DNA from: Ensifer oleiphilus
GTDB taxonomy: Bacteria; Pseudomonadota; Alphaproteobacteria; Rhizobiales; Rhizobiaceae
Direction: 5' to 3'
Assembly (NCBI RefSeq): GCF_013371465.1
Contig: NZ_JABWDU010000010.1
Span: 124,001-188,000, forward strand
DNA: 64,000 nt
Positions within the stretch are counted from its first letter, which is position 1. Every line of letters starts with the position of its first letter. A program made the translations under genes and the position numbers. Below, in pieces: positions 1 to 64,000 of the stretch. The notes beneath the pieces are model-generated. The model saw nothing but the letters and a program-made list of their open reading frames with translations, was not told where the DNA came from and made no database searches.

Positions 1-981
1 CTGCCGGATGCCATGGCGAGAGCCGGCATTCGCCACGATATCTTCCCGCCGAGCGCCGAGCCGGGGACCGTGATCGGTGACGTGACGGCGAAGGCAGCCG
101 ATGAAACCGGGCTTGCAGCAGGTACACCGGTGGTGATGGGCGGCGGCGACTGCCAGATCGGCGCGGCCGGTCTCGGCGTCGTCAACGAAGGTGATTGCGC
201 CGTGCTCGGCGGCACTTTCTGGCAGCAGGTAGTCAATGTGGCGCCATCCGTTACGGATCCGTCGATGGATCTGCGCATCAACCCGCATGTCGTGACGGGT
301 CTCAACCAGGCCGAGGCCATCAGCTTCTTCGTCGGCATCGTCATGCGCTGGTTCCGCGACAGCTTCGGCGCAGAGGAAATCGCCGCTGCCGGCAGCGGTG
401 GCGACGCCTATCGTTTGCTGGAGCAGAAGGCGGCGCTTGTTCCCCCAGGCGCCTACGGCATTATCCCTGTGTTCTCGGACGTGATGCACTATGGAAAATG
501 GTATCACGCGGCCCCGTCACTGCTGAACCTCTCCATCGACCCGGAGAAATCCGGCAAGGCAGCAATCTTTCGCGCCCTGCAGGAAAACGCGGCCATCGTC
601 GCGGCCCGCAACCTCGCCGCCATTTTCAAGCTTTCCGGCAAGTCGCCTGAAAAGATCGTCTTTGCGGCCGGCGCCTCCAAGTCCGCCCATTGGTCTCAGA
701 TTCTTTCGGATGCAACCGGACTGCCGGTTGTCACGCCTGTGGTCAAGGAAGCGACGGCTCTCGGCTGTGCGGCCGCAGCGGCAATCGGTGTCGGGCTCCA
801 CCGCGACTTCGTCGAGGCTGCCGAAAGCTGGGTTCGTTGGGACCGGCATTTCGAACCCAATCTCGAACACAAGGCGATCTACGATAACGCTGGCGAGCGT
901 TGGGCCCGTGCCTACGCTCTTCAGCGTCAATTGGTCGATGAGGGCGTCACCACGGCCATGTGGAAGGCTCCCGGTCTGTAA
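1..981 (+). CDS. lsrK: Autoinducer-2 kinase LsrK, C-terminal part
   Basis: This is a FGGY-family carbohydrate kinase. The reading frame is open from base 1, so the N-terminal part lies outside the window; 326 residues are visible, against about 530 for a complete LsrK. LsrK phosphorylates imported autoinducer-2 (a DPD derivative) in the cytoplasm. The visible part carries the glycine-rich nucleotide-binding segment of the C-terminal FGGY domain (GGGDCQIGAAGLG, then LGGTFWQ) and a late AAGASKS motif. The assignment to AI-2 rather than another sugar rests mainly on the lsrG gene 54 bp downstream on the same strand. Another FGGY kinase (for example of the xylulokinase branch) is less likely. Confidence 0.85.
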   Translation: MPDAMARAGIRHDIFPPSAEPGTVIGDVTAKAADETGLAAGTPVVMGGGDCQIGAAGLGVVNEGDCAVLGGTFWQQVVNVAPSVTDPSMDLRINPHVVTGLNQAEAISFFVGIVMRWFRDSFGAEEIAAAGSGGDAYRLLEQKAALVPPGAYGIIPVFSDVMHYGKWYHAAPSLLNLSIDPEKSGKAAIFRALQENAAIVAARNLAAIFKLSGKSPEKIVFAAGASKSAHWSQILSDATGLPVVTPVVKEATALGCAAAAAIGVGLHRDFVEAAESWVRWDRHFEPNLEHKAIYDNAGERWARAYALQRQLVDEGVTTAMWKAPGL

Positions 982-1035
982 ACCCTTTCATCGCACGCAC
1001 CAGCGTGCCGCTCTAACGTTACCAAGGAATACGAC

Positions 1036-1335
1036 ATGCTCATTCAGATGGTCAGCATCAACGTCAAGGAAGGCCATGCCGCCGAATTTCTCGAGGCCTT
1101 TCGGATCAATTACGAAGGTACGCGCAAAGAGCCGGGCAACCTGCGTTTCGACGTCCTACGCGACCCGCAGGACGAAAACACCTTTCTGATCTACGAAGTC
1201 TTTCAATCTGCAGAGGCCCTGGAAGACCATCGCAAGACTGAGCACTACAAGGAATGCGTCCGCATTATTGATCCCATTCTGGCTGGTCCGCGGACCAAGC
1301 TTTACTATAACGCCGAGATGGCAGACTTTCTCTAA
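1036..1335 (+). CDS. lsrG: LsrG, phospho-AI-2 isomerase
   Basis: This is a 99-residue antibiotic-biosynthesis-monooxygenase (ABM) fold protein, the usual LsrG length. LsrG converts phosphorylated AI-2 (P-HPD) to its 3-hydroxy-2,4-dione isomer before thiolase cleavage. The sequence MLIQMVSINVKEGHAAEFL and the conserved stretch around RFDVLRDPQDENTF, with HRKTEHY further on, are typical of the family. An AAGGAATACGAC segment provides the ribosome binding site. It follows lsrK directly, so the two are probably co-transcribed. A generic YgiN-like quinol monooxygenase is the alternative, made unlikely by the context. Confidence 0.88.
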   Translation: MLIQMVSINVKEGHAAEFLEAFRINYEGTRKEPGNLRFDVLRDPQDENTFLIYEVFQSAEALEDHRKTEHYKECVRIIDPILAGPRTKLYYNAEMADFL

Positions 1336-1469
1336 AACGCCCGTGCGTTCGACGCCGCGAAGGTCGACCCGATGGCGCCCGCAAGAAGGGCGGCGCGGTA
1401 TCCGGTGTATAGCGTCGTCGCGCCACAACCTGTGTCGCTGCGCACGATGGCTGAAAGCGATGCGTCGGC

Positions 1470-2609
1470 CTAGTTCGGGGCGATCGCCCTCACGCCGGCA
1501 GGGCTGAGGCGACCGCATCGCCAGACGCCATAAGCGTCGTGTGTGTCCCAGTCGTAGTAGAACGCGGCCATCAATTGCCCCGACGACATCAAGGCTTGAA
1601 ACACGGACCGCGTCGCCGCAATTGCGTCGGCGCGGTTTCGGTCGTCGAACGGGCATGAGCGGGCGGCGTTTGCCACCCCCCATTCGGTGACCCAGCAGGG
1701 CTTTCCCCTATCTCCGGCCGTACAGAAACGAAGGAGTTCGCGGATATAATTGGCAAGCTTCGGCCCCGCCTTGCGTCCCGGATAGACGTGAATGCCATAG
1801 GCGTCGACATACCTGTCGAGCCCGAGCGATTTCAGGAGTGCGATCACGTCTTCCGGGTCGAGGCGCTCCATGCCCTTTTGGTCGGACTCCCCGGCATTCA
1901 TGTCCGAAAGGCCGGCGGAGACGACCACCGCGTTCCTGCTGAAGATCGTCGCCTTCAACTCCTGCCTCGTCATTCTGGCAATCTCGACATAGATCGCCAA
2001 TCCACGCTCGAAAGCTTCGCGGTTGCGGATATCGGGCACGCGGCGCGGCGTAACGGCGCCGGGTTCGCGAAACACGATGAGGTCGCCATTGTAGGCGCTG
2101 TAGTTGATTTCGTTGCCAGGTTCGACCGCCACGAGCGGGACGCCGGCATCGTCCATTCGGCGAAGTGCCGCCTTGAGGTTTTCCCGATATCTCTCCAAAT
2201 CGATATCGGAAAGGCGACGTATGTCCCAGATCCGCCCGTAACCCGTTCGGGCGTCAACATCGTCGGCATAAAAATCGGGGTTCGTTAGCTGGATTTCCAG
2301 CAGGATTTTCAGCCCGAGGCCATGAGCGATCTCGACGGCGTCGATGCTCCTGGCGACCGGGGCCGACAGGGACAGCCGCACATGCGTTGCACCACTCGCG
2401 GCGATCTCACCCAGGACTTTCCTCTGCTCATCCGGTGTCAGCCAGGCGAGATTGACCCTGTTGATCCCGAAGATGCCGGTGGCGTTTCGATCCCGTTCGA
2501 TCGCCGTGACAGGTTCGATGGCAAAAAGCGAAAGCAGCGCGCAAAGAAGGACTCTGCGCGCTACGGCAGTCCACACCCAGCGCTCAGATCCCAATCTGGC
2601 CGAGCACAT
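1470..2609 (-). CDS. Secreted glycoside-hydrolase-like protein of the EPS locus
   Basis: This protein of about 379 residues has an N-terminal signal peptide (hydrophobic VARRVLLCALLSLFAIEPVTA) and a (beta/alpha)8 glycosidase-like body. Two features point to clan GH-A: a GNEINYSAY segment, where the Glu fits the acid/base position, and TEWGVAN near residue 300, where the Glu fits the nucleophile. The exact family is not recognised. It is the last gene of the leftward exopolysaccharide block and overlaps the end of the upstream pyruvyl-transferase gene by 26 bp. An alternative GTG start at 2576, just after that stop, would give a shorter n-region. A likely role is trimming or releasing the polysaccharide outside the cytoplasmic membrane; this is inferred from the fold, signal peptide and location. 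Confidence 0.65.
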   Translation of the reverse strand: MCSARLGSERWVWTAVARRVLLCALLSLFAIEPVTAIERDRNATGIFGINRVNLAWLTPDEQRKVLGEIAASGATHVRLSLSAPVARSIDAVEIAHGLGLKILLEIQLTNPDFYADDVDARTGYGRIWDIRRLSDIDLERYRENLKAALRRMDDAGVPLVAVEPGNEINYSAYNGDLIVFREPGAVTPRRVPDIRNREAFERGLAIYVEIARMTRQELKATIFSRNAVVVSAGLSDMNAGESDQKGMERLDPEDVIALLKSLGLDRYVDAYGIHVYPGRKAGPKLANYIRELLRFCTAGDRGKPCWVTEWGVANAARSCPFDDRNRADAIAATRSVFQALMSSGQLMAAFYYDWDTHDAYGVWRCGRLSPAGVRAIAPN

Positions 2610-3756
2610 TTCTGAAGTTGGCTTCACAGGCGCTGTAACGGTCGATCGCCGCCTCTGCGTCGATCGTGGAGAGGAAATTCGAGAGATAGGTGCGCTTGTC
2701 CGCTTCGCGGTTCCAGGTCGCCGCCTCGATATAGGGGAAGCCGATGAACTCCAGCATTTCACGCATGCGGTCGTCCACGGCGATCATCAGTGCGGGAACA
2801 CCCGCCTGCATGCCGATGATGCAACCATGGAACCTGCGGCCGAAGCACATGTCCCTGCTCGTGGTCCAGGTGCGCCACTGGTTGGTGTCGAAGAAGGCGA
2901 TCAGCTCGTGCTCGCGCTGCCACTTTTCCTTGTGCTTGTATTGCGTCGCTCCGGTAATGCGTCCGCGGGCGCGATCGTAGACCGGCGTAGCATCGTCACC
3001 CGGCAGTTCCAGATTGTAGGCGATGACTTCATCCTGGACGACGTAGCTCGCAACGGATTTCGGGCCTAGCAGTGCGTGGGCGTCGACGATCGTGTCGGCG
3101 ACGCTGCCGAGATAACCGCCGAAGGCGATATTCTGCGCATCAGCCAATGCTGGATTGGCGAGTGCCATCAGCGACCGGACCATTTGATCGGGTGCGAAGT
3201 AGAGCGAGGGGCAGCCGGTCGGCTTGACGAATTTCATTCCCTGCTCTTTCAGGAACTCCGCGGTAAAATAGCCCCGTGTCAGGAAGTAGCTTTCCCTGTT
3301 CCTGAGAACATCGAGGAACTTGAGCGTTCCGGCCGGCAGCAGTTCCTTGAGGCCTTCCTTGCGCTGGATGCCGATGCCCATCACCACCACGGGCATCTTC
3401 AGCTTGGCGAATACCTCGGCCTCGAGATCGGCGGAATATCCGGGCCGCAAGAGGTTGGCGGACGCAAAGACGCAGATGTCGAATTCGCGGTTGGCTTGTT
3501 CGTAAAGATCGTCCGAAGCACGGTTGTTGACGAGGTGCCAGAACGGAACATAGGTGACATCGTGCCCTCGCAGGCTCTGGGCAGCTCCCTCGCCGATCAG
3601 GTAATTGCCGGTGTTGGCAATTTTCCTCACCTGGGAGAGGAAGTCTTTCTTTGCCGTCACCTCGTCAAAATACGGGCGATGATGCACCGTCAGACCCGAA
3701 ACCGAGCCGATCGTGCGCTGCAGATACGAGGGAATCCCAGTAAGTAAGATACGCAT
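2584..3756 (-). CDS. Polysaccharide pyruvyl transferase family protein
   Basis: A 390-residue protein of the pyruvyl-transferase family, which transfers pyruvate from phosphoenolpyruvate to sugar hydroxyls as ketals. The start MRILLTGIPSY is chosen because AAGGACA precedes it; the frame is open 35 codons further upstream without a better site. Family-like features are NTGNYLIGEGA near residue 50, a central VMGIGIQ, PTGCPSLYF and the C-terminal GRRFHGCIIGMQAGVPALMIAVDDRMREML block. It resembles the next gene upstream along its whole length (see the ordered motifs GNYLIGEGA, PTGCPS, FFDTNQWR, GRRFHG), so the two are tandem paralogues. The substrate is not known. Galactoglucan-type EPS is pyruvylated on galactose, which fits. 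Confidence 0.8.
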   Translation of the reverse strand: MRILLTGIPSYLQRTIGSVSGLTVHHRPYFDEVTAKKDFLSQVRKIANTGNYLIGEGAAQSLRGHDVTYVPFWHLVNNRASDDLYEQANREFDICVFASANLLRPGYSADLEAEVFAKLKMPVVVMGIGIQRKEGLKELLPAGTLKFLDVLRNRESYFLTRGYFTAEFLKEQGMKFVKPTGCPSLYFAPDQMVRSLMALANPALADAQNIAFGGYLGSVADTIVDAHALLGPKSVASYVVQDEVIAYNLELPGDDATPVYDRARGRITGATQYKHKEKWQREHELIAFFDTNQWRTWTTSRDMCFGRRFHGCIIGMQAGVPALMIAVDDRMREMLEFIGFPYIEAATWNREADKRTYLSNFLSTIDAEAAIDRYSACEANFRNVLGQIGI

Positions 3757-3795
3757 AACTGTCCTTTGAACGAGCCCTTGGGAGGATGCCGGGTG

Positions 3796-3846
3796 CAGCC
3801 AGAGCGTTTCCGGCATGAACGGAGGCCGCCCAGAACGCTCTGGCTG
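3796..3846. repeat. Intercistronic palindrome, 13-bp stem
   Basis: The arms CAGCCAGAGCGTT (3796-3808) and AACGCTCTGGCTG (3834-3846) are perfectly complementary around a 25-nt loop. It sits in the 147-bp gap between the two tandem pyruvyl-transferase genes. No T-run follows on either strand, so it is not a standard rho-independent terminator. It resembles the short intergenic mosaic elements (RIME type) common in rhizobia, or an mRNA-processing hairpin. Confidence 0.6.
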
Positions 3847-3903
3847 TCTGTTTGCAAGCACGTCCTGGCGAAAAGACCGGGACGCAGCTGGACCGGAATT
3901 GCT

Positions 3904-5082
3904 CTACTGACCGATGCCGATTTCCCGCAGCGTCGAACGGAACGCCCGTTCGCGATCGGAATATCTGTCGACGAGTTCTGAGGCATTGAGCTTCTTCAGG
4001 TGGCCGGCGACGAAGTCGCTGCGATCGTCGGCGCTGTCGATCTCGTTGATATCGACCGCCGGCAATCCGGTGTAGCCGAGCATTTCGCGCATCCGGTCGT
4101 CCACTGCCACCATCAGGCTCGGGACGCCTGCCTGCATGGCAATGATCGAGCCGTGGAAGCGGCGGCCCAGGTTGAAATCCATCGACGACGCCCAGGCCCT
4201 CCACTGGTTGGTGTCAAAGAAGGTGCGCACCTGGAACGGCTTGCCGAGCCTGTCGGCGCCGGGATAGGCGAGATTGCCGACCATCGTGCCCGAGGCGGTG
4301 TCGTAGACCCGTCCCTCTCCATTGGGCTCGACACTCATGTCGAAATGGAGAAACTCATCCTGAACCACGTATTGCGGGACGCTGTCGCCGCCGGGCAGAG
4401 CCTTGGCATCGAGCACCGTATCCTGGTTGCCGCCGAGGTAGCCGGAAAAAATCGTGCGTGCCTTGGAGACGTCGACCTCGGGCAGTTTCTTGAGCGATTT
4501 TCGCATATTGTCCGGCATGAAGTAGACAGATGGGCAGCCCGTCGGCCGCACGAACTTGAAGCCCTGGTCCTTGAGAAAACCTTCGGTCTCGAAGCCGCGC
4601 GTCAGGAAGAAGTGCTCCCGCTCCTTGAGGATGGCAAGGAGCCGTTTGGTACCCTCCGGCAGATTGTTCTCCAGGTCCTTGCGGTTCTGTTGTCCGATGC
4701 CGAGCATGACGATCGGCATCTTGAGCTTCTCGAGCACGTCCGCTTCAGCGTCGGCCGACAGGCCCTTGCGCAACAGATTGGCGCAGGTGAAGACGCAGAT
4801 ATCGAAGTTGGCGTTGAACTCGTCGAGGCCGACGCCATTCTTGGCGCAATTGTAGAGATGCCAGAACGGCACATGCTTGGCGTGGGGTGAAAGCGCCCTG
4901 AGCGCACCTTCGCCGATGAGGTAGTTGCCGGTGTTGCTGATATTGCGCAGCTCCTGCAGAAATTCCTCTTTCGTCTCCGGTTGTTTCTGGCGCTCCGCAT
5001 AGGAGACGGACAAACCGTGAGCGCCATTCACGAGGCGCGTATAGTGACCGGGAATACCCGTCACGAGAATCCTTGCAGGCAT
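3904..5082 (-). CDS. Polysaccharide pyruvyl transferase family protein
   Basis: A 392-residue pyruvyl-transferase-family protein and tandem paralogue of the gene that follows it. The start MPARILVTGIPGHY is supported by AGAAAGG just upstream; the open frame extends 13 codons further. It shares SNTGNYLIGEGALR, VMLGIGQQ, PTGCPSVYF, FFDTNQWRAW and GRRFHGSIIAMQAGVPSLMVAVDDRM with its neighbour, in the same order. It probably adds pyruvate ketals, or a related modification, to the lipid-linked oligosaccharide in the cytoplasm. The stop of the upstream glycosyltransferase lies 35 bp inside this gene's upstream side (5118), so both belong to the same leftward operon. Confidence 0.8.
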   Translation of the reverse strand: MPARILVTGIPGHYTRLVNGAHGLSVSYAERQKQPETKEEFLQELRNISNTGNYLIGEGALRALSPHAKHVPFWHLYNCAKNGVGLDEFNANFDICVFTCANLLRKGLSADAEADVLEKLKMPIVMLGIGQQNRKDLENNLPEGTKRLLAILKEREHFFLTRGFETEGFLKDQGFKFVRPTGCPSVYFMPDNMRKSLKKLPEVDVSKARTIFSGYLGGNQDTVLDAKALPGGDSVPQYVVQDEFLHFDMSVEPNGEGRVYDTASGTMVGNLAYPGADRLGKPFQVRTFFDTNQWRAWASSMDFNLGRRFHGSIIAMQAGVPSLMVAVDDRMREMLGYTGLPAVDINEIDSADDRSDFVAGHLKKLNASELVDRYSDRERAFRSTLREIGIGQ

Positions 5083-5117
5083 GCAATCGACCTTTCTGCT
5101 TAAAAGAAGGCGTGGGC

Positions 5118-7793
5118 TCAACCAACCGCCCGGATGCCGGCGTCAACCGCCGGGTCCGAGGGAAAGACGGCGGTTCTTGCCTGGGACGAGTTGTCGACCC
5201 AGGTGTCGCACCACGCGAGAAACTGCGAAAACGAGGATGTCCACGAACGACGGGCTGCAGTCTTGATGCAACCTTCAATCAGCGGAGCAAGTTGGTCCGG
5301 GTTGCGAGCAACCTTTTCGATAACGTCGGCCATCGATCGGACGACTTCGGGATCGGCCGCCGCATGGATCAGCACGCCGTCTTCGCCATCGACGATCAGT
5401 TCATCGACGGCGCCAACCGACGTGGCGATCGGCACGCATCCGAGCTGCTGCGCCTCGGCGATGACGAGCGGAGCCCCTTCCCAGCGCGAGGGCATGACGA
5501 GCACATCCGCCCAGGACAGCGCCTTGATGAGTTCCTTGCTCGCAAAGGCCGGCGGGCGGACGTCGACCGAGAGATCCTTCAGTCGCTCCGTCCAGGAGGC
5601 GCTGGTATCGGCGAGAATTTCCCCGCCGATGGCGCGCGCTTCGAACCGAACATTCCTTGCGCGCAGCTCAGACAGGGTCGCGGCCAGCCGATCGATGCCC
5701 TTCTGCCGGTCGAGACGACCCAGATAGAGCACGCGCAACGGCGCGTCGCCGCGCGGCTGTCTCCTAGTTGAGAAGACTTCCGTCTGAACCTTTGGCGGCA
5801 CAGAAAAGCCCGCGCTGTTTGCGACGGCGAAGACCTTTGCGTGTGGCACGCCGAAACTGTGCAGGTAAGTCTTGAGCTGCTCCGAGCAAGTCAGAAACGC
5901 GTCGTAGCAATGCTCGTGGGCGATCGCGGCAAAAGGCTGGCCCGCGGGACGCTTGAACGCCGTGTTGTCGACGACGTGTAGGTAACATGCGGTACGCGTC
6001 CCCTCGGAGCGCAGCCGCGCGATGAGGGGGTGGACGGCCATGACATGGTTGTTGATCACCAGGTCGAAACCTGAAAGCTGGCCCTTCAAAGCTTGCCAGT
6101 CGACCCCGTGCTCTTCAGCGATGAAGTCCTGGCCGAGGAAGGAGCCCGACCCACCCCATGCGGGAACGCCGAGATCCCAGAAGTGGATGTGATCAAAGCT
6201 CTGATCGAACTCGTCGATGACGTCCATCTTCGCGCTGCCGAGTACGAACAGATGCGTCTCGAAACCGGTGCGCTTCAGTTCGCGCGCAACGGCATAAACG
6301 ACCTTCTCGGCGCCGCCGAAAGATGCGTTCGGCACCAGAAGTGCTGCGGTCCGCTTGCCGGCGCTGTGCCCGAGCGGCAGGACGGGCGAGCCACCGACTT
6401 CCCTGCGCAGTTCCCGATAGAGCTCGCCATAGGGAACCAGCCGCGAAGGCCGCCATGTCCAACGCTTGCCCGAGGTGTGACGCAACGGGCTTGAGGCAAT
6501 CGCGTTGATGCAATTGACCATCATCTGCTGCGGCGTGATCAGCGATCGGCGCGGCAGGCTCTTGGGGAAGGGAAAGCGAACCTTCAGCAAAGTCACCGTC
6601 GGCCAGACCTGTTGGTTGCCGATCGATGCGAACCACTCCACCGCATTGTTCAGGATCACGTCCCTGACGAGCGGGGTCGGGACGAAAACGAGGTCGGCGG
6701 ATCCTACATTTTGAGATCCTGCCGGCAGGGCAATCGCCTCGATGCCGCGCTTCGCGCCGTCATTGGCGAGTTGCACGAACAATGCGTTGGTGTTTTCGCT
6801 CAACCGCTCCAGGTGGGCGAGAATGTTCGGAAGCATGCGTGAGCGCAGCAGCAGATCGAAAGCCGAACCACTGCCCGCCACGAGAAAGGGGGGGAAGTGC
6901 ACATTGTCTGGCTCGCCGACATTCGCCCAGAACGCCGGGATGATATCATCAAGGCGAAGCACGGTCGGTGATTTGCTCGGATCGGTAAACAACGAGATCG
7001 ATGCATTTTCCGTGCGGGCGAAGAGATACCGGGGGGCCTCCTCATGCTCGAAATCCACGAGCATCGGCCGTCGGTAGAGCGCTTTGTGGCGTTTTCTGAG
7101 GTAGCTGACCGATGTGGCGCGTTCGCGGTTGGCTTCCTTGAATCGGCTTTCGGCGCGCAAGCGATATTCGAAGACCGTGTCGTGGCACGGGACCCCGACG
7201 AAGCCGTTCTCAATGCAGGACAACCAGAATTCCCAGTCTTCGAAGCCGTTCTGCCGGTCATCGCTGAAGCGCACGCCTGAGCGGAAAACGTCGATGGAGA
7301 TCAGCGATCCCGTGTCGCAAATATTGTCCGTGATGCAATGCGCCAGCCGCGAGTATTGATTGCCGTAATGCGCGCGCCAGGATACGGAGAACGTGTCGAT
7401 ATTGGTATAGACCCAGCCACAGGCAGTATCGATGAGCTTTTGGTAAAGTGTTTCGATCGTGCGCGGAAGAACGCGGTTGTCGGCATCGAGGAAGTACACC
7501 GCCCGAGCCTCAGGCAGTTGCTCGACAATGAAGTCGATGGCGCGATTGCGGGCGCCACCCGGTCCCGCATTGCGGCCGAATATCACGTGAATGAACGGAT
7601 GGGCCGCGGCGTAGAGCAACAGCTGGTCGAATGTCTCGTGGCAGGGGTCTCCATCGACCGAAACCACGATCGCAAGCCGGGATGTGCTGAGGTCGGACGC
7701 CAGTGCAGATTCGATGGCTTCCAGGACAAGCGCCGCATGACCGTAGAGCGGCATCGCGATAGCGATGAGATCAGCCTCCGGGTTACCGGACAT
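5118..7793 (-). CDS. Two-domain glycosyltransferase, GT2 plus GT4
   Basis: An 891-residue fusion. The N-terminal part (about residues 8-250) is a GT2/GT-A domain: IAMPLYGHA, VVSVDGDP, NAGPGGARNRAID and the metal-binding FLDADN. The C-terminal part (about 485-880) is a GT4/GT-B domain beginning ALLVPNASFGGAEKVVYAV and ending with the EX7E-type SRWEGAPLVIAEAQQ near residue 770. The region between them is poorly conserved. The start has GGAGG seven bases upstream and overlaps the preceding gene by 11 bp, indicating translational coupling. Such fusions can add two successive sugars to a repeat unit. It sits second in the leftward block, where Sinorhizobium galactoglucan clusters also have a glycosyltransferase. 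Confidence 0.85.
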   Translation of the reverse strand: MSGNPEADLIAIAMPLYGHAALVLEAIESALASDLSTSRLAIVVSVDGDPCHETFDQLLLYAAAHPFIHVIFGRNAGPGGARNRAIDFIVEQLPEARAVYFLDADNRVLPRTIETLYQKLIDTACGWVYTNIDTFSVSWRAHYGNQYSRLAHCITDNICDTGSLISIDVFRSGVRFSDDRQNGFEDWEFWLSCIENGFVGVPCHDTVFEYRLRAESRFKEANRERATSVSYLRKRHKALYRRPMLVDFEHEEAPRYLFARTENASISLFTDPSKSPTVLRLDDIIPAFWANVGEPDNVHFPPFLVAGSGSAFDLLLRSRMLPNILAHLERLSENTNALFVQLANDGAKRGIEAIALPAGSQNVGSADLVFVPTPLVRDVILNNAVEWFASIGNQQVWPTVTLLKVRFPFPKSLPRRSLITPQQMMVNCINAIASSPLRHTSGKRWTWRPSRLVPYGELYRELRREVGGSPVLPLGHSAGKRTAALLVPNASFGGAEKVVYAVARELKRTGFETHLFVLGSAKMDVIDEFDQSFDHIHFWDLGVPAWGGSGSFLGQDFIAEEHGVDWQALKGQLSGFDLVINNHVMAVHPLIARLRSEGTRTACYLHVVDNTAFKRPAGQPFAAIAHEHCYDAFLTCSEQLKTYLHSFGVPHAKVFAVANSAGFSVPPKVQTEVFSTRRQPRGDAPLRVLYLGRLDRQKGIDRLAATLSELRARNVRFEARAIGGEILADTSASWTERLKDLSVDVRPPAFASKELIKALSWADVLVMPSRWEGAPLVIAEAQQLGCVPIATSVGAVDELIVDGEDGVLIHAAADPEVVRSMADVIEKVARNPDQLAPLIEGCIKTAARRSWTSSFSQFLAWCDTWVDNSSQARTAVFPSDPAVDAGIRAVG

Positions 7794-9264
7794 TCAGGGC
7801 CTCCGTCGATTGCTTGACCAGTCGGAAGCTCGACACCTTGAGCCAGCAGAAATCGACGCTGTCACCCGCCGCCCGGCTGAGGATGATCAGATCCATCGGA
7901 ACACGGATCGCTTCGTCCATCTGCATGGTGATGCTGATGGATTGCTGAGCACCGACCTCTCGCCAACCGCTGAACAGCGTCGAGGGTTTCACCGTGCCCT
8001 TGCGTGCGAGTTCGGCGACCTCCGCGCGGGCGTTCGAACTGGCCGGGCTCAAGAGAAAGCTGACGGCTGCCGGCGCGCCTTTGGGGTGATCGATAATGGC
8101 GCTTGCCGACAACGAGACCGTGCCAGGCTCGATGGCGCGATTGATCGTACCGGCCGAAATGCCGCTTGCCAGGGGATGACAGACGATTGCGTGTTCATGG
8201 TCGAGAAACCGGATGGTCTGGAAATCCGGGACGATTTGAGTGACGGAGACGTCCGCAATCTGGCTGAGCTTGTCCAGCCCAAGCCTGTAATCGACGGTGA
8301 ATTGCCCTTCCAGCAAGCTGGTGGGAGCAATCATGTTCGCGGTGCTGGCAGGCTTGACCCCGGGTAAGCCCGTGAACACCCTGAACGCGAGCGGGCGCAG
8401 GTCGAGGTCAGGATGGGGATGTTCCGAGCGCGCCGAATATCGCTCGCTGGCGATATGATGACCAAGCGAAAGGGCAAGCGCGTCCGAGCCGCTGGCGGAC
8501 ACCCGCAGACGAAGGGTCCTTGCCGCGCCACCGCAGGCACGCGGCAGCGAAAAGAAATTCCAGCCGTTGACCAGGCCGACATAGGGAACGTTCCATTCCG
8601 CAATGCCTTCACCGCTTTCCAGATAGCTCAATGTAACGATCAGCTCGCCACTGCCCTTCGGCAATGCGTGGAGGTGAAGGGAAAAGCCGGCGACGCCGAG
8701 GCTTGAGACGGGCAGAAGTTGCTCAATGAACGCGCTGCTCAACAGCTGTCCCACGCCCTCGTCCTTCGGATCGGCAAAGGGATCGTGCGCAAAGACTTCG
8801 GCAACCGGCTCCCAGTTTCGGGCGTGGAAGGCGTCTTCCAAGAGACGATAGTTTTCAAAGAGCTCTTCACGCTCGCGCCGAAGCATTGCGAGCTCAGACG
8901 TGATCGACGACGTGTATCTGGCCAGACGACCGACGCCGTCTTCGACAAGTGCCCGCAGAAGGGCAGAGCTCTCCGCCACATTGACAGGATCAAGACGCAG
9001 GACCGCCAACTCCGGAACTGTGCGCAAGGCCGAGAGGCGCGCAAGCCCCTTCTTCAGATCCGCCTCTCCCTTTTCGGAAAATGCGACGGCAGCGATCGGA
9101 AAACTATCCTTCAGCATGTCGAAGGAGCTGTCATCAGATTCCAGGTAATCCACGAGATGGGCGATGTTGCTGCCCTGCAGGATCGCCCGATCGCGATCCG
9201 ACGCCAGCAGCAGCTTCTTCAAACCGAGCCGTGGGCCCAAGGCGGATTGTCTTACTTCTTGCAC
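7783..9264 (-). CDS. Hypothetical EPS-locus protein
   Basis: A 493-residue protein without signal peptide or membrane segments. It is the first gene of the leftward EPS operon. The start is GTG with GAGGG six bases upstream. The middle part (about residues 180-290) is rich in beta-strand-like stretches (GFSLHLHALPKGSGELIVTLSYL), suggesting a jelly-roll or carbohydrate-binding module. A hydrophilic Arg/Glu-rich helix (ELAMLRREREELFENYRLL) lies near residue 130. I recall a rhizobial domain of unknown function (DUF6212) with this kind of context but cannot confirm it. By position it matches the first gene (expA1/wgaA) of the S. meliloti galactoglucan A block. Confidence 0.7.
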   Translation of the reverse strand: MQEVRQSALGPRLGLKKLLLASDRDRAILQGSNIAHLVDYLESDDSSFDMLKDSFPIAAVAFSEKGEADLKKGLARLSALRTVPELAVLRLDPVNVAESSALLRALVEDGVGRLARYTSSITSELAMLRREREELFENYRLLEDAFHARNWEPVAEVFAHDPFADPKDEGVGQLLSSAFIEQLLPVSSLGVAGFSLHLHALPKGSGELIVTLSYLESGEGIAEWNVPYVGLVNGWNFFSLPRACGGAARTLRLRVSASGSDALALSLGHHIASERYSARSEHPHPDLDLRPLAFRVFTGLPGVKPASTANMIAPTSLLEGQFTVDYRLGLDKLSQIADVSVTQIVPDFQTIRFLDHEHAIVCHPLASGISAGTINRAIEPGTVSLSASAIIDHPKGAPAAVSFLLSPASSNARAEVAELARKGTVKPSTLFSGWREVGAQQSISITMQMDEAIRVPMDLIILSRAAGDSVDFCWLKVSSFRLVKQSTEALNVR

Positions 9265-9420
9265 GTAACGCCCTCAGAAGAAACGATAACGCATATCGGT
9301 GGAGTTCCGAATGGGCGACATCTATACTATCGAAACCATTCATCACACTGATTACGTAGCAGTGAATTTTGCGATGCACAACGACAAAATACATGACTTC
9401 CGCAGGAATAAACTTCACAT

Positions 9421-9441
9421 ATACTTCAATATTTGAAGTAT
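9421..9441. promoter_or_regulatory. Probable WggR operator before the leftward EPS block
   Basis: A perfect palindrome, ATACTTCAA-TAT-TTGAAGTAT, with 9-bp arms and a 3-bp spacer. It lies in the 192-bp gap between the GT4 gene (stop at 9457) and the first gene of the leftward block, 157 bp upstream of that gene's start. The core TACTTCAA-N3-TTGAAGTA is identical to the palindrome in front of wggR. This makes it a strong candidate target of the MarR-type regulator. The rest of the gap (9265-9420) is AT-rich and presumably holds the promoter. Confidence 0.8.
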
Positions 9442-9456
9442 TGACCGGTATTGCCG

Positions 9457-10683
9457 TTACGCCGCCGAACGACCTGTCATCGCCGCCATCAGCTCTCGCT
9501 GGCGCAGCAGGCAGTCCTCCAGGCGGAAGCGCCGCTCGACGGTTCTTCGCGCGGCCGCCCTCATGCTGATGGAGGCCTGTGGATTGCTCAGCGCTCCAAG
9601 CACTGCCTCGGCGAGGGCGTCGGCATCGAAGAAGGGCACAAGGATACCGTTGTGACCCGTACGGATCACTTCGCGAACCGGAGGCGTGTCGGAGCCAATG
9701 ATCAAGGCGCCGCAGGCCATGGCTTCCAGCACAGACCAGGAAAGCACGAAGGGATAGGTCATGTAGACATGTGCCGCCGAGACCTGGAAAAGCTGACGAA
9801 GGATGTGATGCGGAACAACGCCCGGAAAGATGATGTTGTCCGCCGGCACGTCGACGGAGGCGAGCAGATGGGATTTCCATGAGCCGCCGCCAGGAGGAGG
9901 AGGTCCGTAGCTGGTGCCCTCCCCTCCGACAAAGACGAAAATCGTATCGGGACGTTTGCGCACGATTTGAGCGGCAGCCTGCAGCGCCTGGGGAAAGCCA
10001 CGATAAGGTTCGAGATCGCGGGCGACAAAAGTGACGACCGGCGGATCGTTGGCCTTGAGCACGCGGCCGTCTGGGAGCCTGACCGAAGCCGCAGGGTTGG
10101 GACGAAACAGCGCCGTATCGATACCCTCGTGGCAGACGGCAATGCGCTCACGCGTATCGGCGGGATAGAGGCTTTTTTGCCATTCGGTCGGGCTGATGCC
10201 TCCATCCATTGATTCCAGCGACAGCAACTGTGCGACGTTGCGCAGCCGCAATCGCTTGCGCTCTTCGAGATCAGGCTGATCGTCGGCCGCAAAACCGATG
10301 TCGGCGCCGTGTGATCGATAGAAGAATTCGCAATATCCCAGGGCCGGAACGTGAGGCAGCGCATCCTTGACGAACATCATGCTGCCCCAACCGATGTGAC
10401 CGACGACAATGTCGGGCGTCATGTCCTGCCGCGTCATTGCGTCGAGCGTTTCGGCGACCCGGTGTCCGATCCGGGTGTGGTGATCCGGCACAGCCATGTG
10501 TCGAGCAATCGCTGCGGAAGCCCTAGGGCCAGGCTCGGCCCGGTGGCGAATGACGCGAACGGATGGGATCTTCTGATCCACGGTTTCGGTGATCAGGCTG
10601 ACGCTGTTGCCCGACCGAACCAGGTCAGCCGCCAACGCGGCGAACTGGCCGAAGCCGCGCCGATGAACAAATGCCACATGCAT
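9457..10683 (-). CDS. GT4 glycosyltransferase next to wggR
   Basis: A 408-residue GT-B glycosyltransferase. The N-terminal domain starts MHVAFVHRRGFGQFAAL. The C-terminal GT4 domain carries VTFVARDLEPYRGFPQALQAA, a FVFVGGEGTSYG strand-loop and the EX7E-like SWSVLEAMACGALIIGSDTPPVREVI near residue 335. A proline/glycine-rich loop (GPPPPGGGSW) near residue 260 is unusual. The start ATG is preceded only by a weak AGGTAGCGG element. It lies 48 bp downstream of the regulator gene on the same strand, the place of expC/wgcA in S. meliloti, so co-expression with the regulator is likely. It presumably adds a sugar to the EPS repeat unit. Confidence 0.85.
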   Translation of the reverse strand: MHVAFVHRRGFGQFAALAADLVRSGNSVSLITETVDQKIPSVRVIRHRAEPGPRASAAIARHMAVPDHHTRIGHRVAETLDAMTRQDMTPDIVVGHIGWGSMMFVKDALPHVPALGYCEFFYRSHGADIGFAADDQPDLEERKRLRLRNVAQLLSLESMDGGISPTEWQKSLYPADTRERIAVCHEGIDTALFRPNPAASVRLPDGRVLKANDPPVVTFVARDLEPYRGFPQALQAAAQIVRKRPDTIFVFVGGEGTSYGPPPPGGGSWKSHLLASVDVPADNIIFPGVVPHHILRQLFQVSAAHVYMTYPFVLSWSVLEAMACGALIIGSDTPPVREVIRTGHNGILVPFFDADALAEAVLGALSNPQASISMRAAARRTVERRFRLEDCLLRQRELMAAMTGRSAA

Positions 10684-10731
10684 GCTATCTAATCCGCTAC
10701 CTGAATGACGTGCACATTGGGTTCCGCCCGG

Positions 10732-11304
10732 TCACATGTCGTACCGTGACGCGCTGCCCCAGACGAGTTCGAGTTGATGCAGGGTCTGGAAGGCGGTCTC
10801 CAGGTTCTGACGATCCTGATGGCCGCGATTGAGTGCCCGCTCATAGGCCATCGCCGCGTCGCGCAAGTTCGCCCGAAGCATCCGGCCCTTTTCCGTCAGT
10901 TTGATGCGCGCCGAACGCTTGTCGCGCTGGGAGGCCACCCGGTCGATGTAGTCTCCATCTGCCAGCTGCTTCAGGTAGTACGACACGTTCGAGCCGACAT
11001 AGTGCCCGCGATCCAGCAACTCGGCGACCGAAAGCTCGGCATCGCCGATCGCCAGCAGGACCATGGCCTGAGCCGGTCCGATGTCGTCGACACGCAGCTT
11101 GGTCAGCTCGGCGCGAACCAAGCCGGAAAATCGCCTGCTCACTCGTTCCATCAAGCGCGCAAGCTCGAAATAGGTCAGCTGTCGGCAATCGCTCGCCGCG
11201 TCCGCTTGATCTTGGGCTCCTACCGCCGCCGATGCCTGGTCCTCCTGCTGGAGCAACGACACATCTTTGATCCCCGTGGACGGATAGAGTACTCTTTCAT
11301 TCAT
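10732..11304 (-). CDS. wggR: MarR-family EPS regulator, WggR/ExpG-like
   Basis: A winged-helix regulator. The start is placed at the second ATG, MNERVLYPS, because GGAGAG sits five bases before it; the first ATG at 11316 has no ribosome binding site. That gives 190 residues, or 194 from the upstream ATG. The MarR core runs from about residue 45 (LARLMERVSRRFSGLVRAEL) through the recognition helix and wing (LDRGHYVGSNVSYYLKQLADGDYIDRVASQRDKRS). In S. meliloti WggR (ExpG) activates galactoglucan genes; here it lies between blocks of the same type and an operator palindrome overlaps its own upstream region. Synteny and family together make this assignment good but not proven. Confidence 0.82.
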   Translation of the reverse strand: MNERVLYPSTGIKDVSLLQQEDQASAAVGAQDQADAASDCRQLTYFELARLMERVSRRFSGLVRAELTKLRVDDIGPAQAMVLLAIGDAELSVAELLDRGHYVGSNVSYYLKQLADGDYIDRVASQRDKRSARIKLTEKGRMLRANLRDAAMAYERALNRGHQDRQNLETAFQTLHQLELVWGSASRYDM

Positions 11305-11321
11305 CCAACTCTCCATTTCAA

Positions 11322-11348
11322 AATTTACTTCAAATCTTGAAGTAAATT
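11322..11348. promoter_or_regulatory. Probable WggR operator in the wggR-wgdA divergent region
   Basis: A perfect palindrome with 12-bp arms, AATTTACTTCAA (11322-11333) and TTGAAGTAAATT (11337-11348), around ATC. It begins 18 bases upstream of the preferred wggR start, so it could serve autoregulation. It ends about 150 bp upstream of the exporter gene on the other strand. It has the same core as the site at 9421-9441. Confidence 0.85.
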
Positions 11349-11442
11349 CAACTACTAAAACCCCCTCCCTGTGACCTTAAACTTGCATTACCTCTTACTT
11401 TCGTGCCACACATATCGAAGCAATACTATGCTTCACCCCAAA

Positions 11443-11475
11443 TTAAAGCCAGACGTCCTCCACGGATGGCTTTAA
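11443..11475 (+). repeat. Leader hairpin before the exporter gene
   Basis: The arms TTAAAGCCA (11443-11451) and TGGCTTTAA (11467-11475) are perfectly complementary around a 15-nt loop, in the 5' leader just ahead of the ABC exporter gene. It may fold in the mRNA near the ribosome binding site. It could also be chance in an AT-rich stretch. Confidence 0.4.
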
Positions 11476-11497
11476 CGTTAACTTCAGGCAACCGCCC

Positions 11498-13270
11498 ATG
11501 CGTGATACTGTTCGGAACGAGACGATAAGCAACGGTCAAATTTTAGGGGTTATGCGCCAGGACGAGATTATCAATCCAAGATTGCTAATATTGCAAGCCA
11601 AGCGTGTGTTTCTTTCCGTGTCACTTTACGCCGCATTGCTGAGTGTCTGCATAAGCCTGCTTCAGCTCACGATACCGCTGTTCATGCTGCAGATTCATGA
11701 CAGGGTTCTCAACAGTCAGAGCTTCGATACGCTGACGATGCTGACCCTGCTCGCGATCAGCGCGTTGGTCGTCTATGGTGTCCTCGATCTGATCCGGGCC
11801 CTTGCATTTCAAGCAATGGGCAGCGCCATCGTGCGAAGGCTGAACGCCCCTGTTCTGGCATCGGCGGTCCAAGCCTCCGTGAATCAAGGGCTTTCGCGCG
11901 CGGCACAGTCCCTTCGCGACCTGTCGGAATTGCGTGGTTTTCTCACATCGTCAGCTGTGGTCGCGCCGCTCGACGCCGCCTGGTCGCCGATTTTTCTGGG
12001 GGCGCTGTTCCTGCTTCATCCACTGTTCGGGCTCGTTGGGGTTGTGTCAGTGGCGGTGCTCATATGTTGCGGGCTGGTTAATGACATGCTAACGCGCCAA
12101 CTGACCAAGGAAGCCAACCAGGCGAATGTCGAAGCGGTTTCCAAGATCGCCGGCTCGCTCAGGCATGCCGAGGCGATCGAAGCGATGGGCATGCTGCCCG
12201 CACTTGCCAGGCGCTGGCGAACGCTGCAAATCCACGCGCTGGGTGCGCTCGAAGCCGGCGGAAGCAGAAGCAAGGCGATGACGTCGCTGACGCGCAGCCT
12301 GCGGTACTCGATCCAGGTCATCACGCTTGCAACAGGTGCGCTGCTGGTGCTTGATCAGGCGATCACCCCTGGCGCGATGATGGCTTCGAGCATCCTCGTC
12401 GGTCGGCTGCTCATACCCTTCGACACGATTATCGAAAACTGGCGCCAATGGGTGCTCGCCGTGGCCGGCTGGCGACGGATCGAGGCGGCGATCGGCGAAG
12501 ACCTGGCGATCCGCCAGACGACGCCGACGCCCCATTCGGCCGGCGACATGATTGTGGATAAACTCGTCTACGCCGTCCCGGGCGTCGAGGTGCCGATCAT
12601 CAAGGGCGTCTCCTTCTCGCTTTCCCCCGGCGAGGTGCTGGGCGTGGTCGGCCCGTCGGCCGCCGGAAAGTCGACGCTTGCCCGGCTGCTGGTCGGCATC
12701 TTAAGGCCGACGTCGGGGGGTGTCTTTCTCGACGGCCACAATACCTATCTGTGGGAGCGCGGGTCTTTCGGCGAGAAGGTCGGCTATCTGCCGCAATCGG
12801 TGTCTCTGCTGGAGGGCACGATCCGCGAAAACATCGCCAGAATGGACGATGGCGATCCTCACAAGGTCATCGAAGCGGCACGACTGGCGGAAGTCCACGA
12901 GATGATCGGTCGCCTGCCCCTCGGTTACGACACACCGGTCGGCGATGGTCACCTCACACTTTCCGGTGGACAGAGACAGCGCATTGCACTGGCGCGCTGC
13001 CTCTATAATCGCCCGCGTCTCGTCGTTCTCGACGAGCCGAATGCTAATCTCGATTCGCTGGGCGAGCGTGCTTTGGTTCGGGCGATCCAGCGCATGCGCG
13101 ACCAGGGCGCCATCGTCATCATGATCGCCCATCGGCCATCGATCATGCAGGTCGCCGACAAGCTGCTCGTCCTTGAAAATGGCCGTATCAGTCAGTTCGG
13201 ACCGCGAACGGACATCTTGACCGCCGTGCCAGCGCCTGGCGAAACCTTGCGCGAGGTTGCTTCCGCATGA
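11498..13270 (+). CDS. wgdA: Type I secretion ABC exporter (permease/ATPase)
   Basis: A 590-residue half-transporter of the HlyB/PrtD type. The N-terminal half has membrane helices, starting with VFLSVSLYAALLSVCISLLQLTIPLFMLQI near residue 30. The C-terminal ATPase has a Walker A GPSAAGKST (about residue 388), the signature LSGGQRQRIALARC (about 487) and a Walker B VVLDEPNANLD (about 508). It exports substrates with C-terminal signals together with the membrane fusion protein encoded next (overlap ATGA) and a TolC-like channel not present here. The RTX protein encoded after them is the obvious cargo. In S. meliloti the matching genes are expD1/expD2. An alternative start at 11552 has AGGGG close by. 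Confidence 0.87.
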   Translation: MRDTVRNETISNGQILGVMRQDEIINPRLLILQAKRVFLSVSLYAALLSVCISLLQLTIPLFMLQIHDRVLNSQSFDTLTMLTLLAISALVVYGVLDLIRALAFQAMGSAIVRRLNAPVLASAVQASVNQGLSRAAQSLRDLSELRGFLTSSAVVAPLDAAWSPIFLGALFLLHPLFGLVGVVSVAVLICCGLVNDMLTRQLTKEANQANVEAVSKIAGSLRHAEAIEAMGMLPALARRWRTLQIHALGALEAGGSRSKAMTSLTRSLRYSIQVITLATGALLVLDQAITPGAMMASSILVGRLLIPFDTIIENWRQWVLAVAGWRRIEAAIGEDLAIRQTTPTPHSAGDMIVDKLVYAVPGVEVPIIKGVSFSLSPGEVLGVVGPSAAGKSTLARLLVGILRPTSGGVFLDGHNTYLWERGSFGEKVGYLPQSVSLLEGTIRENIARMDDGDPHKVIEAARLAEVHEMIGRLPLGYDTPVGDGHLTLSGGQRQRIALARCLYNRPRLVVLDEPNANLDSLGERALVRAIQRMRDQGAIVIMIAHRPSIMQVADKLLVLENGRISQFGPRTDILTAVPAPGETLREVASA

Positions 13271-14667
13271 CCGAGAAAAACACGCTTCCGCTCCGTTCGC
13301 AGCCATCCGGGCTCGATCTCCGCTCTCCGGTAAAGTTAACCACCCGACCGGCGCCGACCCCATCCGAGGTCGACGAGGCGTATGCCGATCGCGCGCTTCG
13401 CCGCCTGATGGTTGCGGGGTTTGCAACGATTTTCGTATCCTTCGGCGGCTTCTTCACCTGGGCGGTATCGACAGAACTAAGCAGCGCGACGGTTGCCAAC
13501 GGCAGCGTCATCGTCGATTCCAAGCGCAAGACGATCAGTCACTTCGAAGGCGGCGTCATGGGACGCCTGATGGTTCAGGAGGGCGAACAGGTCGCCGTGG
13601 GACAGCCGCTCATCTTGCTTGAAGACACCCGGGCGCGCTCCAACCTGAATGCACTCAACAGCCGTCGTATCGGCCTGATTGCAAGGCTCGCCAGGCTCAA
13701 GGCAGAGCAGGACGGCGCGGCAACGATCACCTTCCCGCAGAGTTTCGGCGATGCAGGCGGGGTCGCCGTGGATGAAGCGATCAAGGCGGAGAATGTCTTC
13801 TTCGACAAGCGGCACGAGGCCAAGTCCGGACGTGTCGACGTGCAGGCGAAAACGATCGAGGAATATGGCGAACAGACAAAATCGCTGTTCACCCAGGTCG
13901 AAGCGACCGATCGTCAGATCGCCCTCATCACTGAACAGCGCACGGCGATCGCCACGCTGGTCGAGAAAGGCTTCGTGCAACGCGCCAAGCTCATAGAGGT
14001 CGACACGCGGCTGAGCGAGCTCGCCCGAACACGCGGCGAACTGGCAGGCGACAAGGCGCGGGCGGAGAAGGCAAAGGCCGGCGCCCAGCTTGCCCTCATT
14101 GGTATCGATAGTGAGTTTCAATCGACGATTGCCGGAGAGATCACGACGGCGCGCATCGACCTGACGGACGTCGAAGAACAGATCATCGCTGCAAAGGATG
14201 TGCTGCGGCGCATGGAGATCCGCTCTCCGCAAGCGGGCGTGGTCAGCAATATCTGGCTGCGCACCCCTGGAAGCGCTGTTACGCCCGGCCAGCCGCTCCT
14301 GGAAATTGTCCCGGAAGACGAACCACTGGTCGTCGAATTGCGGGTGAACCCGCGGGACATCGACAGCATAGCGGTGGGCTCGCCGACGCAGATCAGGCTG
14401 ACCGCCTACAATCAGCGCTCACGCCTGCCGTTCAATGGCGAGGTGACCTATGTTGCCGCGGACCAGTCGGTCGACGAGAAGTCGGGCGTCTCCTATTTCA
14501 CCGCGCGCGCCAAGATCGATGCGACATCCCTTGCCGCAGATCCCGATGTACGACTTTATCCTGGCATGCCGGCGGAGGTGCTGATCGTGCACAAGGCGCG
14601 CCGTGCCATCGACTACCTCGTCTCTCCGCTGACAGAGAGCTTCAATCGCGCCTTCAGGGAAGATTGA
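13267..14667 (+). CDS. wgdB: HlyD-family membrane fusion protein
   Basis: A 466-residue periplasmic adaptor. A cytoplasmic N-terminus of about 45 residues is followed by one membrane helix (VAGFATIFVSFGGFFTWAVSTEL). Next come a lipoyl-like segment (VANGSVIVDSKRKTISHFEGGVMGRLMV), a long alpha-hairpin region (about 120-290) and a C-terminal beta-barrel (TPGQPLLEIVPEDEPLVVELRV). It bridges the ABC exporter to an outer-membrane channel. Its start codon overlaps the exporter stop, so the two are translationally coupled. Confidence 0.88.
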   Translation: MTEKNTLPLRSQPSGLDLRSPVKLTTRPAPTPSEVDEAYADRALRRLMVAGFATIFVSFGGFFTWAVSTELSSATVANGSVIVDSKRKTISHFEGGVMGRLMVQEGEQVAVGQPLILLEDTRARSNLNALNSRRIGLIARLARLKAEQDGAATITFPQSFGDAGGVAVDEAIKAENVFFDKRHEAKSGRVDVQAKTIEEYGEQTKSLFTQVEATDRQIALITEQRTAIATLVEKGFVQRAKLIEVDTRLSELARTRGELAGDKARAEKAKAGAQLALIGIDSEFQSTIAGEITTARIDLTDVEEQIIAAKDVLRRMEIRSPQAGVVSNIWLRTPGSAVTPGQPLLEIVPEDEPLVVELRVNPRDIDSIAVGSPTQIRLTAYNQRSRLPFNGEVTYVAADQSVDEKSGVSYFTARAKIDATSLAADPDVRLYPGMPAEVLIVHKARRAIDYLVSPLTESFNRAFRED

Positions 14668-14700
14668 ATTACGCCCGCGACGACGAAGGATGCGGTAAAA

Positions 14701-14719
14701 TGCTACAAATTTTGAACTA
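14701..14719. promoter_or_regulatory. Degenerate WggR-like operator before wgeA
   Basis: TGCTACAA-ATT-TTGAACTA matches the palindrome core found at 9421 and 11322 in 13 of 16 half-site positions with the same 3-bp spacer. It lies about 215 bp upstream of the RTX gene, in a 267-bp AT-rich gap that otherwise shows no gene. As in S. meliloti, where the expE1 promoter is regulated, this would be the third control point of the cluster. It is weaker than the other two sites. Confidence 0.6.
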
Positions 14720-14934
14720 GTTTTTCTGTAAAATACCGACGTAGTTCACGCAAAATAAGTATACATTTACTCACGCACCAAATACCCATAAATAGTGACA
14801 ACAACAACGTGAATATTTCACGATTTAATCATGGAATCTCGGTTGAAATATACTGCAGGCCGATGCACACTCCCGACGCATCAACATCGACCCGGTCGGT
14901 GGAAATGCGATTTATCCACCAAGAGGAGAGGCAG

Positions 14935-15594
14935 ATGGCCACACTAGAAGGCGGCGCATACGACGACGCGCTGTTCGGCTCTCGCTTCAACGATTTCATC
15001 CACGCCCGAGCGGGTGATGATTTCGTGAGCGGCGGCAACGGACATGACATCATTTTCGGTGACGAAGGTGACGACCAGCTATTCGGCGGAAACGGCAACG
15101 ATTCGCTGTTTGGCGGCGAAGGCGACGACGTTCTCTATGGCGAGAACGGCAACGACATCCTGACCGGCGGTTGGGGTGACGATCTCCTGTTCGGCGGTAA
15201 CGGCAGCGACATTCTGCTCGGCGGCCAGGGCAACGACTTCCTGTCCGGCGGCAAAGGCAGCGACACGCTGTTCGGCGGTGATGGCAACGATATCCTCAAC
15301 GGCGGCGCTGGTGATGACCTCCTGGTCGGTGGAGCCGGCAACGACGTCTTCGTCTTCGACGGCGGCGGCGGCAACGACGTCATTCTCGACTTCACACCCG
15401 GCGAAGATCTGCTGCAGATCTCCAAGGGCATCAACGGTCTCGACATCACCTCGCCTGACGACCTCGCCTCGCGCATCACCCAGGTCGGCGGCAATGTCAT
15501 CATCGACCTCGGCCATGGCGATTCACTGACCCTGGTCAATGTCGACATCGACGACATTCACGCAAATCCCGAGAACTATTTCACGGTTCACTAA
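14935..15594 (+). CDS. wgeA: Secreted RTX calcium-binding protein, WgeA/ExpE1-like
   Basis: A 219-residue protein made almost entirely of RTX nonapeptides (GGxGxDxLx type) from about residue 27 to 140, for example GGNGNDSLFGGEGDDVLYG. A non-repeat C-terminal part of about 80 residues should carry the type I secretion signal. There is no N-terminal signal peptide. The start MATLEGGAYDD has AGGAGAGG upstream; the frame is open 42 codons earlier without a comparable site. Such repeats bind Ca2+ and fold outside the cell. S. meliloti ExpE1 is an RTX-type secreted protein of the galactoglucan cluster. It is probably exported by the upstream ABC/HlyD pair. Confidence 0.88.
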   Translation: MATLEGGAYDDALFGSRFNDFIHARAGDDFVSGGNGHDIIFGDEGDDQLFGGNGNDSLFGGEGDDVLYGENGNDILTGGWGDDLLFGGNGSDILLGGQGNDFLSGGKGSDTLFGGDGNDILNGGAGDDLLVGGAGNDVFVFDGGGGNDVILDFTPGEDLLQISKGINGLDITSPDDLASRITQVGGNVIIDLGHGDSLTLVNVDIDDIHANPENYFTVH

Positions 15595-15655
15595 GCGTGG
15601 ACAAGGCGTGCCCTGCATTCCTCCCGCAGGGCGCGCACTCCAAGAGGGATCGAAT

Positions 15656-17917
15656 TTGCCGTTCAGCGACATCAAGCAGCCGAGTGCCGATTACCCGCGC
15701 GCAAAGACGTTCCGTCTGGGATCGGACCTGGCGGTTCTGATCTGGGATCTGCCGCCGGTATCGGTATCGCCAACCCAGACGCGGCCGGTGCTGACGATGG
15801 CAAAACCGTCCGTCCCGCTTGTCAGCGTCACGCTGTCACTCGCCGACGGACAGCAGCGAACGCTATGGGCCATGCGCACGGCAAGGGTGCCGATGCCGGC
15901 CGTCATTGCCACCGAACGCGGCGATAGCGTGGCTCCTGTCAACATCGAGCCGGCAAGCAACCTGCCTCCCCTCGACATGGAGCAGCTGTTTCTGGAGCTT
16001 GCACCGGAAGCGCGCATCCGGTTTCTCAACATCTTGCTGACGACCTGGCGAAGCGCATTCAAAGTTGCCGGAGATCCCTATTTCTGTCTGATCGTCGAAG
16101 ACGCTCTCAATGCGTTGGCACCATTGCCTCGGCCGGCGCGCATAACCTGCGAACTTGGCCGCGGACGGTACTTGATCGAGACGACGATCAATGTGGAGTT
16201 TGACGACAAGCTTTCAATCTACGTCGCCGCTTCGGAAAGTGTCAGCCAGTTGCGACCCAAGGCCATCGTCCGGCGCCGCACGCGGGGAGCCTGGCAGACC
16301 TGCCACTTCATCGCCGAGATGCCGAACCTCAGCCCCCCTCTTAAGCTCGTGCTGTTCAGCAAGAACGGCGCCGCCATCAGGCAGCTTTCGGAGCGTGAAG
16401 CGCAATGTCCGAGCCTGACGCGTTGGTGGGCAGACAACCGCGAGGCAGTCGAACTACGCGAGCTGCTCGTTCAGCACCTTGCAACCTGGCCGAACGGCGG
16501 ACCGGCCACCGCGATCGACCTGCAGATCCGCGCGCCCCTCAAAGAACGTCACGTCCAGAGAGCGGCACAACAGCCTTCCGGGCAAGTCGATCTGGCGCTC
16601 GCACTTTCGGACAGCCTGCTCGTCGGCGGCTGGTATCACGATCCGTCCTCCATGCTCGCCGGCATCGACTATCTGCAGGCGGATGGGAAAGCCGTGCCGC
16701 TCGACGGTAACATCTACGAATTTCCCGGATGGGCGCAGACGCAGGCAGACAAGTCGAAGACCGATGTGACAGGCTTCGTCGCCCGCCTCCCGCTTGATCA
16801 GCCGCTCGGCCCTCTGCTGCAGCCGCGGTTTCAGATGCGGTTCGCATCAGGGGCGGTGAAGCCCCTGATCCCGCCGCCGCAGCCCTTCGAACCGGCACTG
16901 CAGCGAAACCAGATCCTGCGCGCAGTGCCGCCGCAGCACGCGATTGACGATGCCTTTCGCACCATCCTCGCGCCGGCGCTCCGGGAAGTGGAGCAGCGTC
17001 TCGGAAAGACGGTCGAGGTGAAGCGGACGCGAGACTACGGCCTGCCGCAGCAGGCGCCGCTCGTTTCCATCGTCATCCCGCTGTACAAGGTCCTCGATTT
17101 TCTCCGTTTCCAGTTGTCGGGCATGGCTACCGATCCCTGGCTGATGGAAAATGCCGAACTGGTCTTCGTGCTCGATTCCCCGGAGATCCAGGACGAAACC
17201 GAGCATCTGCTCGGCGGGCTGCACCTCTTGCATGGCTTTCCCATGCGCCTCGTGGTGATGAACCGGAACGGCGGTTACGCGCGAGCCTGCAACACCGGCG
17301 CGCGCATGGCGCGCGGCTCCATGCTTGTCATGCTCAATTCCGATGTCGTCCCTTGCGATCCAGGCTGGGTGCAGACCCTGATAGCGCCGATCATGAGCGG
17401 AAATTTCGGCGCCGTCGGCCCAAGGCTGATCTTCGAAGACAGGTCTCTGCAGCATGCAGGCCTCTATTTCGGCCGCGACCAGCGCGGGATCTGGCTGAAC
17501 CACCACTTCCATAAGGGCATGCCCAGCAACTACGTTCCGGCACAACTGGCTCGAACCGTTCCGGGCGTGACCGGTGCCTGCCTCGTCACATCGAGGGACA
17601 TCTACGACAGCGTCGGCGGCTTCACCGAGGACTATATCATTGGCGACTATGAAGACAGCGACCTGTGCCTGAAGATCCGCCGCGCCGGCTTCGAGATCGG
17701 CTACGAGCCGTCGGCGTGTCTCTATCATTTCGAGCGCCAGTCGATCCGGCGCAGCCAGGACTATATGCGCGGCGTCGCCAGCCAATACAACTCCTGGCTC
17801 CACACCCAGCGCTGGGACGACGACATCGCCGCGCTGATGGCGCGCGATAATCGTTCGCCAGGCTCACCCCAGTCCGCATCCCCCGATGACCGCACACTTG
17901 AATGGACGAATGCATGA
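15656..17917 (+). CDS. wgeB: Large GT2 glycosyltransferase, WgeB/ExpE2-like
   Basis: A 753-residue protein. The start is taken as TTG with AGAGGGA upstream, because the earlier in-frame ATG at 15539 lies inside wgeA. The first 430 residues have no recognised domain. The C-terminal third is a GT2 domain: PLVSIVIPLYKVLDFLRF near residue 465, NGGYARACNTGARMARG, the DxD-equivalent NSDVVP near 562, and the acceptor-site EDYIIGDYEDSDLCLKIRRAG near 660. The long N-terminal part is shared by position and size with the second gene of the S. meliloti expE operon. It probably polymerises or transfers a sugar of the EPS backbone. Confidence 0.8.
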   Translation: MPFSDIKQPSADYPRAKTFRLGSDLAVLIWDLPPVSVSPTQTRPVLTMAKPSVPLVSVTLSLADGQQRTLWAMRTARVPMPAVIATERGDSVAPVNIEPASNLPPLDMEQLFLELAPEARIRFLNILLTTWRSAFKVAGDPYFCLIVEDALNALAPLPRPARITCELGRGRYLIETTINVEFDDKLSIYVAASESVSQLRPKAIVRRRTRGAWQTCHFIAEMPNLSPPLKLVLFSKNGAAIRQLSEREAQCPSLTRWWADNREAVELRELLVQHLATWPNGGPATAIDLQIRAPLKERHVQRAAQQPSGQVDLALALSDSLLVGGWYHDPSSMLAGIDYLQADGKAVPLDGNIYEFPGWAQTQADKSKTDVTGFVARLPLDQPLGPLLQPRFQMRFASGAVKPLIPPPQPFEPALQRNQILRAVPPQHAIDDAFRTILAPALREVEQRLGKTVEVKRTRDYGLPQQAPLVSIVIPLYKVLDFLRFQLSGMATDPWLMENAELVFVLDSPEIQDETEHLLGGLHLLHGFPMRLVVMNRNGGYARACNTGARMARGSMLVMLNSDVVPCDPGWVQTLIAPIMSGNFGAVGPRLIFEDRSLQHAGLYFGRDQRGIWLNHHFHKGMPSNYVPAQLARTVPGVTGACLVTSRDIYDSVGGFTEDYIIGDYEDSDLCLKIRRAGFEIGYEPSACLYHFERQSIRRSQDYMRGVASQYNSWLHTQRWDDDIAALMARDNRSPGSPQSASPDDRTLEWTNA

Positions 17918-18753
17918 TCGATGCCCTGCCGCGCGATGAAGTCGGTACGCCCCCGCCCCTTGACGACGCGCATCTTTCCTGGCTGACCGACAGCATTTCG
18001 CGCAACCGGTTCCTTCCGCAGCCGGATGCCAACAGCATTTTCGTCGGTGACGGCGATTTCCGGGCGATCGGCGCCGAGTTTCTCGGGCATTTTGTCCGGA
18101 TGGGTGGCTTGCGGCCTCATCATCGCGTCCTCGATATCGGCTGCGGCATCGGCCGTATGGCCGTGCCGCTCACCCAGTATCTCGATGGCGAACGCGGCCG
18201 CTATGACGGCCTCGATCCTGTGGAGGGCGGTATCCGCTGGTGCAAGTCGTCTGTGACGCCCACCTACCCCAACTTCAGCTTCCAGCGCCTCGACATCGCC
18301 CATGACCTCTACAACCCCGCTGGGAAAATTAAAGGGCGTGAGCTGAAACTGCCGTTTGCCGACGGTCAGTTCGATTTCATCATCATGACTTCGGTCGTCA
18401 CGCACCTGCCGGCAGACGAGGTCATGGCCTATCTGGCTGAAATCTTCCGGGTGCTGGCGCAGGGCGGCCGGTTGTTCATGACCGCGTTCATCGTCGACGA
18501 CGTTGCCAACCGAAATGCCACGGGCCGGCGCGATCCGCGCCTTGCCTTTGCGCGCGCCGGCCAGGGCCCCTGCTGGTTCGTGCCGGATCAGCCGCCGCTG
18601 GCAGCGGTCGGCTTCGACGACGGATTTCTGGAGGGCGCTCTCGCTCGCACCGGTCTCTCGGTCGTGCTCAAATCCTTCGGCCATTGGCGTGCACCGGGCG
18701 GTACCCACTATCAGGACATTCTCGTGGGCGAGCGTCGACGGAGCCGCGTATGA
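17914..18753 (+). CDS. SAM-dependent methyltransferase
   Basis: A 279-residue class I methyltransferase. Motif I is VLDIGCGIGRMAVPL near residue 72, followed by the acidic YDGLDPVEGG and a post-motif PFADGQFDFIIMTSVVTHLP. The start overlaps the upstream stop as ATGA, as at the following junctions; an ATG 12 bases earlier is the alternative. It may methylate a sugar or cap the glycan, but a polysaccharide substrate is inferred only from its place in the operon (third gene of the wge-like block). Confidence 0.8.
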   Translation: MIDALPRDEVGTPPPLDDAHLSWLTDSISRNRFLPQPDANSIFVGDGDFRAIGAEFLGHFVRMGGLRPHHRVLDIGCGIGRMAVPLTQYLDGERGRYDGLDPVEGGIRWCKSSVTPTYPNFSFQRLDIAHDLYNPAGKIKGRELKLPFADGQFDFIIMTSVVTHLPADEVMAYLAEIFRVLAQGGRLFMTAFIVDDVANRNATGRRDPRLAFARAGQGPCWFVPDQPPLAAVGFDDGFLEGALARTGLSVVLKSFGHWRAPGGTHYQDILVGERRRSRV

Positions 18754-20003
18754 GCAAACGCATTCTCGTGGTGGCGCACAATCATCCGGCGCTCCATCCC
18801 GGCGGCACGGAAGTGTTCGCGCACGACCTCTTCCGCGCCTACCAGCGCGCAGGACACGAGGCGCTGTTCCTGGGTGCGGTCAACCAGGTTCATCGCGAGG
18901 CAAGACCGGGCACGAGTTTCCAGGCCATTGGGCCAACGGGCGACGAAATCCTGCTGTGGGCCGGTCATTTCGATCGCTTTTTCATGAGCCAGATCGATCT
19001 CTACGGTTTCGTGCCCGATCTCACCGAATTGCTGCGCGAGTTCCAACCGGATGTGGTGCATCTCCACCATATCCTGCTGATGGGCGCCGAGTTTCCACAT
19101 ATCGTGCGCAGGACGCTGCCGGCATGCAAGATCGTCATGACGCTGCATGACTACTACCCCATCTGCCATCACGACGGCCTGATGGTGCGTACCGACAAGC
19201 GCGAACTCTGCCATGGCTCGAGCCCGGACCGATGCCATGCCTGTTTCAAGGACATCAAGCCGGATCGCTTCGCCCTGCGCGAACAACATCTCAAGGCGCT
19301 TTTGAACACGATTGACAGCTTTGTCGCACCGAGCGAGTTCCTGAAGCGTCGATATGTCGAATGGGGAATTGCCGAGAACCGTATCTCGGTCATCGCCAAT
19401 GGTTTGCCGTCACGAGCATTCGAGACCAGCAAAGACAAATCCAAGGCCGGCCGGCCCACCTTCGGCTACTTCGGCAACCTCAACCCCTGGAAGGGAACCA
19501 AAGTGCTTTTGGAAGCGGCGCGTCAGCTGATCGGAGATGGCGTCGACTTCGAGCTGCGCGTCCATGGCGGCGCTCCGTTTCAGAGCCCCGAATTCATCGC
19601 CGACATCGAGCGCCTGTTCTCCGAAACGGCACCTCAGGTGCAGCGACGCGGATCTTATCGGCGGGAGGATGTTGCCGCCCTTATCGGCGCAGTTGACTGC
19701 ACCGTCGTGCCCTCGATCTGGTGGGAGAATGCGCCGCTCGTGATCCAGGAAGCACAAGCGCAGGGCCGTCCGGTGATCGCCAGTAACATCGGCGGAATGG
19801 CCGAGCTTGTACGGAACGGCGTCAATGGCCTGACGGTGGCGCCAAACGATCCGCGCCAGCTTGCAGCGGCCATGCGCCAGATCATCGAAAAGCCGACGCT
19901 TCTGCGCCAACTGGCAGGCCGAGCCGTTCGACCTGACGACATCGACACGACCGCTGGGCGTTACCTCGCTCTTTTCAATCTCCAGCAGGTTCAGGCCGCA
20001 TAA
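18750..20003 (+). CDS. GT4 glycosyltransferase
   Basis: A 417-residue GT-B enzyme. The N-terminal domain begins ILVVAHNHPALHPGGTEVFAHDLFR, with the donor-side GGTE loop. VVHLHHILLMG and MTLHDYYPICHHDGLM follow. The C-terminal part has GYFGNLNPWKGTKVLLEAA, WENAPLVIQEAQAQGRPVIASNIGGMAELV (EX7E) and then a short tail. A cysteine cluster (ELCHGSSPDRCHACF) near residue 155 resembles those in related rhizobial transferases. It is clearly paralogous to the GT4 encoded at 22981-24303. It is coupled to the methyltransferase gene by an ATGA overlap. Confidence 0.87.
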   Translation: MSKRILVVAHNHPALHPGGTEVFAHDLFRAYQRAGHEALFLGAVNQVHREARPGTSFQAIGPTGDEILLWAGHFDRFFMSQIDLYGFVPDLTELLREFQPDVVHLHHILLMGAEFPHIVRRTLPACKIVMTLHDYYPICHHDGLMVRTDKRELCHGSSPDRCHACFKDIKPDRFALREQHLKALLNTIDSFVAPSEFLKRRYVEWGIAENRISVIANGLPSRAFETSKDKSKAGRPTFGYFGNLNPWKGTKVLLEAARQLIGDGVDFELRVHGGAPFQSPEFIADIERLFSETAPQVQRRGSYRREDVAALIGAVDCTVVPSIWWENAPLVIQEAQAQGRPVIASNIGGMAELVRNGVNGLTVAPNDPRQLAAAMRQIIEKPTLLRQLAGRAVRPDDIDTTAGRYLALFNLQQVQAA

Positions 20004-20012
20004 AGAGGATCC

Positions 20013-20741
20013 ATGGCTCAAGTCGCAGAAAAACTCGATACGCCGCCGGAGAACGATGGCGCCAAGCCCGTCAACGGTCGCGTCGATGCCATCGATGGCG
20101 GACGTCTGTTCGGCTGGGCGTTCGACCCTGCTGCCCCGGATCAACGGCTGAAGGTCCGTGTCCTCCTCGATGGCGCACCGGTCGCCGAAGCAATTGCCGA
20201 CCGCAATCGCCCGGATCTCAAGCGGAACGGGATCGGAGACGGCAAGCACGCTTTCGAGATCGCCCTTCCGGAGGCCGTGCAGAAACGCGGCCGCGACCTC
20301 GTCGTCATGGCTATGACGGGCGACGGCGCGGGCCAGCCTCTGCGCGTGCCGCAGGCAGACGAGCAAGCAGCCGAAGCGCTGATCGCCGCACCGTTGACCC
20401 GGGTGCTCGACAAGCTGGACGTTCTGATGGCTGCGCAGCGTCAGCTGCAGATTTCTCAGCGTTCCCTCCAGCGCGTACCGCAGATCGGTGCGGATGCGGC
20501 GGAGGCTGACGGTGCAGAAGACTCGAGCGCCGGCATCGAAGGTCTTCGTGCCGAGATGAGCCGGCGGCTTGACGAACTGGACGTGCACCTGTTGCGGATG
20601 GATGGCGTCGTGGCGGGCATGGAGAAGACACTCACCACTCTGCAGAAGCGGGCAAGCGGCGACATCAAGCCACTTGTGCTGCTCCTCTTCGTTCTAATGG
20701 GATTTGCAGCGGGCGCGCTGCTGAGCTTGCTGGCGAGATGA
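20013..20741 (+). CDS. Membrane-anchored EPS-locus protein with coiled coil
   Basis: A 242-residue protein with AGAGGATCC before the ATG. Residues 15-95 form a module with FGWAFDPAAPDQRLKVRVLLDG and RPDLKRNGIGDGKHAFEIALP. This beta-module recurs in large rhizobial glycosyltransferases and may bind glycan. A helical, probably coiled-coil region follows (about 130-215). The protein ends in one C-terminal hydrophobic helix (PLVLLLFVLMGFAAGALLSLL), so it is a tail-anchored or single-pass protein. A chain-length or scaffold role is conceivable but has no direct support. Confidence 0.7.
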   Translation: MAQVAEKLDTPPENDGAKPVNGRVDAIDGGRLFGWAFDPAAPDQRLKVRVLLDGAPVAEAIADRNRPDLKRNGIGDGKHAFEIALPEAVQKRGRDLVVMAMTGDGAGQPLRVPQADEQAAEALIAAPLTRVLDKLDVLMAAQRQLQISQRSLQRVPQIGADAAEADGAEDSSAGIEGLRAEMSRRLDELDVHLLRMDGVVAGMEKTLTTLQKRASGDIKPLVLLLFVLMGFAAGALLSLLAR

Positions 20742-22984
20742 TGATGCGGCAGGCAACGACAATCGACGAAAAGACCAGTGGCCCCATCGGCTCCCAGATC
20801 GCCGCTAAGCCGCCGCGCTTCGGAAAGGGCCGAGCCTTTTCCTGTCGGATCGATCCGGAAACCGTCCTGGTCCTTGGCAGCGGCCACCTGAGGGGCCATG
20901 CGGTTTCGGTCAGGGCTGATGGTGCGGCGACCTTGCGGGACAGCTCCATTGCGGCAAGCTGGGCCTTGTCGGCATCGACGCCTTCAGCGACACGCGGCTT
21001 CGCGGCGCTTCTGACGCAGCCAAAGCCCGACGTGCCCATCTCGATGATCGACGTTGACGACGGGCGCACGCGTGAGCGTTTCCTTGTCGCACCAAGGCCG
21101 ATCTCGATCGAAGAGGCGGCAACCCTCATTGCGCAGACTGCTGCGTTAGAGACCCGCGCCATCATCAGTCGCCTCGCCGACCAATTCATGGCGCAGCCGA
21201 CGAACCGCAGCAGGGTTTCTGCCGGACTTTCCCTGATCAGGGCGCTGCAGCCATCCGACGGCTTCATCGAACTGGTCGGCGAGACCCATGACGGCGTCAT
21301 CGTCATCATGGGCTGGAGCCGCGCGTTCGTGCCCGGACGTTTCCAAGCCTATCTTGTTGCCGGCGCAACGACCGTTGCCGATTGTTTCGTTGCCAATTTT
21401 GCGCGACCCGATTTACCGGAGGGCGAACTGGGCTTCATTGCCGTTCTGGAGACAGACGGAAGGGTGCGCGCCGACACACTCAAAGGCATGATATACAATG
21501 CCGGTGGCAGCTGGCACCTGACGCCGGCCCATCCTCGCGTGCAGGTCAGCGCGCCCCTGGACACCCCTGACCATATCCGGTCCGTGCTGCTTGAAGCCCG
21601 GGCCACGCCGGAAGCCATGCTGCGCTTGCGGTCGGCAGCAAACGGCTTTACCGGCAAGGACACGGTATCGAGCCTTCCCTTCCCGGTTCGCATGGACCTA
21701 GATCGGGTTTTCGAGACCGATGGCGGCGACATGCTGATTTCCGGTTGGCTGCTTGACCCGGAAAACCACGTCACCGCGGTCAAGCTAAGGCGGTCCGGCA
21801 CGGAGGCCAGGCTCGACGAAATGTGGACGCGTCTCGATCGGGCCGACGTTTCGCAAAGCTTCGCCGATCAACCCGCGTTCCGGTCGTCAATCAACAGCGA
21901 CGACCAGGCCCATGGATTTGTCGCCCATGCCAAACTGTCTGGCGGCAAACTCGACGCCGCGCCATTTCTAGAGCTTACCTTGCGAGAAGGGCGCCGTGCC
22001 TTTCTGCCCCTGGTGCCCAAGCGGATGCCCGCCCGGACGGCCGCGCTCCAGCAATTGTCGCTGTTCGATGCCGCCAACTGGGCGCTGCCGGCGATTGTCG
22101 ATGACCAGATCGTACCGCTGCTTTGCAACGCCGCCGTCGCCGCACCGCGCATGGAAGCGGTCGTCGACGTCGGAGTGTTCGACGAGAATACCGGCATTCC
22201 CATAATCGTCGGCTCCACCGTCGGCATGCCGGAAGTCGGCCCGCTTCTTGCGCTGCTCGCGCTCGATCCGCAGACGCACTGCGCTCCGATCGTGATCGTT
22301 GTCGGCAAGTCCGCTTTCCAAAGGGATCTCGTCCGGTTGCGACAGTTAGCGCGGTTTTACGGGCTCTCGGTCCGATTGGTCTGTGCCTCTGGAGCGCTGG
22401 ATCGCTTCGATCTCTTGTCCGTTGGGGCAGAAGAGGTTTCAAGCGAGACAATCATAACGATGTCGGGGTCACTCATACCGGCGGCCAAGGGCTGGTACGG
22501 CGCATTGACGGCGGTCGGATTGGACCACATTGGAAGCGTGATTTCGCCGATGCTCGCCTATGACGACCGTTCGGTGAAATGGGCGGGATGCTGGCTTTCG
22601 GAGGGCGGCGATCAACTGCTGCTCGATCGGTATGCCGGTTATCCACTGATGGCGATTGCGGCCTTGCAATTGACGCGGGTCGACGTCGCGTCGCTCGAAT
22701 GCTGCATCATGCCGCGCGCGGTATTGAGAGACGCGATGCGCGATTGCGGCGTTTATCTCGGCTCAACACAGAAGGCCCGCGAAATCGGCCTGAGGATCAA
22801 CAAGGCGGGCATCCCGGCCTGGCTGCTGCCGTCGATCCAATTGCTCGGTTGCGACGAACCGTTGTCGGGAGAGCAGAACGGCAAGCTTGCCGCACTCGCC
22901 GAACGCATCGATGCGGAAATACTTAAGTCGCGGTGGCGGAACGGCCACGAGCCCCACCAATCACTTGACAGGATTTCCGCATGA
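20738..22984 (+). CDS. Large hypothetical EPS-locus protein
   Basis: A 748-residue soluble protein whose start is inside an ATGATGATG run overlapping the previous stop. Two beta-rich GW-type modules are visible, FIELVGETHDGVIVIMGWS near residue 172 and DRVFETDGGDMLISGWLLDPENH near 327, similar in style to the module in the preceding gene. The last 280 residues (VDVGVFDENTGIPIIVGSTVGMPEVG onward, with ETIITMSGSLIPAAKGWYGAL) resemble a GT-A glycosyltransferase domain that lacks an obvious DxD. It occupies the wgeF/expE6 position. Its activity is not recognised. Confidence 0.65.
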   Translation: MMMRQATTIDEKTSGPIGSQIAAKPPRFGKGRAFSCRIDPETVLVLGSGHLRGHAVSVRADGAATLRDSSIAASWALSASTPSATRGFAALLTQPKPDVPISMIDVDDGRTRERFLVAPRPISIEEAATLIAQTAALETRAIISRLADQFMAQPTNRSRVSAGLSLIRALQPSDGFIELVGETHDGVIVIMGWSRAFVPGRFQAYLVAGATTVADCFVANFARPDLPEGELGFIAVLETDGRVRADTLKGMIYNAGGSWHLTPAHPRVQVSAPLDTPDHIRSVLLEARATPEAMLRLRSAANGFTGKDTVSSLPFPVRMDLDRVFETDGGDMLISGWLLDPENHVTAVKLRRSGTEARLDEMWTRLDRADVSQSFADQPAFRSSINSDDQAHGFVAHAKLSGGKLDAAPFLELTLREGRRAFLPLVPKRMPARTAALQQLSLFDAANWALPAIVDDQIVPLLCNAAVAAPRMEAVVDVGVFDENTGIPIIVGSTVGMPEVGPLLALLALDPQTHCAPIVIVVGKSAFQRDLVRLRQLARFYGLSVRLVCASGALDRFDLLSVGAEEVSSETIITMSGSLIPAAKGWYGALTAVGLDHIGSVISPMLAYDDRSVKWAGCWLSEGGDQLLLDRYAGYPLMAIAALQLTRVDVASLECCIMPRAVLRDAMRDCGVYLGSTQKAREIGLRINKAGIPAWLLPSIQLLGCDEPLSGEQNGKLAALAERIDAEILKSRWRNGHEPHQSLDRISA

Positions 22985-24303
22985 TGGGGCAAAAGCTTCG
23001 CGTCCTGGTAATCTCGCATGCGCATCCCTCGTTCTCGCTTGGGGGAGCGGAGGTCGCGTCGCACAACCTGCATCGCAGCCTGAACGCGATGGAAAATGTG
23101 GAATCCGTGTATCTCGCGGCTGCCTCCCCTCCGCTTCAACGCCACGCGTCATCAGCGCTCATGAGTGCGCGCTTGCCGCAGGAAGAAGTATTGTTCCACG
23201 CGGATGCCTATGATCACTTTCACCTGGCGAACGAGGACGTCGAAGCGATCGAACGCGATCTACTGCGCTTCGTGCGCGACGTCAGGCCGGATGTGGTTCA
23301 TTTCCATCACGTTCTGGGGTTCGGTCTTGAAGCGCTCTACGCGGTACGGTCGGCTCTGCCGGACGCCGCAGTGCTTCTCACGCTTCACGAATTCGTGCCG
23401 ATCTGCCACAACCATGGTCAGATGGTGAAGCGGCCGACAGGTCAGCTCTGCGAGCAGGCTTCGCCCACGGCCTGCAACAGCTGCTTTCCGGATATCCCAG
23501 CATCAAGGTTCCTGCGACGCGAGGCGCTCGTGCGCACCATGCTCCTCGACATGGTCGATGCATTCGTTTCGCCGAGCGCCTTTCTCGCCAAGCGCTACGC
23601 CGAGTGGGGTATCGATCGGCAACGTATTCGGGTCATCGAAAACGGGATCATGGGCAAGGAACCAGCCCCCGCCCGCGACGTTGCGAGAAGTGACGGGCGT
23701 CGCAATCGTTTCGCGTTCTTCGGCCAGATGACGCCGTTCAAGGGCGTGGACGTGCTGATTGATGCCGTGGGCCGGGTGCCGGACGAAGCATGGGGTGACG
23801 ACGCCTATCTGATGATCTTCGGCGCCAATCTTGAGCGCCAGCCGGTCGATTTCCAGGAGCGGATGAAGTCGCTGATCGAGCGCGCCGGTCGCCGCGTGCG
23901 CTTCTATGGCAGCTACCAGAACGCGGAACTTCCAAAGCTCATGCGCTCCGTCGATTGGGTAGTCTTTCCTTCGATCTGGTGGGAGAACTCACCGGTCGTC
24001 ATCCAGGAGGCGCTGCTCCACCGCCGGCCGATCATCTGCTCCGACATTGGCGGCATGGCCGAAAAAGTCCGCGATGGCGCCGATGGCCTGCATTTCCGCG
24101 CCGGCAATGGCCAGCACCTTGCCGACCGGATGGTCGAAGTCCTGAACGACGACACGGTTTGGGACCGTTTGCGCAGCACAATGCGGGCACCCTTCAGCGC
24201 CGAGGATTGTGCGCGCGAACACCTCGCCGTCTATCGCAGCCTCCTCAGCGAAAAGAACAGTGCCGCGCAACGCGACCGTCGCGTCGAGATGCGCGTCTCG
24301 TGA
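22981..24303 (+). CDS. GT4 glycosyltransferase
   Basis: A 440-residue GT-B enzyme beginning LRVLVISHAHPSFSLGGAEVASHNLHR. It contains HFHHVLGFGLEAL, LTLHEFVPICHNHGQM, a cysteine cluster (CEQASPTACNSCF), FAFFGQMTPFKGVDVLIDAV and the EX7E-like WENSPVVIQEALLHRRPIICSDIGGMAEKV near residue 330. Its motifs follow those of the enzyme encoded at 18750-20003 in the same order, so the two arose by duplication and probably add related sugars. The start overlaps the preceding stop (ATGATG). It matches the position of expE7/wgeG. Confidence 0.88.
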   Translation: MMGQKLRVLVISHAHPSFSLGGAEVASHNLHRSLNAMENVESVYLAAASPPLQRHASSALMSARLPQEEVLFHADAYDHFHLANEDVEAIERDLLRFVRDVRPDVVHFHHVLGFGLEALYAVRSALPDAAVLLTLHEFVPICHNHGQMVKRPTGQLCEQASPTACNSCFPDIPASRFLRREALVRTMLLDMVDAFVSPSAFLAKRYAEWGIDRQRIRVIENGIMGKEPAPARDVARSDGRRNRFAFFGQMTPFKGVDVLIDAVGRVPDEAWGDDAYLMIFGANLERQPVDFQERMKSLIERAGRRVRFYGSYQNAELPKLMRSVDWVVFPSIWWENSPVVIQEALLHRRPIICSDIGGMAEKVRDGADGLHFRAGNGQHLADRMVEVLNDDTVWDRLRSTMRAPFSAEDCAREHLAVYRSLLSEKNSAAQRDRRVEMRVS

Positions 24304-24327
24304 CAGTTCCAATGACGGAATAAGCTT

Positions 24328-25515
24328 TTGGCACGCATATTGGTCATGATCCCTGCCGGCGAAGTCTACGCACATGACAACGTTCGCTGGTACCAACATC
24401 AAGACATCCAGTCTCACATCAACAGCTACCACAATATGGGAGATGCGTTCGTTTTCGATTCGTCGCTCAAGCTGCTGCGCTTCGAAAAATTCGGTGTTCT
24501 GGAGATATCGGAGTTCAGGCCACGCGAAATTGCCCGTCTTCGGGAGGAATACGACTACGTGTTCCTGCGGGGATCGAACTACATTCACGATGCCATGAAC
24601 TGGGAGGCTGCAGCGACGGTCCTGAAGGCGCTCGGCCTGCCCATCATCGGCTTCGGTATTGGCGCACAGGCGCCGGTGGACGGAAAAATCAGGACCTCCG
24701 ACGACACCCGCGCCGTGCTGCAGCTGATGTCCGAATCGACGACCACAATCGGTGTGCGTGGGGCCTATTCGGCCGACGTTCTCTGGAGCCTCGGCATCCG
24801 CAACATCAGGATCGTCGGCTGCCCCACCGCCTTCCGGCGGAACGACCCGGAACTGCGCATCACGCTGAAGCCGCTGGAGCAGGTCCGCAACGTCGGTGTT
24901 ACCGTGAGGCGAGAAGTCTCCGGCGCCTACGCCAAGGACATCGAACGTTATCTGACCTTCCACCGTGATCTGGTGAAAACGATCGCCGGACGTTTCGAGA
25001 CGGTGCTTTTGGCGCAAGGCGAAGTCGAGGAGAAGAAGCTCGTCCTCGGCGGCGAGGCGCAACGCGAAGAAGCGATTGCCGCGCTCAGGGCGGACCATTG
25101 GGCATCATCCTGGTACTTCGATGAGGAGATGCTCGGTCTCTACCGCCAAAGGCTTTTCTACTCGGATGTGGTTGCGGATTACGAACGCCTGATCCGCGGC
25201 CAGGATCTGGTTCTCGGCTATCGCCTGCACGGCAACCTGATGGCATTGGCGAACGGCGTCCCGTCGATCTACTGCACCTACGACAGCCGGACGGCCGAAT
25301 TCGCAGACACGTTCAAGATCCCCAGTTTTGACATCTTCAGGCAGACGACGTTCTGCCTCGAGGACTATTGGGACCAGGCCCTTTTCGATCGGTACAACCG
25401 CGCCTGGTTCCACACCTACGGCGAAATGTGCCGGTTCCTCACCGAAAATGGTGTCGCGCACAAGATGCACGACATCCTGAAGATCCCACAGGCGAAAATC
25501 TCCCGAGTTGCTTGA
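24328..25515 (+). CDS. Polysaccharide pyruvyl transferase family protein
   Basis: A 395-residue pyruvyl-transferase-family protein, the third in this cluster. The start is TTG with a weak GACGGAA upstream. Features are a conserved FLRGSNYIHDAMNWEAA, GFGIGAQAP near residue 110, a RIVGCPTAFRRN strand-turn and the late GYRLHGNLMALANGVPSIYCTYDSRT, which corresponds to the H-G block of the family. It is more divergent from the two leftward copies than they are from each other. It probably pyruvylates a galactose or glucose of the EPS unit. It is 24 bp after the GT4 gene and 17 bp before galU, so in one operon. Confidence 0.78.
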   Translation: MARILVMIPAGEVYAHDNVRWYQHQDIQSHINSYHNMGDAFVFDSSLKLLRFEKFGVLEISEFRPREIARLREEYDYVFLRGSNYIHDAMNWEAAATVLKALGLPIIGFGIGAQAPVDGKIRTSDDTRAVLQLMSESTTTIGVRGAYSADVLWSLGIRNIRIVGCPTAFRRNDPELRITLKPLEQVRNVGVTVRREVSGAYAKDIERYLTFHRDLVKTIAGRFETVLLAQGEVEEKKLVLGGEAQREEAIAALRADHWASSWYFDEEMLGLYRQRLFYSDVVADYERLIRGQDLVLGYRLHGNLMALANGVPSIYCTYDSRTAEFADTFKIPSFDIFRQTTFCLEDYWDQALFDRYNRAWFHTYGEMCRFLTENGVAHKMHDILKIPQAKISRVA

Positions 25516-25532
25516 AGCGAAGAGGCGTGAAC

Positions 25533-26435
25533 ATGCAAAACGCAAAGATCCCCAATAGAGTGCGCAAGGCAATCATCCCGGCCGCCGGATTCGGCACCCG
25601 AATGCTGCCGGCGACGAAAAGCGTTCCCAAGGAACTGCTCCCGATCGTCGACCGTCCCATCCTCGACTACATCGTCAGCGAAGCTTTTGCCGCAGGCATC
25701 GAACACGTGATCATCGTCACCGGTCGCATGAAAGGTGCGATCGAAGACTACTTCGATCACGCATTCGAGGTCGACGCCACGCTTCGCAAGGCCGGCAAGA
25801 ACCCGCTTGCCGACCAGTTGGCGACGGCGACGCCAGATGCCGGAAGCATCTCGTTCGTCCGTCAGCAACAGGCCCGTGGCCTTGGACACGCCGTTTGGAC
25901 TGCGCGTCACATCGTCGGCGACGAACCTTTCGCGGTTCTGCTGCCGGACATGCTGATGGTCGATCACGAGCCTTGCCTCAAATCCATGACGGATCTGTAC
26001 CAGCGACATGGTGGCAATGTGGTGGCCGTGGAACGGTGCTTGCCGGAAGAGGCCCACAAGTTCGGCATCGTTTCCCTGAGGCAGACGATGGCCGGCGCGC
26101 TTGTCGATGGCCTCGTGGAAAAGCCTGCCCCGGGTACAGCGCCAAGCAACCTTTTCATTTCTGGCCGCTACATTTTGCAGCCCGAGATCTTCTCGATCCT
26201 CGAGAACCAGACACCAGGTGCTGGCGGCGAGATCCAACTAACTGACGCCATGATCTCGCTAATGGCAAATCAGGAGATCCGCGCGTTCGAATTCGCCGGC
26301 CGGACATTCGATTGCGGAAATCCGACAGGTTTCGTCGCGGCCAATCTGCATATGGCGATGACCCGCACGGACATTGCTGCGGGGATATACGGCGAGATGC
26401 ATGCGATCATGTCGCCCGCGCGCGCAATAGCTTGA
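25533..26435 (+). CDS. galU: UTP-glucose-1-phosphate uridylyltransferase
   Basis: A 300-residue enzyme making UDP-glucose, the donor for glucose and, after epimerisation, galactose units. The start is MQNAKIPNRVRK with AGAGGCG before it; an upstream open frame lies inside the previous gene. The nucleotidyltransferase signature IIPAAGFGTRMLPATKSVPKE is intact at the N-terminus, followed by FVRQQQARGLGHAVW, LLPDMLM with the metal-binding Asp, VEKPAP and a catalytic-loop GGEIQLTDA. Length is usual for GalU/ExoN. It closes the rightward operon and supplies precursor to it. It is followed by a strong hairpin. Confidence 0.95.
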   Translation: MQNAKIPNRVRKAIIPAAGFGTRMLPATKSVPKELLPIVDRPILDYIVSEAFAAGIEHVIIVTGRMKGAIEDYFDHAFEVDATLRKAGKNPLADQLATATPDAGSISFVRQQQARGLGHAVWTARHIVGDEPFAVLLPDMLMVDHEPCLKSMTDLYQRHGGNVVAVERCLPEEAHKFGIVSLRQTMAGALVDGLVEKPAPGTAPSNLFISGRYILQPEIFSILENQTPGAGGEIQLTDAMISLMANQEIRAFEFAGRTFDCGNPTGFVAANLHMAMTRTDIAAGIYGEMHAIMSPARAIA

Positions 26436-26443
26436 CTTCAACA

Positions 26444-26492
26444 CCCATCGGCAGCTGGCGAAGTACTGGACACTTCGCCAGCTGCCGATGGG
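26444..26492. repeat. Perfect 21-bp stem hairpin after galU
   Basis: The two arms (26444-26464 and 26472-26492) are perfectly complementary over 21 bp, from CCCATCGGCAGC to its mirror GCTGCCGATGGG, with a 7-nt loop ACTGGAC. It begins 9 bases after the galU stop. No T-run follows on either strand, so it may stop transcription only through stability, or protect the 3' end of the long EPS transcript. Confidence 0.75.
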
Positions 26493-26565
26493 AAAGTGCC
26501 TAAGCTACAGGACACCGACAGAAGTATTCGCGCCACATTTGCAAGAAGGAGGCTGCACCCTGCCC

Positions 26566-26763
26566 TCAAAGCCGGCGTGACGCGCTTCGATTGGGTTGCC
26601 CCGTTGTCCTTGGGGCAGATTCCGCTGCACGGAGTTCACCTGGCGCCATCCCGTAAGTACCGGCAAAGAGCCTGTAAAATGTCGCAAGGCTGTCGAAGCC
26701 GCAGGCGTAGGCGATCTGCGTATTGAGATTGTTGAGGCCGAGCGTTGCGGTCCTTGACGGCAC
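26566..26763 (-). pseudogene. Remnant of an AraC-family regulator
   Basis: About 45 codons keep the second helix-turn-helix of the AraC fold (TQIAYACGFDSLATFYRLFAGTYGMAPGELR), ending in a stop at 26566. The first helix-turn-helix and any sensor domain are missing upstream. The 787-bp stretch between the galU stop and the next gene contains no other gene that I recognise, so this is a decayed scar. Confidence 0.7.
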
Positions 26764-27222
26764 GCAGACGCCGTAGATGACATCGCCAGCACCCGTGACG
26801 TTTTCGAAGTCGATGACGTCCCGTTTCCCTATTTGCCGAAGAAGGCCCAGTCGATGGGGCCGCCATGTTCAGGGCCACCTGGACCGCAAAGATGCCGGAG
26901 CCGGCCATGGCAAACGCTGGCGGGCGGATCATTGCCAAGAGAACCTTCCGCCGAACCAGCATAGCTGTTTCAGCCCAGCCTAGAGAATTCTTGCCAGGGC
27001 GGGCGACCACTGCACCGCTCAGCCAGGGCAACCGGGTGAGCCCGAGCGTCGTCGTCGGCCGATGTTTGCTGCCGTCAGGTGGCTCGTCGACAGCATCCGT
27101 TGGTGGCGCAACCATTCACGAAAGTGGGCTTACACGCGGCATGGAACATTGCGTATGAAGACGCTTGCACGCCCGGATGAATCTGGCTTACCTGACCCTG
27201 TTTCAATTTCCAGAGAGCGCGC

Positions 27223-28779
27223 GTGGCAAACAAAGCTGGACGGCCGAACATACTTCTTATTACGTGCGACCAATGGCGCGGCGATAGCCTGTCCGCAGTT
27301 GGCCATCCCGTCGTAAGAACGCCCAATGCCGATGCGTTGGGCCAAGAGGGCGTGCTGTTTCAGCGGCACTATGCGGGCACCGCACCCTGCTCACCGGCGC
27401 GTGCTTGCCTCTACACCGGCCTCTACCAGATGAACAATCGTGTCTGCCGCAACGGCACGCCTCTCGACGACCGCCACGACAACATTGCCCGCGCTGCGCG
27501 CAGAGTGGGCTATGACCCAACGCTTTTCGGCTATACGGATGTTTCGCCCGACCCGCGCAACCACGCGTCCGCCGACCCGTTTCTGCGCACCTATGAGGGA
27601 GTTCTGCCCGGCTTCACCACCCGCCAGCTTTTGCCCGAGCATCAGAAGGCCTGGCTATCCTGGCTGGTGGCACGGGGCATCGATTCCAGCGCCGGCTTCC
27701 CCGCTATCCATCGGCCGGTTGCATCAGATGCGCCCGAGGTCAGTATTGCCGTTCCCGCCTACTCCAAGGAAGAGACACCCACGGCTTTCCTTGCCGGCGA
27801 ATTCCTGCGCTGGCTGGGTGAGCAGGATGAAGGCGAGCCTTGGTTCGCCCACGTCTCGTTCCTCAGCCCGCATCCGCCGTTCATCGTGCCAGAGCCGTTC
27901 AACACGATGTACGACCCGTCAGAAGGGCCAGGCTATCATCGCGCTTCCACGGTCGACGCGGAGAAGGCACACCACCCTTTCCTCGCCTATCAGCTCGAGC
28001 ACAACCAGAACAAGTCGGGATTCATTCCTGGCGCTGTCGGCAAGGTCGCCGACTGGACCGAGGACGAATTTCGCAAGATCCGCGTCCTCTACTACGGCAT
28101 GATATCGGAGGTCGATACTCAGCTCGGTCGCATGTGGAAAGGCATAAAGGACAAAGGCGCCTGGGACGATACCATCATCATCCTCACCTCGGACCATGCG
28201 GAGATGATGGGCGACCACTTCATGCTCGGAAAGGGCGGGTGGTTCGACGGCAGCTACCACATCCCCCTCATCATCAAAGCGCCCGGGCACGCTCAGGCTG
28301 CTGGCACGAAAGTCGATCGCTTCACCAGTGCGGTGGACATTATGCCAACCTTGCTCGACCTTATCGGGGGCAAGGCCCTGCCGCATCTCGATGGCCAGTC
28401 GCTGAAGCCCTTCCTCGAGAACGCAGAACCCGATACCTGGCGCGACGCCGCGTTCTGGGAATACGACTTCCGCTCGATTGCCAAGGGGGCAGCCGAGGCC
28501 CATTTCGGCTTGGACTCACGTGCCCTCAACCTGGCTGTGGTCCGCACCGAGACGGTCAAATACGTGCACTTCGGCGCCGGGCTGCCGCCATTGCTCTACG
28601 ATCTCGCCAATGATCCTGGCGAGACGTGCAACCTCGCCAACGACCCAGCCTGGCTGTCCGTTCGGCTCGAATGCGCAGAGCGGCTCCTAGCCTGGCGCGC
28701 GCGGCATCTGGACCAGTCGCTGGCCCTGTCGGAACTGACAGACGCCGGCGCAGTCGGCCATCTGGCCCGTCTGCCCTGA
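27223..28779 (+). CDS. Sulfatase-family hydrolase, phosphonate-monoesterase-like
   Basis: A 518-residue alkaline-phosphatase-superfamily enzyme. The start is GTG with AGAGAG upstream. Cys56 in CSPAR is the site matured to formylglycine by a separate enzyme; metal ligands are CDQWRGDS at residue 15 and TSDHAEMMGDH near 325. From memory, the run TGLYQMNNRVCRNGTPLDDRHDN...ARRVGYDPTLFGYTDVSPDPR and the tail FGAGLPPLLYDLANDPGETCNLANDP follow the Rhizobium phosphonate monoester hydrolase (PMH) closely, more than arylsulfatases or choline sulfatase. So phosphonate or phosphate esters are likely substrates. It lies beside phosphonate catabolism genes. No signal peptide is seen, so it is cytoplasmic. 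Confidence 0.82.
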   Translation: MANKAGRPNILLITCDQWRGDSLSAVGHPVVRTPNADALGQEGVLFQRHYAGTAPCSPARACLYTGLYQMNNRVCRNGTPLDDRHDNIARAARRVGYDPTLFGYTDVSPDPRNHASADPFLRTYEGVLPGFTTRQLLPEHQKAWLSWLVARGIDSSAGFPAIHRPVASDAPEVSIAVPAYSKEETPTAFLAGEFLRWLGEQDEGEPWFAHVSFLSPHPPFIVPEPFNTMYDPSEGPGYHRASTVDAEKAHHPFLAYQLEHNQNKSGFIPGAVGKVADWTEDEFRKIRVLYYGMISEVDTQLGRMWKGIKDKGAWDDTIIILTSDHAEMMGDHFMLGKGGWFDGSYHIPLIIKAPGHAQAAGTKVDRFTSAVDIMPTLLDLIGGKALPHLDGQSLKPFLENAEPDTWRDAAFWEYDFRSIAKGAAEAHFGLDSRALNLAVVRTETVKYVHFGAGLPPLLYDLANDPGETCNLANDPAWLSVRLECAERLLAWRARHLDQSLALSELTDAGAVGHLARLP

Positions 28780-29015
28780 TTGGCCACCACCCCAGGCGGA
28801 CGTCTGAAACGCCGCGCGGTGGACGGCCGCATCGTCGGCATGACCACAAGTAGCGATTTCGGATACACCGTCGGCGCTTCGCTCGTCTTCGGATATCTCA
28901 ATGGCGATGACATGGCGCTCCGTGAAATCGAAGTCGAAGGTTCGGCCGCCGCTGTAGGGCGACAATCGTCGAACGCTGCGCCTATGATCCGTCCGGCGGG
29001 CGCATCCGCCCGTAG
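28780..29015 (+). pseudogene. Frameshifted tail of a GcvT-domain dehydrogenase
   Basis: Directly after the sulfatase stop, the frame reads LKRRAVDGRIVGMTTSSDFGYTVGASLVFGY, then ALREIEVEG. After a one-base shift it continues FGRRCRATIVERCAYDPSGGRIRP and stops at 29013-29015. This is the C-terminal folate-domain end of a dimethylglycine/sarcosine-dehydrogenase-like protein, aligning with the end of the intact gene at 29449-31899 (RFPATVHLSPAYDPKGLRVKV), which runs on the opposite strand. Only about 75 codons survive. The following stretch to 29448 shows no gene I can support. Confidence 0.75.
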
Positions 29016-29448
29016 AACAGGTCACGTGCGGGCCGGCGCCACGGATGGCAACACCGCCCTTCCCGGCGCAGGCTGGTCCTCATCATTGGGCTGCTGCCAA
29101 AGCGGCAGCCCACAGGCTAGTTTGGCAATCTGAGGACGACGAAGAGACTTGCTTCGTCGCCGCGACGACGGTGAAAAAGCACTTCTACCGCGCCGATCCA
29201 TCGTTGCCGCCACCGCGAATGGCCCTGTCGTGCTCTGAATTGCTGTATGTTTCCAGCGAAGGCGCCGCAGCCAGCGATTTGGCTCATGCCGAGCGCCACG
29301 ATACCGATGGTGTCCTTCGTGGCGTGCGCAGTCCGGCTCAGCACTTCTTCCGGAGCCTCGCGTCTCCATCGATGGTGGGATGCCGCGCCGGCGGCAATCC
29401 CTTCGACTCTTCACGTCGATACCAAGGCATGGACGGCTTCGGTTAGCT

Positions 29449-31899
29449 CTACACCTTCACCCTCAGACCTTTCGGGTCATACGCGGGGGAAAGATGCACC
29501 GTTGCAGGGAACCGATCTCCGGCCAGTTCAACCTCGAAACGGCCGGCTTCCAGGAACGCCCGGTCCACGCCTGCAGGATTGTCGACAAGCGCGAGGGCAA
29601 CGGAGCGGCCGAGCGTATGTGCGTAGGCGGCCGAGCGGACTTCCCCGATCGGCTGGCCATCACGCAGGATCAGTTCGCCGCCCCAAAGCATCGGCAAAGG
29701 ATCGTCCACGGTGAATTGCACGATACGCTTGGACGACGTTCCCTTAGCCTTTGCCGCCACGAGCGCATCCCGGCCGATGAAACCATCAGGCTTGTCGAGC
29801 GACACGGCAAAGCCGAGACCGGCCTCATAAGGCGTGATATCCGGCGTCAGCTCGCGGCTCCAGGCGCGATATCCCTTTTCCAGTCGCATTGCCTCCAGCG
29901 CGTAGTAGCCGCAATCGGTCAGCTCGAAATCGCGCCCGACCTCGTGCAGCGCCTCGTAGACGCCGACGGCGAATTCCGTCGGCACGATCAGTTCCCAGCC
30001 GAGTTCGCCGACATAGGTCATGCGGTTGGCGTAGGCCGTGGCGTAGCCGATATCGATTTCGCGGATCGTGGCAAAGGGGAAGCCTTCGTTGGAAAGGTCG
30101 GCAGAGGTCAGACGGCTGAGAATATCGCGGGACTTCGGCCCCATCAGCGCCAGGACCGAATAGGCCGAGGTCACGTCGGTTAGCGTCACATGGGCGTCTT
30201 TCGGCAGGTTCTTGCGGATCCAGTCCGCGTCGTGCACCGCTTGCGCCGAACCGGTGACGAGAAGAAAGCGGTCGGTCGCAAGACGCATGACCGTCAGGTC
30301 GCTCTCGTAGCCGCCGCGACCGTTCAGGAGCCCGGTATAGATGGACCGGCCGATGGCAACGTCGATATCGGCGGCGCAAATGCGGTTGAGGGCGGATGCG
30401 GCATCGCGACCTTGGACGAGCAGTTTGGCAAAGGAGGTCTGATCGAAGATGCCGGCCGCCTCGCGTGTCGCCTTCATCTCGCGCTTGACCGCCTCGTGCC
30501 AGTTCTGCCGGCCGAAGGCATAGTCCGTGACCGGCTTTTCGCCGTCGGCCGCAAACCAGTTGGCGCGCTCCCAGCCCATCTTCGAACCGAAGCAGGCGCC
30601 CTTGGCCGCAAGCCGGTCATAGAGCGGCGACCGGCGGAAGGGCCGCGCCGTATCCAGCTCGCGGTTGGGCCAGGGCATGGCGTAGTGCAGCCCGAGCGTC
30701 TCCTTGACGCGGTCATGCAGCCAGCGCGGATTGTTGTTGAAGTTTGCAAAGCGTCGGATATCGACCGGCCAGAGGTCCATGGTCGGCGCGCCGTTGACGA
30801 TCCATTCGGCCAGCGCCCGGCCGGCGCCCCCGGCACTGGCAATGCCCATCGAGTTGAAGCCGGTGCCGACGTAGAAATTCTTCAGCTCCGGCGCCTCGCC
30901 AAGCATGAAGTTGTTGTCGGGGGTGAAGCTTTCAGGCCCATTGTAAAACTTCTTCACTTCTGCTGTCGCCAGCTGCGGCACGCGCTGCAGGGCGCTCTGC
31001 ATCAGGATTTCGAACTGGTCCCAGTCGTCGGGCAGCAAGGCGAATTCGAAATCGTCGGGAATGCCCTTCATGCCCCAGGGTTTCGCCTCAGGCTCGAAAC
31101 CGCCCATGACCAGGCCCCCTACCTCTTCCTTGAAGTAGATATAGCCGTCGGGATCGCGCATGACCGGCAGGTCCGGATGCACGCCTTCGATCCTGCCAGT
31201 GACGATGTACATGTGCTCGGCAGAATGCAGCGGCACCGAGACGCCGCACATCTGCCCGACCTTGCGCGCCCATTGGCCGGCGCAATTGACGACGATCTCG
31301 GCTGAGATCCTACCCTGGTCAGTCTCGACGGCGGTCACGACGCCACCGGCAACAGAAATCCCGGTGACGCGGACGCGCTCGATGATGCGAGCACCGCGGT
31401 TGCGCGCGCCCTTTGCCAGCGACTGGGTCAGGTCGGTCGGGTTGGCCTTGCCGTCGCCGGGCAGCCATACGGCGCCTGCCAGATCGTCGATCGCCATCAC
31501 CGGCCAGAGATCCTGAGCCTCCTTCGGCGAGATCACCTCGATCGCGACGCCCTGGGCGCGGGCGGATGCGGCAGTCCGCTTCAGCACCGTCATGCGATCG
31601 GCAGACCTTGCCACCGAAACGGAACCGCAGTTCTTCCAGCCGGTCGCAAGCCCAGTTTCTGCCTCCAGCTCGCTATAGAGCTGGGTCGAATATTTGATGA
31701 GGCTCGTCATGTTGGCATGGCTTCGCAACTGGCCGACAAGGCCCGCCGCGTGCCAGGTGGTGCCGCCGCTCAACTGCCCCTGCTCCAGGAGTACGACATC
31801 CGTCCAGCCGAGCTTGGTCAGATGATAGGCGACCGAACAACCGATAATGCCGCCACCAATGATGACGACCTGTGCCTGCGTTGGAAAATTCTGCGCCAT
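29449..31899 (-). CDS. Dimethylglycine/sarcosine dehydrogenase (FAD plus GcvT domains)
   Basis: An 816-residue enzyme oxidising an N-methyl amine and passing the C1 unit to tetrahydrofolate. The N-terminal DAO domain has the FAD-binding VVIIGGGIIGCSVAYHL and SGGTTWHAAGL, whose His is the covalent-flavin position in this family. The C-terminal half (from about residue 430) is a GcvT-like aminomethyltransferase domain with LALMGPKSRDILSRL and YALEAMRLEKGYRAW. The start MAQNFPTQAQ has GGGAGG upstream; the open frame extends 12 codons earlier. Length fits dimethylglycine dehydrogenase. A DeoR-type regulator lies 88 bp upstream on the same strand and a GlxA-type regulator beyond. N-methylated AEP oxidation is an untested alternative given the neighbours. 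Confidence 0.85.
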   Translation of the reverse strand: MAQNFPTQAQVVIIGGGIIGCSVAYHLTKLGWTDVVLLEQGQLSGGTTWHAAGLVGQLRSHANMTSLIKYSTQLYSELEAETGLATGWKNCGSVSVARSADRMTVLKRTAASARAQGVAIEVISPKEAQDLWPVMAIDDLAGAVWLPGDGKANPTDLTQSLAKGARNRGARIIERVRVTGISVAGGVVTAVETDQGRISAEIVVNCAGQWARKVGQMCGVSVPLHSAEHMYIVTGRIEGVHPDLPVMRDPDGYIYFKEEVGGLVMGGFEPEAKPWGMKGIPDDFEFALLPDDWDQFEILMQSALQRVPQLATAEVKKFYNGPESFTPDNNFMLGEAPELKNFYVGTGFNSMGIASAGGAGRALAEWIVNGAPTMDLWPVDIRRFANFNNNPRWLHDRVKETLGLHYAMPWPNRELDTARPFRRSPLYDRLAAKGACFGSKMGWERANWFAADGEKPVTDYAFGRQNWHEAVKREMKATREAAGIFDQTSFAKLLVQGRDAASALNRICAADIDVAIGRSIYTGLLNGRGGYESDLTVMRLATDRFLLVTGSAQAVHDADWIRKNLPKDAHVTLTDVTSAYSVLALMGPKSRDILSRLTSADLSNEGFPFATIREIDIGYATAYANRMTYVGELGWELIVPTEFAVGVYEALHEVGRDFELTDCGYYALEAMRLEKGYRAWSRELTPDITPYEAGLGFAVSLDKPDGFIGRDALVAAKAKGTSSKRIVQFTVDDPLPMLWGGELILRDGQPIGEVRSAAYAHTLGRSVALALVDNPAGVDRAFLEAGRFEVELAGDRFPATVHLSPAYDPKGLRVKV

Positions 31900-31987
31900 G
31901 AAGCAACCTCCCGAAACCATGGAAGGCCACAGCATAACAACAGGAGAGCGGATAACAAGACAAAATGTTACAAAAAATTACATTCGA

Positions 31988-32788
31988 TCACTCTGCGACA
32001 ATCACGGCGGGGCCCTTGCGCTTCAGCGCCTCACATATCGCCTCCTGTGGGCGCCGGTCGACGATCACTCCGGCTGCAAGTTCGAATCTTGGAATCCGCA
32101 GCGGTGTCAGCCGGCCGAACTTCGAGCTGTCGAGCACGAAATATGCCTTGCCCGCTGTCGCTACCATGCGCGAGCGCTGCTCGGCGCCGTTGCGGGTAAA
32201 GTCCGTCACGTCACCATCAGGAGACAATCCGCCGCCACCGAGGAACGCAACATCCACCCGGAAGTGGCTGATTGCCTCCAACGCGTCGATACCGACGGCC
32301 GCCTCTTCCGCCGGATCGATCTCGCCTCCGAGCATATGCACCCGCACCTGCGGCTGGCGGCACATCTGCAGCGCTATCGACAGCGAAGTTGTACAAATCG
32401 TTAGATCTTTCCGGTCCGCCAGCGCATGTGCCACAGCAAGCGTGGTGGTCCCCGAATCGAGAAACACCACCATGCCGTCGCGCACGAGAGCCGCCGCCGC
32501 CCGGCCGATCGATGCCTTAGCCGCCGCGTTCTCACCTCGTCTTTCGGTGAAGGCCGCTTCGGTCGGCTCAAACAACGTCGCCCCGCCGTGGACGAGCTCA
32601 AGCTGCCCACGGTCCGCCAGTTGCTTCAGGTCGCGGCGGATCGTCTGCCGCGATACATCGAAGTGGACGGCAAGCTCGGTAATGCTGACGGTGCCATCCG
32701 CAGCCAGGCGGCGGAGGATTTCGCCATGGCGGCGGGGAGCGAGGGCGCGAGCGCTTTGACTATCTGACATGTCGCTATCTGCGACCAT
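31988..32788 (-). CDS. DeoR/GlpR-family regulator
   Basis: A 266-residue repressor. The start MVADSDMSDSQ has AAGG six bases upstream. The N-terminal helix-turn-helix is HGEILRRLAADGTVSITELAVHFDVSRQTIRRDLKQL. The C-terminal DeoR sensor domain shows VVFLDSGTTTLAVAHAL and VAFLGGGGLSPDGDVTDF, which normally binds a phosphorylated sugar or polyol. It precedes the dehydrogenase gene on the same strand and is divergent from the GlxA-type gene. The effector is unknown. Confidence 0.88.
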   Translation of the reverse strand: MVADSDMSDSQSARALAPRRHGEILRRLAADGTVSITELAVHFDVSRQTIRRDLKQLADRGQLELVHGGATLFEPTEAAFTERRGENAAAKASIGRAAAALVRDGMVVFLDSGTTTLAVAHALADRKDLTICTTSLSIALQMCRQPQVRVHMLGGEIDPAEEAAVGIDALEAISHFRVDVAFLGGGGLSPDGDVTDFTRNGAEQRSRMVATAGKAYFVLDSSKFGRLTPLRIPRFELAAGVIVDRRPQEAICEALKRKGPAVIVAE

Positions 32789-32980
32789 TTCTGGCCTTTT
32801 GACAAGATGCGCATCTCGGGACCTGCCACCATCTTGATTGCTTCGTATTTCGCGCAGGGAAGCCTGCCACATCGCACGGTCGCGCAAAATCGCGCACTGA
32901 TAAGTCCATTTATGTTGCATAATGTAACTATTATTTGCATCATGTGCCGAGCGCTGATGAACTCAAAAGGAGGCAGAGCA

Positions 32981-34030
32981 GTGCAAAAGGCATGCGCACA
33001 AGGTCGCCGGTTTACCTTCTACCTTCTCGACGGCTACACCCAGCACGCATTCAGCTCAGCGCTCGAGCCGCTGCGGCTCGCCAATGCCGTGATGGGCCGG
33101 CCCTACTACAGCTGGCGACTGCTGACACGCGACGGCCAACCGGCGCGGTCAAGCTGCGGAATGCGCATGGCGGCCGATGGCGCGCTCGCCTCGGAGCAGG
33201 ACGGACTGCAGGAGCTAGATCGTCCTCACATGACCGTTGTCTGCGGCGGCAGTGCTGTTCCTCCGGCGGACGGAAAGGCCGAAGGCTGGCTGCGGATGTC
33301 GCGGCGAGGCCGGGTCCCCATCGCCGGGCTCGCAGGCGGCCTCTACAGCCTTGCGCGCTCCGGCGTGCTCGACGGGCGTCGCTGTGCCGTCCATTGGGAA
33401 CACTTTCCTGATTTCTCCGAGCGGTTCTTCGAAACGAAAGCCCGCCAGACGGCATTCGAGATCGACGGTGAACTCTATACCTGCGCCGGCGGCAATGCCC
33501 CGTTCGACATGTTCCTGCGCATCGTCGAAGACGACCTTGGCCGCGACGTGGCAAACCGCGTTTGCGAAGTGGCGCTGTCGGAGCGGGTGCGCGAGGCCGG
33601 AGAACGCCAGCGGCTGCCGCTTCAGACCCGCGTCGGCATCGACAACCGACTGCTGATCGACATCATCGAGCAGATGGAGGCGAACATAGCCGAACCATTG
33701 AAACTGGCCGAAATGACCCCATCGACGGGCCTTTCGCGCCGTCAGGTCGAACGCCTGTTCAAGCGGGAGATGGGGCGCTCTCCCAAACGCTACTATCTCC
33801 AGATGCGGTTGGAGCGCGCGAACCTGTTTCTCGTCAATTCAACGCTTCCGGTCTTCGAGATCGCGGTGGCCTGCGGATTTTCCTCGGCTTCGCATTTCTC
33901 CCGGACCTACAGGGAGATATATGGCTGCACGCCGCAGCACACGCGTACGGCAGAACTGGAGCGCCGCCGCCTGCCTTCGGACGGCAAGGAAATGGGCCGG
34001 ACGGTCCTGCAGGAGCGTCGCGTCGCCTGA
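32981..34030 (+). CDS. GlxA-family AraC-type transcriptional regulator
   Basis: A 349-residue regulator with an N-terminal DJ-1/PfpI-like domain (FTFYLLDGYTQHAFSSALEPLRLAN) and a C-terminal AraC domain with two helix-turn-helix units (LKLAEMTPSTGLSRRQVERLFKREMGRSPKRYYL, then PVFEIAVACGFSSASHFSRTYREIYG). The start is set at GTG 32981 because AAAGGAGG lies seven bases before it; earlier ATGs in the frame lack a site. Relatives of this architecture (GbdR) activate glycine betaine, dimethylglycine and carnitine catabolism, which fits the divergent dehydrogenase gene cluster and the Rieske remnant at 37803. Confidence 0.87.
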   Translation: MQKACAQGRRFTFYLLDGYTQHAFSSALEPLRLANAVMGRPYYSWRLLTRDGQPARSSCGMRMAADGALASEQDGLQELDRPHMTVVCGGSAVPPADGKAEGWLRMSRRGRVPIAGLAGGLYSLARSGVLDGRRCAVHWEHFPDFSERFFETKARQTAFEIDGELYTCAGGNAPFDMFLRIVEDDLGRDVANRVCEVALSERVREAGERQRLPLQTRVGIDNRLLIDIIEQMEANIAEPLKLAEMTPSTGLSRRQVERLFKREMGRSPKRYYLQMRLERANLFLVNSTLPVFEIAVACGFSSASHFSRTYREIYGCTPQHTRTAELERRRLPSDGKEMGRTVLQERRVA

Positions 34031-34118
34031 TATCCGGCGTCGACACCGCATCCGACGCATCACAATCGACCGCTGCCATGTCCTTGGGCAGAGGCGAGAG
34101 ACGACATGCAAGGATAGA

Positions 34119-35129
34119 TCAAACGAACAGGACGTTACGTTCCTGTGCACGCAGGCGTGGGTCGTGCGACCGGATTGTCACAGGCCGACCTTCCAGGAGT
34201 TCGAAGCAACGGGCCAGCGTCTCCTGCGAAAGCCGATGCATCGCCTCGCCGGTGAAGAATGCCAGGTGCGGAAAGAGGATAACGTCGGGACGTCCGAAGA
34301 GGGCGCTGAGGGCATGGCCTTCTTTCGCCAGCGGTTCCTGGCCATAGACGTCCAGCGCGACGCCTCCGAGACGGCCTGCCAGCACCGCTTCGACCAGCGC
34401 CGCCTCGTCGATGAGCGCTCCGCGTGAAACGTTGACCAGCACTGCCGAAGATTTCATGCAGGCAAGCTCCGCCCTGCCGATCAGATGACGCGTCGACGCG
34501 TTCAAGACGGTGTGCAGCGAAACGAAAGCGCTTTGCCGCAGCATCGCGTGAAGATCGTCGACCTTCTCGATTCCGTATCCTGCCATTACCGACGCATCGA
34601 CATGCGGGTCGTAGCCGAGAACACGCGCCCGGAACCCGGCGCCCGCCATGCGCGCCATTCTACGGCCGATCCTTCCGGTTCCGACCAACCCGATGGTCGC
34701 GCCCGCGATATCGCGTCCGAGCCAACGCCGTTCGGGCCAGATCCAGCCGTCGCGCTCCATGGCCCGACCGACCTCCGGCAGGCGCCGGGCAAGCGCGATC
34801 ATCAGCGCAAAGGCGCCTTCGGCGACGGTCTCCTCAGCGTAGTCTGGCACGTTGACGACAGGTATGCCGCGGGCCATAGCGGCCGATATGTCGATTGCGT
34901 CGATACCGACGCCATATTTGACAATGCCCCTCAGGCGCTTTGACTTAGCGACTATTGCGGCAGTGATCGGTGTGTAGCACGTCAACAGCAGATCGGCGTC
35001 CGCCGCCTCGCGCATCAGCGCGTCCTGCGAAACGCCGTCGGGCAAAGTGACGAGGTCCACGCCGCGCGCCCGAAGCCCAACTTCGATTTCCGGACATTCG
35101 ATTTCCTGGTCCGTCCGAACGGCTTTCAT
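34119..35129 (-). CDS. D-2-hydroxyacid dehydrogenase
   Basis: A 336-residue NAD-dependent D-isomer-specific 2-hydroxyacid dehydrogenase. The start MKAVRTDQEIECPEIE has AGGAG upstream; an ATG 33 bases earlier is weaker. The cofactor motif GLVGTGRIGRRMA is near residue 140. The catalytic set is visible as NVSRGALIDEAAL (Arg), GGVALDVYGQEP (Glu) and FPHLAFFTGEA (His). It lies 34 bp downstream of the PLP enzyme gene and is probably co-transcribed. It may reduce a 2-oxo or phosphonopyruvate-type product, but no substrate can be read from the sequence. Confidence 0.85.
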   Translation of the reverse strand: MKAVRTDQEIECPEIEVGLRARGVDLVTLPDGVSQDALMREAADADLLLTCYTPITAAIVAKSKRLRGIVKYGVGIDAIDISAAMARGIPVVNVPDYAEETVAEGAFALMIALARRLPEVGRAMERDGWIWPERRWLGRDIAGATIGLVGTGRIGRRMARMAGAGFRARVLGYDPHVDASVMAGYGIEKVDDLHAMLRQSAFVSLHTVLNASTRHLIGRAELACMKSSAVLVNVSRGALIDEAALVEAVLAGRLGGVALDVYGQEPLAKEGHALSALFGRPDVILFPHLAFFTGEAMHRLSQETLARCFELLEGRPVTIRSHDPRLRAQERNVLFV

Positions 35130-35163
35130 TGCATTGCTCCTGATGCGTCCCATAGCGGTCAAT

Positions 35164-36525
35164 TCAACCCGCCAGGATCGATTGCTCGACGATCGCCAGT
35201 GCCCGGTCGAGCTCCTGGCGCGAGATCACCAGGGGTGGCGAGAGCGTCATGACGTTCCCCCCGCTGATCTTCAGGCTCAACCCCGCCTCCAGGCAGCGAT
35301 AATAGGCGCGTTCGGCCAGCGCATTGTCGGGCGCAAAGTCTGTGCGGTCGCGAACGATCTCGACACCGAAGAGCAGGCCGCGGCCGCGGACATCGCCAAT
35401 GGCCGCGCAGCGTTCGCCGAATGCGCTGAGCCGCTCCATCGCATAGCTCCCGAGTTCCGCTGCCCTCTCCGCAAGGCCCTCCTCGATGATGATCGAAATG
35501 GTGGTCAGTGCCGCGCGCGTCGTCACCGGGTTCTTTTCATGCGTGTAGTGGCCGATGGCATAGTCGCCCGCTACGTCGAGATCGCGCCGGGCGACCACGC
35601 TGGCGATCGGCAGGATACCGCCGCCGAGTGCCTTGCCGAGTACGAGTATATCGGGGACGACGTCGTCATGGTCGCAGGCGAAAAAGCGCCCGGTTTTGCC
35701 GAGCCCCGTCGGAATTTCGTCGAAAATCAGCAGGGTTCCGTGCCGATCGCAAGCCTCGCGTACCTGTTTCCAGAAGCCCGGCGCCGGCGGATTGGGCGTT
35801 GCCCGCATTGGCTCGGCAACCAGCGCGGCAAAATCGCCTTCGCGGGCCAGCACATAGGAGACCATGCTGGCGCAGGCGCGGGCAGAAGCTTCGAGCGTGT
35901 CCTGGCCATAGGCGCAATGGCGGCTGGCCCAGGGCGCGACGTGTTCGGCGCCCGGCAGCAGCGGTCCGGCGATCCCGGAGCGGAAGGTGGCCTCACCGCC
36001 GACGCTCGATGCGCCGAAACCGGCACCGTGGAAGGCATCCCAAAAGGAGAGAGTTTTGAAGCGGCCTGTCGCAGCGCGCGCCAGTCGCAGTGCGACCTCG
36101 ATCGCATCGGAACCGCCGGTGGTGAACAGCACCTTGCCGAGATCGCCTGGCGCCAGTCGGCCCAACGTTTCTGCAAGCTCGACGGCGGGTTCGCAGGTGA
36201 AACGGCGCGGCGCGAAACACAAGTCGTCGATCTGGGCCTTGATCGCCTGTTTCAGCCGTGGATGCCCGTAGCCGATATGGTGAACGCTGTTACCGTGGAA
36301 GTCCATGTAGCGGCGGCCGGCGGTATCCTCGATCCATATGCCTTCCGCCTTGGCGATGGCCGTCAGGCAAGGGCTGGAAAGGCTCTGGTGGAGAAACGCA
36401 TCTGCGTCCCGCTCCACCAGGGATCTCGTCCGCGCATCGTTCGCCCGAGCGTTCCACGTTCCCCTGGCTGCCGTGGTGTTGGCTTCGCCCTCCGTGTGAA
36501 CCAGTGCGGATGCTGTGGCTCTCAT
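35164..36525 (-). CDS. pbfA: Class III PLP enzyme, (R)-1-hydroxy-AEP ammonia-lyase-like (PbfA)
   Basis: A 453-residue fold-type I class III aminotransferase-like protein. The start MRATASALVHTEGE has GGAG five bases upstream. The Lys in DILVLGKALGGG is the PLP-binding residue, preceded by LLIFDEIPTGLGKTG. The stretch MDFHGNSVHHIGYGHPRLKQAI...KTLSFWDAFHGAGFGASSVGGEATFRSGIAGPLLPGAEHV resembles, from memory, PbfA. PbfA eliminates ammonia from (R)-1-hydroxy-2-aminoethylphosphonate to give phosphonoacetaldehyde, the substrate of PhnY encoded further along. A general 4-aminobutyrate or acetylornithine aminotransferase is less consistent with the location next to phn genes and a LysR regulator of the phn-linked type. 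Confidence 0.7.
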   Translation of the reverse strand: MRATASALVHTEGEANTTAARGTWNARANDARTRSLVERDADAFLHQSLSSPCLTAIAKAEGIWIEDTAGRRYMDFHGNSVHHIGYGHPRLKQAIKAQIDDLCFAPRRFTCEPAVELAETLGRLAPGDLGKVLFTTGGSDAIEVALRLARAATGRFKTLSFWDAFHGAGFGASSVGGEATFRSGIAGPLLPGAEHVAPWASRHCAYGQDTLEASARACASMVSYVLAREGDFAALVAEPMRATPNPPAPGFWKQVREACDRHGTLLIFDEIPTGLGKTGRFFACDHDDVVPDILVLGKALGGGILPIASVVARRDLDVAGDYAIGHYTHEKNPVTTRAALTTISIIIEEGLAERAAELGSYAMERLSAFGERCAAIGDVRGRGLLFGVEIVRDRTDFAPDNALAERAYYRCLEAGLSLKISGGNVMTLSPPLVISRQELDRALAIVEQSILAG

Positions 36526-36564
36526 CTTCTCTCCGATCGACGCGATATCGTGCTTGGACGCGTA

Positions 36565-36581
36565 ACCTATCGCACCTATCG
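36565..36581. promoter_or_regulatory. Tandem octamer in the pbfA-LysR divergent region
   Basis: ACCTATCG occurs twice (36565-36572 and 36574-36581), a direct repeat with a 9-bp period. It is about 40 bp upstream of the pbfA start and 85 bp from the divergent LysR gene. It could be part of a regulator site or promoter spacing. No matching pair was found before the other phn genes. Confidence 0.35.
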
Positions 36582-36665
36582 GAAGAGGAACAAAATCGAT
36601 ATTATAGCGACGAATTAAGATTCTCTCGATACAAGGAAATCTCACACCAACGGTCTCGTCCTCTC

Positions 36666-37556
36666 ATGCGTTATGTCCAGCTTCGGGCTTTCCACCACGT
36701 GGCTCTCACCGGCAGCTTTTCACTGGCCGCGCGCGCCTTGCACCTCACGCAACCTGCCATCTCGGACCAGGTCCGCTGGCTGGAAGAGGAATATGACGTT
36801 GCCCTGTTTGTGCGAAAACGTCGGCAAATCGAGCTGACACCCGCGGGCTCCCGGCTTCTTGTCACGACCCGTCGCCTCTTCGATGCGGAAGGCGAGGCGC
36901 TCGATGTCCTGCAGGAGGAACGGTCGCTGCGGGCGGGCGCGCTCAGGATTGCCGCCGATTCGGTCGATCATGTGCTGGACGTCCTTACCGTTTTCCGGGA
37001 GCGGTTTCCCGGCATCCAGATCAAGGTCGTAGGCGGCAACTCTCACAGCATCGTGGAAGCTCTGCTTGCCTATGATGTGGATGTCGGCGTCCTCGGCGAG
37101 CTGCCCGACGAGCGCCCGTTCGACGTTTTTTCGCTCAATGTCTCCCCGGTTGTCCTCTTCGCCGCACGCTCTCATCCCCTTGCGACGCAGCAGAGCGTTC
37201 CCCTCGAAGCGTTGAGCGCATGGCCTTTGGTCATGCGTGAGCAGGGTTCACGCACCAGGCAGATGTTCGAGAAGCTCGCCGAGGCACAAGGCGTGCCACT
37301 GTGCTTTGCCATTGAGGCCGAAGGCCGCGAAGCGGTCCGGCGGATCGTTGCCGCCGGCGGGGGTCTTGGGATCGTTTCCGAGGCAGAGTTCGACAACGAC
37401 CCGCGGCTGGTAAAAATCGCGCTCGAACACCAGCCTCTTTCGATGCATGAGAAGCTGATCTGCCTGAAAGATCGTCGCAACAGCAAGTCAATCCAGGCGT
37501 TCTTCGCAACCGCTCGGTCGTTGACGCGCCAAGCGCGTCACAGCCAACTTCCTTGA
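36666..37556 (+). CDS. LysR-family regulator, phosphonate-linked
   Basis: A 296-residue LysR-type regulator. The N-terminal winged helix-turn-helix is MRYVQLRAFHHVALTGSFSLAARALHLTQPAISDQVRWLEEEY; the substrate-binding domain follows from about residue 90. The same 296-residue architecture, with RYVQLRAFH, SQ-type recognition helix, EAEGREAVR and VAAGGG motifs at equivalent places, is found at 48546-49436, so the two are paralogues bracketing the AEP genes. It is divergent from pbfA, whose promoter it probably controls, with a phosphonate or intermediate as likely effector. The open frame continues upstream but the ATG used here starts the usual LysR domain. Confidence 0.88.
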   Translation: MRYVQLRAFHHVALTGSFSLAARALHLTQPAISDQVRWLEEEYDVALFVRKRRQIELTPAGSRLLVTTRRLFDAEGEALDVLQEERSLRAGALRIAADSVDHVLDVLTVFRERFPGIQIKVVGGNSHSIVEALLAYDVDVGVLGELPDERPFDVFSLNVSPVVLFAARSHPLATQQSVPLEALSAWPLVMREQGSRTRQMFEKLAEAQGVPLCFAIEAEGREAVRRIVAAGGGLGIVSEAEFDNDPRLVKIALEHQPLSMHEKLICLKDRRNSKSIQAFFATARSLTRQARHSQLP

Positions 37557-37562
37557 GGTCTC

Positions 37563-37745
37563 CTACGTCGCGGTCATTTCGGACAGCCAATCCCGAAATG
37601 CCCTGACTTTCGGCAGTTTCGCCTTGGGCCCCGACGTCAGGAACCAGTATGACCCGGCGGCTTGAAGCCGGTCGCCGAAAGGCTCCACCAGCAAGCCGCT
37701 CGAAAGTTCACGCTCGACAAGTGCTGCACGGCCGAGCAAGACGAC
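37563..37745 (-). pseudogene. Remnant of a GcvA-type LysR regulator
   Basis: Sixty codons read VVLLGRAALVERELSSG...YWFLTSGPKAKLPKVRAFRDWLSEMTAT and end in a stop at 37563. This is the typical C-terminal end of a GcvA-like LysR effector domain. The first 230 or so residues, including the DNA-binding domain, are absent. It abuts the next remnant on the opposite strand. Confidence 0.7.
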
Positions 37746-37802
37746 ATGATGGATGGCTCATCGGCGCGCCGATCATGGGCGAGGAATTCGGCACGCGACC
37801 AC

Positions 37803-37934
37803 CTGTCACCGATCCTGAAGTCGCAGGGCATGGCAAGGGCCAAGCTAGCCCTGATCCGCGACAGCGAACTTGAAGTGAATTGGAAGATGGTCGTCGAGAA
37901 CAATCGCGAGTGCTATCACTGCGAGGCCAATCAC
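37803..37934 (+). pseudogene. Remnant of a Rieske oxygenase alpha subunit, GbcA-like
   Basis: About 44 codons, LSPILKSQGMARAKLALIRDSELEVNWKMVVENNRECYHCEANH, match the start of the catalytic domain of Rieske-type glycine-betaine demethylases (GbcA), including the iron-site region NNRECYHC..NH. The Rieske domain and the rest of the catalytic domain are missing, and the frame diverges after 37934. The rest of the 534-bp gap (37935-38090) shows no gene I can support. Confidence 0.7.
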
Positions 37935-38090
37935 CACGGATCTGCCGGACGATGCCCTCGTTCGGTTCTCCACTAACAACATCACATCAATTCGTGTGAC
38001 CGACGTATCAGTCTCAATCCAACACGTTTGACTTACCAGAGGCGGCGGCACGCCGGCGAAGGGGGAAACCTCCGCCCGCGATGTGTCGGC

Positions 38091-40106
38091 CTATCGCCAC
38101 GCCTGCGTACGGGCCAGCAGACCACGGGCGAGCAGCGCATGGATGAGCTTGGCGGCGACGTTGGTATAGAAGATCATCATGCCCATGGCTGCCGCCGGTG
38201 CGATGTCGCCCGCATCATCCATGTTGAGCACGGCGACCGATGCAAGCTTGGTATCGGAAGCATAGAGGAAGACCACCGCCGAGACCGTCGTCATGGCGTT
38301 GACGAAGAGATAGATTGCGATGTTGAGGATCGCCGGCAGACAGACCGGCAAAGTGACCCGGAAGAACAGCCGGTGGAAGGGCTGCTTTAGCGAAGCCGCG
38401 ACGGATTCGAACTCCGGATCCATCTGCTTCAGCGCCGTGAGCGCCGTCAGATGCGCGACGGTGTAGAAGTGCGTGACCGTCGAGACGACGAGGATCGTCA
38501 TCGTCCCGTAGATGGCGTTGAGCGGATTGGCCGGATTGTTGAAGAAGAAGATGTAGGCAAGTCCGAGCACCATGCCCGGCACGGCCATCGGCATCATCGC
38601 CAGAAAATGGAAGACGTTCCGGCCGAAGCGGAAAGCATCCGCCTTCTCCACCATATAGGCGCCGGCGAAGACGATCACCGAACCGAACAACGCTGTCAGC
38701 AGCGCAAGCCTGATCGAGTTGGCATAAGCAGACCAGCCGCCGCCGTCCATCAGGTCAAAGGCGAAATTCTTCGCGGTCAACGTCAGATCGTAGGGCCAGA
38801 ATTTCACGACCGCTGCGATCTGGCACATGGCGATCATGCCGAGGATGAAGAAGCTGACGAGGCATGCGAAGGCAAAACAGATGCCGTCCATGCGGGCATT
38901 GGGCTTGGGCACATAGGGCACCGCCCGCGCCGAAAGCAGCGCCACCTGGCGCTTCTGCATGCGGCGGTCGACGGCGAAGGCGAGGATGGCGGGCACCAGC
39001 AGGATGACCGAAACGACCGCGCCCATCTCGAAATTCTGCTGGCCGATCACCTGCTTGTAGATATCGACGGCGAGCATGCCGTATTGTCCGCCGATCACCT
39101 TGGGCAACCCGAAATCCGTGATGACAAGCGTGAAGACGACGAAGGCGGCCGAGACGATGCCAAAGCGGGCGCCTGGCAAGGTGACGGTCGTGAACGTGCG
39201 CCACTTGCTGGCCTTGAGCGATGCGGCAGCTTCGTAGTGGCGGGCGTCTGCGATGGAGAGTGCGGTCAAGATAATCAGAAAGGCATGCGGCAAGGTAAAA
39301 AACACCGAGCCGATGACGATGCCGATCGGGCCGTAGATCGAGTAGCCGAGAAGCCAATCCTTGAAGATACCCTGGTTGCCGAAGAGGTAGACGAGCGCGA
39401 TGCCAGGCAAGAGCGACGGCACGAGGATCGGGATGGCGAGGATGCCGCGGAACAGGCCTTTGAGCGGCATGCAACTGCGCGTCAGCCCATAGGCGAGAGC
39501 GAAGGCGATGGAGATCGTCACCACCGTACTGATCGCCGCCATCAGCACCGAGTTATAGATCGAGCGGGCAAGTGCCGGCGTCGAAAAATAAGTCTTGAAA
39601 TTGTCGAGGCCGAGCGTTCGTGCCGGCCGCAGCATGATGCGCCTGAAGGTGCCGGAATCATATTCACGCCATTCGGTGCCTTTCTCCAGCGTCGAACCGA
39701 CGAGAAAGGCCGCATCATCCGTGGTGCCACGAATACGGTAGTGGACCGGGCTGCGGAAGCTGAAGTCCGGGAAGAATTTTGTGGCTGCAAGCCGGCCATC
39801 GGTGCTGCTCGCAAGGTCAGCTTCCGCCACGGCGGCAAGCGTCCTGTTGAGGGCATCTCCCGTGACGACCCGCCCCCATTTCGTGCGCGTTTCGTCGCTG
39901 ACCTGGAACTCGAAGGCCGCGAGATCGAAGCGATAGGTCGACAGCGACTTCGACAACATGACGAAAAGCGGCGCCCCCAGGGCGACGATCAGGTAGAGCC
40001 CGATGACGGCCATGAGGCCAAACTTGATGCGGTCGTCGCGGGACGTTTCCTGCCGCAGTCGCTTGCCGGTCAGCGGCAGGTATGGTGCTTCGAGGGTGAT
40101 GTTCAT
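38091..40106 (-). CDS. phnU2: AEP ABC transporter, fused double permease
   Basis: A 671-residue inner-membrane protein with two MetI-like permease domains in one chain. Each has a run of hydrophobic helices and an EAA-type loop, for example YEAAASLKASKWRTFTTVTLP near residue 290 and FESVAASLKQPFHRLFFRVTLP near 590. It has a periplasmic-looking insert of about 120 residues between the first helix and the first domain (about residues 55-180), which makes it longer than the roughly 550-residue norm I recall for this family. It is two bases after the ATPase stop. It should import 2-aminoethylphosphonate. Confidence 0.82.
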   Translation of the reverse strand: MNITLEAPYLPLTGKRLRQETSRDDRIKFGLMAVIGLYLIVALGAPLFVMLSKSLSTYRFDLAAFEFQVSDETRTKWGRVVTGDALNRTLAAVAEADLASSTDGRLAATKFFPDFSFRSPVHYRIRGTTDDAAFLVGSTLEKGTEWREYDSGTFRRIMLRPARTLGLDNFKTYFSTPALARSIYNSVLMAAISTVVTISIAFALAYGLTRSCMPLKGLFRGILAIPILVPSLLPGIALVYLFGNQGIFKDWLLGYSIYGPIGIVIGSVFFTLPHAFLIILTALSIADARHYEAAASLKASKWRTFTTVTLPGARFGIVSAAFVVFTLVITDFGLPKVIGGQYGMLAVDIYKQVIGQQNFEMGAVVSVILLVPAILAFAVDRRMQKRQVALLSARAVPYVPKPNARMDGICFAFACLVSFFILGMIAMCQIAAVVKFWPYDLTLTAKNFAFDLMDGGGWSAYANSIRLALLTALFGSVIVFAGAYMVEKADAFRFGRNVFHFLAMMPMAVPGMVLGLAYIFFFNNPANPLNAIYGTMTILVVSTVTHFYTVAHLTALTALKQMDPEFESVAASLKQPFHRLFFRVTLPVCLPAILNIAIYLFVNAMTTVSAVVFLYASDTKLASVAVLNMDDAGDIAPAAAMGMMIFYTNVAAKLIHALLARGLLARTQAWR

Positions 40107-40108
40107 CC

Positions 40109-41272
40109 TCAGGCACTCCTTGGAAAGAGCAGCAGACGATCGCGCGGGATTTCCACCTGGATCACCCCGCCCGTCTCTATGTTCAGTCGGCGCACCGCAT
40201 TGACGGAGAAGTCGGCAACCAGCGTGCGCTCGCCAAGCCGCGGCGCCGTCAGGCGCGTGCGCCAGAACATGCCCAGGAACTCCATCTCCCGTACTTCGGC
40301 ATCGATAAGGTTTTGTGGCGTCGCAGGCCGATCGACGGCACTAACGACGTGGGCATGGGCCCCATGCGGAATGATGTCGACCGGGCGCACCACCGCCGTC
40401 GCCGTAGCGCCCGCTGCAAGATCTTTCGTTGAACAATCGAAGGCCGAGTGGCCAATCTCGACCGCCCCGTCCTTCAACACCATTGCAGGGAATTGGTTGG
40501 TTTCGCCGATGAAGTCGGCAACGAAGAGGGTTTTCGGGTGGCTGTAGATTTCGGTCGGTGATCCGACCTGCTCGATAACACCGTGATTCATCACCACGAT
40601 CCGGTCCGCCATCGCCAGCGCCTCTTCCTGGTCGTGCGTTACCATGATGGTGGTAACACCGAGCTTTCGCTGCAGCGACTTGATTTCATGGCGCAAGTGC
40701 ACCCGCACCTTGGCGTCGAGGGCGGACAGCGGCTCGTCCAACAGAAGCAGGCCAGGCGATATCGCGATAGCGCGTGCAAGGGCGATGCGCTGCTGCTGGC
40801 CGCCGGAAAGCTGGGCCGGATATTTCTTGCTCTGTTCAGAAAGTCCGACCGTTGCCAGAAGCTCGGTGACGCGCGTGGCAATCTCGGCTCTTGAGCGGCC
40901 GGTGTTTTCAAGACCGAAGGCGATGTTCTGCTCTATGGTGAGATTGGGAAAGAGCGCATAGGACTGGAAGACAATGCCGTAGTCCCGGTTGGAGGCAGGC
41001 AGTGTCGAGATGTTGCGGCCGCCCTGCAGGATCCTGCCAGCGGACTGAAGGTCGAGGCCGGCGATCGCCCGCAGGAGGGTCGTCTTGCCACAACCCGAGG
41101 GACCAAGGAAACAGATGAATTCCCCCTTGGCTATGCTCAGCGATATGTCACGAAGGGCGACGAAGTCGCCATAGCTTTTCCAGAGATCGGAGATTTCCAG
41201 ATAGGGCGCCGCCACTTCCGGGGCACGGGCAATGCCCGTAGGCGTCGGTTCGATCGACAAGGCATGTCTCAT
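40109..41272 (-). CDS. phnT2: AEP ABC transporter ATP-binding protein
   Basis: A 387-residue ATPase. The start [11 protein letters not shown] has GGAG seven bases upstream. Walker A is [18 protein letters not shown] near residue 65, the signature [14 protein letters not shown], and Walker [14 protein letters not shown]-terminal TOBE-like domain with regulatory beta-strands follows (from about 270). It powers the fused permease encoded next. The spacing between the binding-protein gene and this gene is 82 bp, so they are one operon. Confidence 0.9.
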
Positions 41273-41354
41273 CTGCAAGCTCCGCTGGCTGTCAGGCAAT
41301 TTTCGAGAATGCGATGGGCGGGGAGCGCGAAGCACCCCGCCCGGGCGATCGATG

Positions 41355-42377
41355 TCAGCTCTTCGGTTCCGACTTGGCGTCGTAACGCTTCTGCCATTCC
41401 TTCAGGATGGTGGCGCGATTGTTCGCGGCCCATTCGAAGTCGTTGTCGATCATCTTTGCAGCGATGTCGGAGGGCAGATGCTCGACCGGCTTGGCGACAC
41501 CCGGATAGGCGACCACAGCATAGCCGGCATTGTACATTTCGTTGGCCTCCTTGGTGACCGACCAGTCGACCAGGGTCTTTGCAGCCTCAAGGTTGGCCGT
41601 GCCGGCGATGATCGCCGTTGCCTCCGCTTCCCAGCCGGAACCTTCCGTCGGGAAGATGATGTCGATCGGCGCGCCGGCGCTCTTGGCCTTGGCGCCGGGG
41701 AACTCGAAGGAAACACCGATCACGGCCTCGCCGGCGCCTGCCATCTTGCACGGCTTCGAGCCGGAATGCGTATAGGCGGAGATGTTCTCGTGCAGCTTGT
41801 CCATGAAGGACCAGGCCTTCTCCTCGCCCCACATCTGCATCCAGCCCGACACGTCGAGGAACCCTGTGCCGGATGAGGCCGGGTTCGGCATGACGACATG
41901 CCCCTTGTACTCGGGCTTTGTCAGGTCATCCCAGCTCTTGGGAGCCTTCAGGCCCAGCTTTTCGCCCTCCACCGTGTTGTAGCAAAGGGCCGCGACATAG
42001 GCGTCCATGCCGACCCAGCTCGGCGGGTTGTCCTTGTCGACGAATTTCTTGTCGAGCGCCTCGACGCCCTTCGGCTGGTATGCTTCCAGCATGCCCTCCG
42101 TTTTCAGGAGCAGCAGCGATGTTGCGGCAAGCCCCCAGACGACATCGGCTTGCGGATTGTCCTTTTCGGCAAGCAGCTTGGCCGTCATCACGCCGGTCGA
42201 ATCCCGGACCCAGTTGATCTTGATATCGGGGTGCGACTTCTCGAACGTCGCCTTGTAGCGATCAAGGTCGACAGCCTCGACAGCGGTGTAAACGGTGAGT
42301 TCTGTCTGGGCGGAAGCAATGGCAGGAAGCACCACGGACATGGCGCCGGCAAGCATAAAAAACATGTGTCTGTTCAT
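41355..42377 (-). CDS. phnS2: AEP ABC transporter periplasmic binding protein
   Basis: A 340-residue binding protein with signal peptide MNRHMFFMLAGAMSVVLPAIASA cleaved before QTELTVYTA. The start has GAGGAG upstream; the frame is open 26 codons earlier. It belongs to the iron/Fbp-like solute-binding fold used for 2-aminoethylphosphonate (IKINWVRDSTGVMTAKLLAEK, VVWGLAAT). It probably delivers AEP from the periplasm to the fused permease. It starts its own transcription unit: a terminator for the upstream phnY gene lies between the two. Confidence 0.9.
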   Translation of the reverse strand: MNRHMFFMLAGAMSVVLPAIASAQTELTVYTAVEAVDLDRYKATFEKSHPDIKINWVRDSTGVMTAKLLAEKDNPQADVVWGLAATSLLLLKTEGMLEAYQPKGVEALDKKFVDKDNPPSWVGMDAYVAALCYNTVEGEKLGLKAPKSWDDLTKPEYKGHVVMPNPASSGTGFLDVSGWMQMWGEEKAWSFMDKLHENISAYTHSGSKPCKMAGAGEAVIGVSFEFPGAKAKSAGAPIDIIFPTEGSGWEAEATAIIAGTANLEAAKTLVDWSVTKEANEMYNAGYAVVAYPGVAKPVEHLPSDIAAKMIDNDFEWAANNRATILKEWQKRYDAKSEPKS

Positions 42378-42635
42378 GCTGAAAATCTCCTCTGGAGGCC
42401 TGGAAAAAATTCCGGGAAGCATGGCTGGCAATCTGTCGCTGCCCTTGTCTTGCACGCTTCAGGAGGCATTCTGCGTGGGTGATTTCAATTAGTAAAATTT
42501 ATTATTCTTATCGTTGGCAAAGTAAAAACTATGGATCTGCTGCCGCTTTATTCGGCACCTGCGGAGCAATCGATGATGAAACCGCCACCGGCTGCATCAT
42601 CCGGCGGCATTTGCCAAAAAGGGCTGCAACAGACC

Positions 42636-42668
42636 AAGAAAAAAGGGAGCTGCCGATCGGCAGCTCCC
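42636..42668 (-). terminator. Rho-independent terminator after phnY
   Basis: On the minus strand the palindrome GGGAGCTGCC-GATC-GGCAGCTCCC (42645-42668) is followed by a run of T residues broken by one C. It lies 47 bp after the phnY stop. It therefore ends the phnW-phnA-phnY transcript and separates it from the importer operon. The 258 bp between it and phnS2 contain an AT-rich stretch (about 42487-42530) that may hold the importer promoter; nothing else is seen. Confidence 0.88.
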
Positions 42669-42714
42669 AGATATGGTGGCCAGGCAGGGGACACCCGGAT
42701 CACCGGGACCCAAC

Positions 42715-44172
42715 TCACCAGGGCAGGGAAAACGTCTTGACGTTGGTAAAGCTCTTCATGGCTTCGATCACACCTTCCTTGTAGCCGTTGCCAGAATCCT
42801 TGATGCCGCCGAAGGGAGACATTTCGATTCGGTAGCCGGGCACTTCCCAGATGTTGACCGTGCCGACCCTGAGCCCGGCGATATACTTCTGCATCCGGCG
42901 GAAATCGTTGGTGCAGACCCCCGACGACAGGCCGAAGGCGGTCGAGTTGGAAAGCGCGATCAGCGCATCGTCATCGTCGGACGCCCGCACGATCGGAATG
43001 ATCGGCGCGAAGGTTTCCTCCATCACCAGTTCGCTCGAATGCGGCACACGATCGACCACGATCGGCGGAAGCAGGGCGCCGCGGCGGCCGGGATCGTAGA
43101 GGATCTCCGCGCCCTCTTCGGCCGCCTTGTGCACACGACGCTCGAAGATTTCGGCGGCACGGGCATGTACCACAGTACCCAGTTCGGTCGACCGATCCAT
43201 CGGGTCGCCGAAGCGCAGCTTCTTGGCCCGCTCCAGCACCAGCGGCACGAAGCGGTCGGCGACACTCTCCTGGCACAGGATACGCTTGACGGCCGTGCAG
43301 CGCTGGCCGGAGTTCTTCGTCGCGCCGGCAACCGCCAGGTCCGCCGCCTTTGCCAGGTCGTCGTCCGACAGGTCGTTGAGAATGATCAGCGGATCGTTGC
43401 CGCCGAGCTCAAGGATCTGGCGCTTGTAGTGCGCGTTGGCCGCGATCAACTTGCCCACCGGCACGCTGCCGGTGAAGGTGATGAGGTCGAAGTTCGGGTT
43501 GGTCATCATCTCCATGCCGATATCCGCCGGCCAGCCGGTGACCACCGACAGCATTTCCGGCGGCAATCCGGCCTCGTAGAGAATGTCGGCGAAGACGAGC
43601 GCCGTCATCGGCGTCAGCTCCGTCGGCTTTAGCACCACGCAGTTGTTGGTGGCGATCGCAGGCGCCACCTTGTGCGCCACCATGTTGAGCGGATGGTTGA
43701 ATGGCGTGATCGCTGAAATGGCGGTCAGCGGCTCGCGCATCGTGAAGATCTTGCGCGCCTTGCCATGCGGGGTGAGATCGCAGGAGAAAATCTCGCCGTC
43801 ATCGTGGATACACATCTGGCCCGACAACGTCAAAACGTCGAAGGCGCGCCCGACTTCGTAGAGCGAATCCTGCTTCGATATGCCGAGTTCCAGCGTGATT
43901 ATATCGGAGATCTCCTCCTTGCGGGCGACCAGTATCTCGGCCGCCTTCAAGAGGATGCGCTGGCGCTCGTACCGGGTCAGCTTCGGCTGATAGGCCGCCG
44001 CGATCTCGAAGGCCTTGCGCGCATGCTCGGCATTACCCGCTGGAACCGTGCCGATGACGGCATCGTTCCAAGGATAGTGCACCTCGATCACGCCCTCGGC
44101 ATCGACCGTTTTGCCGGCAATGCGCATGGGCTCGTGGCGCAAAGCAAATGTCGTTTCCACCTTGGTCATCAT
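42715..44172 (-). CDS. phnY: Phosphonoacetaldehyde dehydrogenase
   Basis: A 485-residue aldehyde dehydrogenase oxidising phosphonoacetaldehyde to phosphonoacetate with NAD+. The start is the first of two ATGs after GAGGAGCGG, and the preceding phnA stop lies seven bases away. The catalytic Cys is in [12 protein letters not shown] near residue 290 and the general-base Glu in [10 protein letters not shown] near 255. The NAD-binding segment [21 protein letters not shown] and the C-terminal [15 protein letters not shown] are intact. Gene order phnW-phnA-phnY is the arrangement known from Sinorhizobium, so the assignment is strong. Confidence 0.92.
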
Positions 44173-44179
44173 CCGCTCC

Positions 44180-45448
44180 TCAATTTGCCGGCTGCGCTGC
44201 GGCGACCAGCGCATAATAGAAGGCGTCGAAGTTGCGCAGGGAAGCGGCGGAGGTCAGCTCGGGAAGCTTGCGGTTGGAGATGAAAGGCACCTGTTGTTCG
44301 GTGAGGCCGCCGTGCGACCGAAGCGGCTCGTTCAGCGCGGCGAGGTCGTGGCGATGCTCGCTGGTGCCGAGCGTCTTGTTCTCCGAGGAGATGAGCACGA
44401 TATCGCCGATGCGATCATCAGGCAGTTCGAAGCGAATGCAGGCCTCGGGTCGCGAAAGTACGACATCGATGCCGTCGATCGCCGCGAGCCGCTCGATGAT
44501 CTCTTCCTTGTCGGCGCGTTCCGGCAGATAGGCAGTTGCGAACGAACCCAGTGCGCCGTGATGCACGACGTAAGGGTCGGTGATCGGCAGGATGACGCGC
44601 GCGGCATCCTTGCCGAGCCATTCGTCGAGCACGTCCTGCACGTAGATGACATCGGGCGAACCGTCTGCCTTGTGCTTCGGCTTCATGCCGTGGTCGGCCG
44701 TCACGATGATCGCCGCTCCCAGCGCGTCGAGTTCGGTCAGATACTTGTCGAACATCTCGTAGAACGCGTTCGCCTGGGGAACGCCGGGCGCATATTTATG
44801 CTGCACGTAATCGGTCGTCGTGAGGTACATGACGTCGGGAGAAAACTCCTTCAAGAGCTTCACACCGGCGGCAAAGACGAATTCCGACAGTTCCGCCGAG
44901 TAGACTTCCGGCACCGGCCGGCCCAGCCAGGCCGAGGCATTGTCGATGCCATGTTCTGCCTTGGTCGATTTGTCCGCCTTTTCGGACGAGAAGCAGATCG
45001 CCCTGCCCTCATCGAATTTGAGCCCGTCACCAAGAAGCGCACGCAGCTTGTCCTTGGCGGTAACCACGGCGACCTTGGCTCCGGCATCGTAGAACGCCTT
45101 GAAGATGGTCGGAGCGCGCAGGAAGCGCGGATCGTTCATCATCACTTCCTTGCCGGTCTGCGGTTCGTAGAGGTAGTTGCCGCAGATGCCGTGAATGGCC
45201 GGCGGACGACCGGTTGCAATCGACAGGTTGTTGGGGTTGGTGAAGCTCGGGATGACGCTGAGCGCCGTGCGCTCGGTGCCGGTCTGGCGCATGCGGGCAA
45301 GCGTCGGCATCAGTCCGGCCTTGATGGCCTCGTCGAGATAGGCCGGCTCGCAGCCGTCGAGGCAGATGGCGATGGCCGGGACGTTCGGCCAGGGATAGCT
45401 GCGCCGGTTGGCGGTGACGGCAACGTTGATCTTGGACATCTGGTTCAT
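44180..45448 (-). CDS. phnA: Phosphonoacetate hydrolase
   Basis: A 422-residue alkaline-phosphatase-superfamily hydrolase cleaving the C-P bond of phosphonoacetate to acetate and phosphate, a zinc enzyme. Metal ligands are visible in [15 protein letters not shown] and [11 protein letters not shown]; the nucleophile Thr is in [13 protein letters not shown] near residue 60. The start is placed at MNQMSKINV since AGGA lies eight bases before; a further ATG upstream (45469) touches the phnW stop and lacks a site. Length and motifs fit PhnA of Sinorhizobium. Confidence 0.92.
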
Positions 45449-45469
45449 CGGGAAAATCCTATCGTTCAT

Positions 45470-46672
45470 TCAGGCGGCGAGACGGCTGCGTTCGGCAAGG
45501 GCGACCGCCGGCGGGGCGGCGCTGGCAACCCCCATTTCGGTGAGGGATGTGCGCGCGGCCTCGACCACGCGGCGCATCACATGTTCATCCATGCGGCCGA
45601 TGCAGCCGATGCGGAAGCTGTCGACGACCGTCAGCTTGCCGGGATAGATGATGAAACCCTTCTCCTTCATCAGCTCGTAAAAGCGATCGAAGGCGAAAGC
45701 CGGATCGGCCGGGCTGAAGAAGGTGACGATGATCGGCGACAGCCAGCGGTCGGCAAGCAGCGTTTCGAAGCCTGCCTCGCGCATGCCGGCGACCATGACG
45801 TCGCGGTTGCGGGCATAGCGGGCGCCGCGGGCGGCAACGCCGCCTTCCTCACGGTGCAGCCGCAGCGCCTCCAGGAACGCAGCGACAACGTGGGTCGGCG
45901 GCGTGAAACGCCACTGGCCAGTCTTGTTCATGGCGTCCCACTGCGCGTGCACATCGAGGCTGAGCGAATGGCTGCGACCCTTGGCGGCCTCCAGCTCGGT
46001 CTTGCGGGCGATGACGAAGCCGAATCCGGGCACGCCTTCGATGCATTTGTTGGCGGACGAAACGATCGCCTCGTAGCGCAGATCGGCAATTCCGGCCGGA
46101 ACGGCGCCGAAGGCGCTCATGGAGTCGACCAGCAACTTGCGCCCGTTAGCATAAACGACCTCGGAGATTTCCTTCAGCGGATTGAGGATGCCGGAGCTGG
46201 TCTCGCAATGAACGACGATGACATGGGTGATATCCGGATCCGCATTGAGCGCTGCGGCGACTTCGGGGCCGCGGGGCGGCATGTAATCGCCTTTGTCGAT
46301 CGTCACATGGTCGCGGCCGAGATAGGTGAGCGTCTGTGCGATGCGCTTGCCGTAGGCACCGTTGATAAGCACCAGGACCTTGCCGTCGCGCGGAACGAAG
46401 CTGCCGAGCATGGCCTCGACCGAGAACGAGCCGCTACCCTGCATCGGAACGCAGTCGAACTCGCCCTTGGCATCGCCGGCAATGTCGAGAAGCTGGCGGC
46501 GCAGTTCCGCCGTCATCGCGCGAAAGTCGCCATCCCACGAGCCCCAGTCGCGGAGCATAGCCTCCTTGACTTCATAGGCCGTCGTCAGCGGGCCGGGCGT
46601 GAGCAGATAGGGTTCGCCCAGTCTTGGCGTTTCCAGTGGTGCGATGGTTCTGTCAGAAGCGGTGTTTGGCAT
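45470..46672 (-). CDS. phnW: 2-aminoethylphosphonate:pyruvate aminotransferase
   Basis: A 400-residue class V PLP aminotransferase converting AEP and pyruvate to phosphonoacetaldehyde and alanine. The N-terminal [16 protein letters not shown] and [10 protein letters not shown], the central [12 protein letters not shown] and [11 protein letters not shown], and the PLP Lys in [15 protein letters not shown] are those of PhnW. The end of the phnW frame touches phnA. It has a regulator-like motif shared with the Na/Pi cotransporter gene about 60 bp upstream of its start. GAGGACGGACA precedes the ATG. Confidence 0.94.
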
Positions 46673-46731
46673 TGTCCGTCCTCACGTTGGCGTCTCCGGG
46701 AATGACAATGCGGCGGCTTGATATATATGTA

Positions 46732-46770
46732 AAATCGTTCTTTTGTATGAATCTATCGATTTGACTTATA
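46732..46770. promoter_or_regulatory. Shared phn motif before phnW
   Basis: A 39-bp stretch starting AAATCGTTC and ending GACTTATA lies 60-98 bp upstream of phnW. It matches the stretch at 48491-48529 in 27 of 39 positions without gaps, with conserved AAATCGTTC, ATG, ATCGA and ACTTAT. The two sites lie at almost the same distance from their genes, which fits a common regulator, most simply the LysR protein encoded at 48546. Confidence 0.6.
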
Positions 46771-46773
46771 CTG

Positions 46774-48432
46774 CTATGCTGCCGACACGAGACGACTTTC
46801 GAGCAGATCCCCGGTCTCGCGAAGGCGTGGATAGGCCATGGTCGTGACCAGCGAATTGAGTTCCTTCAGCGCGCGCACGATCTCCAGATGCATGTCGCTC
46901 GACTGGATACTTGCGGATATTCCCTGCCTGAGCCGCTCGAGGTGGCTCTGGCTGCTTTCCTGCACCAGGCGGCGGACATGTTCCTTCTGACGCACCATCT
47001 CTCGGGCAATCACCGGTTCGGGTGAAACGAGCAGACTGGCGGCAAGCTTCACGTTCGAAAACACGGCAACATGCAGCGCCATCAATTCGTGCCAACCCGC
47101 TGGCGAAAAGGCGCCGGCACCCTCCAGTCGCTCCTCTGCCATGCGCAGCAGGCTCTTCGACACGACGTCGCCGGCATATTCCAGATGAATGGCTGCCTCG
47201 GTGAGTTCGATGCCGCGCCGCGATTGCTCCTCTGTCAGGATGCCCCGGTTGACTTCGGCGATGAAGAGCTTGATCTCGCTATGGGCGCGATGGATGTCTG
47301 CATCAATGCGACGCAGCGCTTCGACGGTCTCGGGCGTCGGCGAGGCGATCACCTCCATGACCGGTTCGAGCATGCGCGTGATCAGGTTTCCCATATGCAG
47401 CACTTCCCGTGCGGCGGCCGCCAAGGCCTGAGCTGGCTTGTCGATCAGAGACCGGTCCAGCGCGCTGACATGCGCCAGGAGGCTGGCTTCTTTTTCCGCG
47501 CCGTTTTGCGGGGTGAGCAGACGAATGAAGCGCGCCATCAGGCCACACGACGCGAGCCCCAGGAGCACCAATGCTGCATTGAACAGCACATGCAGATTGA
47601 CGAGCTTGGCGGCGACCGTCGCACCGGGCAGCCATGCAAAAGACACTTGCAGGGAAAACAGCGCGAAGACCGCCGCACTGAACAGCGCCCTAAAGATCAG
47701 ATTTCCAAGTGGCAGCCGCCTGCCGTCCACCGGCAGACCGCGCGTCAACCACAGAGCGATCAGCCCGCCGCCGAGATTGACGCCAAGAACGAGCGGGATG
47801 CCGACGTCGAGCGGCAGCAGGCCCTTGGCCGCAAAGGTCAGAATCAGAAGGATCGCCGCGACACTGGAATGCAGCCCCCAGGTGAAGAGCGCGGCAACGA
47901 TCATCACCGTCAGTGCGTCCTTGCTCAGCATCTCGATCGCCGCCGGCAGGAGCGGGCTCTGGCCGAGTGGGAGGGTAGCGTGCCCGATCATCTGAAGCGA
48001 CAGCAGCAACAGGCCAATGCCGAGAACCGCACGTCCCGCCTCGACCGGCTTGCGGCCCCGCGCCTTGAGATGCAGGAGGCCGCCGCCGGCGATCAAGAGC
48101 GGCGCAAGCCAGTGCAGATCGAAACTCAAGATTTTCACGACGAGCGCCGAGCCGAGGTCAGCGCCGAGAAGCACCGCCAGGCCGACATCGAGCGCCAGCG
48201 CGCCGCTTACGGCAAAGCCCGCGGCGAGCATGGCGACCGCCGTCGAACTCTGCAGTGCGATCGCGATCAGACAGCCGTAAGCTGCTGCGCGCGGTCTACC
48301 GCCGGCACCGCCGACGGCCCGGGTGACGACATCGCCACAGGCGGCCTCGACACCCTTCTTGACGAGACTGACAGCGTAAAGCAGCAGGACTGTTGCTGCG
48401 GCAAGCTCGAGGGCGACAGCCGAGAGGTTCAT
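46774..48432 (-). CDS. Na/Pi cotransporter family protein
   Basis: A 552-residue membrane protein. The start MNLSAVALELAAATVLLLYAVSLVKKG has GGAGCGC upstream. Two Na/Pi repeats of hydrophobic helices (residues about 1-330) carry IALQSSTAVAMLAAGFA and GLHSSVAAILLILTFA, the QSS/SS substrate-site motifs. A C-terminal PhoU-like helical part follows (about 350-552). It moves phosphate with sodium. Being next to phnW and sharing an upstream motif with it, it may move the phosphate released by PhnA; the direction cannot be read from the sequence. Its stop lies about 100 bp upstream of phnW, which is on the same strand. Confidence 0.85.
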   Translation of the reverse strand: MNLSAVALELAAATVLLLYAVSLVKKGVEAACGDVVTRAVGGAGGRPRAAAYGCLIAIALQSSTAVAMLAAGFAVSGALALDVGLAVLLGADLGSALVVKILSFDLHWLAPLLIAGGGLLHLKARGRKPVEAGRAVLGIGLLLLSLQMIGHATLPLGQSPLLPAAIEMLSKDALTVMIVAALFTWGLHSSVAAILLILTFAAKGLLPLDVGIPLVLGVNLGGGLIALWLTRGLPVDGRRLPLGNLIFRALFSAAVFALFSLQVSFAWLPGATVAAKLVNLHVLFNAALVLLGLASCGLMARFIRLLTPQNGAEKEASLLAHVSALDRSLIDKPAQALAAAAREVLHMGNLITRMLEPVMEVIASPTPETVEALRRIDADIHRAHSEIKLFIAEVNRGILTEEQSRRGIELTEAAIHLEYAGDVVSKSLLRMAEERLEGAGAFSPAGWHELMALHVAVFSNVKLAASLLVSPEPVIAREMVRQKEHVRRLVQESSQSHLERLRQGISASIQSSDMHLEIVRALKELNSLVTTMAYPRLRETGDLLESRLVSAA

Positions 48433-48490
48433 GGGCGCGCTCCGGAAAAGGTTGGCTCCGGAAACTATCTTTTGCCTCTTTACATAAATC

Positions 48491-48529
48491 AAATCGTTCG
48501 TTCTGATGGTTCCATCGACAGAACTTATC
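48491..48529. promoter_or_regulatory. Shared phn motif before the Na/Pi gene
   Basis: A 39-bp stretch starting AAATCGTTC and ending GAACTTATC lies 59-97 bp upstream of the cotransporter gene and ends 17 bp before the start of the divergent LysR gene. This is the usual place for a LysR operator and autoregulation. It is the partner of the motif at 46732-46770. Confidence 0.6.
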
Positions 48530-48545
48530 TTTTGAGGGTGTTACC

Positions 48546-49436
48546 GTGCGCTATGTCCAGCTCCGTGCCTTCCACAATGTGGCCATTCACGGCGGCTTCT
48601 CGCGGGCAGCCGAGGCGCTGTTTCTGACCCAGCCCGCCGTCTCCGACCAGGTGCGCAAGCTGGAGGAGGAGTATGACGTCCTGCTCTTCAACCGCAACAA
48701 GAAGCAGGTGACGCTGACGCATGCCGGCCAGCAGCTTCTGGAAGTCACTCGCCGGATGTTCGATGTCGAGCAGCAAGCGCTAGATCTTCTTTCGGAATCA
48801 CGCGCGTTGAGAGCCGGAAAGCTCCGGATCGTCGCCGACGCCGCGCACCATCTGCTGCACATCCTGGCCGCCTTCCGGCGCGCCTACCCGACCGTTCAGG
48901 TGTCAATCGACGCCGGCAACACCGAGACAGTCATTACCAGCCTGCACGCCTATGAGGCCGATATCGGAGTTCTGGGCGAAATCCCTCAGGTCGGCGACTT
49001 CGACGTTCTCAAGCTAAATTCCACACCAATCGTCGCCTTCGCAAGCCGCGACTATCCTCTTGCGGCGGGTGAAAGCGTCACCTTCGCGGAACTGGCAAAT
49101 CACCCGCTCGTCATGCGCGAACGAGGCTCGAAGACCCGCCAGAAACTCGAGGCGATGGCCGAACAATGCGGCGTCACCCTCACGCCTTTGATCGAGGCCG
49201 AGGGGCGCGAGGCGGTTCGCGAGATCGTCGCCGCCGGCGGCGGTGTTGGCTTCGTCTCGTCGGCCGAGTTCGGCCAGGACAACCGTCTCGTGCCAATCAG
49301 GATCGATGCTCCGGAAATGCTGATGGATGAGGCGCTCATCTGCCTGCGCGAACGCAGCAACGGAAAGCTTGTTCATGCCTTCTACGAAATAGCGCGCAAG
49401 CTCACTCAAGGCGGAGCAGAGGGAAAAATCTCTTGA
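48546..49436 (+). CDS. LysR-family regulator of the phn genes
   Basis: A 296-residue LysR-type regulator with a GTG start and GAGGG upstream. The N-terminal helix-turn-helix is RYVQLRAFHNVAIHGGFSRAAEALFLTQPAVSDQVRKLEEEY; the effector domain begins about residue 90. It is paralogous to the regulator at 36666-37556 and divergent from the Na/Pi gene. It probably responds to AEP or an intermediate and controls phnW and the cotransporter. The two regulators may divide AEP and hydroxy-AEP control. The 285-bp stretch after the gene (49437-49721) holds no gene I can support. Confidence 0.88.
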   Translation: MRYVQLRAFHNVAIHGGFSRAAEALFLTQPAVSDQVRKLEEEYDVLLFNRNKKQVTLTHAGQQLLEVTRRMFDVEQQALDLLSESRALRAGKLRIVADAAHHLLHILAAFRRAYPTVQVSIDAGNTETVITSLHAYEADIGVLGEIPQVGDFDVLKLNSTPIVAFASRDYPLAAGESVTFAELANHPLVMRERGSKTRQKLEAMAEQCGVTLTPLIEAEGREAVREIVAAGGGVGFVSSAEFGQDNRLVPIRIDAPEMLMDEALICLRERSNGKLVHAFYEIARKLTQGGAEGKIS

Positions 49437-49721
49437 ATCTCCACATCGGCAAGAGCCTGGTCGCCGGCCAGACTATGGCCGACAGCCGCGACACCCATGA
49501 TCAATTCAGGCGAAGTGGTGATGAAAACGCCTGGCGAACCGTTGGGAGTCGCGAACGACCATCAAAGACCGCGGTGCTGACGTTGAATCAGATCGCGTTC
49601 TCAGCCGAAAATCGCCCTATCAACATATTAATCTCTGTGCACCATCCAAAGCGCTATCCCTTGAGCATTCAACAGGGCGAATAGGTAGCGGAGCCCGATC
49701 GGGCACGAAAAGGAAGTACTC

Positions 49722-49955
49722 ATGGCAACGACTCCCCGAAGACCAGCAAATCCGAAAGATGCAGCCGAGGCTCTGTTCAAGCCGGCAAAGAAAGTGGCCG
49801 CGCCTGCGGTCGAAAGACCCGCGCTCCCGAATGCCAAGGAACTTGTTTCGCTTAAGATCGACAGCGATGTCCTCGCGCATTTTCAGGCGGACGGACCTGG
49901 CTGGCAGGAGCGCATCAACGATACCTTGCGCGCCGCCATGAAATCGTCGGCGTGA
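49722..49955 (+). CDS. Orphan BrnA-type antitoxin-domain protein
   Basis: A 77-residue protein whose C-terminal half (VSLKIDSDVLAHFQADGPGWQERINDTLRAAM) has the ribbon-helix-helix-like BrnA/CopG-type fold used by BrnTA antitoxins. The N-terminal 40 residues are proline- and alanine-rich. A purine-rich GAAAAGGAAG sits just before the ATG. No BrnT toxin is seen in the 285 bp upstream or the 346 bp downstream, so this is a lone antitoxin-like DNA-binding protein or a transcription factor. The downstream gap (49956-50301) shows no gene. Confidence 0.75.
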   Translation: MATTPRRPANPKDAAEALFKPAKKVAAPAVERPALPNAKELVSLKIDSDVLAHFQADGPGWQERINDTLRAAMKSSA

Positions 49956-50301
49956 CCGTCCTCGCCAAACGCAGGATGCATTCGCGGCGTTGAGTGTCTC
50001 GAATTGACGAACCGGCTGTTTCCCAGGGATGCCAACGAGCATGCGAGGGCACAGCAGCCGAAGAGCAACGCACCGTTTGTGTGAGACTTGGCGACTGAGC
50101 TGCGCGACCGAAACGTTTGGCCCGGAGTTCAATGGTAAAATGGCGCACCAGACATTTTGAGACCGGCTCGGCGGCAAGGCAGCCACCGATCGGGGTCAAT
50201 GCGCATGAAATGTCCCCCTGCCCTTTACAAAGCCGGTTCGGCATGGACACATTCGCGTTTGGAGGAATGGAGGAGCATGGCAGCGACGCCATCGAAGTTC
50301 C

Positions 50302-52206
50302 ATGGTTTCACATTCAGAACATGTCCGCGAAATCGAGCGGGTGGGACAGGGCCTGGCAACGGGACGCGACGATGTCGTCGTCAAGTCGTGGCTGCGGTGT
50401 CTCGATCAGCACAAGCTGGATCCGGCGCAGACCTGCGAGGCCTATATCCTGCCCGAACTTCGCCTGCGTGAGCATCGGCAGGAAGCCGAGGATCTCATCA
50501 GGATCGCGCGCTCGGGCCTTGAAAACCTCTACAATCAGGTCGCCGGACAGAACTACGTGCTCCTGCTTTCCGACAGGCAAGGCGTGACAGTCGAGTTTCT
50601 GGGCGATCCTTCGTTCGACAACAACCTGCGGCGTGCCGGCCTCTATCTCGGATCGGATTGGGCGGAAGCGCGTGCGGGCACATGCGCGGTCGGCGCCTGC
50701 CTGGAGACCGGCGAAGCGCTGACGATCCACCAGAGCGACCATTTCGACACAACGCATACCCCGCTCTCCTGCACCGCAGCGCCGATCTACGACACCGAAG
50801 GCGGTCTTTCGGCCGTTCTCGACATTTCGCTGCTCAGTTCCCCGATTCTGAAGGCGAGCCAGAATCTTGCGCGTCACCTCGTCGCCGCTACCGTGCGGCG
50901 TATCGAACTCGCCAACCTGATGGCTCGCACGCGCCATGAATGGGTGCTGCGTTTTGCCCGCTCGCCGGAGTTCCTCGACGTCGATCCTGAGGCGGCGATC
51001 TCGATAGACGGGCGCGGCCACATCATCGGCATGACTCATGGCGGCGCCCGTATCCTGGCCCGCTCGGCAGGCCTCGACTGGCGTGATCCGCAGAACCTTA
51101 TCGGGCAGCCGATATCGCGCTTCTTCGATATCGGCGTTGATGGCCTGGTTGACTTGACGCGCCGCAGACCGACGGAGGAGCGGCTTTTGACCGCCCGGGA
51201 CGGAAACGCGCTGTTCGCCCATGCAATCGAACCGCAGTTTCCGGTTGGCCGGTCTGCCGGCAAGATCACAACCCTTTCGGCCACGCGACGGCTCGGCGGC
51301 GCTGTACCGGTCATTACCGCCCTTGAGGACCGGATCGCCAAGCTGGCGCCAACCGCCCTGCCGATCCTTATCCAGGGCGAGACCGGCTCGGGCAAGGAGC
51401 ATCTCGCCCGGGTCATCCACGACAGCAGCCGCCTCAAGGGCAGGTTCGTTGCGATCAACTGCGCAGCGTTGCCCGAACATCTTATTGAGAGCGAACTCTT
51501 CGGATATCTGCCCGGCGCCTTTACCGGCGCATCGCCCAAGGGGCGCAAGGGGCTGATAGAACAGGCGGATGGCGGAACCCTGTTCCTCGACGAGATCGGA
51601 GACATGCCCCTCGCCTTGCAGACCAGATTGCTGCGGGTCCTGGCGGAACGGGAAATCCTGCCGCTCGGCGGGGCGGAACCGAAGCCGGTCAACCTGCGCA
51701 TCATCTCGGCGACGCACCGACCGCTGCAACAGCTGGTTCAGGAGGGACGGTTCCGCGAAGACCTGTTCTATCGCCTGAATGCCGCCGTGTTCCAAATGCC
51801 GCCGCTTCGCGACCGTCCGGATTTCGAATGGTTGCTTGCGGCACTGCTCGACAGGCACCGGACCGAAGGGCCACCGTTGCACATTTCGGCGGACGCACTG
51901 GCCGCACTGAAAGCCCATGGCTGGCCCGGCAACATTCGCGAGTTGAACAACGTCCTGGCTGTCGCGGCTGCCGTTTGCGACGACAGCAGGATCGAACTCA
52001 TCGACCTGCCGGAACACCTCATTGCCGCGCGGACAAGCAAGGCGGAGACGTCCACCCCAAGCCGACAGGCCGACGACGGCGCGGCGCTCGAGATCTTGCT
52101 CTCGTCCTGTGGTTGGAACATTTCCGAAGCGGCCCGACGCCTGGGGGTCGATCGTTCCACGGTTCACCGCCAGATCAAGCGCCACGGGCTGCGTGCCAGT
52201 CACTAG
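50302..52206 (+). CDS. AcoR-like sigma-54-dependent activator
   Basis: A 634-residue enhancer-binding protein. The N-terminal GAF-like sensor (about residues 60-210) includes DRQGVTVEFLGDP and GTCAVGACLETGEAL. The AAA+ domain (about 335-560) has Walker A IQGETGSGKEHL, the sigma-54-contacting GAFTGA near residue 413, and Walker B GGTLFLDEIGDMP. A C-terminal Fis-type helix-turn-helix ends the protein (ILLSSCGWNISEAARRLGVDRSTVHRQIKRHG). It resembles AcoR, which activates acetoin catabolism. Its target is probably the dehydrogenase and monooxygenase operon next to it. No ribosome binding site stands out before the ATG. Confidence 0.88.
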   Translation: MVSHSEHVREIERVGQGLATGRDDVVVKSWLRCLDQHKLDPAQTCEAYILPELRLREHRQEAEDLIRIARSGLENLYNQVAGQNYVLLLSDRQGVTVEFLGDPSFDNNLRRAGLYLGSDWAEARAGTCAVGACLETGEALTIHQSDHFDTTHTPLSCTAAPIYDTEGGLSAVLDISLLSSPILKASQNLARHLVAATVRRIELANLMARTRHEWVLRFARSPEFLDVDPEAAISIDGRGHIIGMTHGGARILARSAGLDWRDPQNLIGQPISRFFDIGVDGLVDLTRRRPTEERLLTARDGNALFAHAIEPQFPVGRSAGKITTLSATRRLGGAVPVITALEDRIAKLAPTALPILIQGETGSGKEHLARVIHDSSRLKGRFVAINCAALPEHLIESELFGYLPGAFTGASPKGRKGLIEQADGGTLFLDEIGDMPLALQTRLLRVLAEREILPLGGAEPKPVNLRIISATHRPLQQLVQEGRFREDLFYRLNAAVFQMPPLRDRPDFEWLLAALLDRHRTEGPPLHISADALAALKAHGWPGNIRELNNVLAVAAAVCDDSRIELIDLPEHLIAARTSKAETSTPSRQADDGAALEILLSSCGWNISEAARRLGVDRSTVHRQIKRHGLRASH

Positions 52207-52208
52207 CG

Positions 52209-52238
52209 TGCAACAGGTGTGGTGCAACACCTGTTGCA
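52209..52238. promoter_or_regulatory. Probable enhancer site of the AcoR-like activator
   Basis: A perfect inverted repeat, TGCAACAGGTGT-GGTGCA-ACACCTGTTGCA, with 12-bp arms. It lies just after the activator stop, about 75-105 bp upstream of the -24/-12 promoter, the usual place of an upstream activating sequence. The sequence is unlikely to be a terminator since no T-run follows. Confidence 0.8.
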
Positions 52239-52314
52239 GCCGCCACAGGTATCCAACTTCAACAATCACACTTATGTTTCTGATTATAAATATCAATCAA
52301 TCCTGATCCAGTTC

Positions 52315-52330
52315 TGGCACGTGCCTTGCT
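52315..52330 (+). promoter_or_regulatory. Sigma-54 promoter (-24/-12)
   Basis: TGGCAC-GTGCC-TTGCT matches the sigma-54 consensus TGGCAC-N5-TTGCW exactly, with the invariant GG and GC 10 bases apart. The transcription start would fall near 52341-52343, about 25 bp before the dehydrogenase gene. Its activator is most likely encoded immediately upstream. Confidence 0.9.
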
Positions 52331-52366
52331 CCGTATTGTCGCGACAAAAGACAGAACGGAGGAAAC

Positions 52367-53443
52367 ATGCGCGCACTCAGATTTCATGCCGCCAAGGAAC
52401 TGCGGCTTGAGCAGATCCCACCGCCCGATCGCAATCCTGGGCCGGGTCAGGTTCTCATCCGCAACCGCTTTGTCGGCATCTGCGGCACGGACCTGCACGA
52501 ATACGCCTACGGCCCGATCTTTATTCCCAAGGAGCCACATCCCTACACCGGCGCCCATGGCCCACAAGTCCTCGGGCACGAGTTCGGCGGCGTCGTCGAA
52601 GCGGCTGGCGACGGCGTCAGCACCGTCGCAGTTGGAGACCGGGTCTCCGTTCAGCCGCTGATCATGCCGCGAGCCGGCGACTACTTTGCCGATCGTGGCC
52701 TCTATCACCTCAGTACGGATCTCGCACTCGCAGGGCTCAGCTGGCAGTGGGGCGGGATGGCGGACTATGCCACGCTCAACGAGTACAACGTCCAGAAGAT
52801 CCCGGATGCCATGAGTGACGAGGAGGCCGCGCTAGTGGAACCGACTGCGGTTGCCGTCTATGCCTGCGATCGCGGTGGCGTGACCGCAGGAAGCAGTGTG
52901 CTCGTCACCGGTGCCGGGCCAATCGGGATACTGACGCTGCTGGCAGCAAGGGCAGCCGGCGCCACACAGCTATTCGTCTCCGATATCAACGATGCGCGGC
53001 TCGCCTTCGCAAAAGCGATCCTACAGGATCTGATCACGATCAATCCCAAGCGTGACGCACCCGGCGACGTCGTTCGCGCCATGTCGGAAGGCAATGTCGG
53101 CTGCGATGTCGCGATCGAATGCGTTGGCAACGAACATGCGCTGAAGGCCTGCGTAGATGCCGTGCGCAAACAGGGCGTCGTCGTCCAAACGGGACTGCAT
53201 CCGCACGAGAACCCGCTCAACTGGTTCCAGGTCACCTTCAAGGACATCGACCTGCGCGGCTCCTGGGCATACCCGACCCATTACTGGCCACGCGTCATCC
53301 GGTTGATCGCATCGGGTCTGCTGCCCGCAAGCAAAGTCGTGACGAACACCATCACTCTTGATCAGGCCGTTGCCCAAGGTTTCGACGCCTTGCTGGATCC
53401 GGCCGGAAAGCAGCTGAAGATCCTGATCGACCTTTCGAAATGA
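52367..53443 (+). CDS. Zinc-type alcohol dehydrogenase, butanediol-dehydrogenase-like
   Basis: A 358-residue MDR-family dehydrogenase. Catalytic-zinc residues are in GICGTDLHEY (Cys39) and LGHEFGG (His66, Glu67). The NAD-binding VLVTGAGPIGILTLLAA is near residue 178. It resembles (R,R)-butanediol/acetoin dehydrogenases. Unusually, the structural-zinc lobe near residue 100 has no cysteines (PRAGDYFADRGLYHLS). AcoR-type control suggests acetoin or a related diol/ketone. CGGAGGAAAC precedes the start and a sigma-54 promoter lies upstream. Confidence 0.82.
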   Translation: MRALRFHAAKELRLEQIPPPDRNPGPGQVLIRNRFVGICGTDLHEYAYGPIFIPKEPHPYTGAHGPQVLGHEFGGVVEAAGDGVSTVAVGDRVSVQPLIMPRAGDYFADRGLYHLSTDLALAGLSWQWGGMADYATLNEYNVQKIPDAMSDEEAALVEPTAVAVYACDRGGVTAGSSVLVTGAGPIGILTLLAARAAGATQLFVSDINDARLAFAKAILQDLITINPKRDAPGDVVRAMSEGNVGCDVAIECVGNEHALKACVDAVRKQGVVVQTGLHPHENPLNWFQVTFKDIDLRGSWAYPTHYWPRVIRLIASGLLPASKVVTNTITLDQAVAQGFDALLDPAGKQLKILIDLSK

Positions 53444-53450
53444 CCCCATA

Positions 53451-53486
53451 GCAACGTCGGGAAAGGAGGAGCTTTCCCGACGTTGC
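53451..53486. repeat. Intercistronic hairpin, 15-bp stem
   Basis: The arms GCAACGTCGGGAAAG (53451-53465) and CTTTCCCGACGTTGC (53472-53486) are perfectly complementary around the loop GAGGAG. It sits between the dehydrogenase stop and the monooxygenase gene, seven bases after the stop. No T-run follows on either strand. It may adjust the ratio of the two products or stabilise one transcript end. Confidence 0.7.
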
Positions 53487-53519
53487 GACCTGACATTCGA
53501 GCAAAACGGAGGAGATACC

Positions 53520-55322
53520 ATGCTTGAAGACAGCCCCAACACGAAGATAGACGCGGCCCTGGCGAAGCTCGGCAAGGCGCTGGAGAGCGGTGATATCGAA
53601 GCGGCAGTCAACCTGTTCCAGGCGGACTGCTACTGGCGAGATCTGGTCACGTTCACCTGGAATCTGCGCACGATGGAGGGGCATGATCAGATCCGCGACA
53701 TGCTGACAAGCCAGTTGAACACGATCAAACCATCCCGCTTCCGCCAGGATGAGACGGAACTGGCGACGGATGGCGACGGCATCACGCAAGGCTGGTTCGA
53801 GTTTGAAACCGATGTTGCCCGTGGCTATGGCCACACCCGCCTGAAAAACGGCCTGGTCTGGACGCTGCTGACGACGATGAGCGAGATCAAGGGACATGAG
53901 GAACCCAAGGGCCTGAAGCGACCGATGGGAGCGGAACACGGCCATGACCCCAATCGCAGGACCTGGAGCGAAAAGCGACAGGACGAAGCAACGCGCCTCG
54001 GCTACGAGACGCAGCCCTATGTGGTCATCGTCGGCGGCGGCCAGGGCGGCATCGCGCTTGGCGCGCGACTGCGCCAGCTCGGCGTACCGACGATCATCAT
54101 CGAGAAGAACGAAAGGCCCGGCGACAGCTGGCGCAAGCGATACAAGTCACTCTGCCTGCATGACCCCGTCTGGTACGACCACCTGCCCTACATCCCCTTC
54201 CCGGAGAACTGGCCGGTCTTTGCGCCGAAGGACAAGATCGGCGACTGGCTGGAGATGTATACCAAGGTGATGGAGCTCAACTACTGGAACTCGACCGCCT
54301 GCAAATCCGCCGCCTATGACGAGGACAAACAGGAGTGGACAGTTATTGTCGAGCGTGACGGCAAGGAAGTGGTGCTGAGGCCGAAGCAGCTTGTGCTGGC
54401 CACGGGCATGTCCGGCAAGGCGAATGTGCCCAAGTTCAAGGGACAGGAGACCTTCAGGGGCGAGCAGCAGCATTCCTCGCAACATCCGGGACCGGACGCT
54501 TACAAGGGCAAGAGGGTGGTCGTAGTCGGGGCCAACAACTCGGCCCATGACATCTGCGCGGCTCTGTGGGAGGCCGGCGCCGACGTCACCATGGTTCAGC
54601 GCTCCTCGACCCACATCGTGCGCTCGGATTCGCTGATGGAGATCGGGCTTGGCGACCTCTACTCCGAGCGGGCCGTCGCCGCCGGCATGACGACACGCAA
54701 GGCCGACCTCATCTTCGCCTCGCTGCCCTATAAAATCATGCACGAGTTCCAGATCCCGCTCTACGACAAGATGCGCGAGCGCGACGCCAAGTTCTATTCA
54801 GACCTCGAAAAGGCAGGCTTCATGCTCGACTGGGGCGCCGACGGCTCCGGCCTGTTCATGAAGTACCTGCGCCGCGGCTCGGGATATTACATCGATGTCG
54901 GCGCCTGCGACCTCATCATCGACGGCTCGATCAAGCTGAAGTCCGGCTCGGACGTCGATCACCTGACTGAAACGTCGGTGGTGCTCAAGGACGGCACCGA
55001 ACTGCCGGCGGATCTGGTCGTCTATGCCACCGGCTATGGGTCGATGAATGGCTGGGCGGCTGATCTCATCAGCCGCGAGGTCGCCGAAAAGGTTGGAAAA
55101 TGCTGGGGGTTGGGCTCCGACACGCCAAAGGATCCCGGCCCGTGGGAAGGGGAACAACGCAACATGTGGAAGCCGACACAGCAGGAGGCTCTCTGGTTCC
55201 ACGGCGGCAACCTGCATCAGTCGCGGCACTATTCGCAGTATCTCTCACTGCAACTGAAAGCCCGCCAGGCCGGCATCGAAACACCGGTCTACGGCTTGCA
55301 GGAGAGCCATCACCGCGGCTGA
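53520..55322 (+). CDS. Flavin-containing monooxygenase with N-terminal SnoaL-like domain
   Basis: A 600-residue FAD/NADPH enzyme. Residues about 5-130 form an NTF2/SnoaL-like domain (DIEAAVNLFQADCYWRDLV). The flavoprotein follows: FAD-binding YVVIVGGGQGGIALGARL near residue 167, a NADPH-binding VVVVGANNSAHDICAAL near 337 and the partial FRGEQQHSSQH fingerprint of Baeyer-Villiger or N-hydroxylating monooxygenases. CGGAGGAGAT precedes the ATG. It probably oxidises a ketone linked to the neighbouring dehydrogenase (for example a diol-to-ester route), which is inference from location. Confidence 0.82.
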   Translation: MLEDSPNTKIDAALAKLGKALESGDIEAAVNLFQADCYWRDLVTFTWNLRTMEGHDQIRDMLTSQLNTIKPSRFRQDETELATDGDGITQGWFEFETDVARGYGHTRLKNGLVWTLLTTMSEIKGHEEPKGLKRPMGAEHGHDPNRRTWSEKRQDEATRLGYETQPYVVIVGGGQGGIALGARLRQLGVPTIIIEKNERPGDSWRKRYKSLCLHDPVWYDHLPYIPFPENWPVFAPKDKIGDWLEMYTKVMELNYWNSTACKSAAYDEDKQEWTVIVERDGKEVVLRPKQLVLATGMSGKANVPKFKGQETFRGEQQHSSQHPGPDAYKGKRVVVVGANNSAHDICAALWEAGADVTMVQRSSTHIVRSDSLMEIGLGDLYSERAVAAGMTTRKADLIFASLPYKIMHEFQIPLYDKMRERDAKFYSDLEKAGFMLDWGADGSGLFMKYLRRGSGYYIDVGACDLIIDGSIKLKSGSDVDHLTETSVVLKDGTELPADLVVYATGYGSMNGWAADLISREVAEKVGKCWGLGSDTPKDPGPWEGEQRNMWKPTQQEALWFHGGNLHQSRHYSQYLSLQLKARQAGIETPVYGLQESHHRG

Positions 55323-55408
55323 CGCCTTGAGGACTGGCCGGAGCGGAGTATCTGGCCAGTCCCGTCATACGGCTCGCGCCTATGAACTTCAGGCGGGCTC
55401 CGGCACAC

Positions 55409-56815
55409 TCAGCTCAATGGAAAGCCCATTGCCGAAACCAGCCTGAGCCATGGCTTGCGCCATCCGCCCTTTCGGTCGGCAGTATCGAGCGCGTACATTG
55501 TGACCTGCGCCCCGAGCCAACGAAAGGGTTCGGGCGGCACGACGTTGGGCAGTTGCGTTGCAAAATCCAATCTGCTCTCCGAAGTCTTCGAGCCGTCGAG
55601 AATGTCGAGCGCGATGCGCGCGCCGAACCTCGAAGCGGAGACCCCAAAACCCGAATAGCCGCCGGCATAGACGACCTTGCCTGAGTGATATCTCTGGAAA
55701 TGCACCGCCATGCGCGTGCTGAGATCGATCGGGCCGCTCCAGGCGTGAGTGAACCGAAGACCCTGCAATTGCGGAAACGTGTCGAAGAACGCAGCGGCCA
55801 GGGGCTCGTAGGTCTGGACATCGCTATCGACGCCCGGTGACGTGGTGCCTGCAAAAGCATATCCGAGCCTCCCACCGAAGATGATGCGGTTATCCTTCGT
55901 CAGGCGCATGTAGTTCATCTGGGTCCGGGTGTCGTAGACACCCTGCCGGTTCTTCCAGCCGATCGACGTCATCTGCTGCTCAGACAACGGTTCGGTGGCA
56001 AGCACCCGATCCCGGATGGCGACGACGCGGCGCCTGATGCCCCGATGGCCGGAGGCAAACGCGTTGGTGGCGAGCAAAACCTTGGGTGCCGTCACCGAGC
56101 CGAACGGCGTTTTCACCTCGATCCTGGCTCCAACCTCGCCGAGCGACAGCAATTCCGTATTCTCAAAAATCTCGACGCCGAGGGAAAGGGCGGTTCGTTT
56201 CAAACCCCAGGCGAGCAAGGCCGGATGGACGGTGCCGCTGATATCCTTCGACCAGATGCCGGCCTTGTATCGCGGCGATCCGATCTGCGCCTGGACGGCG
56301 TCCTGGTCCAGAAACACGGCCTGATGCCCGTATTGGAGATGCAACTCGTGTTCCCTGTGCAGGGCTTCGATATGATCTGCATCCACTGCGACTGTCAGCT
56401 CGCCACCCCACTCCGCGTGACAGTCGATGCCATGGTCGGAAAGGGTCTGCATGAAACCATGCATGTTCTCCTTGCCGAGCCGCTCCAACTCGGCAATGTC
56501 GTTGGGAAACACGCGCACCGCATTGGACAGGCCGTGCATCACCGATGTGGAGACGACGCCGCCCGGCCGCCCGGAAGCGCCGTTGGCGACGGCGCCTTTC
56601 TCGATCAGCACCACATCGAGATCCGGCTGGGCCTGCTTGGCCTGGATCGCCCCCCAGAGCCCGGTGAAACCGCCGCCGACGATCAGCAAGCCAGCCTTTC
56701 TATGGGCCGTCAGCGGCGGCAGCGGTTCGGGCGCATCCGGCCGATCCAGCCAGAACGGCGACATCGTCACGTCGGCAAGGGATGTCACCGACGATCTTTG
56801 CATTGGGTGCAGCAT
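55409..56815 (-). CDS. FAD-dependent amine oxidoreductase, PuuB-like
   Basis: A 468-residue DadA/DAO-fold oxidoreductase. The start MLHPMQRSSV has GGGTG upstream and lies four bases after the cupin stop; the open frame continues 103 codons earlier inside the cupin gene. FAD-binding is at GLLIVGGGFTGLWGAIQAKQ near residue 40, then ASGRPGGVVSTS; the late GKVVYAGGYSGFGVSASRFGARIA completes the flavin pocket. It resembles gamma-glutamylputrescine oxidoreductase (PuuB) and other amine oxidases. A polyamine-type ABC importer further along supports an amine substrate. Confidence 0.82.
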   Translation of the reverse strand: MLHPMQRSSVTSLADVTMSPFWLDRPDAPEPLPPLTAHRKAGLLIVGGGFTGLWGAIQAKQAQPDLDVVLIEKGAVANGASGRPGGVVSTSVMHGLSNAVRVFPNDIAELERLGKENMHGFMQTLSDHGIDCHAEWGGELTVAVDADHIEALHREHELHLQYGHQAVFLDQDAVQAQIGSPRYKAGIWSKDISGTVHPALLAWGLKRTALSLGVEIFENTELLSLGEVGARIEVKTPFGSVTAPKVLLATNAFASGHRGIRRRVVAIRDRVLATEPLSEQQMTSIGWKNRQGVYDTRTQMNYMRLTKDNRIIFGGRLGYAFAGTTSPGVDSDVQTYEPLAAAFFDTFPQLQGLRFTHAWSGPIDLSTRMAVHFQRYHSGKVVYAGGYSGFGVSASRFGARIALDILDGSKTSESRLDFATQLPNVVPPEPFRWLGAQVTMYALDTADRKGGWRKPWLRLVSAMGFPLS

Positions 56816-56819
56816 GAGT

Positions 56820-57197
56820 TCACCCGTCGGTCTTTGCGGTGTGCAAGACGTAGACCTTGCGCATCGTCGCCAGCACCTCAAACCGAACCTCCACCCCCTT
56901 TGGCAGCACATAGCTTTCGCCCGCTTGAAACGTCTGCACCGATCCGTCCGGGCTGGTGATCGCGACCTTGCCGGAAAGGATGACGCTGTACTCCACCGCA
57001 TCGGGATAGGAGAGCATTTCCGCATAGGGCGTCGATTGCCATGTGCCGACGACGATCGAGCCGTCGGCGCTCTCGAAATGGACATCGCCCATCTCGTCGG
57101 CAAAACCCGAAAGGATCGCCTCAACCGGTACGACGCTGCACTTTTCCAGCTCGCGCAGGCCGACGCCGTTGCGATCGATTTTCACTACCTTGGTCAT
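56820..57197 (-). CDS. Cupin-domain protein
   Basis: A 125-residue single-domain cupin. The start MTKVVKIDRNGVG has AGGAG upstream; an ATG 18 bases earlier lacks a site. The beta-barrel motif is visible at VEYSVILSGKVAITSPDG and FQAGESYVLPKGVEVRFEV. The histidines of the usual first metal motif are not evident, so it may bind a ligand rather than metal. It sits upstream of the amine oxidoreductase and probably helps sense or modify the same substrate. Confidence 0.82.
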   Translation of the reverse strand: MTKVVKIDRNGVGLRELEKCSVVPVEAILSGFADEMGDVHFESADGSIVVGTWQSTPYAEMLSYPDAVEYSVILSGKVAITSPDGSVQTFQAGESYVLPKGVEVRFEVLATMRKVYVLHTAKTDG

Positions 57198-57272
57198 GTA
57201 TGCTCCTGAATGCATGGTCAGCTGTTGGCGGGACGCAAACTCACCGGTCCCGCCGGATGCGATAGGGCATGG

Positions 57273-58994
57273 CTATTTCGCCCGATAGACTTCCGTTCCC
57301 GCGACATATGTCGCCTCGACGTGCCGCTTTCGAATGGACCGGTCGACGGGGTCAGGCAGCTTGGCATCGAGCACGACGAAATCAGCCCATTTGCCGGTGG
57401 AGATCGAGCCGATCTGGTCGGCCCATGGCGTCATGTTGGCGCCGGCCTGGGTGTAGGCGAACAGCGCCTCGTCGAACGTGACAGCCTGCTCGGGATGCCA
57501 CGGGCCGTCGCCAAGCCCGAAGGGGCTTTCGCGGAAGACGGCATCATTGATCTGGGTCAGCGGGCTTAGCGGCGATGTCGCCCAGTCGGATCCGAACACG
57601 ACCGGAACTTTGTGCTGAAGCATCGATTTCCAGACTTAGGCATGGGACTCGCGCTCATGGCCCACACGCTCAGTGATGTATTTTCCGATCGTGCCGGTGG
57701 CATGGTTCGGCTGCATCGACGCCACGATGCCGAGCGTTTTGAACCGCTCGATATCGGAGGGATTGATGATCTCGATATGCTCGACGCGGTTGGGATACTT
57801 GGCGTGTGATTGTGCCTTTTCGAATGCGTTCAGCGTCATCTGCACGCCGGCATCGCCGATCGCGTGAACGGCTGTCGGGAAGCCGCTTTCATTGGCGGCC
57901 TTGATCAAGGCGCTCAGATCCGCCTCCGACTGGAATGGCTCACCCTTCCATCCCGTGCGGTCCGAGTAGTTTTCCAGCATATAGGCCGTGTGGGTCGATA
58001 GCACGCCGTCGACGACCGACTTGGCATAGCCGACCGTCAGAAGCGGACCCTTGACCTTCGTCTCACCGCTGGCAGCGACACGACTGTCGACGGCTTCACG
58101 ATCCTCTGCCGCCGCCGGGATGTTGGCGGCATTGTCTTCGAAGAAGCCGTACCAGACCCGGAGTGACAGGGACTTGTCCTCGACGAGTTTCAGATAATCG
58201 TAGACGGCGGCAATGGACGACATATCGTGAACGCCGGTCAGGCCGACGCTGTTTGCAAACTTCACGGTCTGCAGCAGCGCCTCGGCGCGTTCCTTGTCGG
58301 AATAGGCCGGCTGCTTGTTGGTGACGAGGTCGCCGGCGCCTTCGAGCAAGATCCCGGTCGGTTCCCCGGTCTTGGCGTCGAGAACGATCTCGCCGCCCGC
58401 AGGCACCTCGGATTTTGCCGTGACGCCGGCGATTTCCAGTGCCTTGCTGTTCACCCAGATCGAGTGGAAATCGATATCGCGGAGAACGACGGGGCGGTCT
58501 TTGACCACGGCGTCGATGTCTTCCTTCGTCGGAAGCTTGCCTTCCTTCAGCGTATAGTCCCAGCCACCTCCGGTGATCCACACACCCGGCGGCAGGCGTT
58601 CGTCCGCCTCCTTGATCCTCTTCAACCAGGTTTCCTTGTCAGGGATGTAGGAGAGGTCGACGCCGGTGACATAGTCCGTGCCGCTCGTCAGATGGGTATG
58701 TCCGTCGATGAAGCCGGGCGTAACCGTCTTGCCGGCAAGGTCGAGCACCGTGGTCTTGCCGTCGGCGAGCGCCCGGATCTCGGCGCTGGAGCCGACTGCG
58801 ACGAACTTTCCGTTCTCGACCGCGAAGGCCTCGGCGCGCGGCGTGTTCGGATCGACGGTCCGCACGTCGCCGTTGACGGCGATAAGATCGGCGGCTGCTT
58901 TCGCAACCGTAAAAGATGACCCGACCGCTAGCGCGGCGAGCATGGTGCCAGCCAGAAGCTGGTTCAGCAGAACCGTTGTTTTCTTGATGCGCAC
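57273..58994 (-). pseudogene. YtcJ-like amidohydrolase broken by an in-frame stop
   Basis: A single open frame of about 574 codons is interrupted once, at TAA 57636-57638. The long part (about 452 codons) starts with GTG and GGGAGGG upstream and has a signal peptide (VLLNQLLAGTMLAALAVGSSFTVAKA). It carries the metal-site GFIDGHTHLTSG and the core of an exo-type amidohydrolase (amidohydrolase_3). After the stop the same frame resumes VWKSMLQHKVPVVFGSDWATSPLSP, with the late metal-binding Asp, to its own stop at 57273. Where family members often have an aromatic residue, TAA stands. No second change is seen, so inactivation looks recent; a read error remains possible. Confidence 0.85.
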
Positions 58995-59196
58995 GTCTTT
59001 CCCTCCCGAGGTCCGAACAGATTGAAGCGGATGCATGGAGTAAGCGGCAATGCGGCCATAAGCGGAATACTCCAAAGGGCTAGGTCCGCCGATCGGCGAC
59101 CACGGCAAACAGCCGTGCCCAGTCCGAAACAGGCTGAGGCCGTCTCTTGCGGCCATTTTCAAACTGACCTACGCTCGCGCGAGGGAGGATGCAGGC

Positions 59197-60093
59197 ATGA
59201 ATGGGAGTATCGCGACGAGCGAGCCAGGCGCGGTGACGCAGTCACCTGCGATCAATGAACTGGCGATGTCACTCATCGGCAATATCGGTCGAATGGATTT
59301 CCAGGAACGCCTGGCCGAAGCGCTGAAGCAGCATGTTTCCGTGGATGCAGGGCTGATCCTGCTCTATCGCGGTGAGAGCGCACCGAAGATACTCTTCAAC
59401 GATTGGCAGACGCATCGCGGCCTGTCCGACATCCGGCATTACCTTCAGGGGCCATACCGGCTCGATCCATTCTATCAACTCGCGGTCGAGAACGAGGATG
59501 ATGGGCTTTATCGCCTGAGCCAGATCGCGCCTTCGTTCGATCGCACGCAATACTACCGCGAATATTACCAGCACTCCGGACTTCACGACGAGTTCAACTT
59601 TATCGTCAGCCTCGACGATGCCTCGAAGATCGCGATCTCTCTCGGCCGCAAGCGGACGAGCATCGCCTTCAGCGAGCAGGAAGTGCAACTGCTTGAGAGC
59701 CTTGCCCCGATCTTGCGGACGGCGGTGATCCGCCATTTCCGCGACCTCAGGCCCGAGACACTGGATGGCGAGGGCTCCGCGTTGCAGAAGGCGCTTGCCC
59801 AGGCGATCGGCAATTTCGGCCGCAGCATCCTGACGGAGCGCGAATGCCAGGTCGCTCAACTCGTGTTGCGCGGCTATTCCGTCAAGGGTGCCGCAACGCA
59901 GCTCGGCATCTCGCCGGCAACGGTTAAGCTGCACCGCCGGAACCTCTATTCCAAGCTGGACATCACCTCACAGACGGCGCTGTTTGCGCTGTTCATAGAC
60001 GCAGTCTCCTCAGCCAGGAACGTCTATGAAGACCCGCTTTCGGGCTACCTCGCCAAGCGCGGGCAGCTGACGGGCGAGCTCGCCTGCAACTGA
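59197..60093 (+). CDS. LuxR-family regulator
   Basis: A 298-residue regulator with GGAGG upstream of the ATG. The N-terminal 200 residues form a ligand domain (GRMDFQERLAEALKQHVSVDAGLILLYRGES). The C-terminal helix-turn-helix is LTERECQVAQLVLRGYSVKGAATQLGISPATVKLHRRNLYSKLDI. It does not have the acyl-homoserine-lactone autoinducer domain pattern that I can recognise. It is divergent from the broken amidohydrolase (gap 58995-59196) and convergent with the importer, so it may control the amine-use genes. The ligand is unknown. Confidence 0.87.
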   Translation: MNGSIATSEPGAVTQSPAINELAMSLIGNIGRMDFQERLAEALKQHVSVDAGLILLYRGESAPKILFNDWQTHRGLSDIRHYLQGPYRLDPFYQLAVENEDDGLYRLSQIAPSFDRTQYYREYYQHSGLHDEFNFIVSLDDASKIAISLGRKRTSIAFSEQEVQLLESLAPILRTAVIRHFRDLRPETLDGEGSALQKALAQAIGNFGRSILTERECQVAQLVLRGYSVKGAATQLGISPATVKLHRRNLYSKLDITSQTALFALFIDAVSSARNVYEDPLSGYLAKRGQLTGELACN

Positions 60094-60146
60094 CAGGGGT
60101 CTGCTGCAGGCTAACGAACTCTTGTGGTCTTGAGTTGCTCGACCGC

Positions 60147-60941
60147 CTACACAGCAAGGCTGCTCTTTGCCGAGGGCCTGGAAACGATGCGTGACGCCAC
60201 CAGGCCGAAGACGACGACGCCAAGGATAAGCGTCGAGATGGCGTTGACCTCAGGGGTCACCCCGAACTTGATCTGCGAATAGATTTTCATCGGCAAGGTC
60301 GAGGCCCCGGGCCCCGTCGTGAAACTCGATATCACCAGATCATCAAGCGACAGCGTGAACGACAGCAACCAGGCCGAGACGAAGGCCGGCAACATGTTCG
60401 GAACCGCGACCTTCATGAACGCCACAAATGGCGGGCAGCCGAGATCTCTTGCGGCTTCCTCCAACGACGGGTCGAGTTCGACCAGCCGGGATTGCATCAC
60501 CACGGCCGCAAAGCACATGGTGAAGGTGGCATGGGCAAGCGTGATCGTCACCGGGCCGCGATCGATACCCAATGTCACGAACATCAGCAGCATCGACACG
60601 CCCATCACCACCTCCGGCATCACCATCGGCGCCACCAGCATGCCGTTGAAAACATGATGGCCGCGAAAGCGCCGAATTCTCACTGCCACGATCGCCGCGA
60701 GCGATCCGAGCACGGTCGCAAGGGTTGCCGAGATCGCCGCCACGAGGAAGCTGATCTTCGCCCCCTCGACGATCGACTGATTGCTGATCGCGGCCGTATA
60801 CCATTGGGTGGAGAACCCGCCCCAGACTGTGACCAGCCGCGAGGCGTTGAAACTGTAGACGACCAGAACCACGATCGGCAGGTAGAGAAAGGCGAGCCCG
60901 GCGAAGATGGAAAGCCGGTTGAACCAGGATGGCTTGGGCAT
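60147..60941 (-). CDS. Polyamine-type ABC permease, PotI/PotC-like
   Basis: A 264-residue inner-membrane permease with about six helices, the first FAGLAFLYLPIVVLVVYSF near residue 12. The EAA loop EEAARDLGCPPFVAFMKVAVPNM is near residue 165. GAGGAGCGACT precedes the ATG. It pairs with the permease encoded ten bases upstream. Spermidine/putrescine importers (PotC/PotI) are the best match by layout, substrate not shown by sequence alone. Confidence 0.87.
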   Translation of the reverse strand: MPKPSWFNRLSIFAGLAFLYLPIVVLVVYSFNASRLVTVWGGFSTQWYTAAISNQSIVEGAKISFLVAAISATLATVLGSLAAIVAVRIRRFRGHHVFNGMLVAPMVMPEVVMGVSMLLMFVTLGIDRGPVTITLAHATFTMCFAAVVMQSRLVELDPSLEEAARDLGCPPFVAFMKVAVPNMLPAFVSAWLLSFTLSLDDLVISSFTTGPGASTLPMKIYSQIKFGVTPEVNAISTLILGVVVFGLVASRIVSRPSAKSSLAV

Positions 60942-60950
60942 AGTCGCTCC

Positions 60951-61835
60951 TCACTTAGAGGTTCGAGACAAACGTGTCTGAAACAGGACGATGGGTATCA
61001 CCAGGATGGCGAGAAGCAGCACCGTCACTGCCGATGCCACCGGCCAGTCCCGGTTGTTGAAAAACTCCATCCAGATCGTCCTGCCGATCATCTGGGTGTC
61101 GGCGCCTCCCAGGAGATCCGGCACGACGAATTCACCGATGACCGGGATGAAGACCAGCGCAGAGCCGGCGGCAACTCCCCTGAGGCTGAGCGGAAACGTG
61201 ACGCGCCAGAACGCCGCCAGGCGCGAACATCCGAGGTCGCGCGCCGCCTCGATCAGGGTGCGGTCGCTGGCACTGAGATTGGCGTAGATCGGCAGCACCA
61301 TGAATGGCAGGTAGGTGTAGACGATGCCGATATAGATCGCGGTCTCGGTGTTCATGATCCGCAAAGGCTCGGAAATGATGCCGAGGTTCAGGAGCAGCGA
61401 GTTGAACAGCCCGTCGTTGCGCAGGATGCTCATCCAGGCATAGACGCGGATCAGCATCGAACTCCAGAACGGCACGATAACCAGAAAGATGAGAAAGGAA
61501 CGCGTTTGCGGCGCGCAGCTTGCAATGCCGTAGGCCAGCGGATAGGCGATCGCCAGCATCAGCGCCGTCGAAATCGCCGCCACTTTCAGGCTGGTGAGAT
61601 AGGCAAGCAGATAGGTATTCTCGCCCACGACGAAGATGAAATTCTCAAGGTTGAGGCGAATGCTGAGCAGCGATCCCTGCCATGCATAGAGCGGCTCATA
61701 GGGCGGCATGCCGAGGCGAACGGACGAGAGGCTGATCGCCAGCACGAGCAGAAACGGCATGAGAAAGAAGACAGCGAGCCAGCCATAGGGGACGAGCACC
61801 AATGCGCGTCGGCCCAGATCGGATTTTGATTGCAT
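60951..61835 (-). CDS. Polyamine-type ABC permease, PotH/PotB-like
   Basis: A 294-residue permease with its start at MQSKSDLGRRALV (AGGGAACG upstream); the frame is open 82 codons earlier inside the ATPase gene. Helices begin LVLVPYGWLAVFFLMPFLLVLAISL; the EAA loop is EAARDLGCSRLAAFWRVTFPLSL near residue 205. It pairs with the downstream permease to form the importer channel. Confidence 0.88.
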   Translation of the reverse strand: MQSKSDLGRRALVLVPYGWLAVFFLMPFLLVLAISLSSVRLGMPPYEPLYAWQGSLLSIRLNLENFIFVVGENTYLLAYLTSLKVAAISTALMLAIAYPLAYGIASCAPQTRSFLIFLVIVPFWSSMLIRVYAWMSILRNDGLFNSLLLNLGIISEPLRIMNTETAIYIGIVYTYLPFMVLPIYANLSASDRTLIEAARDLGCSRLAAFWRVTFPLSLRGVAAGSALVFIPVIGEFVVPDLLGGADTQMIGRTIWMEFFNNRDWPVASAVTVLLLAILVIPIVLFQTRLSRTSK

Positions 61836-61846
61836 GATGTCGTTCC

Positions 61847-62914
61847 CTAATCGGCCAGCAGGCGGGCGGCCTGCGGCATCCATGAGGCAAACACGGTGTC
61901 GCCCACCGACAGATCGTCCTCGGCACCCAGGTTGACGCGCAGCGCATCCAGCGTTGCCCCGCTCTTGAGGCGAACCCTGTAGTGCCGTCCCGATCCAGCG
62001 TAGCTGAACTGTTCGATAACGCCCTCGAGACCGTCGCCCTGCCTGGCGAGCTCGACCCTCTCCGGCCGCACCGACACCCAAAAGCGTCCATTGGTGGAAA
62101 CATGGTCCGCGGCGGTGGCAAAGACCGAACCGCCCGCCTCTGCACTTTCGACGGCCAGGTCGTTGCCCGAACGTCTGGTCGCGCCACCTTCGAACACGTT
62201 GGCCTCACCGAGGAATTTCGCGACATAGCGGGAGACCGGTGTTTCGTAGACTTCGGCAGGCGATCCGATCTGCAGCACCTTGCCCTGCCGCATGATCGCT
62301 ATACGCGATGACACTGTCATGGCCTCATGCTGGTCGTGGGTGACGATGATGAACGTCAACCCTAACTCACGCTGAAGCCTGACCAGTTCGTGCTGCGTTT
62401 CCGTGCGAAGGTTCTTGTCCAGCGCACCGAGCGGCTCGTCCAACAACAGCACCTTCGGTCGCTTGACCAATGCCCGTGCCAAAGCGACCCGTTGCCTTTG
62501 CCCGCCGGACAGCTGTTGCGGCTTGCGATCGAGCAACGCGGTCAGTTGCAGCTTTTCGGCCACATCACTGACGCGCTGCCGGATCTCAGCCCTTGCCAGC
62601 CGGTCCTGCGCAAGGCCGAAGGCAATGTTCTTGCCCACCGTCAAATGGGGAAACAGGGCATAGGATTGAAACATCATGTTGGTTGGCCGGCGATGGGCCG
62701 GGACGTCCGTGACCTCTTCCCCATCAAGCCGGACGGCACCGGATGTGGGCGTTTCGAAGCCGGCGATCATGCGCAGCAAGGTCGACTTGCCGCATCCGGA
62801 TGGACCAAGAAGCGAGAAGAACTCCCCCTTCCCGATGCCGATAGAAACGTCGTCAACGGCAGTGAAGAAGCCGAATGATTTGGAGAGGTTCTCGATGGAT
62901 ACGTAAGATTGCAA
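61847..62914 (-). CDS. Polyamine-type ABC transporter ATP-binding protein
   Basis: A 355-residue ATPase of the PotA/PotG type. The start is TTG with AAGGA eight bases upstream. Walker [19 protein letters not shown] is near residue 33, signature LSGGQRQRVALARAL near 136, Walker B LLLDEPLGALD near 156, and a C-terminal TOBE domain follows from about 285. It drives the two permeases encoded just downstream. Confidence 0.9.
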   Translation of the reverse strand: MQSYVSIENLSKSFGFFTAVDDVSIGIGKGEFFSLLGPSGCGKSTLLRMIAGFETPTSGAVRLDGEEVTDVPAHRRPTNMMFQSYALFPHLTVGKNIAFGLAQDRLARAEIRQRVSDVAEKLQLTALLDRKPQQLSGGQRQRVALARALVKRPKVLLLDEPLGALDKNLRTETQHELVRLQRELGLTFIIVTHDQHEAMTVSSRIAIMRQGKVLQIGSPAEVYETPVSRYVAKFLGEANVFEGGATRRSGNDLAVESAEAGGSVFATAADHVSTNGRFWVSVRPERVELARQGDGLEGVIEQFSYAGSGRHYRVRLKSGATLDALRVNLGAEDDLSVGDTVFASWMPQAARLLAD

Positions 62915-62953
62915 TGCGAGTGTCCTTCTACTTCCGCTTCTCAGGCGACGTGC

Positions 62954-64000
62954 TCAGCTGCCGGCCCTGAACGCGGTCCATACCCGTGTCCTCTCGCGCG
63001 CCTGGCGCGGCGGCAGTGACTTGTCTACGAAGAGCTTGGAGCGGACTTCAGCGGGCGGATAAACGTTCGGATCCGTGCGGATCGCCTCGTCGACGAGAGG
63101 AGTCGCTGCGGCGTTTGCATTTGCGTAGAATACGTGATTGCTGATGTCGGCGACGGTCCTCGGCTCCAGAACGTAGTCGATGAAGGCCATGGCTTGCTCG
63201 GGATCGGGCGCATCGGCAGGCACGGCCATCGTGTCGAAGGATATGATCGTGCCTTCCTTCGGGATCGAATAGCTGACCGCGACACCATTGTTGGCTTCGC
63301 CTGCACGGGCTGCAGCGATGCCCGCGTCGCCGCTCCACATCATCGCCAGGCAAAGCTGGCCGGATGCCATATCCGCCACCAGTTGACCGCTCTGCATGTG
63401 CCGGATGTACGGGCGCAACGTCAGGAGCAGATCCTTGGCCTTGTCGAGATCTTCCTGCTTTGTCGAATAGGGATCGAGACCGAGGTAGTTCAGGGCGATC
63501 GGGATCACTTCGTTGGGCGCATCGACGATGCCGATGCCGCAATCTTGAAACTTCTGCGCCAGTTCCGGCTTGAAGAACATGTCGAGGCTGTTCGTCGGTG
63601 CGTTGCCCACCCGCTCTTCGACGAGCTTCAGATTGTAGGCGATCCCTGTCGTCAGCCACATGTACGGAACGAGGTACTGATTGCCGGGGTCGTGTTCGGC
63701 AACGAGCTTCAGGAGGTCCTTGTCCAGGTTGTCATAGTTCTTGAGGCTGGAGGTATCGATCGGCTTCAGGGCACCCGATTGGATGAGCCGCTCGCCGACG
63801 GTCGCGCTCGGAAAGGCAACGTCGAAACCACTTCCGCCTGCCAGCAGGCGCGTCTCCAGCACTTCCAGCGAATCGAAGAAATCCACACGGGCGTCCACGC
63901 CCGTTTTCTTGGAGAAATTCGAAACCGTATCCTCGGCGAAATAGTCGGAGAAATTATAGATAAACAGCTTCTCACCGGCCTTCGCTCCCCCCTGCCCATA
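62954..64000 (-). CDS. Polyamine-type ABC binding protein, 5' part outside window
   Basis: 348 residues are visible; the frame is open to base 64000 with no start in the last 34 codons, so the signal peptide and start lie outside. It begins YGQGGAKAGEKLFIYNFSDYFAED, characteristic of PotD/PotF-type solute-binding proteins, and continues with ARVDFFDSLEVLETRLLAGGSGFDVAFPS. WLTTGIAYN and MMWSGDAGIAAA are the conserved later segments. It delivers the substrate (putrescine, spermidine or a relative) to the importer. Its stop lies about 40 bp upstream of the ATPase start. Confidence 0.9.
   Translation of the reverse strand, partial: YGQGGAKAGEKLFIYNFSDYFAEDTVSNFSKKTGVDARVDFFDSLEVLETRLLAGGSGFDVAFPSATVGERLIQSGALKPIDTSSLKNYDNLDKDLLKLVAEHDPGNQYLVPYMWLTTGIAYNLKLVEERVGNAPTNSLDMFFKPELAQKFQDCGIGIVDAPNEVIPIALNYLGLDPYSTKQEDLDKAKDLLLTLRPYIRHMQSGQLVADMASGQLCLAMMWSGDAGIAAARAGEANNGVAVSYSIPKEGTIISFDTMAVPADAPDPEQAMAFIDYVLEPRTVADISNHVFYANANAAATPLVDEAIRTDPNVYPPAEVRSKLFVDKSLPPRQARERTRVWTAFRAGS

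Follow-up and report, generated by a model that had tools for sequence, protein, structure and literature searches.

The window (the whole 64,000-nucleotide stretch of Ensifer oleiphilus DNA analyzed here) holds, judged by its genes, the exp/wg cluster for galactoglucan (EPS II) in its Ensifer adhaerens-group form, in which the gene for a MarR-family regulator, wggR (expG), and three predicted WggR palindromes are set among the wga, wgd and wge structural operons (Table 1). The wggR product carries the Pfam MarR_2 winged helix (PF12802; 47.9 bits, cut-off 27) and is 69.9% identical over 194 aa to its counterpart in S. meliloti 1021, with neighboring genes at 44–82% and their order kept. Identity to S. 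meliloti WggR reaches 54 of 58 residues in the winged-helix region and 16 of 17 in the presumed recognition-helix stretch, compared with 9 of 40 N-terminal residues; the WggR alignment comprised 50 rows including the window (L083 left out, L081 kept). Annotations of S. meliloti ABS7 and E. canadensis both use the wggR start that corresponds to 11304; an alternative ATG, at 11316, runs into the GGAGAG preceding 11304. For wgaA, the E. canadensis annotation starts 24 bases shorter than the GTG at 9264 in the window.

Table 1 Genes and predicted regulatory sites of the wg (exp) cluster in the window, in order of position
Feature	Position	Strand	Evidence and remarks
Last recognized wga gene	1470..2762	-	53% to S. 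meliloti locus; no Pfam match; E. canadensis counterpart annotated as glycoside hydrolase
wga operon polysaccharide pyruvyl transferase	2584..3861	-	80% to S. meliloti locus; Pfam
wga operon polysaccharide pyruvyl transferase	3904..5121	-	82% to S. meliloti locus; Pfam
wga operon glycosyltransferase	5118..7793	-	78% to S. meliloti locus; Pfam
wgaA (expA1)-type DUF6212 protein, first of leftward block	7783..9264	-	66% to S. meliloti locus; PF19717
Candidate PhaR (AniA)-type box, wga leader	9364..9384	-	Core YGCRNYGCR intact; 2 mismatches to full 21-base consensus given in PMC12542648
Predicted WggR palindrome, wga operon	9422..9440	.	TACTTCAATATTTGAAGTA; 0 mismatches; 9-bp arms 9421-9441
wgcA (expC)-type glycosyltransferase, downstream of wggR	9457..10683	-	76% to S. 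meliloti locus; Pfam GT4
wggR (expG), MarR-family regulator, 190 aa	10732..11304	-	Frame opens 11316; likely start 11304
Predicted WggR palindrome, wggR/wgdA gap	11326..11344	.	0 mismatches; 12-bp arms 11322-11348
wgdA (expD1), type I secretion ABC transporter	11498..13270	+	76% to S. meliloti locus; PF00005/PF00664
wgdB (expD2), HlyD-type adaptor	13267..14667	+	65% to S. meliloti locus; PF13437
Degenerate predicted WggR palindrome, before wgeA	14701..14719	.	3 mismatches
wgeA (expE1), RTX calcium-binding protein	14935..15594	+	80% to S. meliloti locus; PF00353
Remaining wge operon: glycosyltransferases, methyltransferase, two proteins without Pfam match	15539..24303	+	44-72% to S. meliloti locus; Pfam

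A preliminary description of this DNA had placed perfect palindromes before the leftward block and in the wggR–wgdA gap and a degenerate copy ahead of wgeA, and scoring against the motif TACTTCAA-N3-TTGAAGTA recovered all three at the positions then given, the wga copy being lengthened to 9421–9441 by an extra A/T pair. The spacing of 150–216 bp upstream of the structural genes was likewise borne out, with 157 bp measured to the wgaA GTG, 153 bp to wgdA and 215 bp to the wgeA start codon, as was the placement of one site right at the regulator's own start (21 bp before wggR, assuming a start at 11304). Dinucleotide shuffles of each intergenic region, a composition-matched control covering the window only, yielded a perfect site in 0/5000 cases for the wga leader, 0/5000 for the wggR–wgdA region, and a site at ≤3 mismatches in 8/5000 for the wgdB–wgeA region; among 100 shuffles of the entire window, matches at ≤3 mismatches averaged 0.02 and none contained three. 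The wga and wggR/wgdA palindromes are far beyond chance, and the wge palindrome, taken alone, is modestly above it (about 0.002), with weight added by its position and conservation. An origin of the palindromes as chance inverted repeats would suit the A+T-rich setting (intergenic G+C of 0.42–0.43) and is hardly credible in view of the shuffles and of collinear matches in 50 of 51 related loci; for the wga and wggR/wgdA sites, these two results together exclude it.

The genome scan proposed in the preliminary description did not turn up many equal-quality copies away from EPS genes: across the 6.76-Mb genome, the only places at ≤1 mismatch were the wga and wggR/wgdA palindromes, and on this confinement to the cluster we rejected the motif as the mark of a widespread regulator. 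At ≤3 mismatches, 6 places were found versus 5 for a reversed control pattern, i.e., noise level, and the 3 places at 3 mismatches outside the cluster all overlap open frames (stop to stop) 150 or more codons long; the one in L004 falls across the final codons of a frame of 425 codons. As an observation in its own right, the wge copy, at 3 mismatches, lies at this genome-wide noise level, which counts against a local-regulon model. Over 61 genomes, the motif at ≤1 mismatch occurred in 16 of the 17 in which WggR is encoded at >60% identity and in 1 of the remaining 44, and every one of the 26 places in those 16 genomes fell within about 2 kb of wggR. The two exceptions are G013, which carries WggR and no site at ≤1 mismatch (its contig, identified by length as L067, has a 2-mismatch site at wggR), and G046, which has one 1-mismatch place and no WggR above 60%. 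This co-occurrence makes it very improbable that the palindromes belong to PhoB, MucR or ExpR rather than to WggR; these factors act on the same S. meliloti promoters, where PHO sites reportedly overlap those of WggR (PMC1403797, PMC3233446), but mutating the palindrome reportedly left ExpG/WggR binding no longer recognizable (PMC1403797).

We compared the three sites across 51 loci, gathered with patterns made from the window's WggR, such that distant copies are under-sampled. Collinear matches at ≤5 mismatches were present at all three places in 50 of these loci (29 at ≤3), the one miss, L081, being a partial wggR-like copy without the sites and without a wgdA or wgcA match, which was excluded from the per-site counts of 50 and from the column counts. 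The wggR/wgdA site was matched at ≤2 mismatches in 50/51 loci, the wga site at ≤3 in 46/51, and the wge site at ≤3 in 32/51 and ≤5 in 50/51, with 18 of the 50 loci (relatives and window) matching at 4 or 5; for reference, 1587 random 500-bp stretches, mostly coding, gave none below 4 mismatches, 6 at 4 and 27 at 5. Half-sites at wggR/wgdA carried 1.92 bits per column versus 0.72–0.73 in their flanks, values from an alignment on the best motif match that inflates half-sites somewhat, and a separate alignment of 17 loci was made without that step. Furthermore, the regulator's own site was never worse than the other two (50/50 loci), and the wge site had the most mismatches, or tied with wga, in 42/50. 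This conserved gradient in quality, with wggR best and wge mostly worst, suggests a testable order of promoter response. The same ranking, together with the noise-level score of the wge copy and its 2 to 4 mismatches in the window's clade of 7, would also suit a decayed, non-working wge copy that leaves WggR in control of wga and wggR/wgd only. We consider such decay unlikely: the S. meliloti 1021 wgeA site equally has 3 mismatches, with expE1 reported as an ExpG target there (PMC1403797), and TTGAA of the gene-proximal wge half-site is kept in 49–50 of 50 loci at each position, against flanks averaging 0.40 and 0.71 bits.

The three palindromes are very probably operators of WggR (ExpG), defining a local regulon in which WggR, acting together with PhoB and ExpR and against MucR, would activate wga, wgd and wge. 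The sites, their collinear conservation and their confinement near wggR are observed here, and the genome itself encodes PhoB (340 bits, cut-off 296), one MucR (170 bits, cut-off 25), a LuxR protein sharing 93% identity with a counterpart in S. meliloti 4H41, and a LuxR–LuxI pair with its LuxR side 82% alike; the former LuxR protein may be ExpR and the pair SinRI, names assigned partly from gene positions. By analogy with S. meliloti, from which we infer binding, activation and the roles of the partners, a WggR dimer would bind the motif in the promoter regions of wga, wggR/wgd and wge and, from these upstream positions, help turn on the three structural operons, most likely joined by PhoB when phosphate is low and by ExpR when density is high, and opposed by MucR. 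The single site in the wggR–wgdA gap would serve both the wgd operon and wggR.

That one motif could provide both activation and autoregulation had been suggested in the preliminary description, a reading that is supported with two qualifications. Activation is supported by the binding and activation published for S. meliloti WggR (PMC3418255, PMC1403797, PMC3233446); the scheme is incomplete, since WggR works with PhoB, MucR and ExpR and has a repressing effect too (PMC10458429, PMC3233446), and the motif by itself does not tell whether autoregulation is positive or negative. The argument for activation from distance is only suggestive, and it fits the S. meliloti start sites, which place the palindrome centers upstream by about 136 bp at wga and 213 bp at wge (our arithmetic, with starts from a table in PMC12542648); the main text of another S. 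meliloti start-site paper (PMC3616915) does not include wggR, wgaA or wgeA.

The regulator's own site calls for separate consideration, and its 21-bp spacing before wggR counts against the regulon model above. A site so close before a gene is in a position more usual for repression. WggR might play a dual role, activating wga, wgd and wge and using the site at its own gene as a roadblock or promoter-occluding operator, with wggR negatively autoregulated, a reading that we regard as quite possible, if somewhat short of probable. Consistent with such a role, the palindrome ends 11 bp before the GGAGAG ribosome-binding sequence, its gap to the start codon is about half as long as the 40 bp in S. 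meliloti, its quality is never below that of the other two sites, and a repressing effect of WggR is reported when PhoB is inactive (PMC10458429, PMC3233446). Against it, S. meliloti WggR is described as activating wggR too, with PhoB (PMC3418255, PMC3233446). A scan for PHO boxes gave no convincing match in the three regions, the best having 5–6 mismatches to the consensus used, so that this part of the local-regulon model was not reproduced, which counts against it; the scan was equally uninformative in S. meliloti, for which an overlap with the WggR site has been reported (PMC1403797). A sigma-70-like pair, TTGTGC-N17-TACTAT, picked out visually in our own alignment, lies 52–57 bp past the wgd palindrome in 49/50 loci, and no fixed position for such a pair was found at wge across the 50 loci; at wga, we withheld a promoter claim because the same hexamer overlaps the PhaR core there.

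Support for the candidate PhaR-type box in the wga leader comes from conservation of its core and not from its consensus score, a level also reached by 158 of 1733 random 190-bp stretches. With distance ranges set after the alignment had been inspected, a PhaR-fitting core was present 30–48 bp past the wga palindrome in 48/50 loci and at wge in 43/50, missing there exactly in the window's clade of 7, unlike in S. meliloti; the genome encodes PhaR (147 bits, cut-off 109). These patterns might reflect a two-box code, in which wga and wge, unlike wgd, each combine a WggR palindrome with a box for the PHB sensor PhaR, that ties slime to carbon storage in cluster-carrying Rhizobiaceae, the window's clade having dropped the wge box and so uncoupled wge from PHB. 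We offer this as a tentative proposal, possible and on balance rather doubtful, and it is weakened because no phaR effect on the wgeA promoter was reported in a mucR strain (PMC12542648). In S. meliloti, PhaR binding was described as weak at both promoters, and a phaR mutant changed only wgaA, slightly (PMC12542648); the conserved core adds an evolutionary argument for function of these weak sites.

Ultimately, the closest known system is the pSymB cluster of S. meliloti 1021, whose orthologous genes follow the same wga–wgcA–wggR/wgd–wge order and whose three promoters carry the palindromes at 0, 1 and 3 mismatches, the wga site being perfect in the window versus 1 mismatch there and the wgeA copy degenerate in both species. 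ExpG/WggR is reported to bind these palindromes in S. meliloti (PMC1403797, PMC3233446; the ExpG work is also cited in PMC3937344), in line with the earlier equation of the three promoter regions with those that it regulates. In S. meliloti ABS7, the wga genes are followed by rfbC, rfbB and rfbD, where the window has an FGGY kinase frame and the E. canadensis stretch lists none of the three (the plasmid gene tables being incomplete), and after wge the window differs from S. meliloti by an extra pyruvyl transferase and nucleotidyl transferase. Rhizobium and Neorhizobium copies keep the three sites collinear, as in the window, with wga sites often TACTTTGA/TTAAAGTA-like and wge sites often AACTTCAA/TTGAAACA-like; a literature search pairing wggR with Neorhizobium found nothing. 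In a wgdA tree of 49 rows including the window (coverage >80%; L083 and the short loci L014–L022 fell out), the window's clade groups with these Rhizobium/Neorhizobium copies and not with other members of its own genus. This conflict, the quality rank of the wggR site and the distribution of PhaR cores are newly described here. The main finding is sound and largely expected, matching a switch essentially known from S. meliloti, which it extends to the Ensifer adhaerens group and, at the sequence level, also to Rhizobium and Neorhizobium, where activator sites become predictable.

All three palindromes lie where the preliminary description had placed them, its slightly wider coordinates comprising added paired bases, and the spacings it gave to the structural genes are correct (wgaA frame, 157 bp; wgdA, 153 bp; wgeA, 215 bp). 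A perfect site arose in none of 5000 intergenic shuffles of either the wga or the wggR/wgdA region, and a site with up to three mismatches in 8 of 5000 shuffles of the wge region. The genome scan proposed at the same time, run across the 6.76 Mb (32 contigs) of the genome holding the window, yielded no copies with ≤1 mismatch beyond the wga and wggR/wgdA sites; at ≤3 mismatches, the motif (6 places) stands at noise level relative to a reversed control pattern (5 places), and the three such places outside the cluster overlap open reading frames.

Features of the galactoglucan cluster in the window
Feature	Position	Remark
wga palindrome, TACTTCAA-N3-TTGAAGTA	9422-9440	0 mismatches
wggR/wgdA palindrome, TACTTCAA-N3-TTGAAGTA	11326-11344	0 mismatches
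wge palindrome	14701-14719	3 mismatches to TACTTCAA-N3-TTGAAGTA
PhaR-type box, wga leader	9364-9384	2 mismatches to full 21-base consensus
Candidate wgd promoter, TCGTGC-N17-TACTAT	11401-11429	
Cluster frames, no match in Pfam search	1470-2762, 20013-20741, 20738-22984	
Pyruvyl transferase and nucleotidyl transferase, after wge genes	24328-26435	distant matches only (22-27%) in S. meliloti locus

Occurrence of the motif follows that of the regulator. WggR is encoded at >60% identity in 17 of 61 compared genomes, and the motif was found at ≤1 mismatch in 16 of these 17 versus 1 of the 44 others, with all 26 motif places of those 16 genomes within ~2 kb of wggR; the lone WggR genome without such a site (G013) has a two-mismatch site (locus L067). 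The winged-helix region of WggR is identical to that of S. meliloti at 54 of 58 residues, compared to only 9 of the first 40 residues of the protein.

Site conservation was characterized in 51 loci (48 from one scan, S. meliloti 1021, E. canadensis and the window). Matches at all three places were present in 50 loci at ≤5 mismatches and in 29 at ≤3. Individually, the wggR site carried ≤2 mismatches in 50 of 51 loci, the wga site ≤3 in 46, and the wge site ≤3 in 32 and ≤5 in 50. Among 1587 random 500-bp control stretches, none contained a match with fewer than four mismatches, while 6 reached four and 27 reached five; a single wge or wga match at 4–5 mismatches is therefore weak evidence by itself and depends on its position for support. 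One locus breaks the pattern: L081, on a second contig of Ensifer sp. USDA 6670 (a genome that also holds locus L068), carries an additional, partial wggR-like gene (71% over 78% of the length) and has no cluster neighbours, no palindromes and no match to wgdA or wgcA.

The three sites rank in quality. Half-site information was 1.92 bits per column for wggR, 1.61 for wga and 1.42 for wge (flanks, 0.40–0.73). Mismatches at the wggR site never exceeded those at the wga site (50/50 loci, 18 ties) and were always fewer than at the wge site (50/50); the most mismatches fell to wge, alone or tied with wga, in 42 of 50 loci and to wga in 8. In two Sinorhizobium loci (L061 and L085), wggR is separated from the palindrome by ~20 additional bases containing a half-site-like TTGAAGTA or TTGGAAGTA, which the window lacks. 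The candidate wgd promoter recurs in 49 of 50 loci, 52–57 bp beyond the palindrome, its pattern having been picked by eye from the same alignment in which it was counted.

A second conserved element accompanies two of the palindromes. In S. meliloti, sites for PhaR (AniA), a PHB sensor, are reported at wgaA and wgeA, with weak binding; phaR deletion in a mucR strain slightly raised wgaA promoter activity and left the wgeA promoter unchanged (PMC12542648). These sites map to strongly conserved alignment blocks, and an exact core (YGCRNYGCR; background 0.78 per kb) lies 30–48 bp beyond the wga palindrome in all loci but L061 and L079 (48 of 50) and 130–150 bp beyond that of wge in 43 of 50. The window and the six relatives closest to it, and no others, make up the seven loci without the wge core; at wgd, none of the 50 loci has the core in the 150 bp that follow the palindrome. 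Because random 190-bp stretches also reach ≤2 mismatches to the PhaR consensus (158/1733), the case for a PhaR box rests on the conserved core and not on the window match alone. From this conservation we infer a PhaR function for the block, whose retention could also have a different cause, for example a role as promoter element.

The flanking proteins are counterparts of the S. meliloti 1021 exp/wg cluster (44–82% identity, conserved order), with the wga genes, wgcA and wggR leftward and wgdA, wgdB, wgeA and the wge genes rightward (wga, wgc, wgd and wge names follow S. meliloti orthology and papers). Pfam matches comprise DUF6212, pyruvyl transferases, glycosyltransferases, MarR, a methyltransferase, an RTX protein, and a type I secretion ABC transporter with HlyD adaptor. 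Given the distant matches of the two transferases following the wge genes, the polymer may be decorated differently. In WggR comparison, named relatives that stand near are Ensifer adhaerens Lc04 at 99%, Sinorhizobium sp. A49 at 98% and E. canadensis pT173d at 96%. A wgdA tree of 49 rows places the seven-member clade of the window together with Rhizobium and Neorhizobium (split support 100/99); other Ensifer, for example E. sesbaniae and strains L18 and ST2, fall with Sinorhizobium. Genomes of both groupings are assigned to the window's genus, a split placement that suggests, as a lead, exchange of the cluster between lineages. Publications likewise show a patchy distribution of the cluster: one table lists it for S. 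meliloti, S. medicae and S. terangae and leaves out S. fredii and S. saheli (PMC4053727), and R. favelukesii LPU83 is described with only expD1, expD2 and expE1 in synteny (PMC7902896).

In S. meliloti, ExpG binds short palindromes upstream of expA1, expG/expD1 and expE1, and palindrome mutations left no recognizable binding (PMC1403797). WggR is reported to bind upstream of wgaA, wggR/wgdA and wgeA and, when phosphate is low, to activate these genes together with PhoB, while MucR acts as repressor and WggR itself slightly inhibits the distal promoter (PMC3233446); ExpR requires WggR when MucR is present (PMC3233446; PMC10458429). The genome holding the window encodes PhoB, MucR and PhaR, as well as a LuxR protein that shares 93% identity with a protein of S. 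meliloti 4H41; it also has a LuxR gene adjoining an AHL synthase gene. The reported PHO-box overlap with WggR sites was not reproduced in the window or S. meliloti by a scan with a PHO-box consensus. Locus coordinates and a table of PhaR-box distances to wgaA and wgeA start codons and start sites (PMC12542648) place the S. meliloti palindrome centres ~136 bp (wgaA) and ~213 bp (wgeA) upstream of these start sites. This placement fits WggR assisting from upstream rather than occluding the promoter. The argument for activation from upstream distance in the preliminary description is suggestive. At wggR the arrangement is different, with the palindrome 21 bp from the likely start codon at 11304 (40 bp in S. 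meliloti). Negative autoregulation of wggR is a live alternative, although S. meliloti papers describe activation of wggR, including of WggR's own operon (PMC3418255). The present analysis adds the ranking of the sites by quality, a PhaR-type core that the window's clade has lost at wge, and the conflicting cluster history. The WggR-regulon interpretation of the palindromes is itself supported and ordinary in kind: collinear genes and published binding at the counterpart promoters support reading the three-promoter regulon of the window as the orthologue of the WggR/ExpG regulon already described in S. meliloti, and thus as a further case of it.
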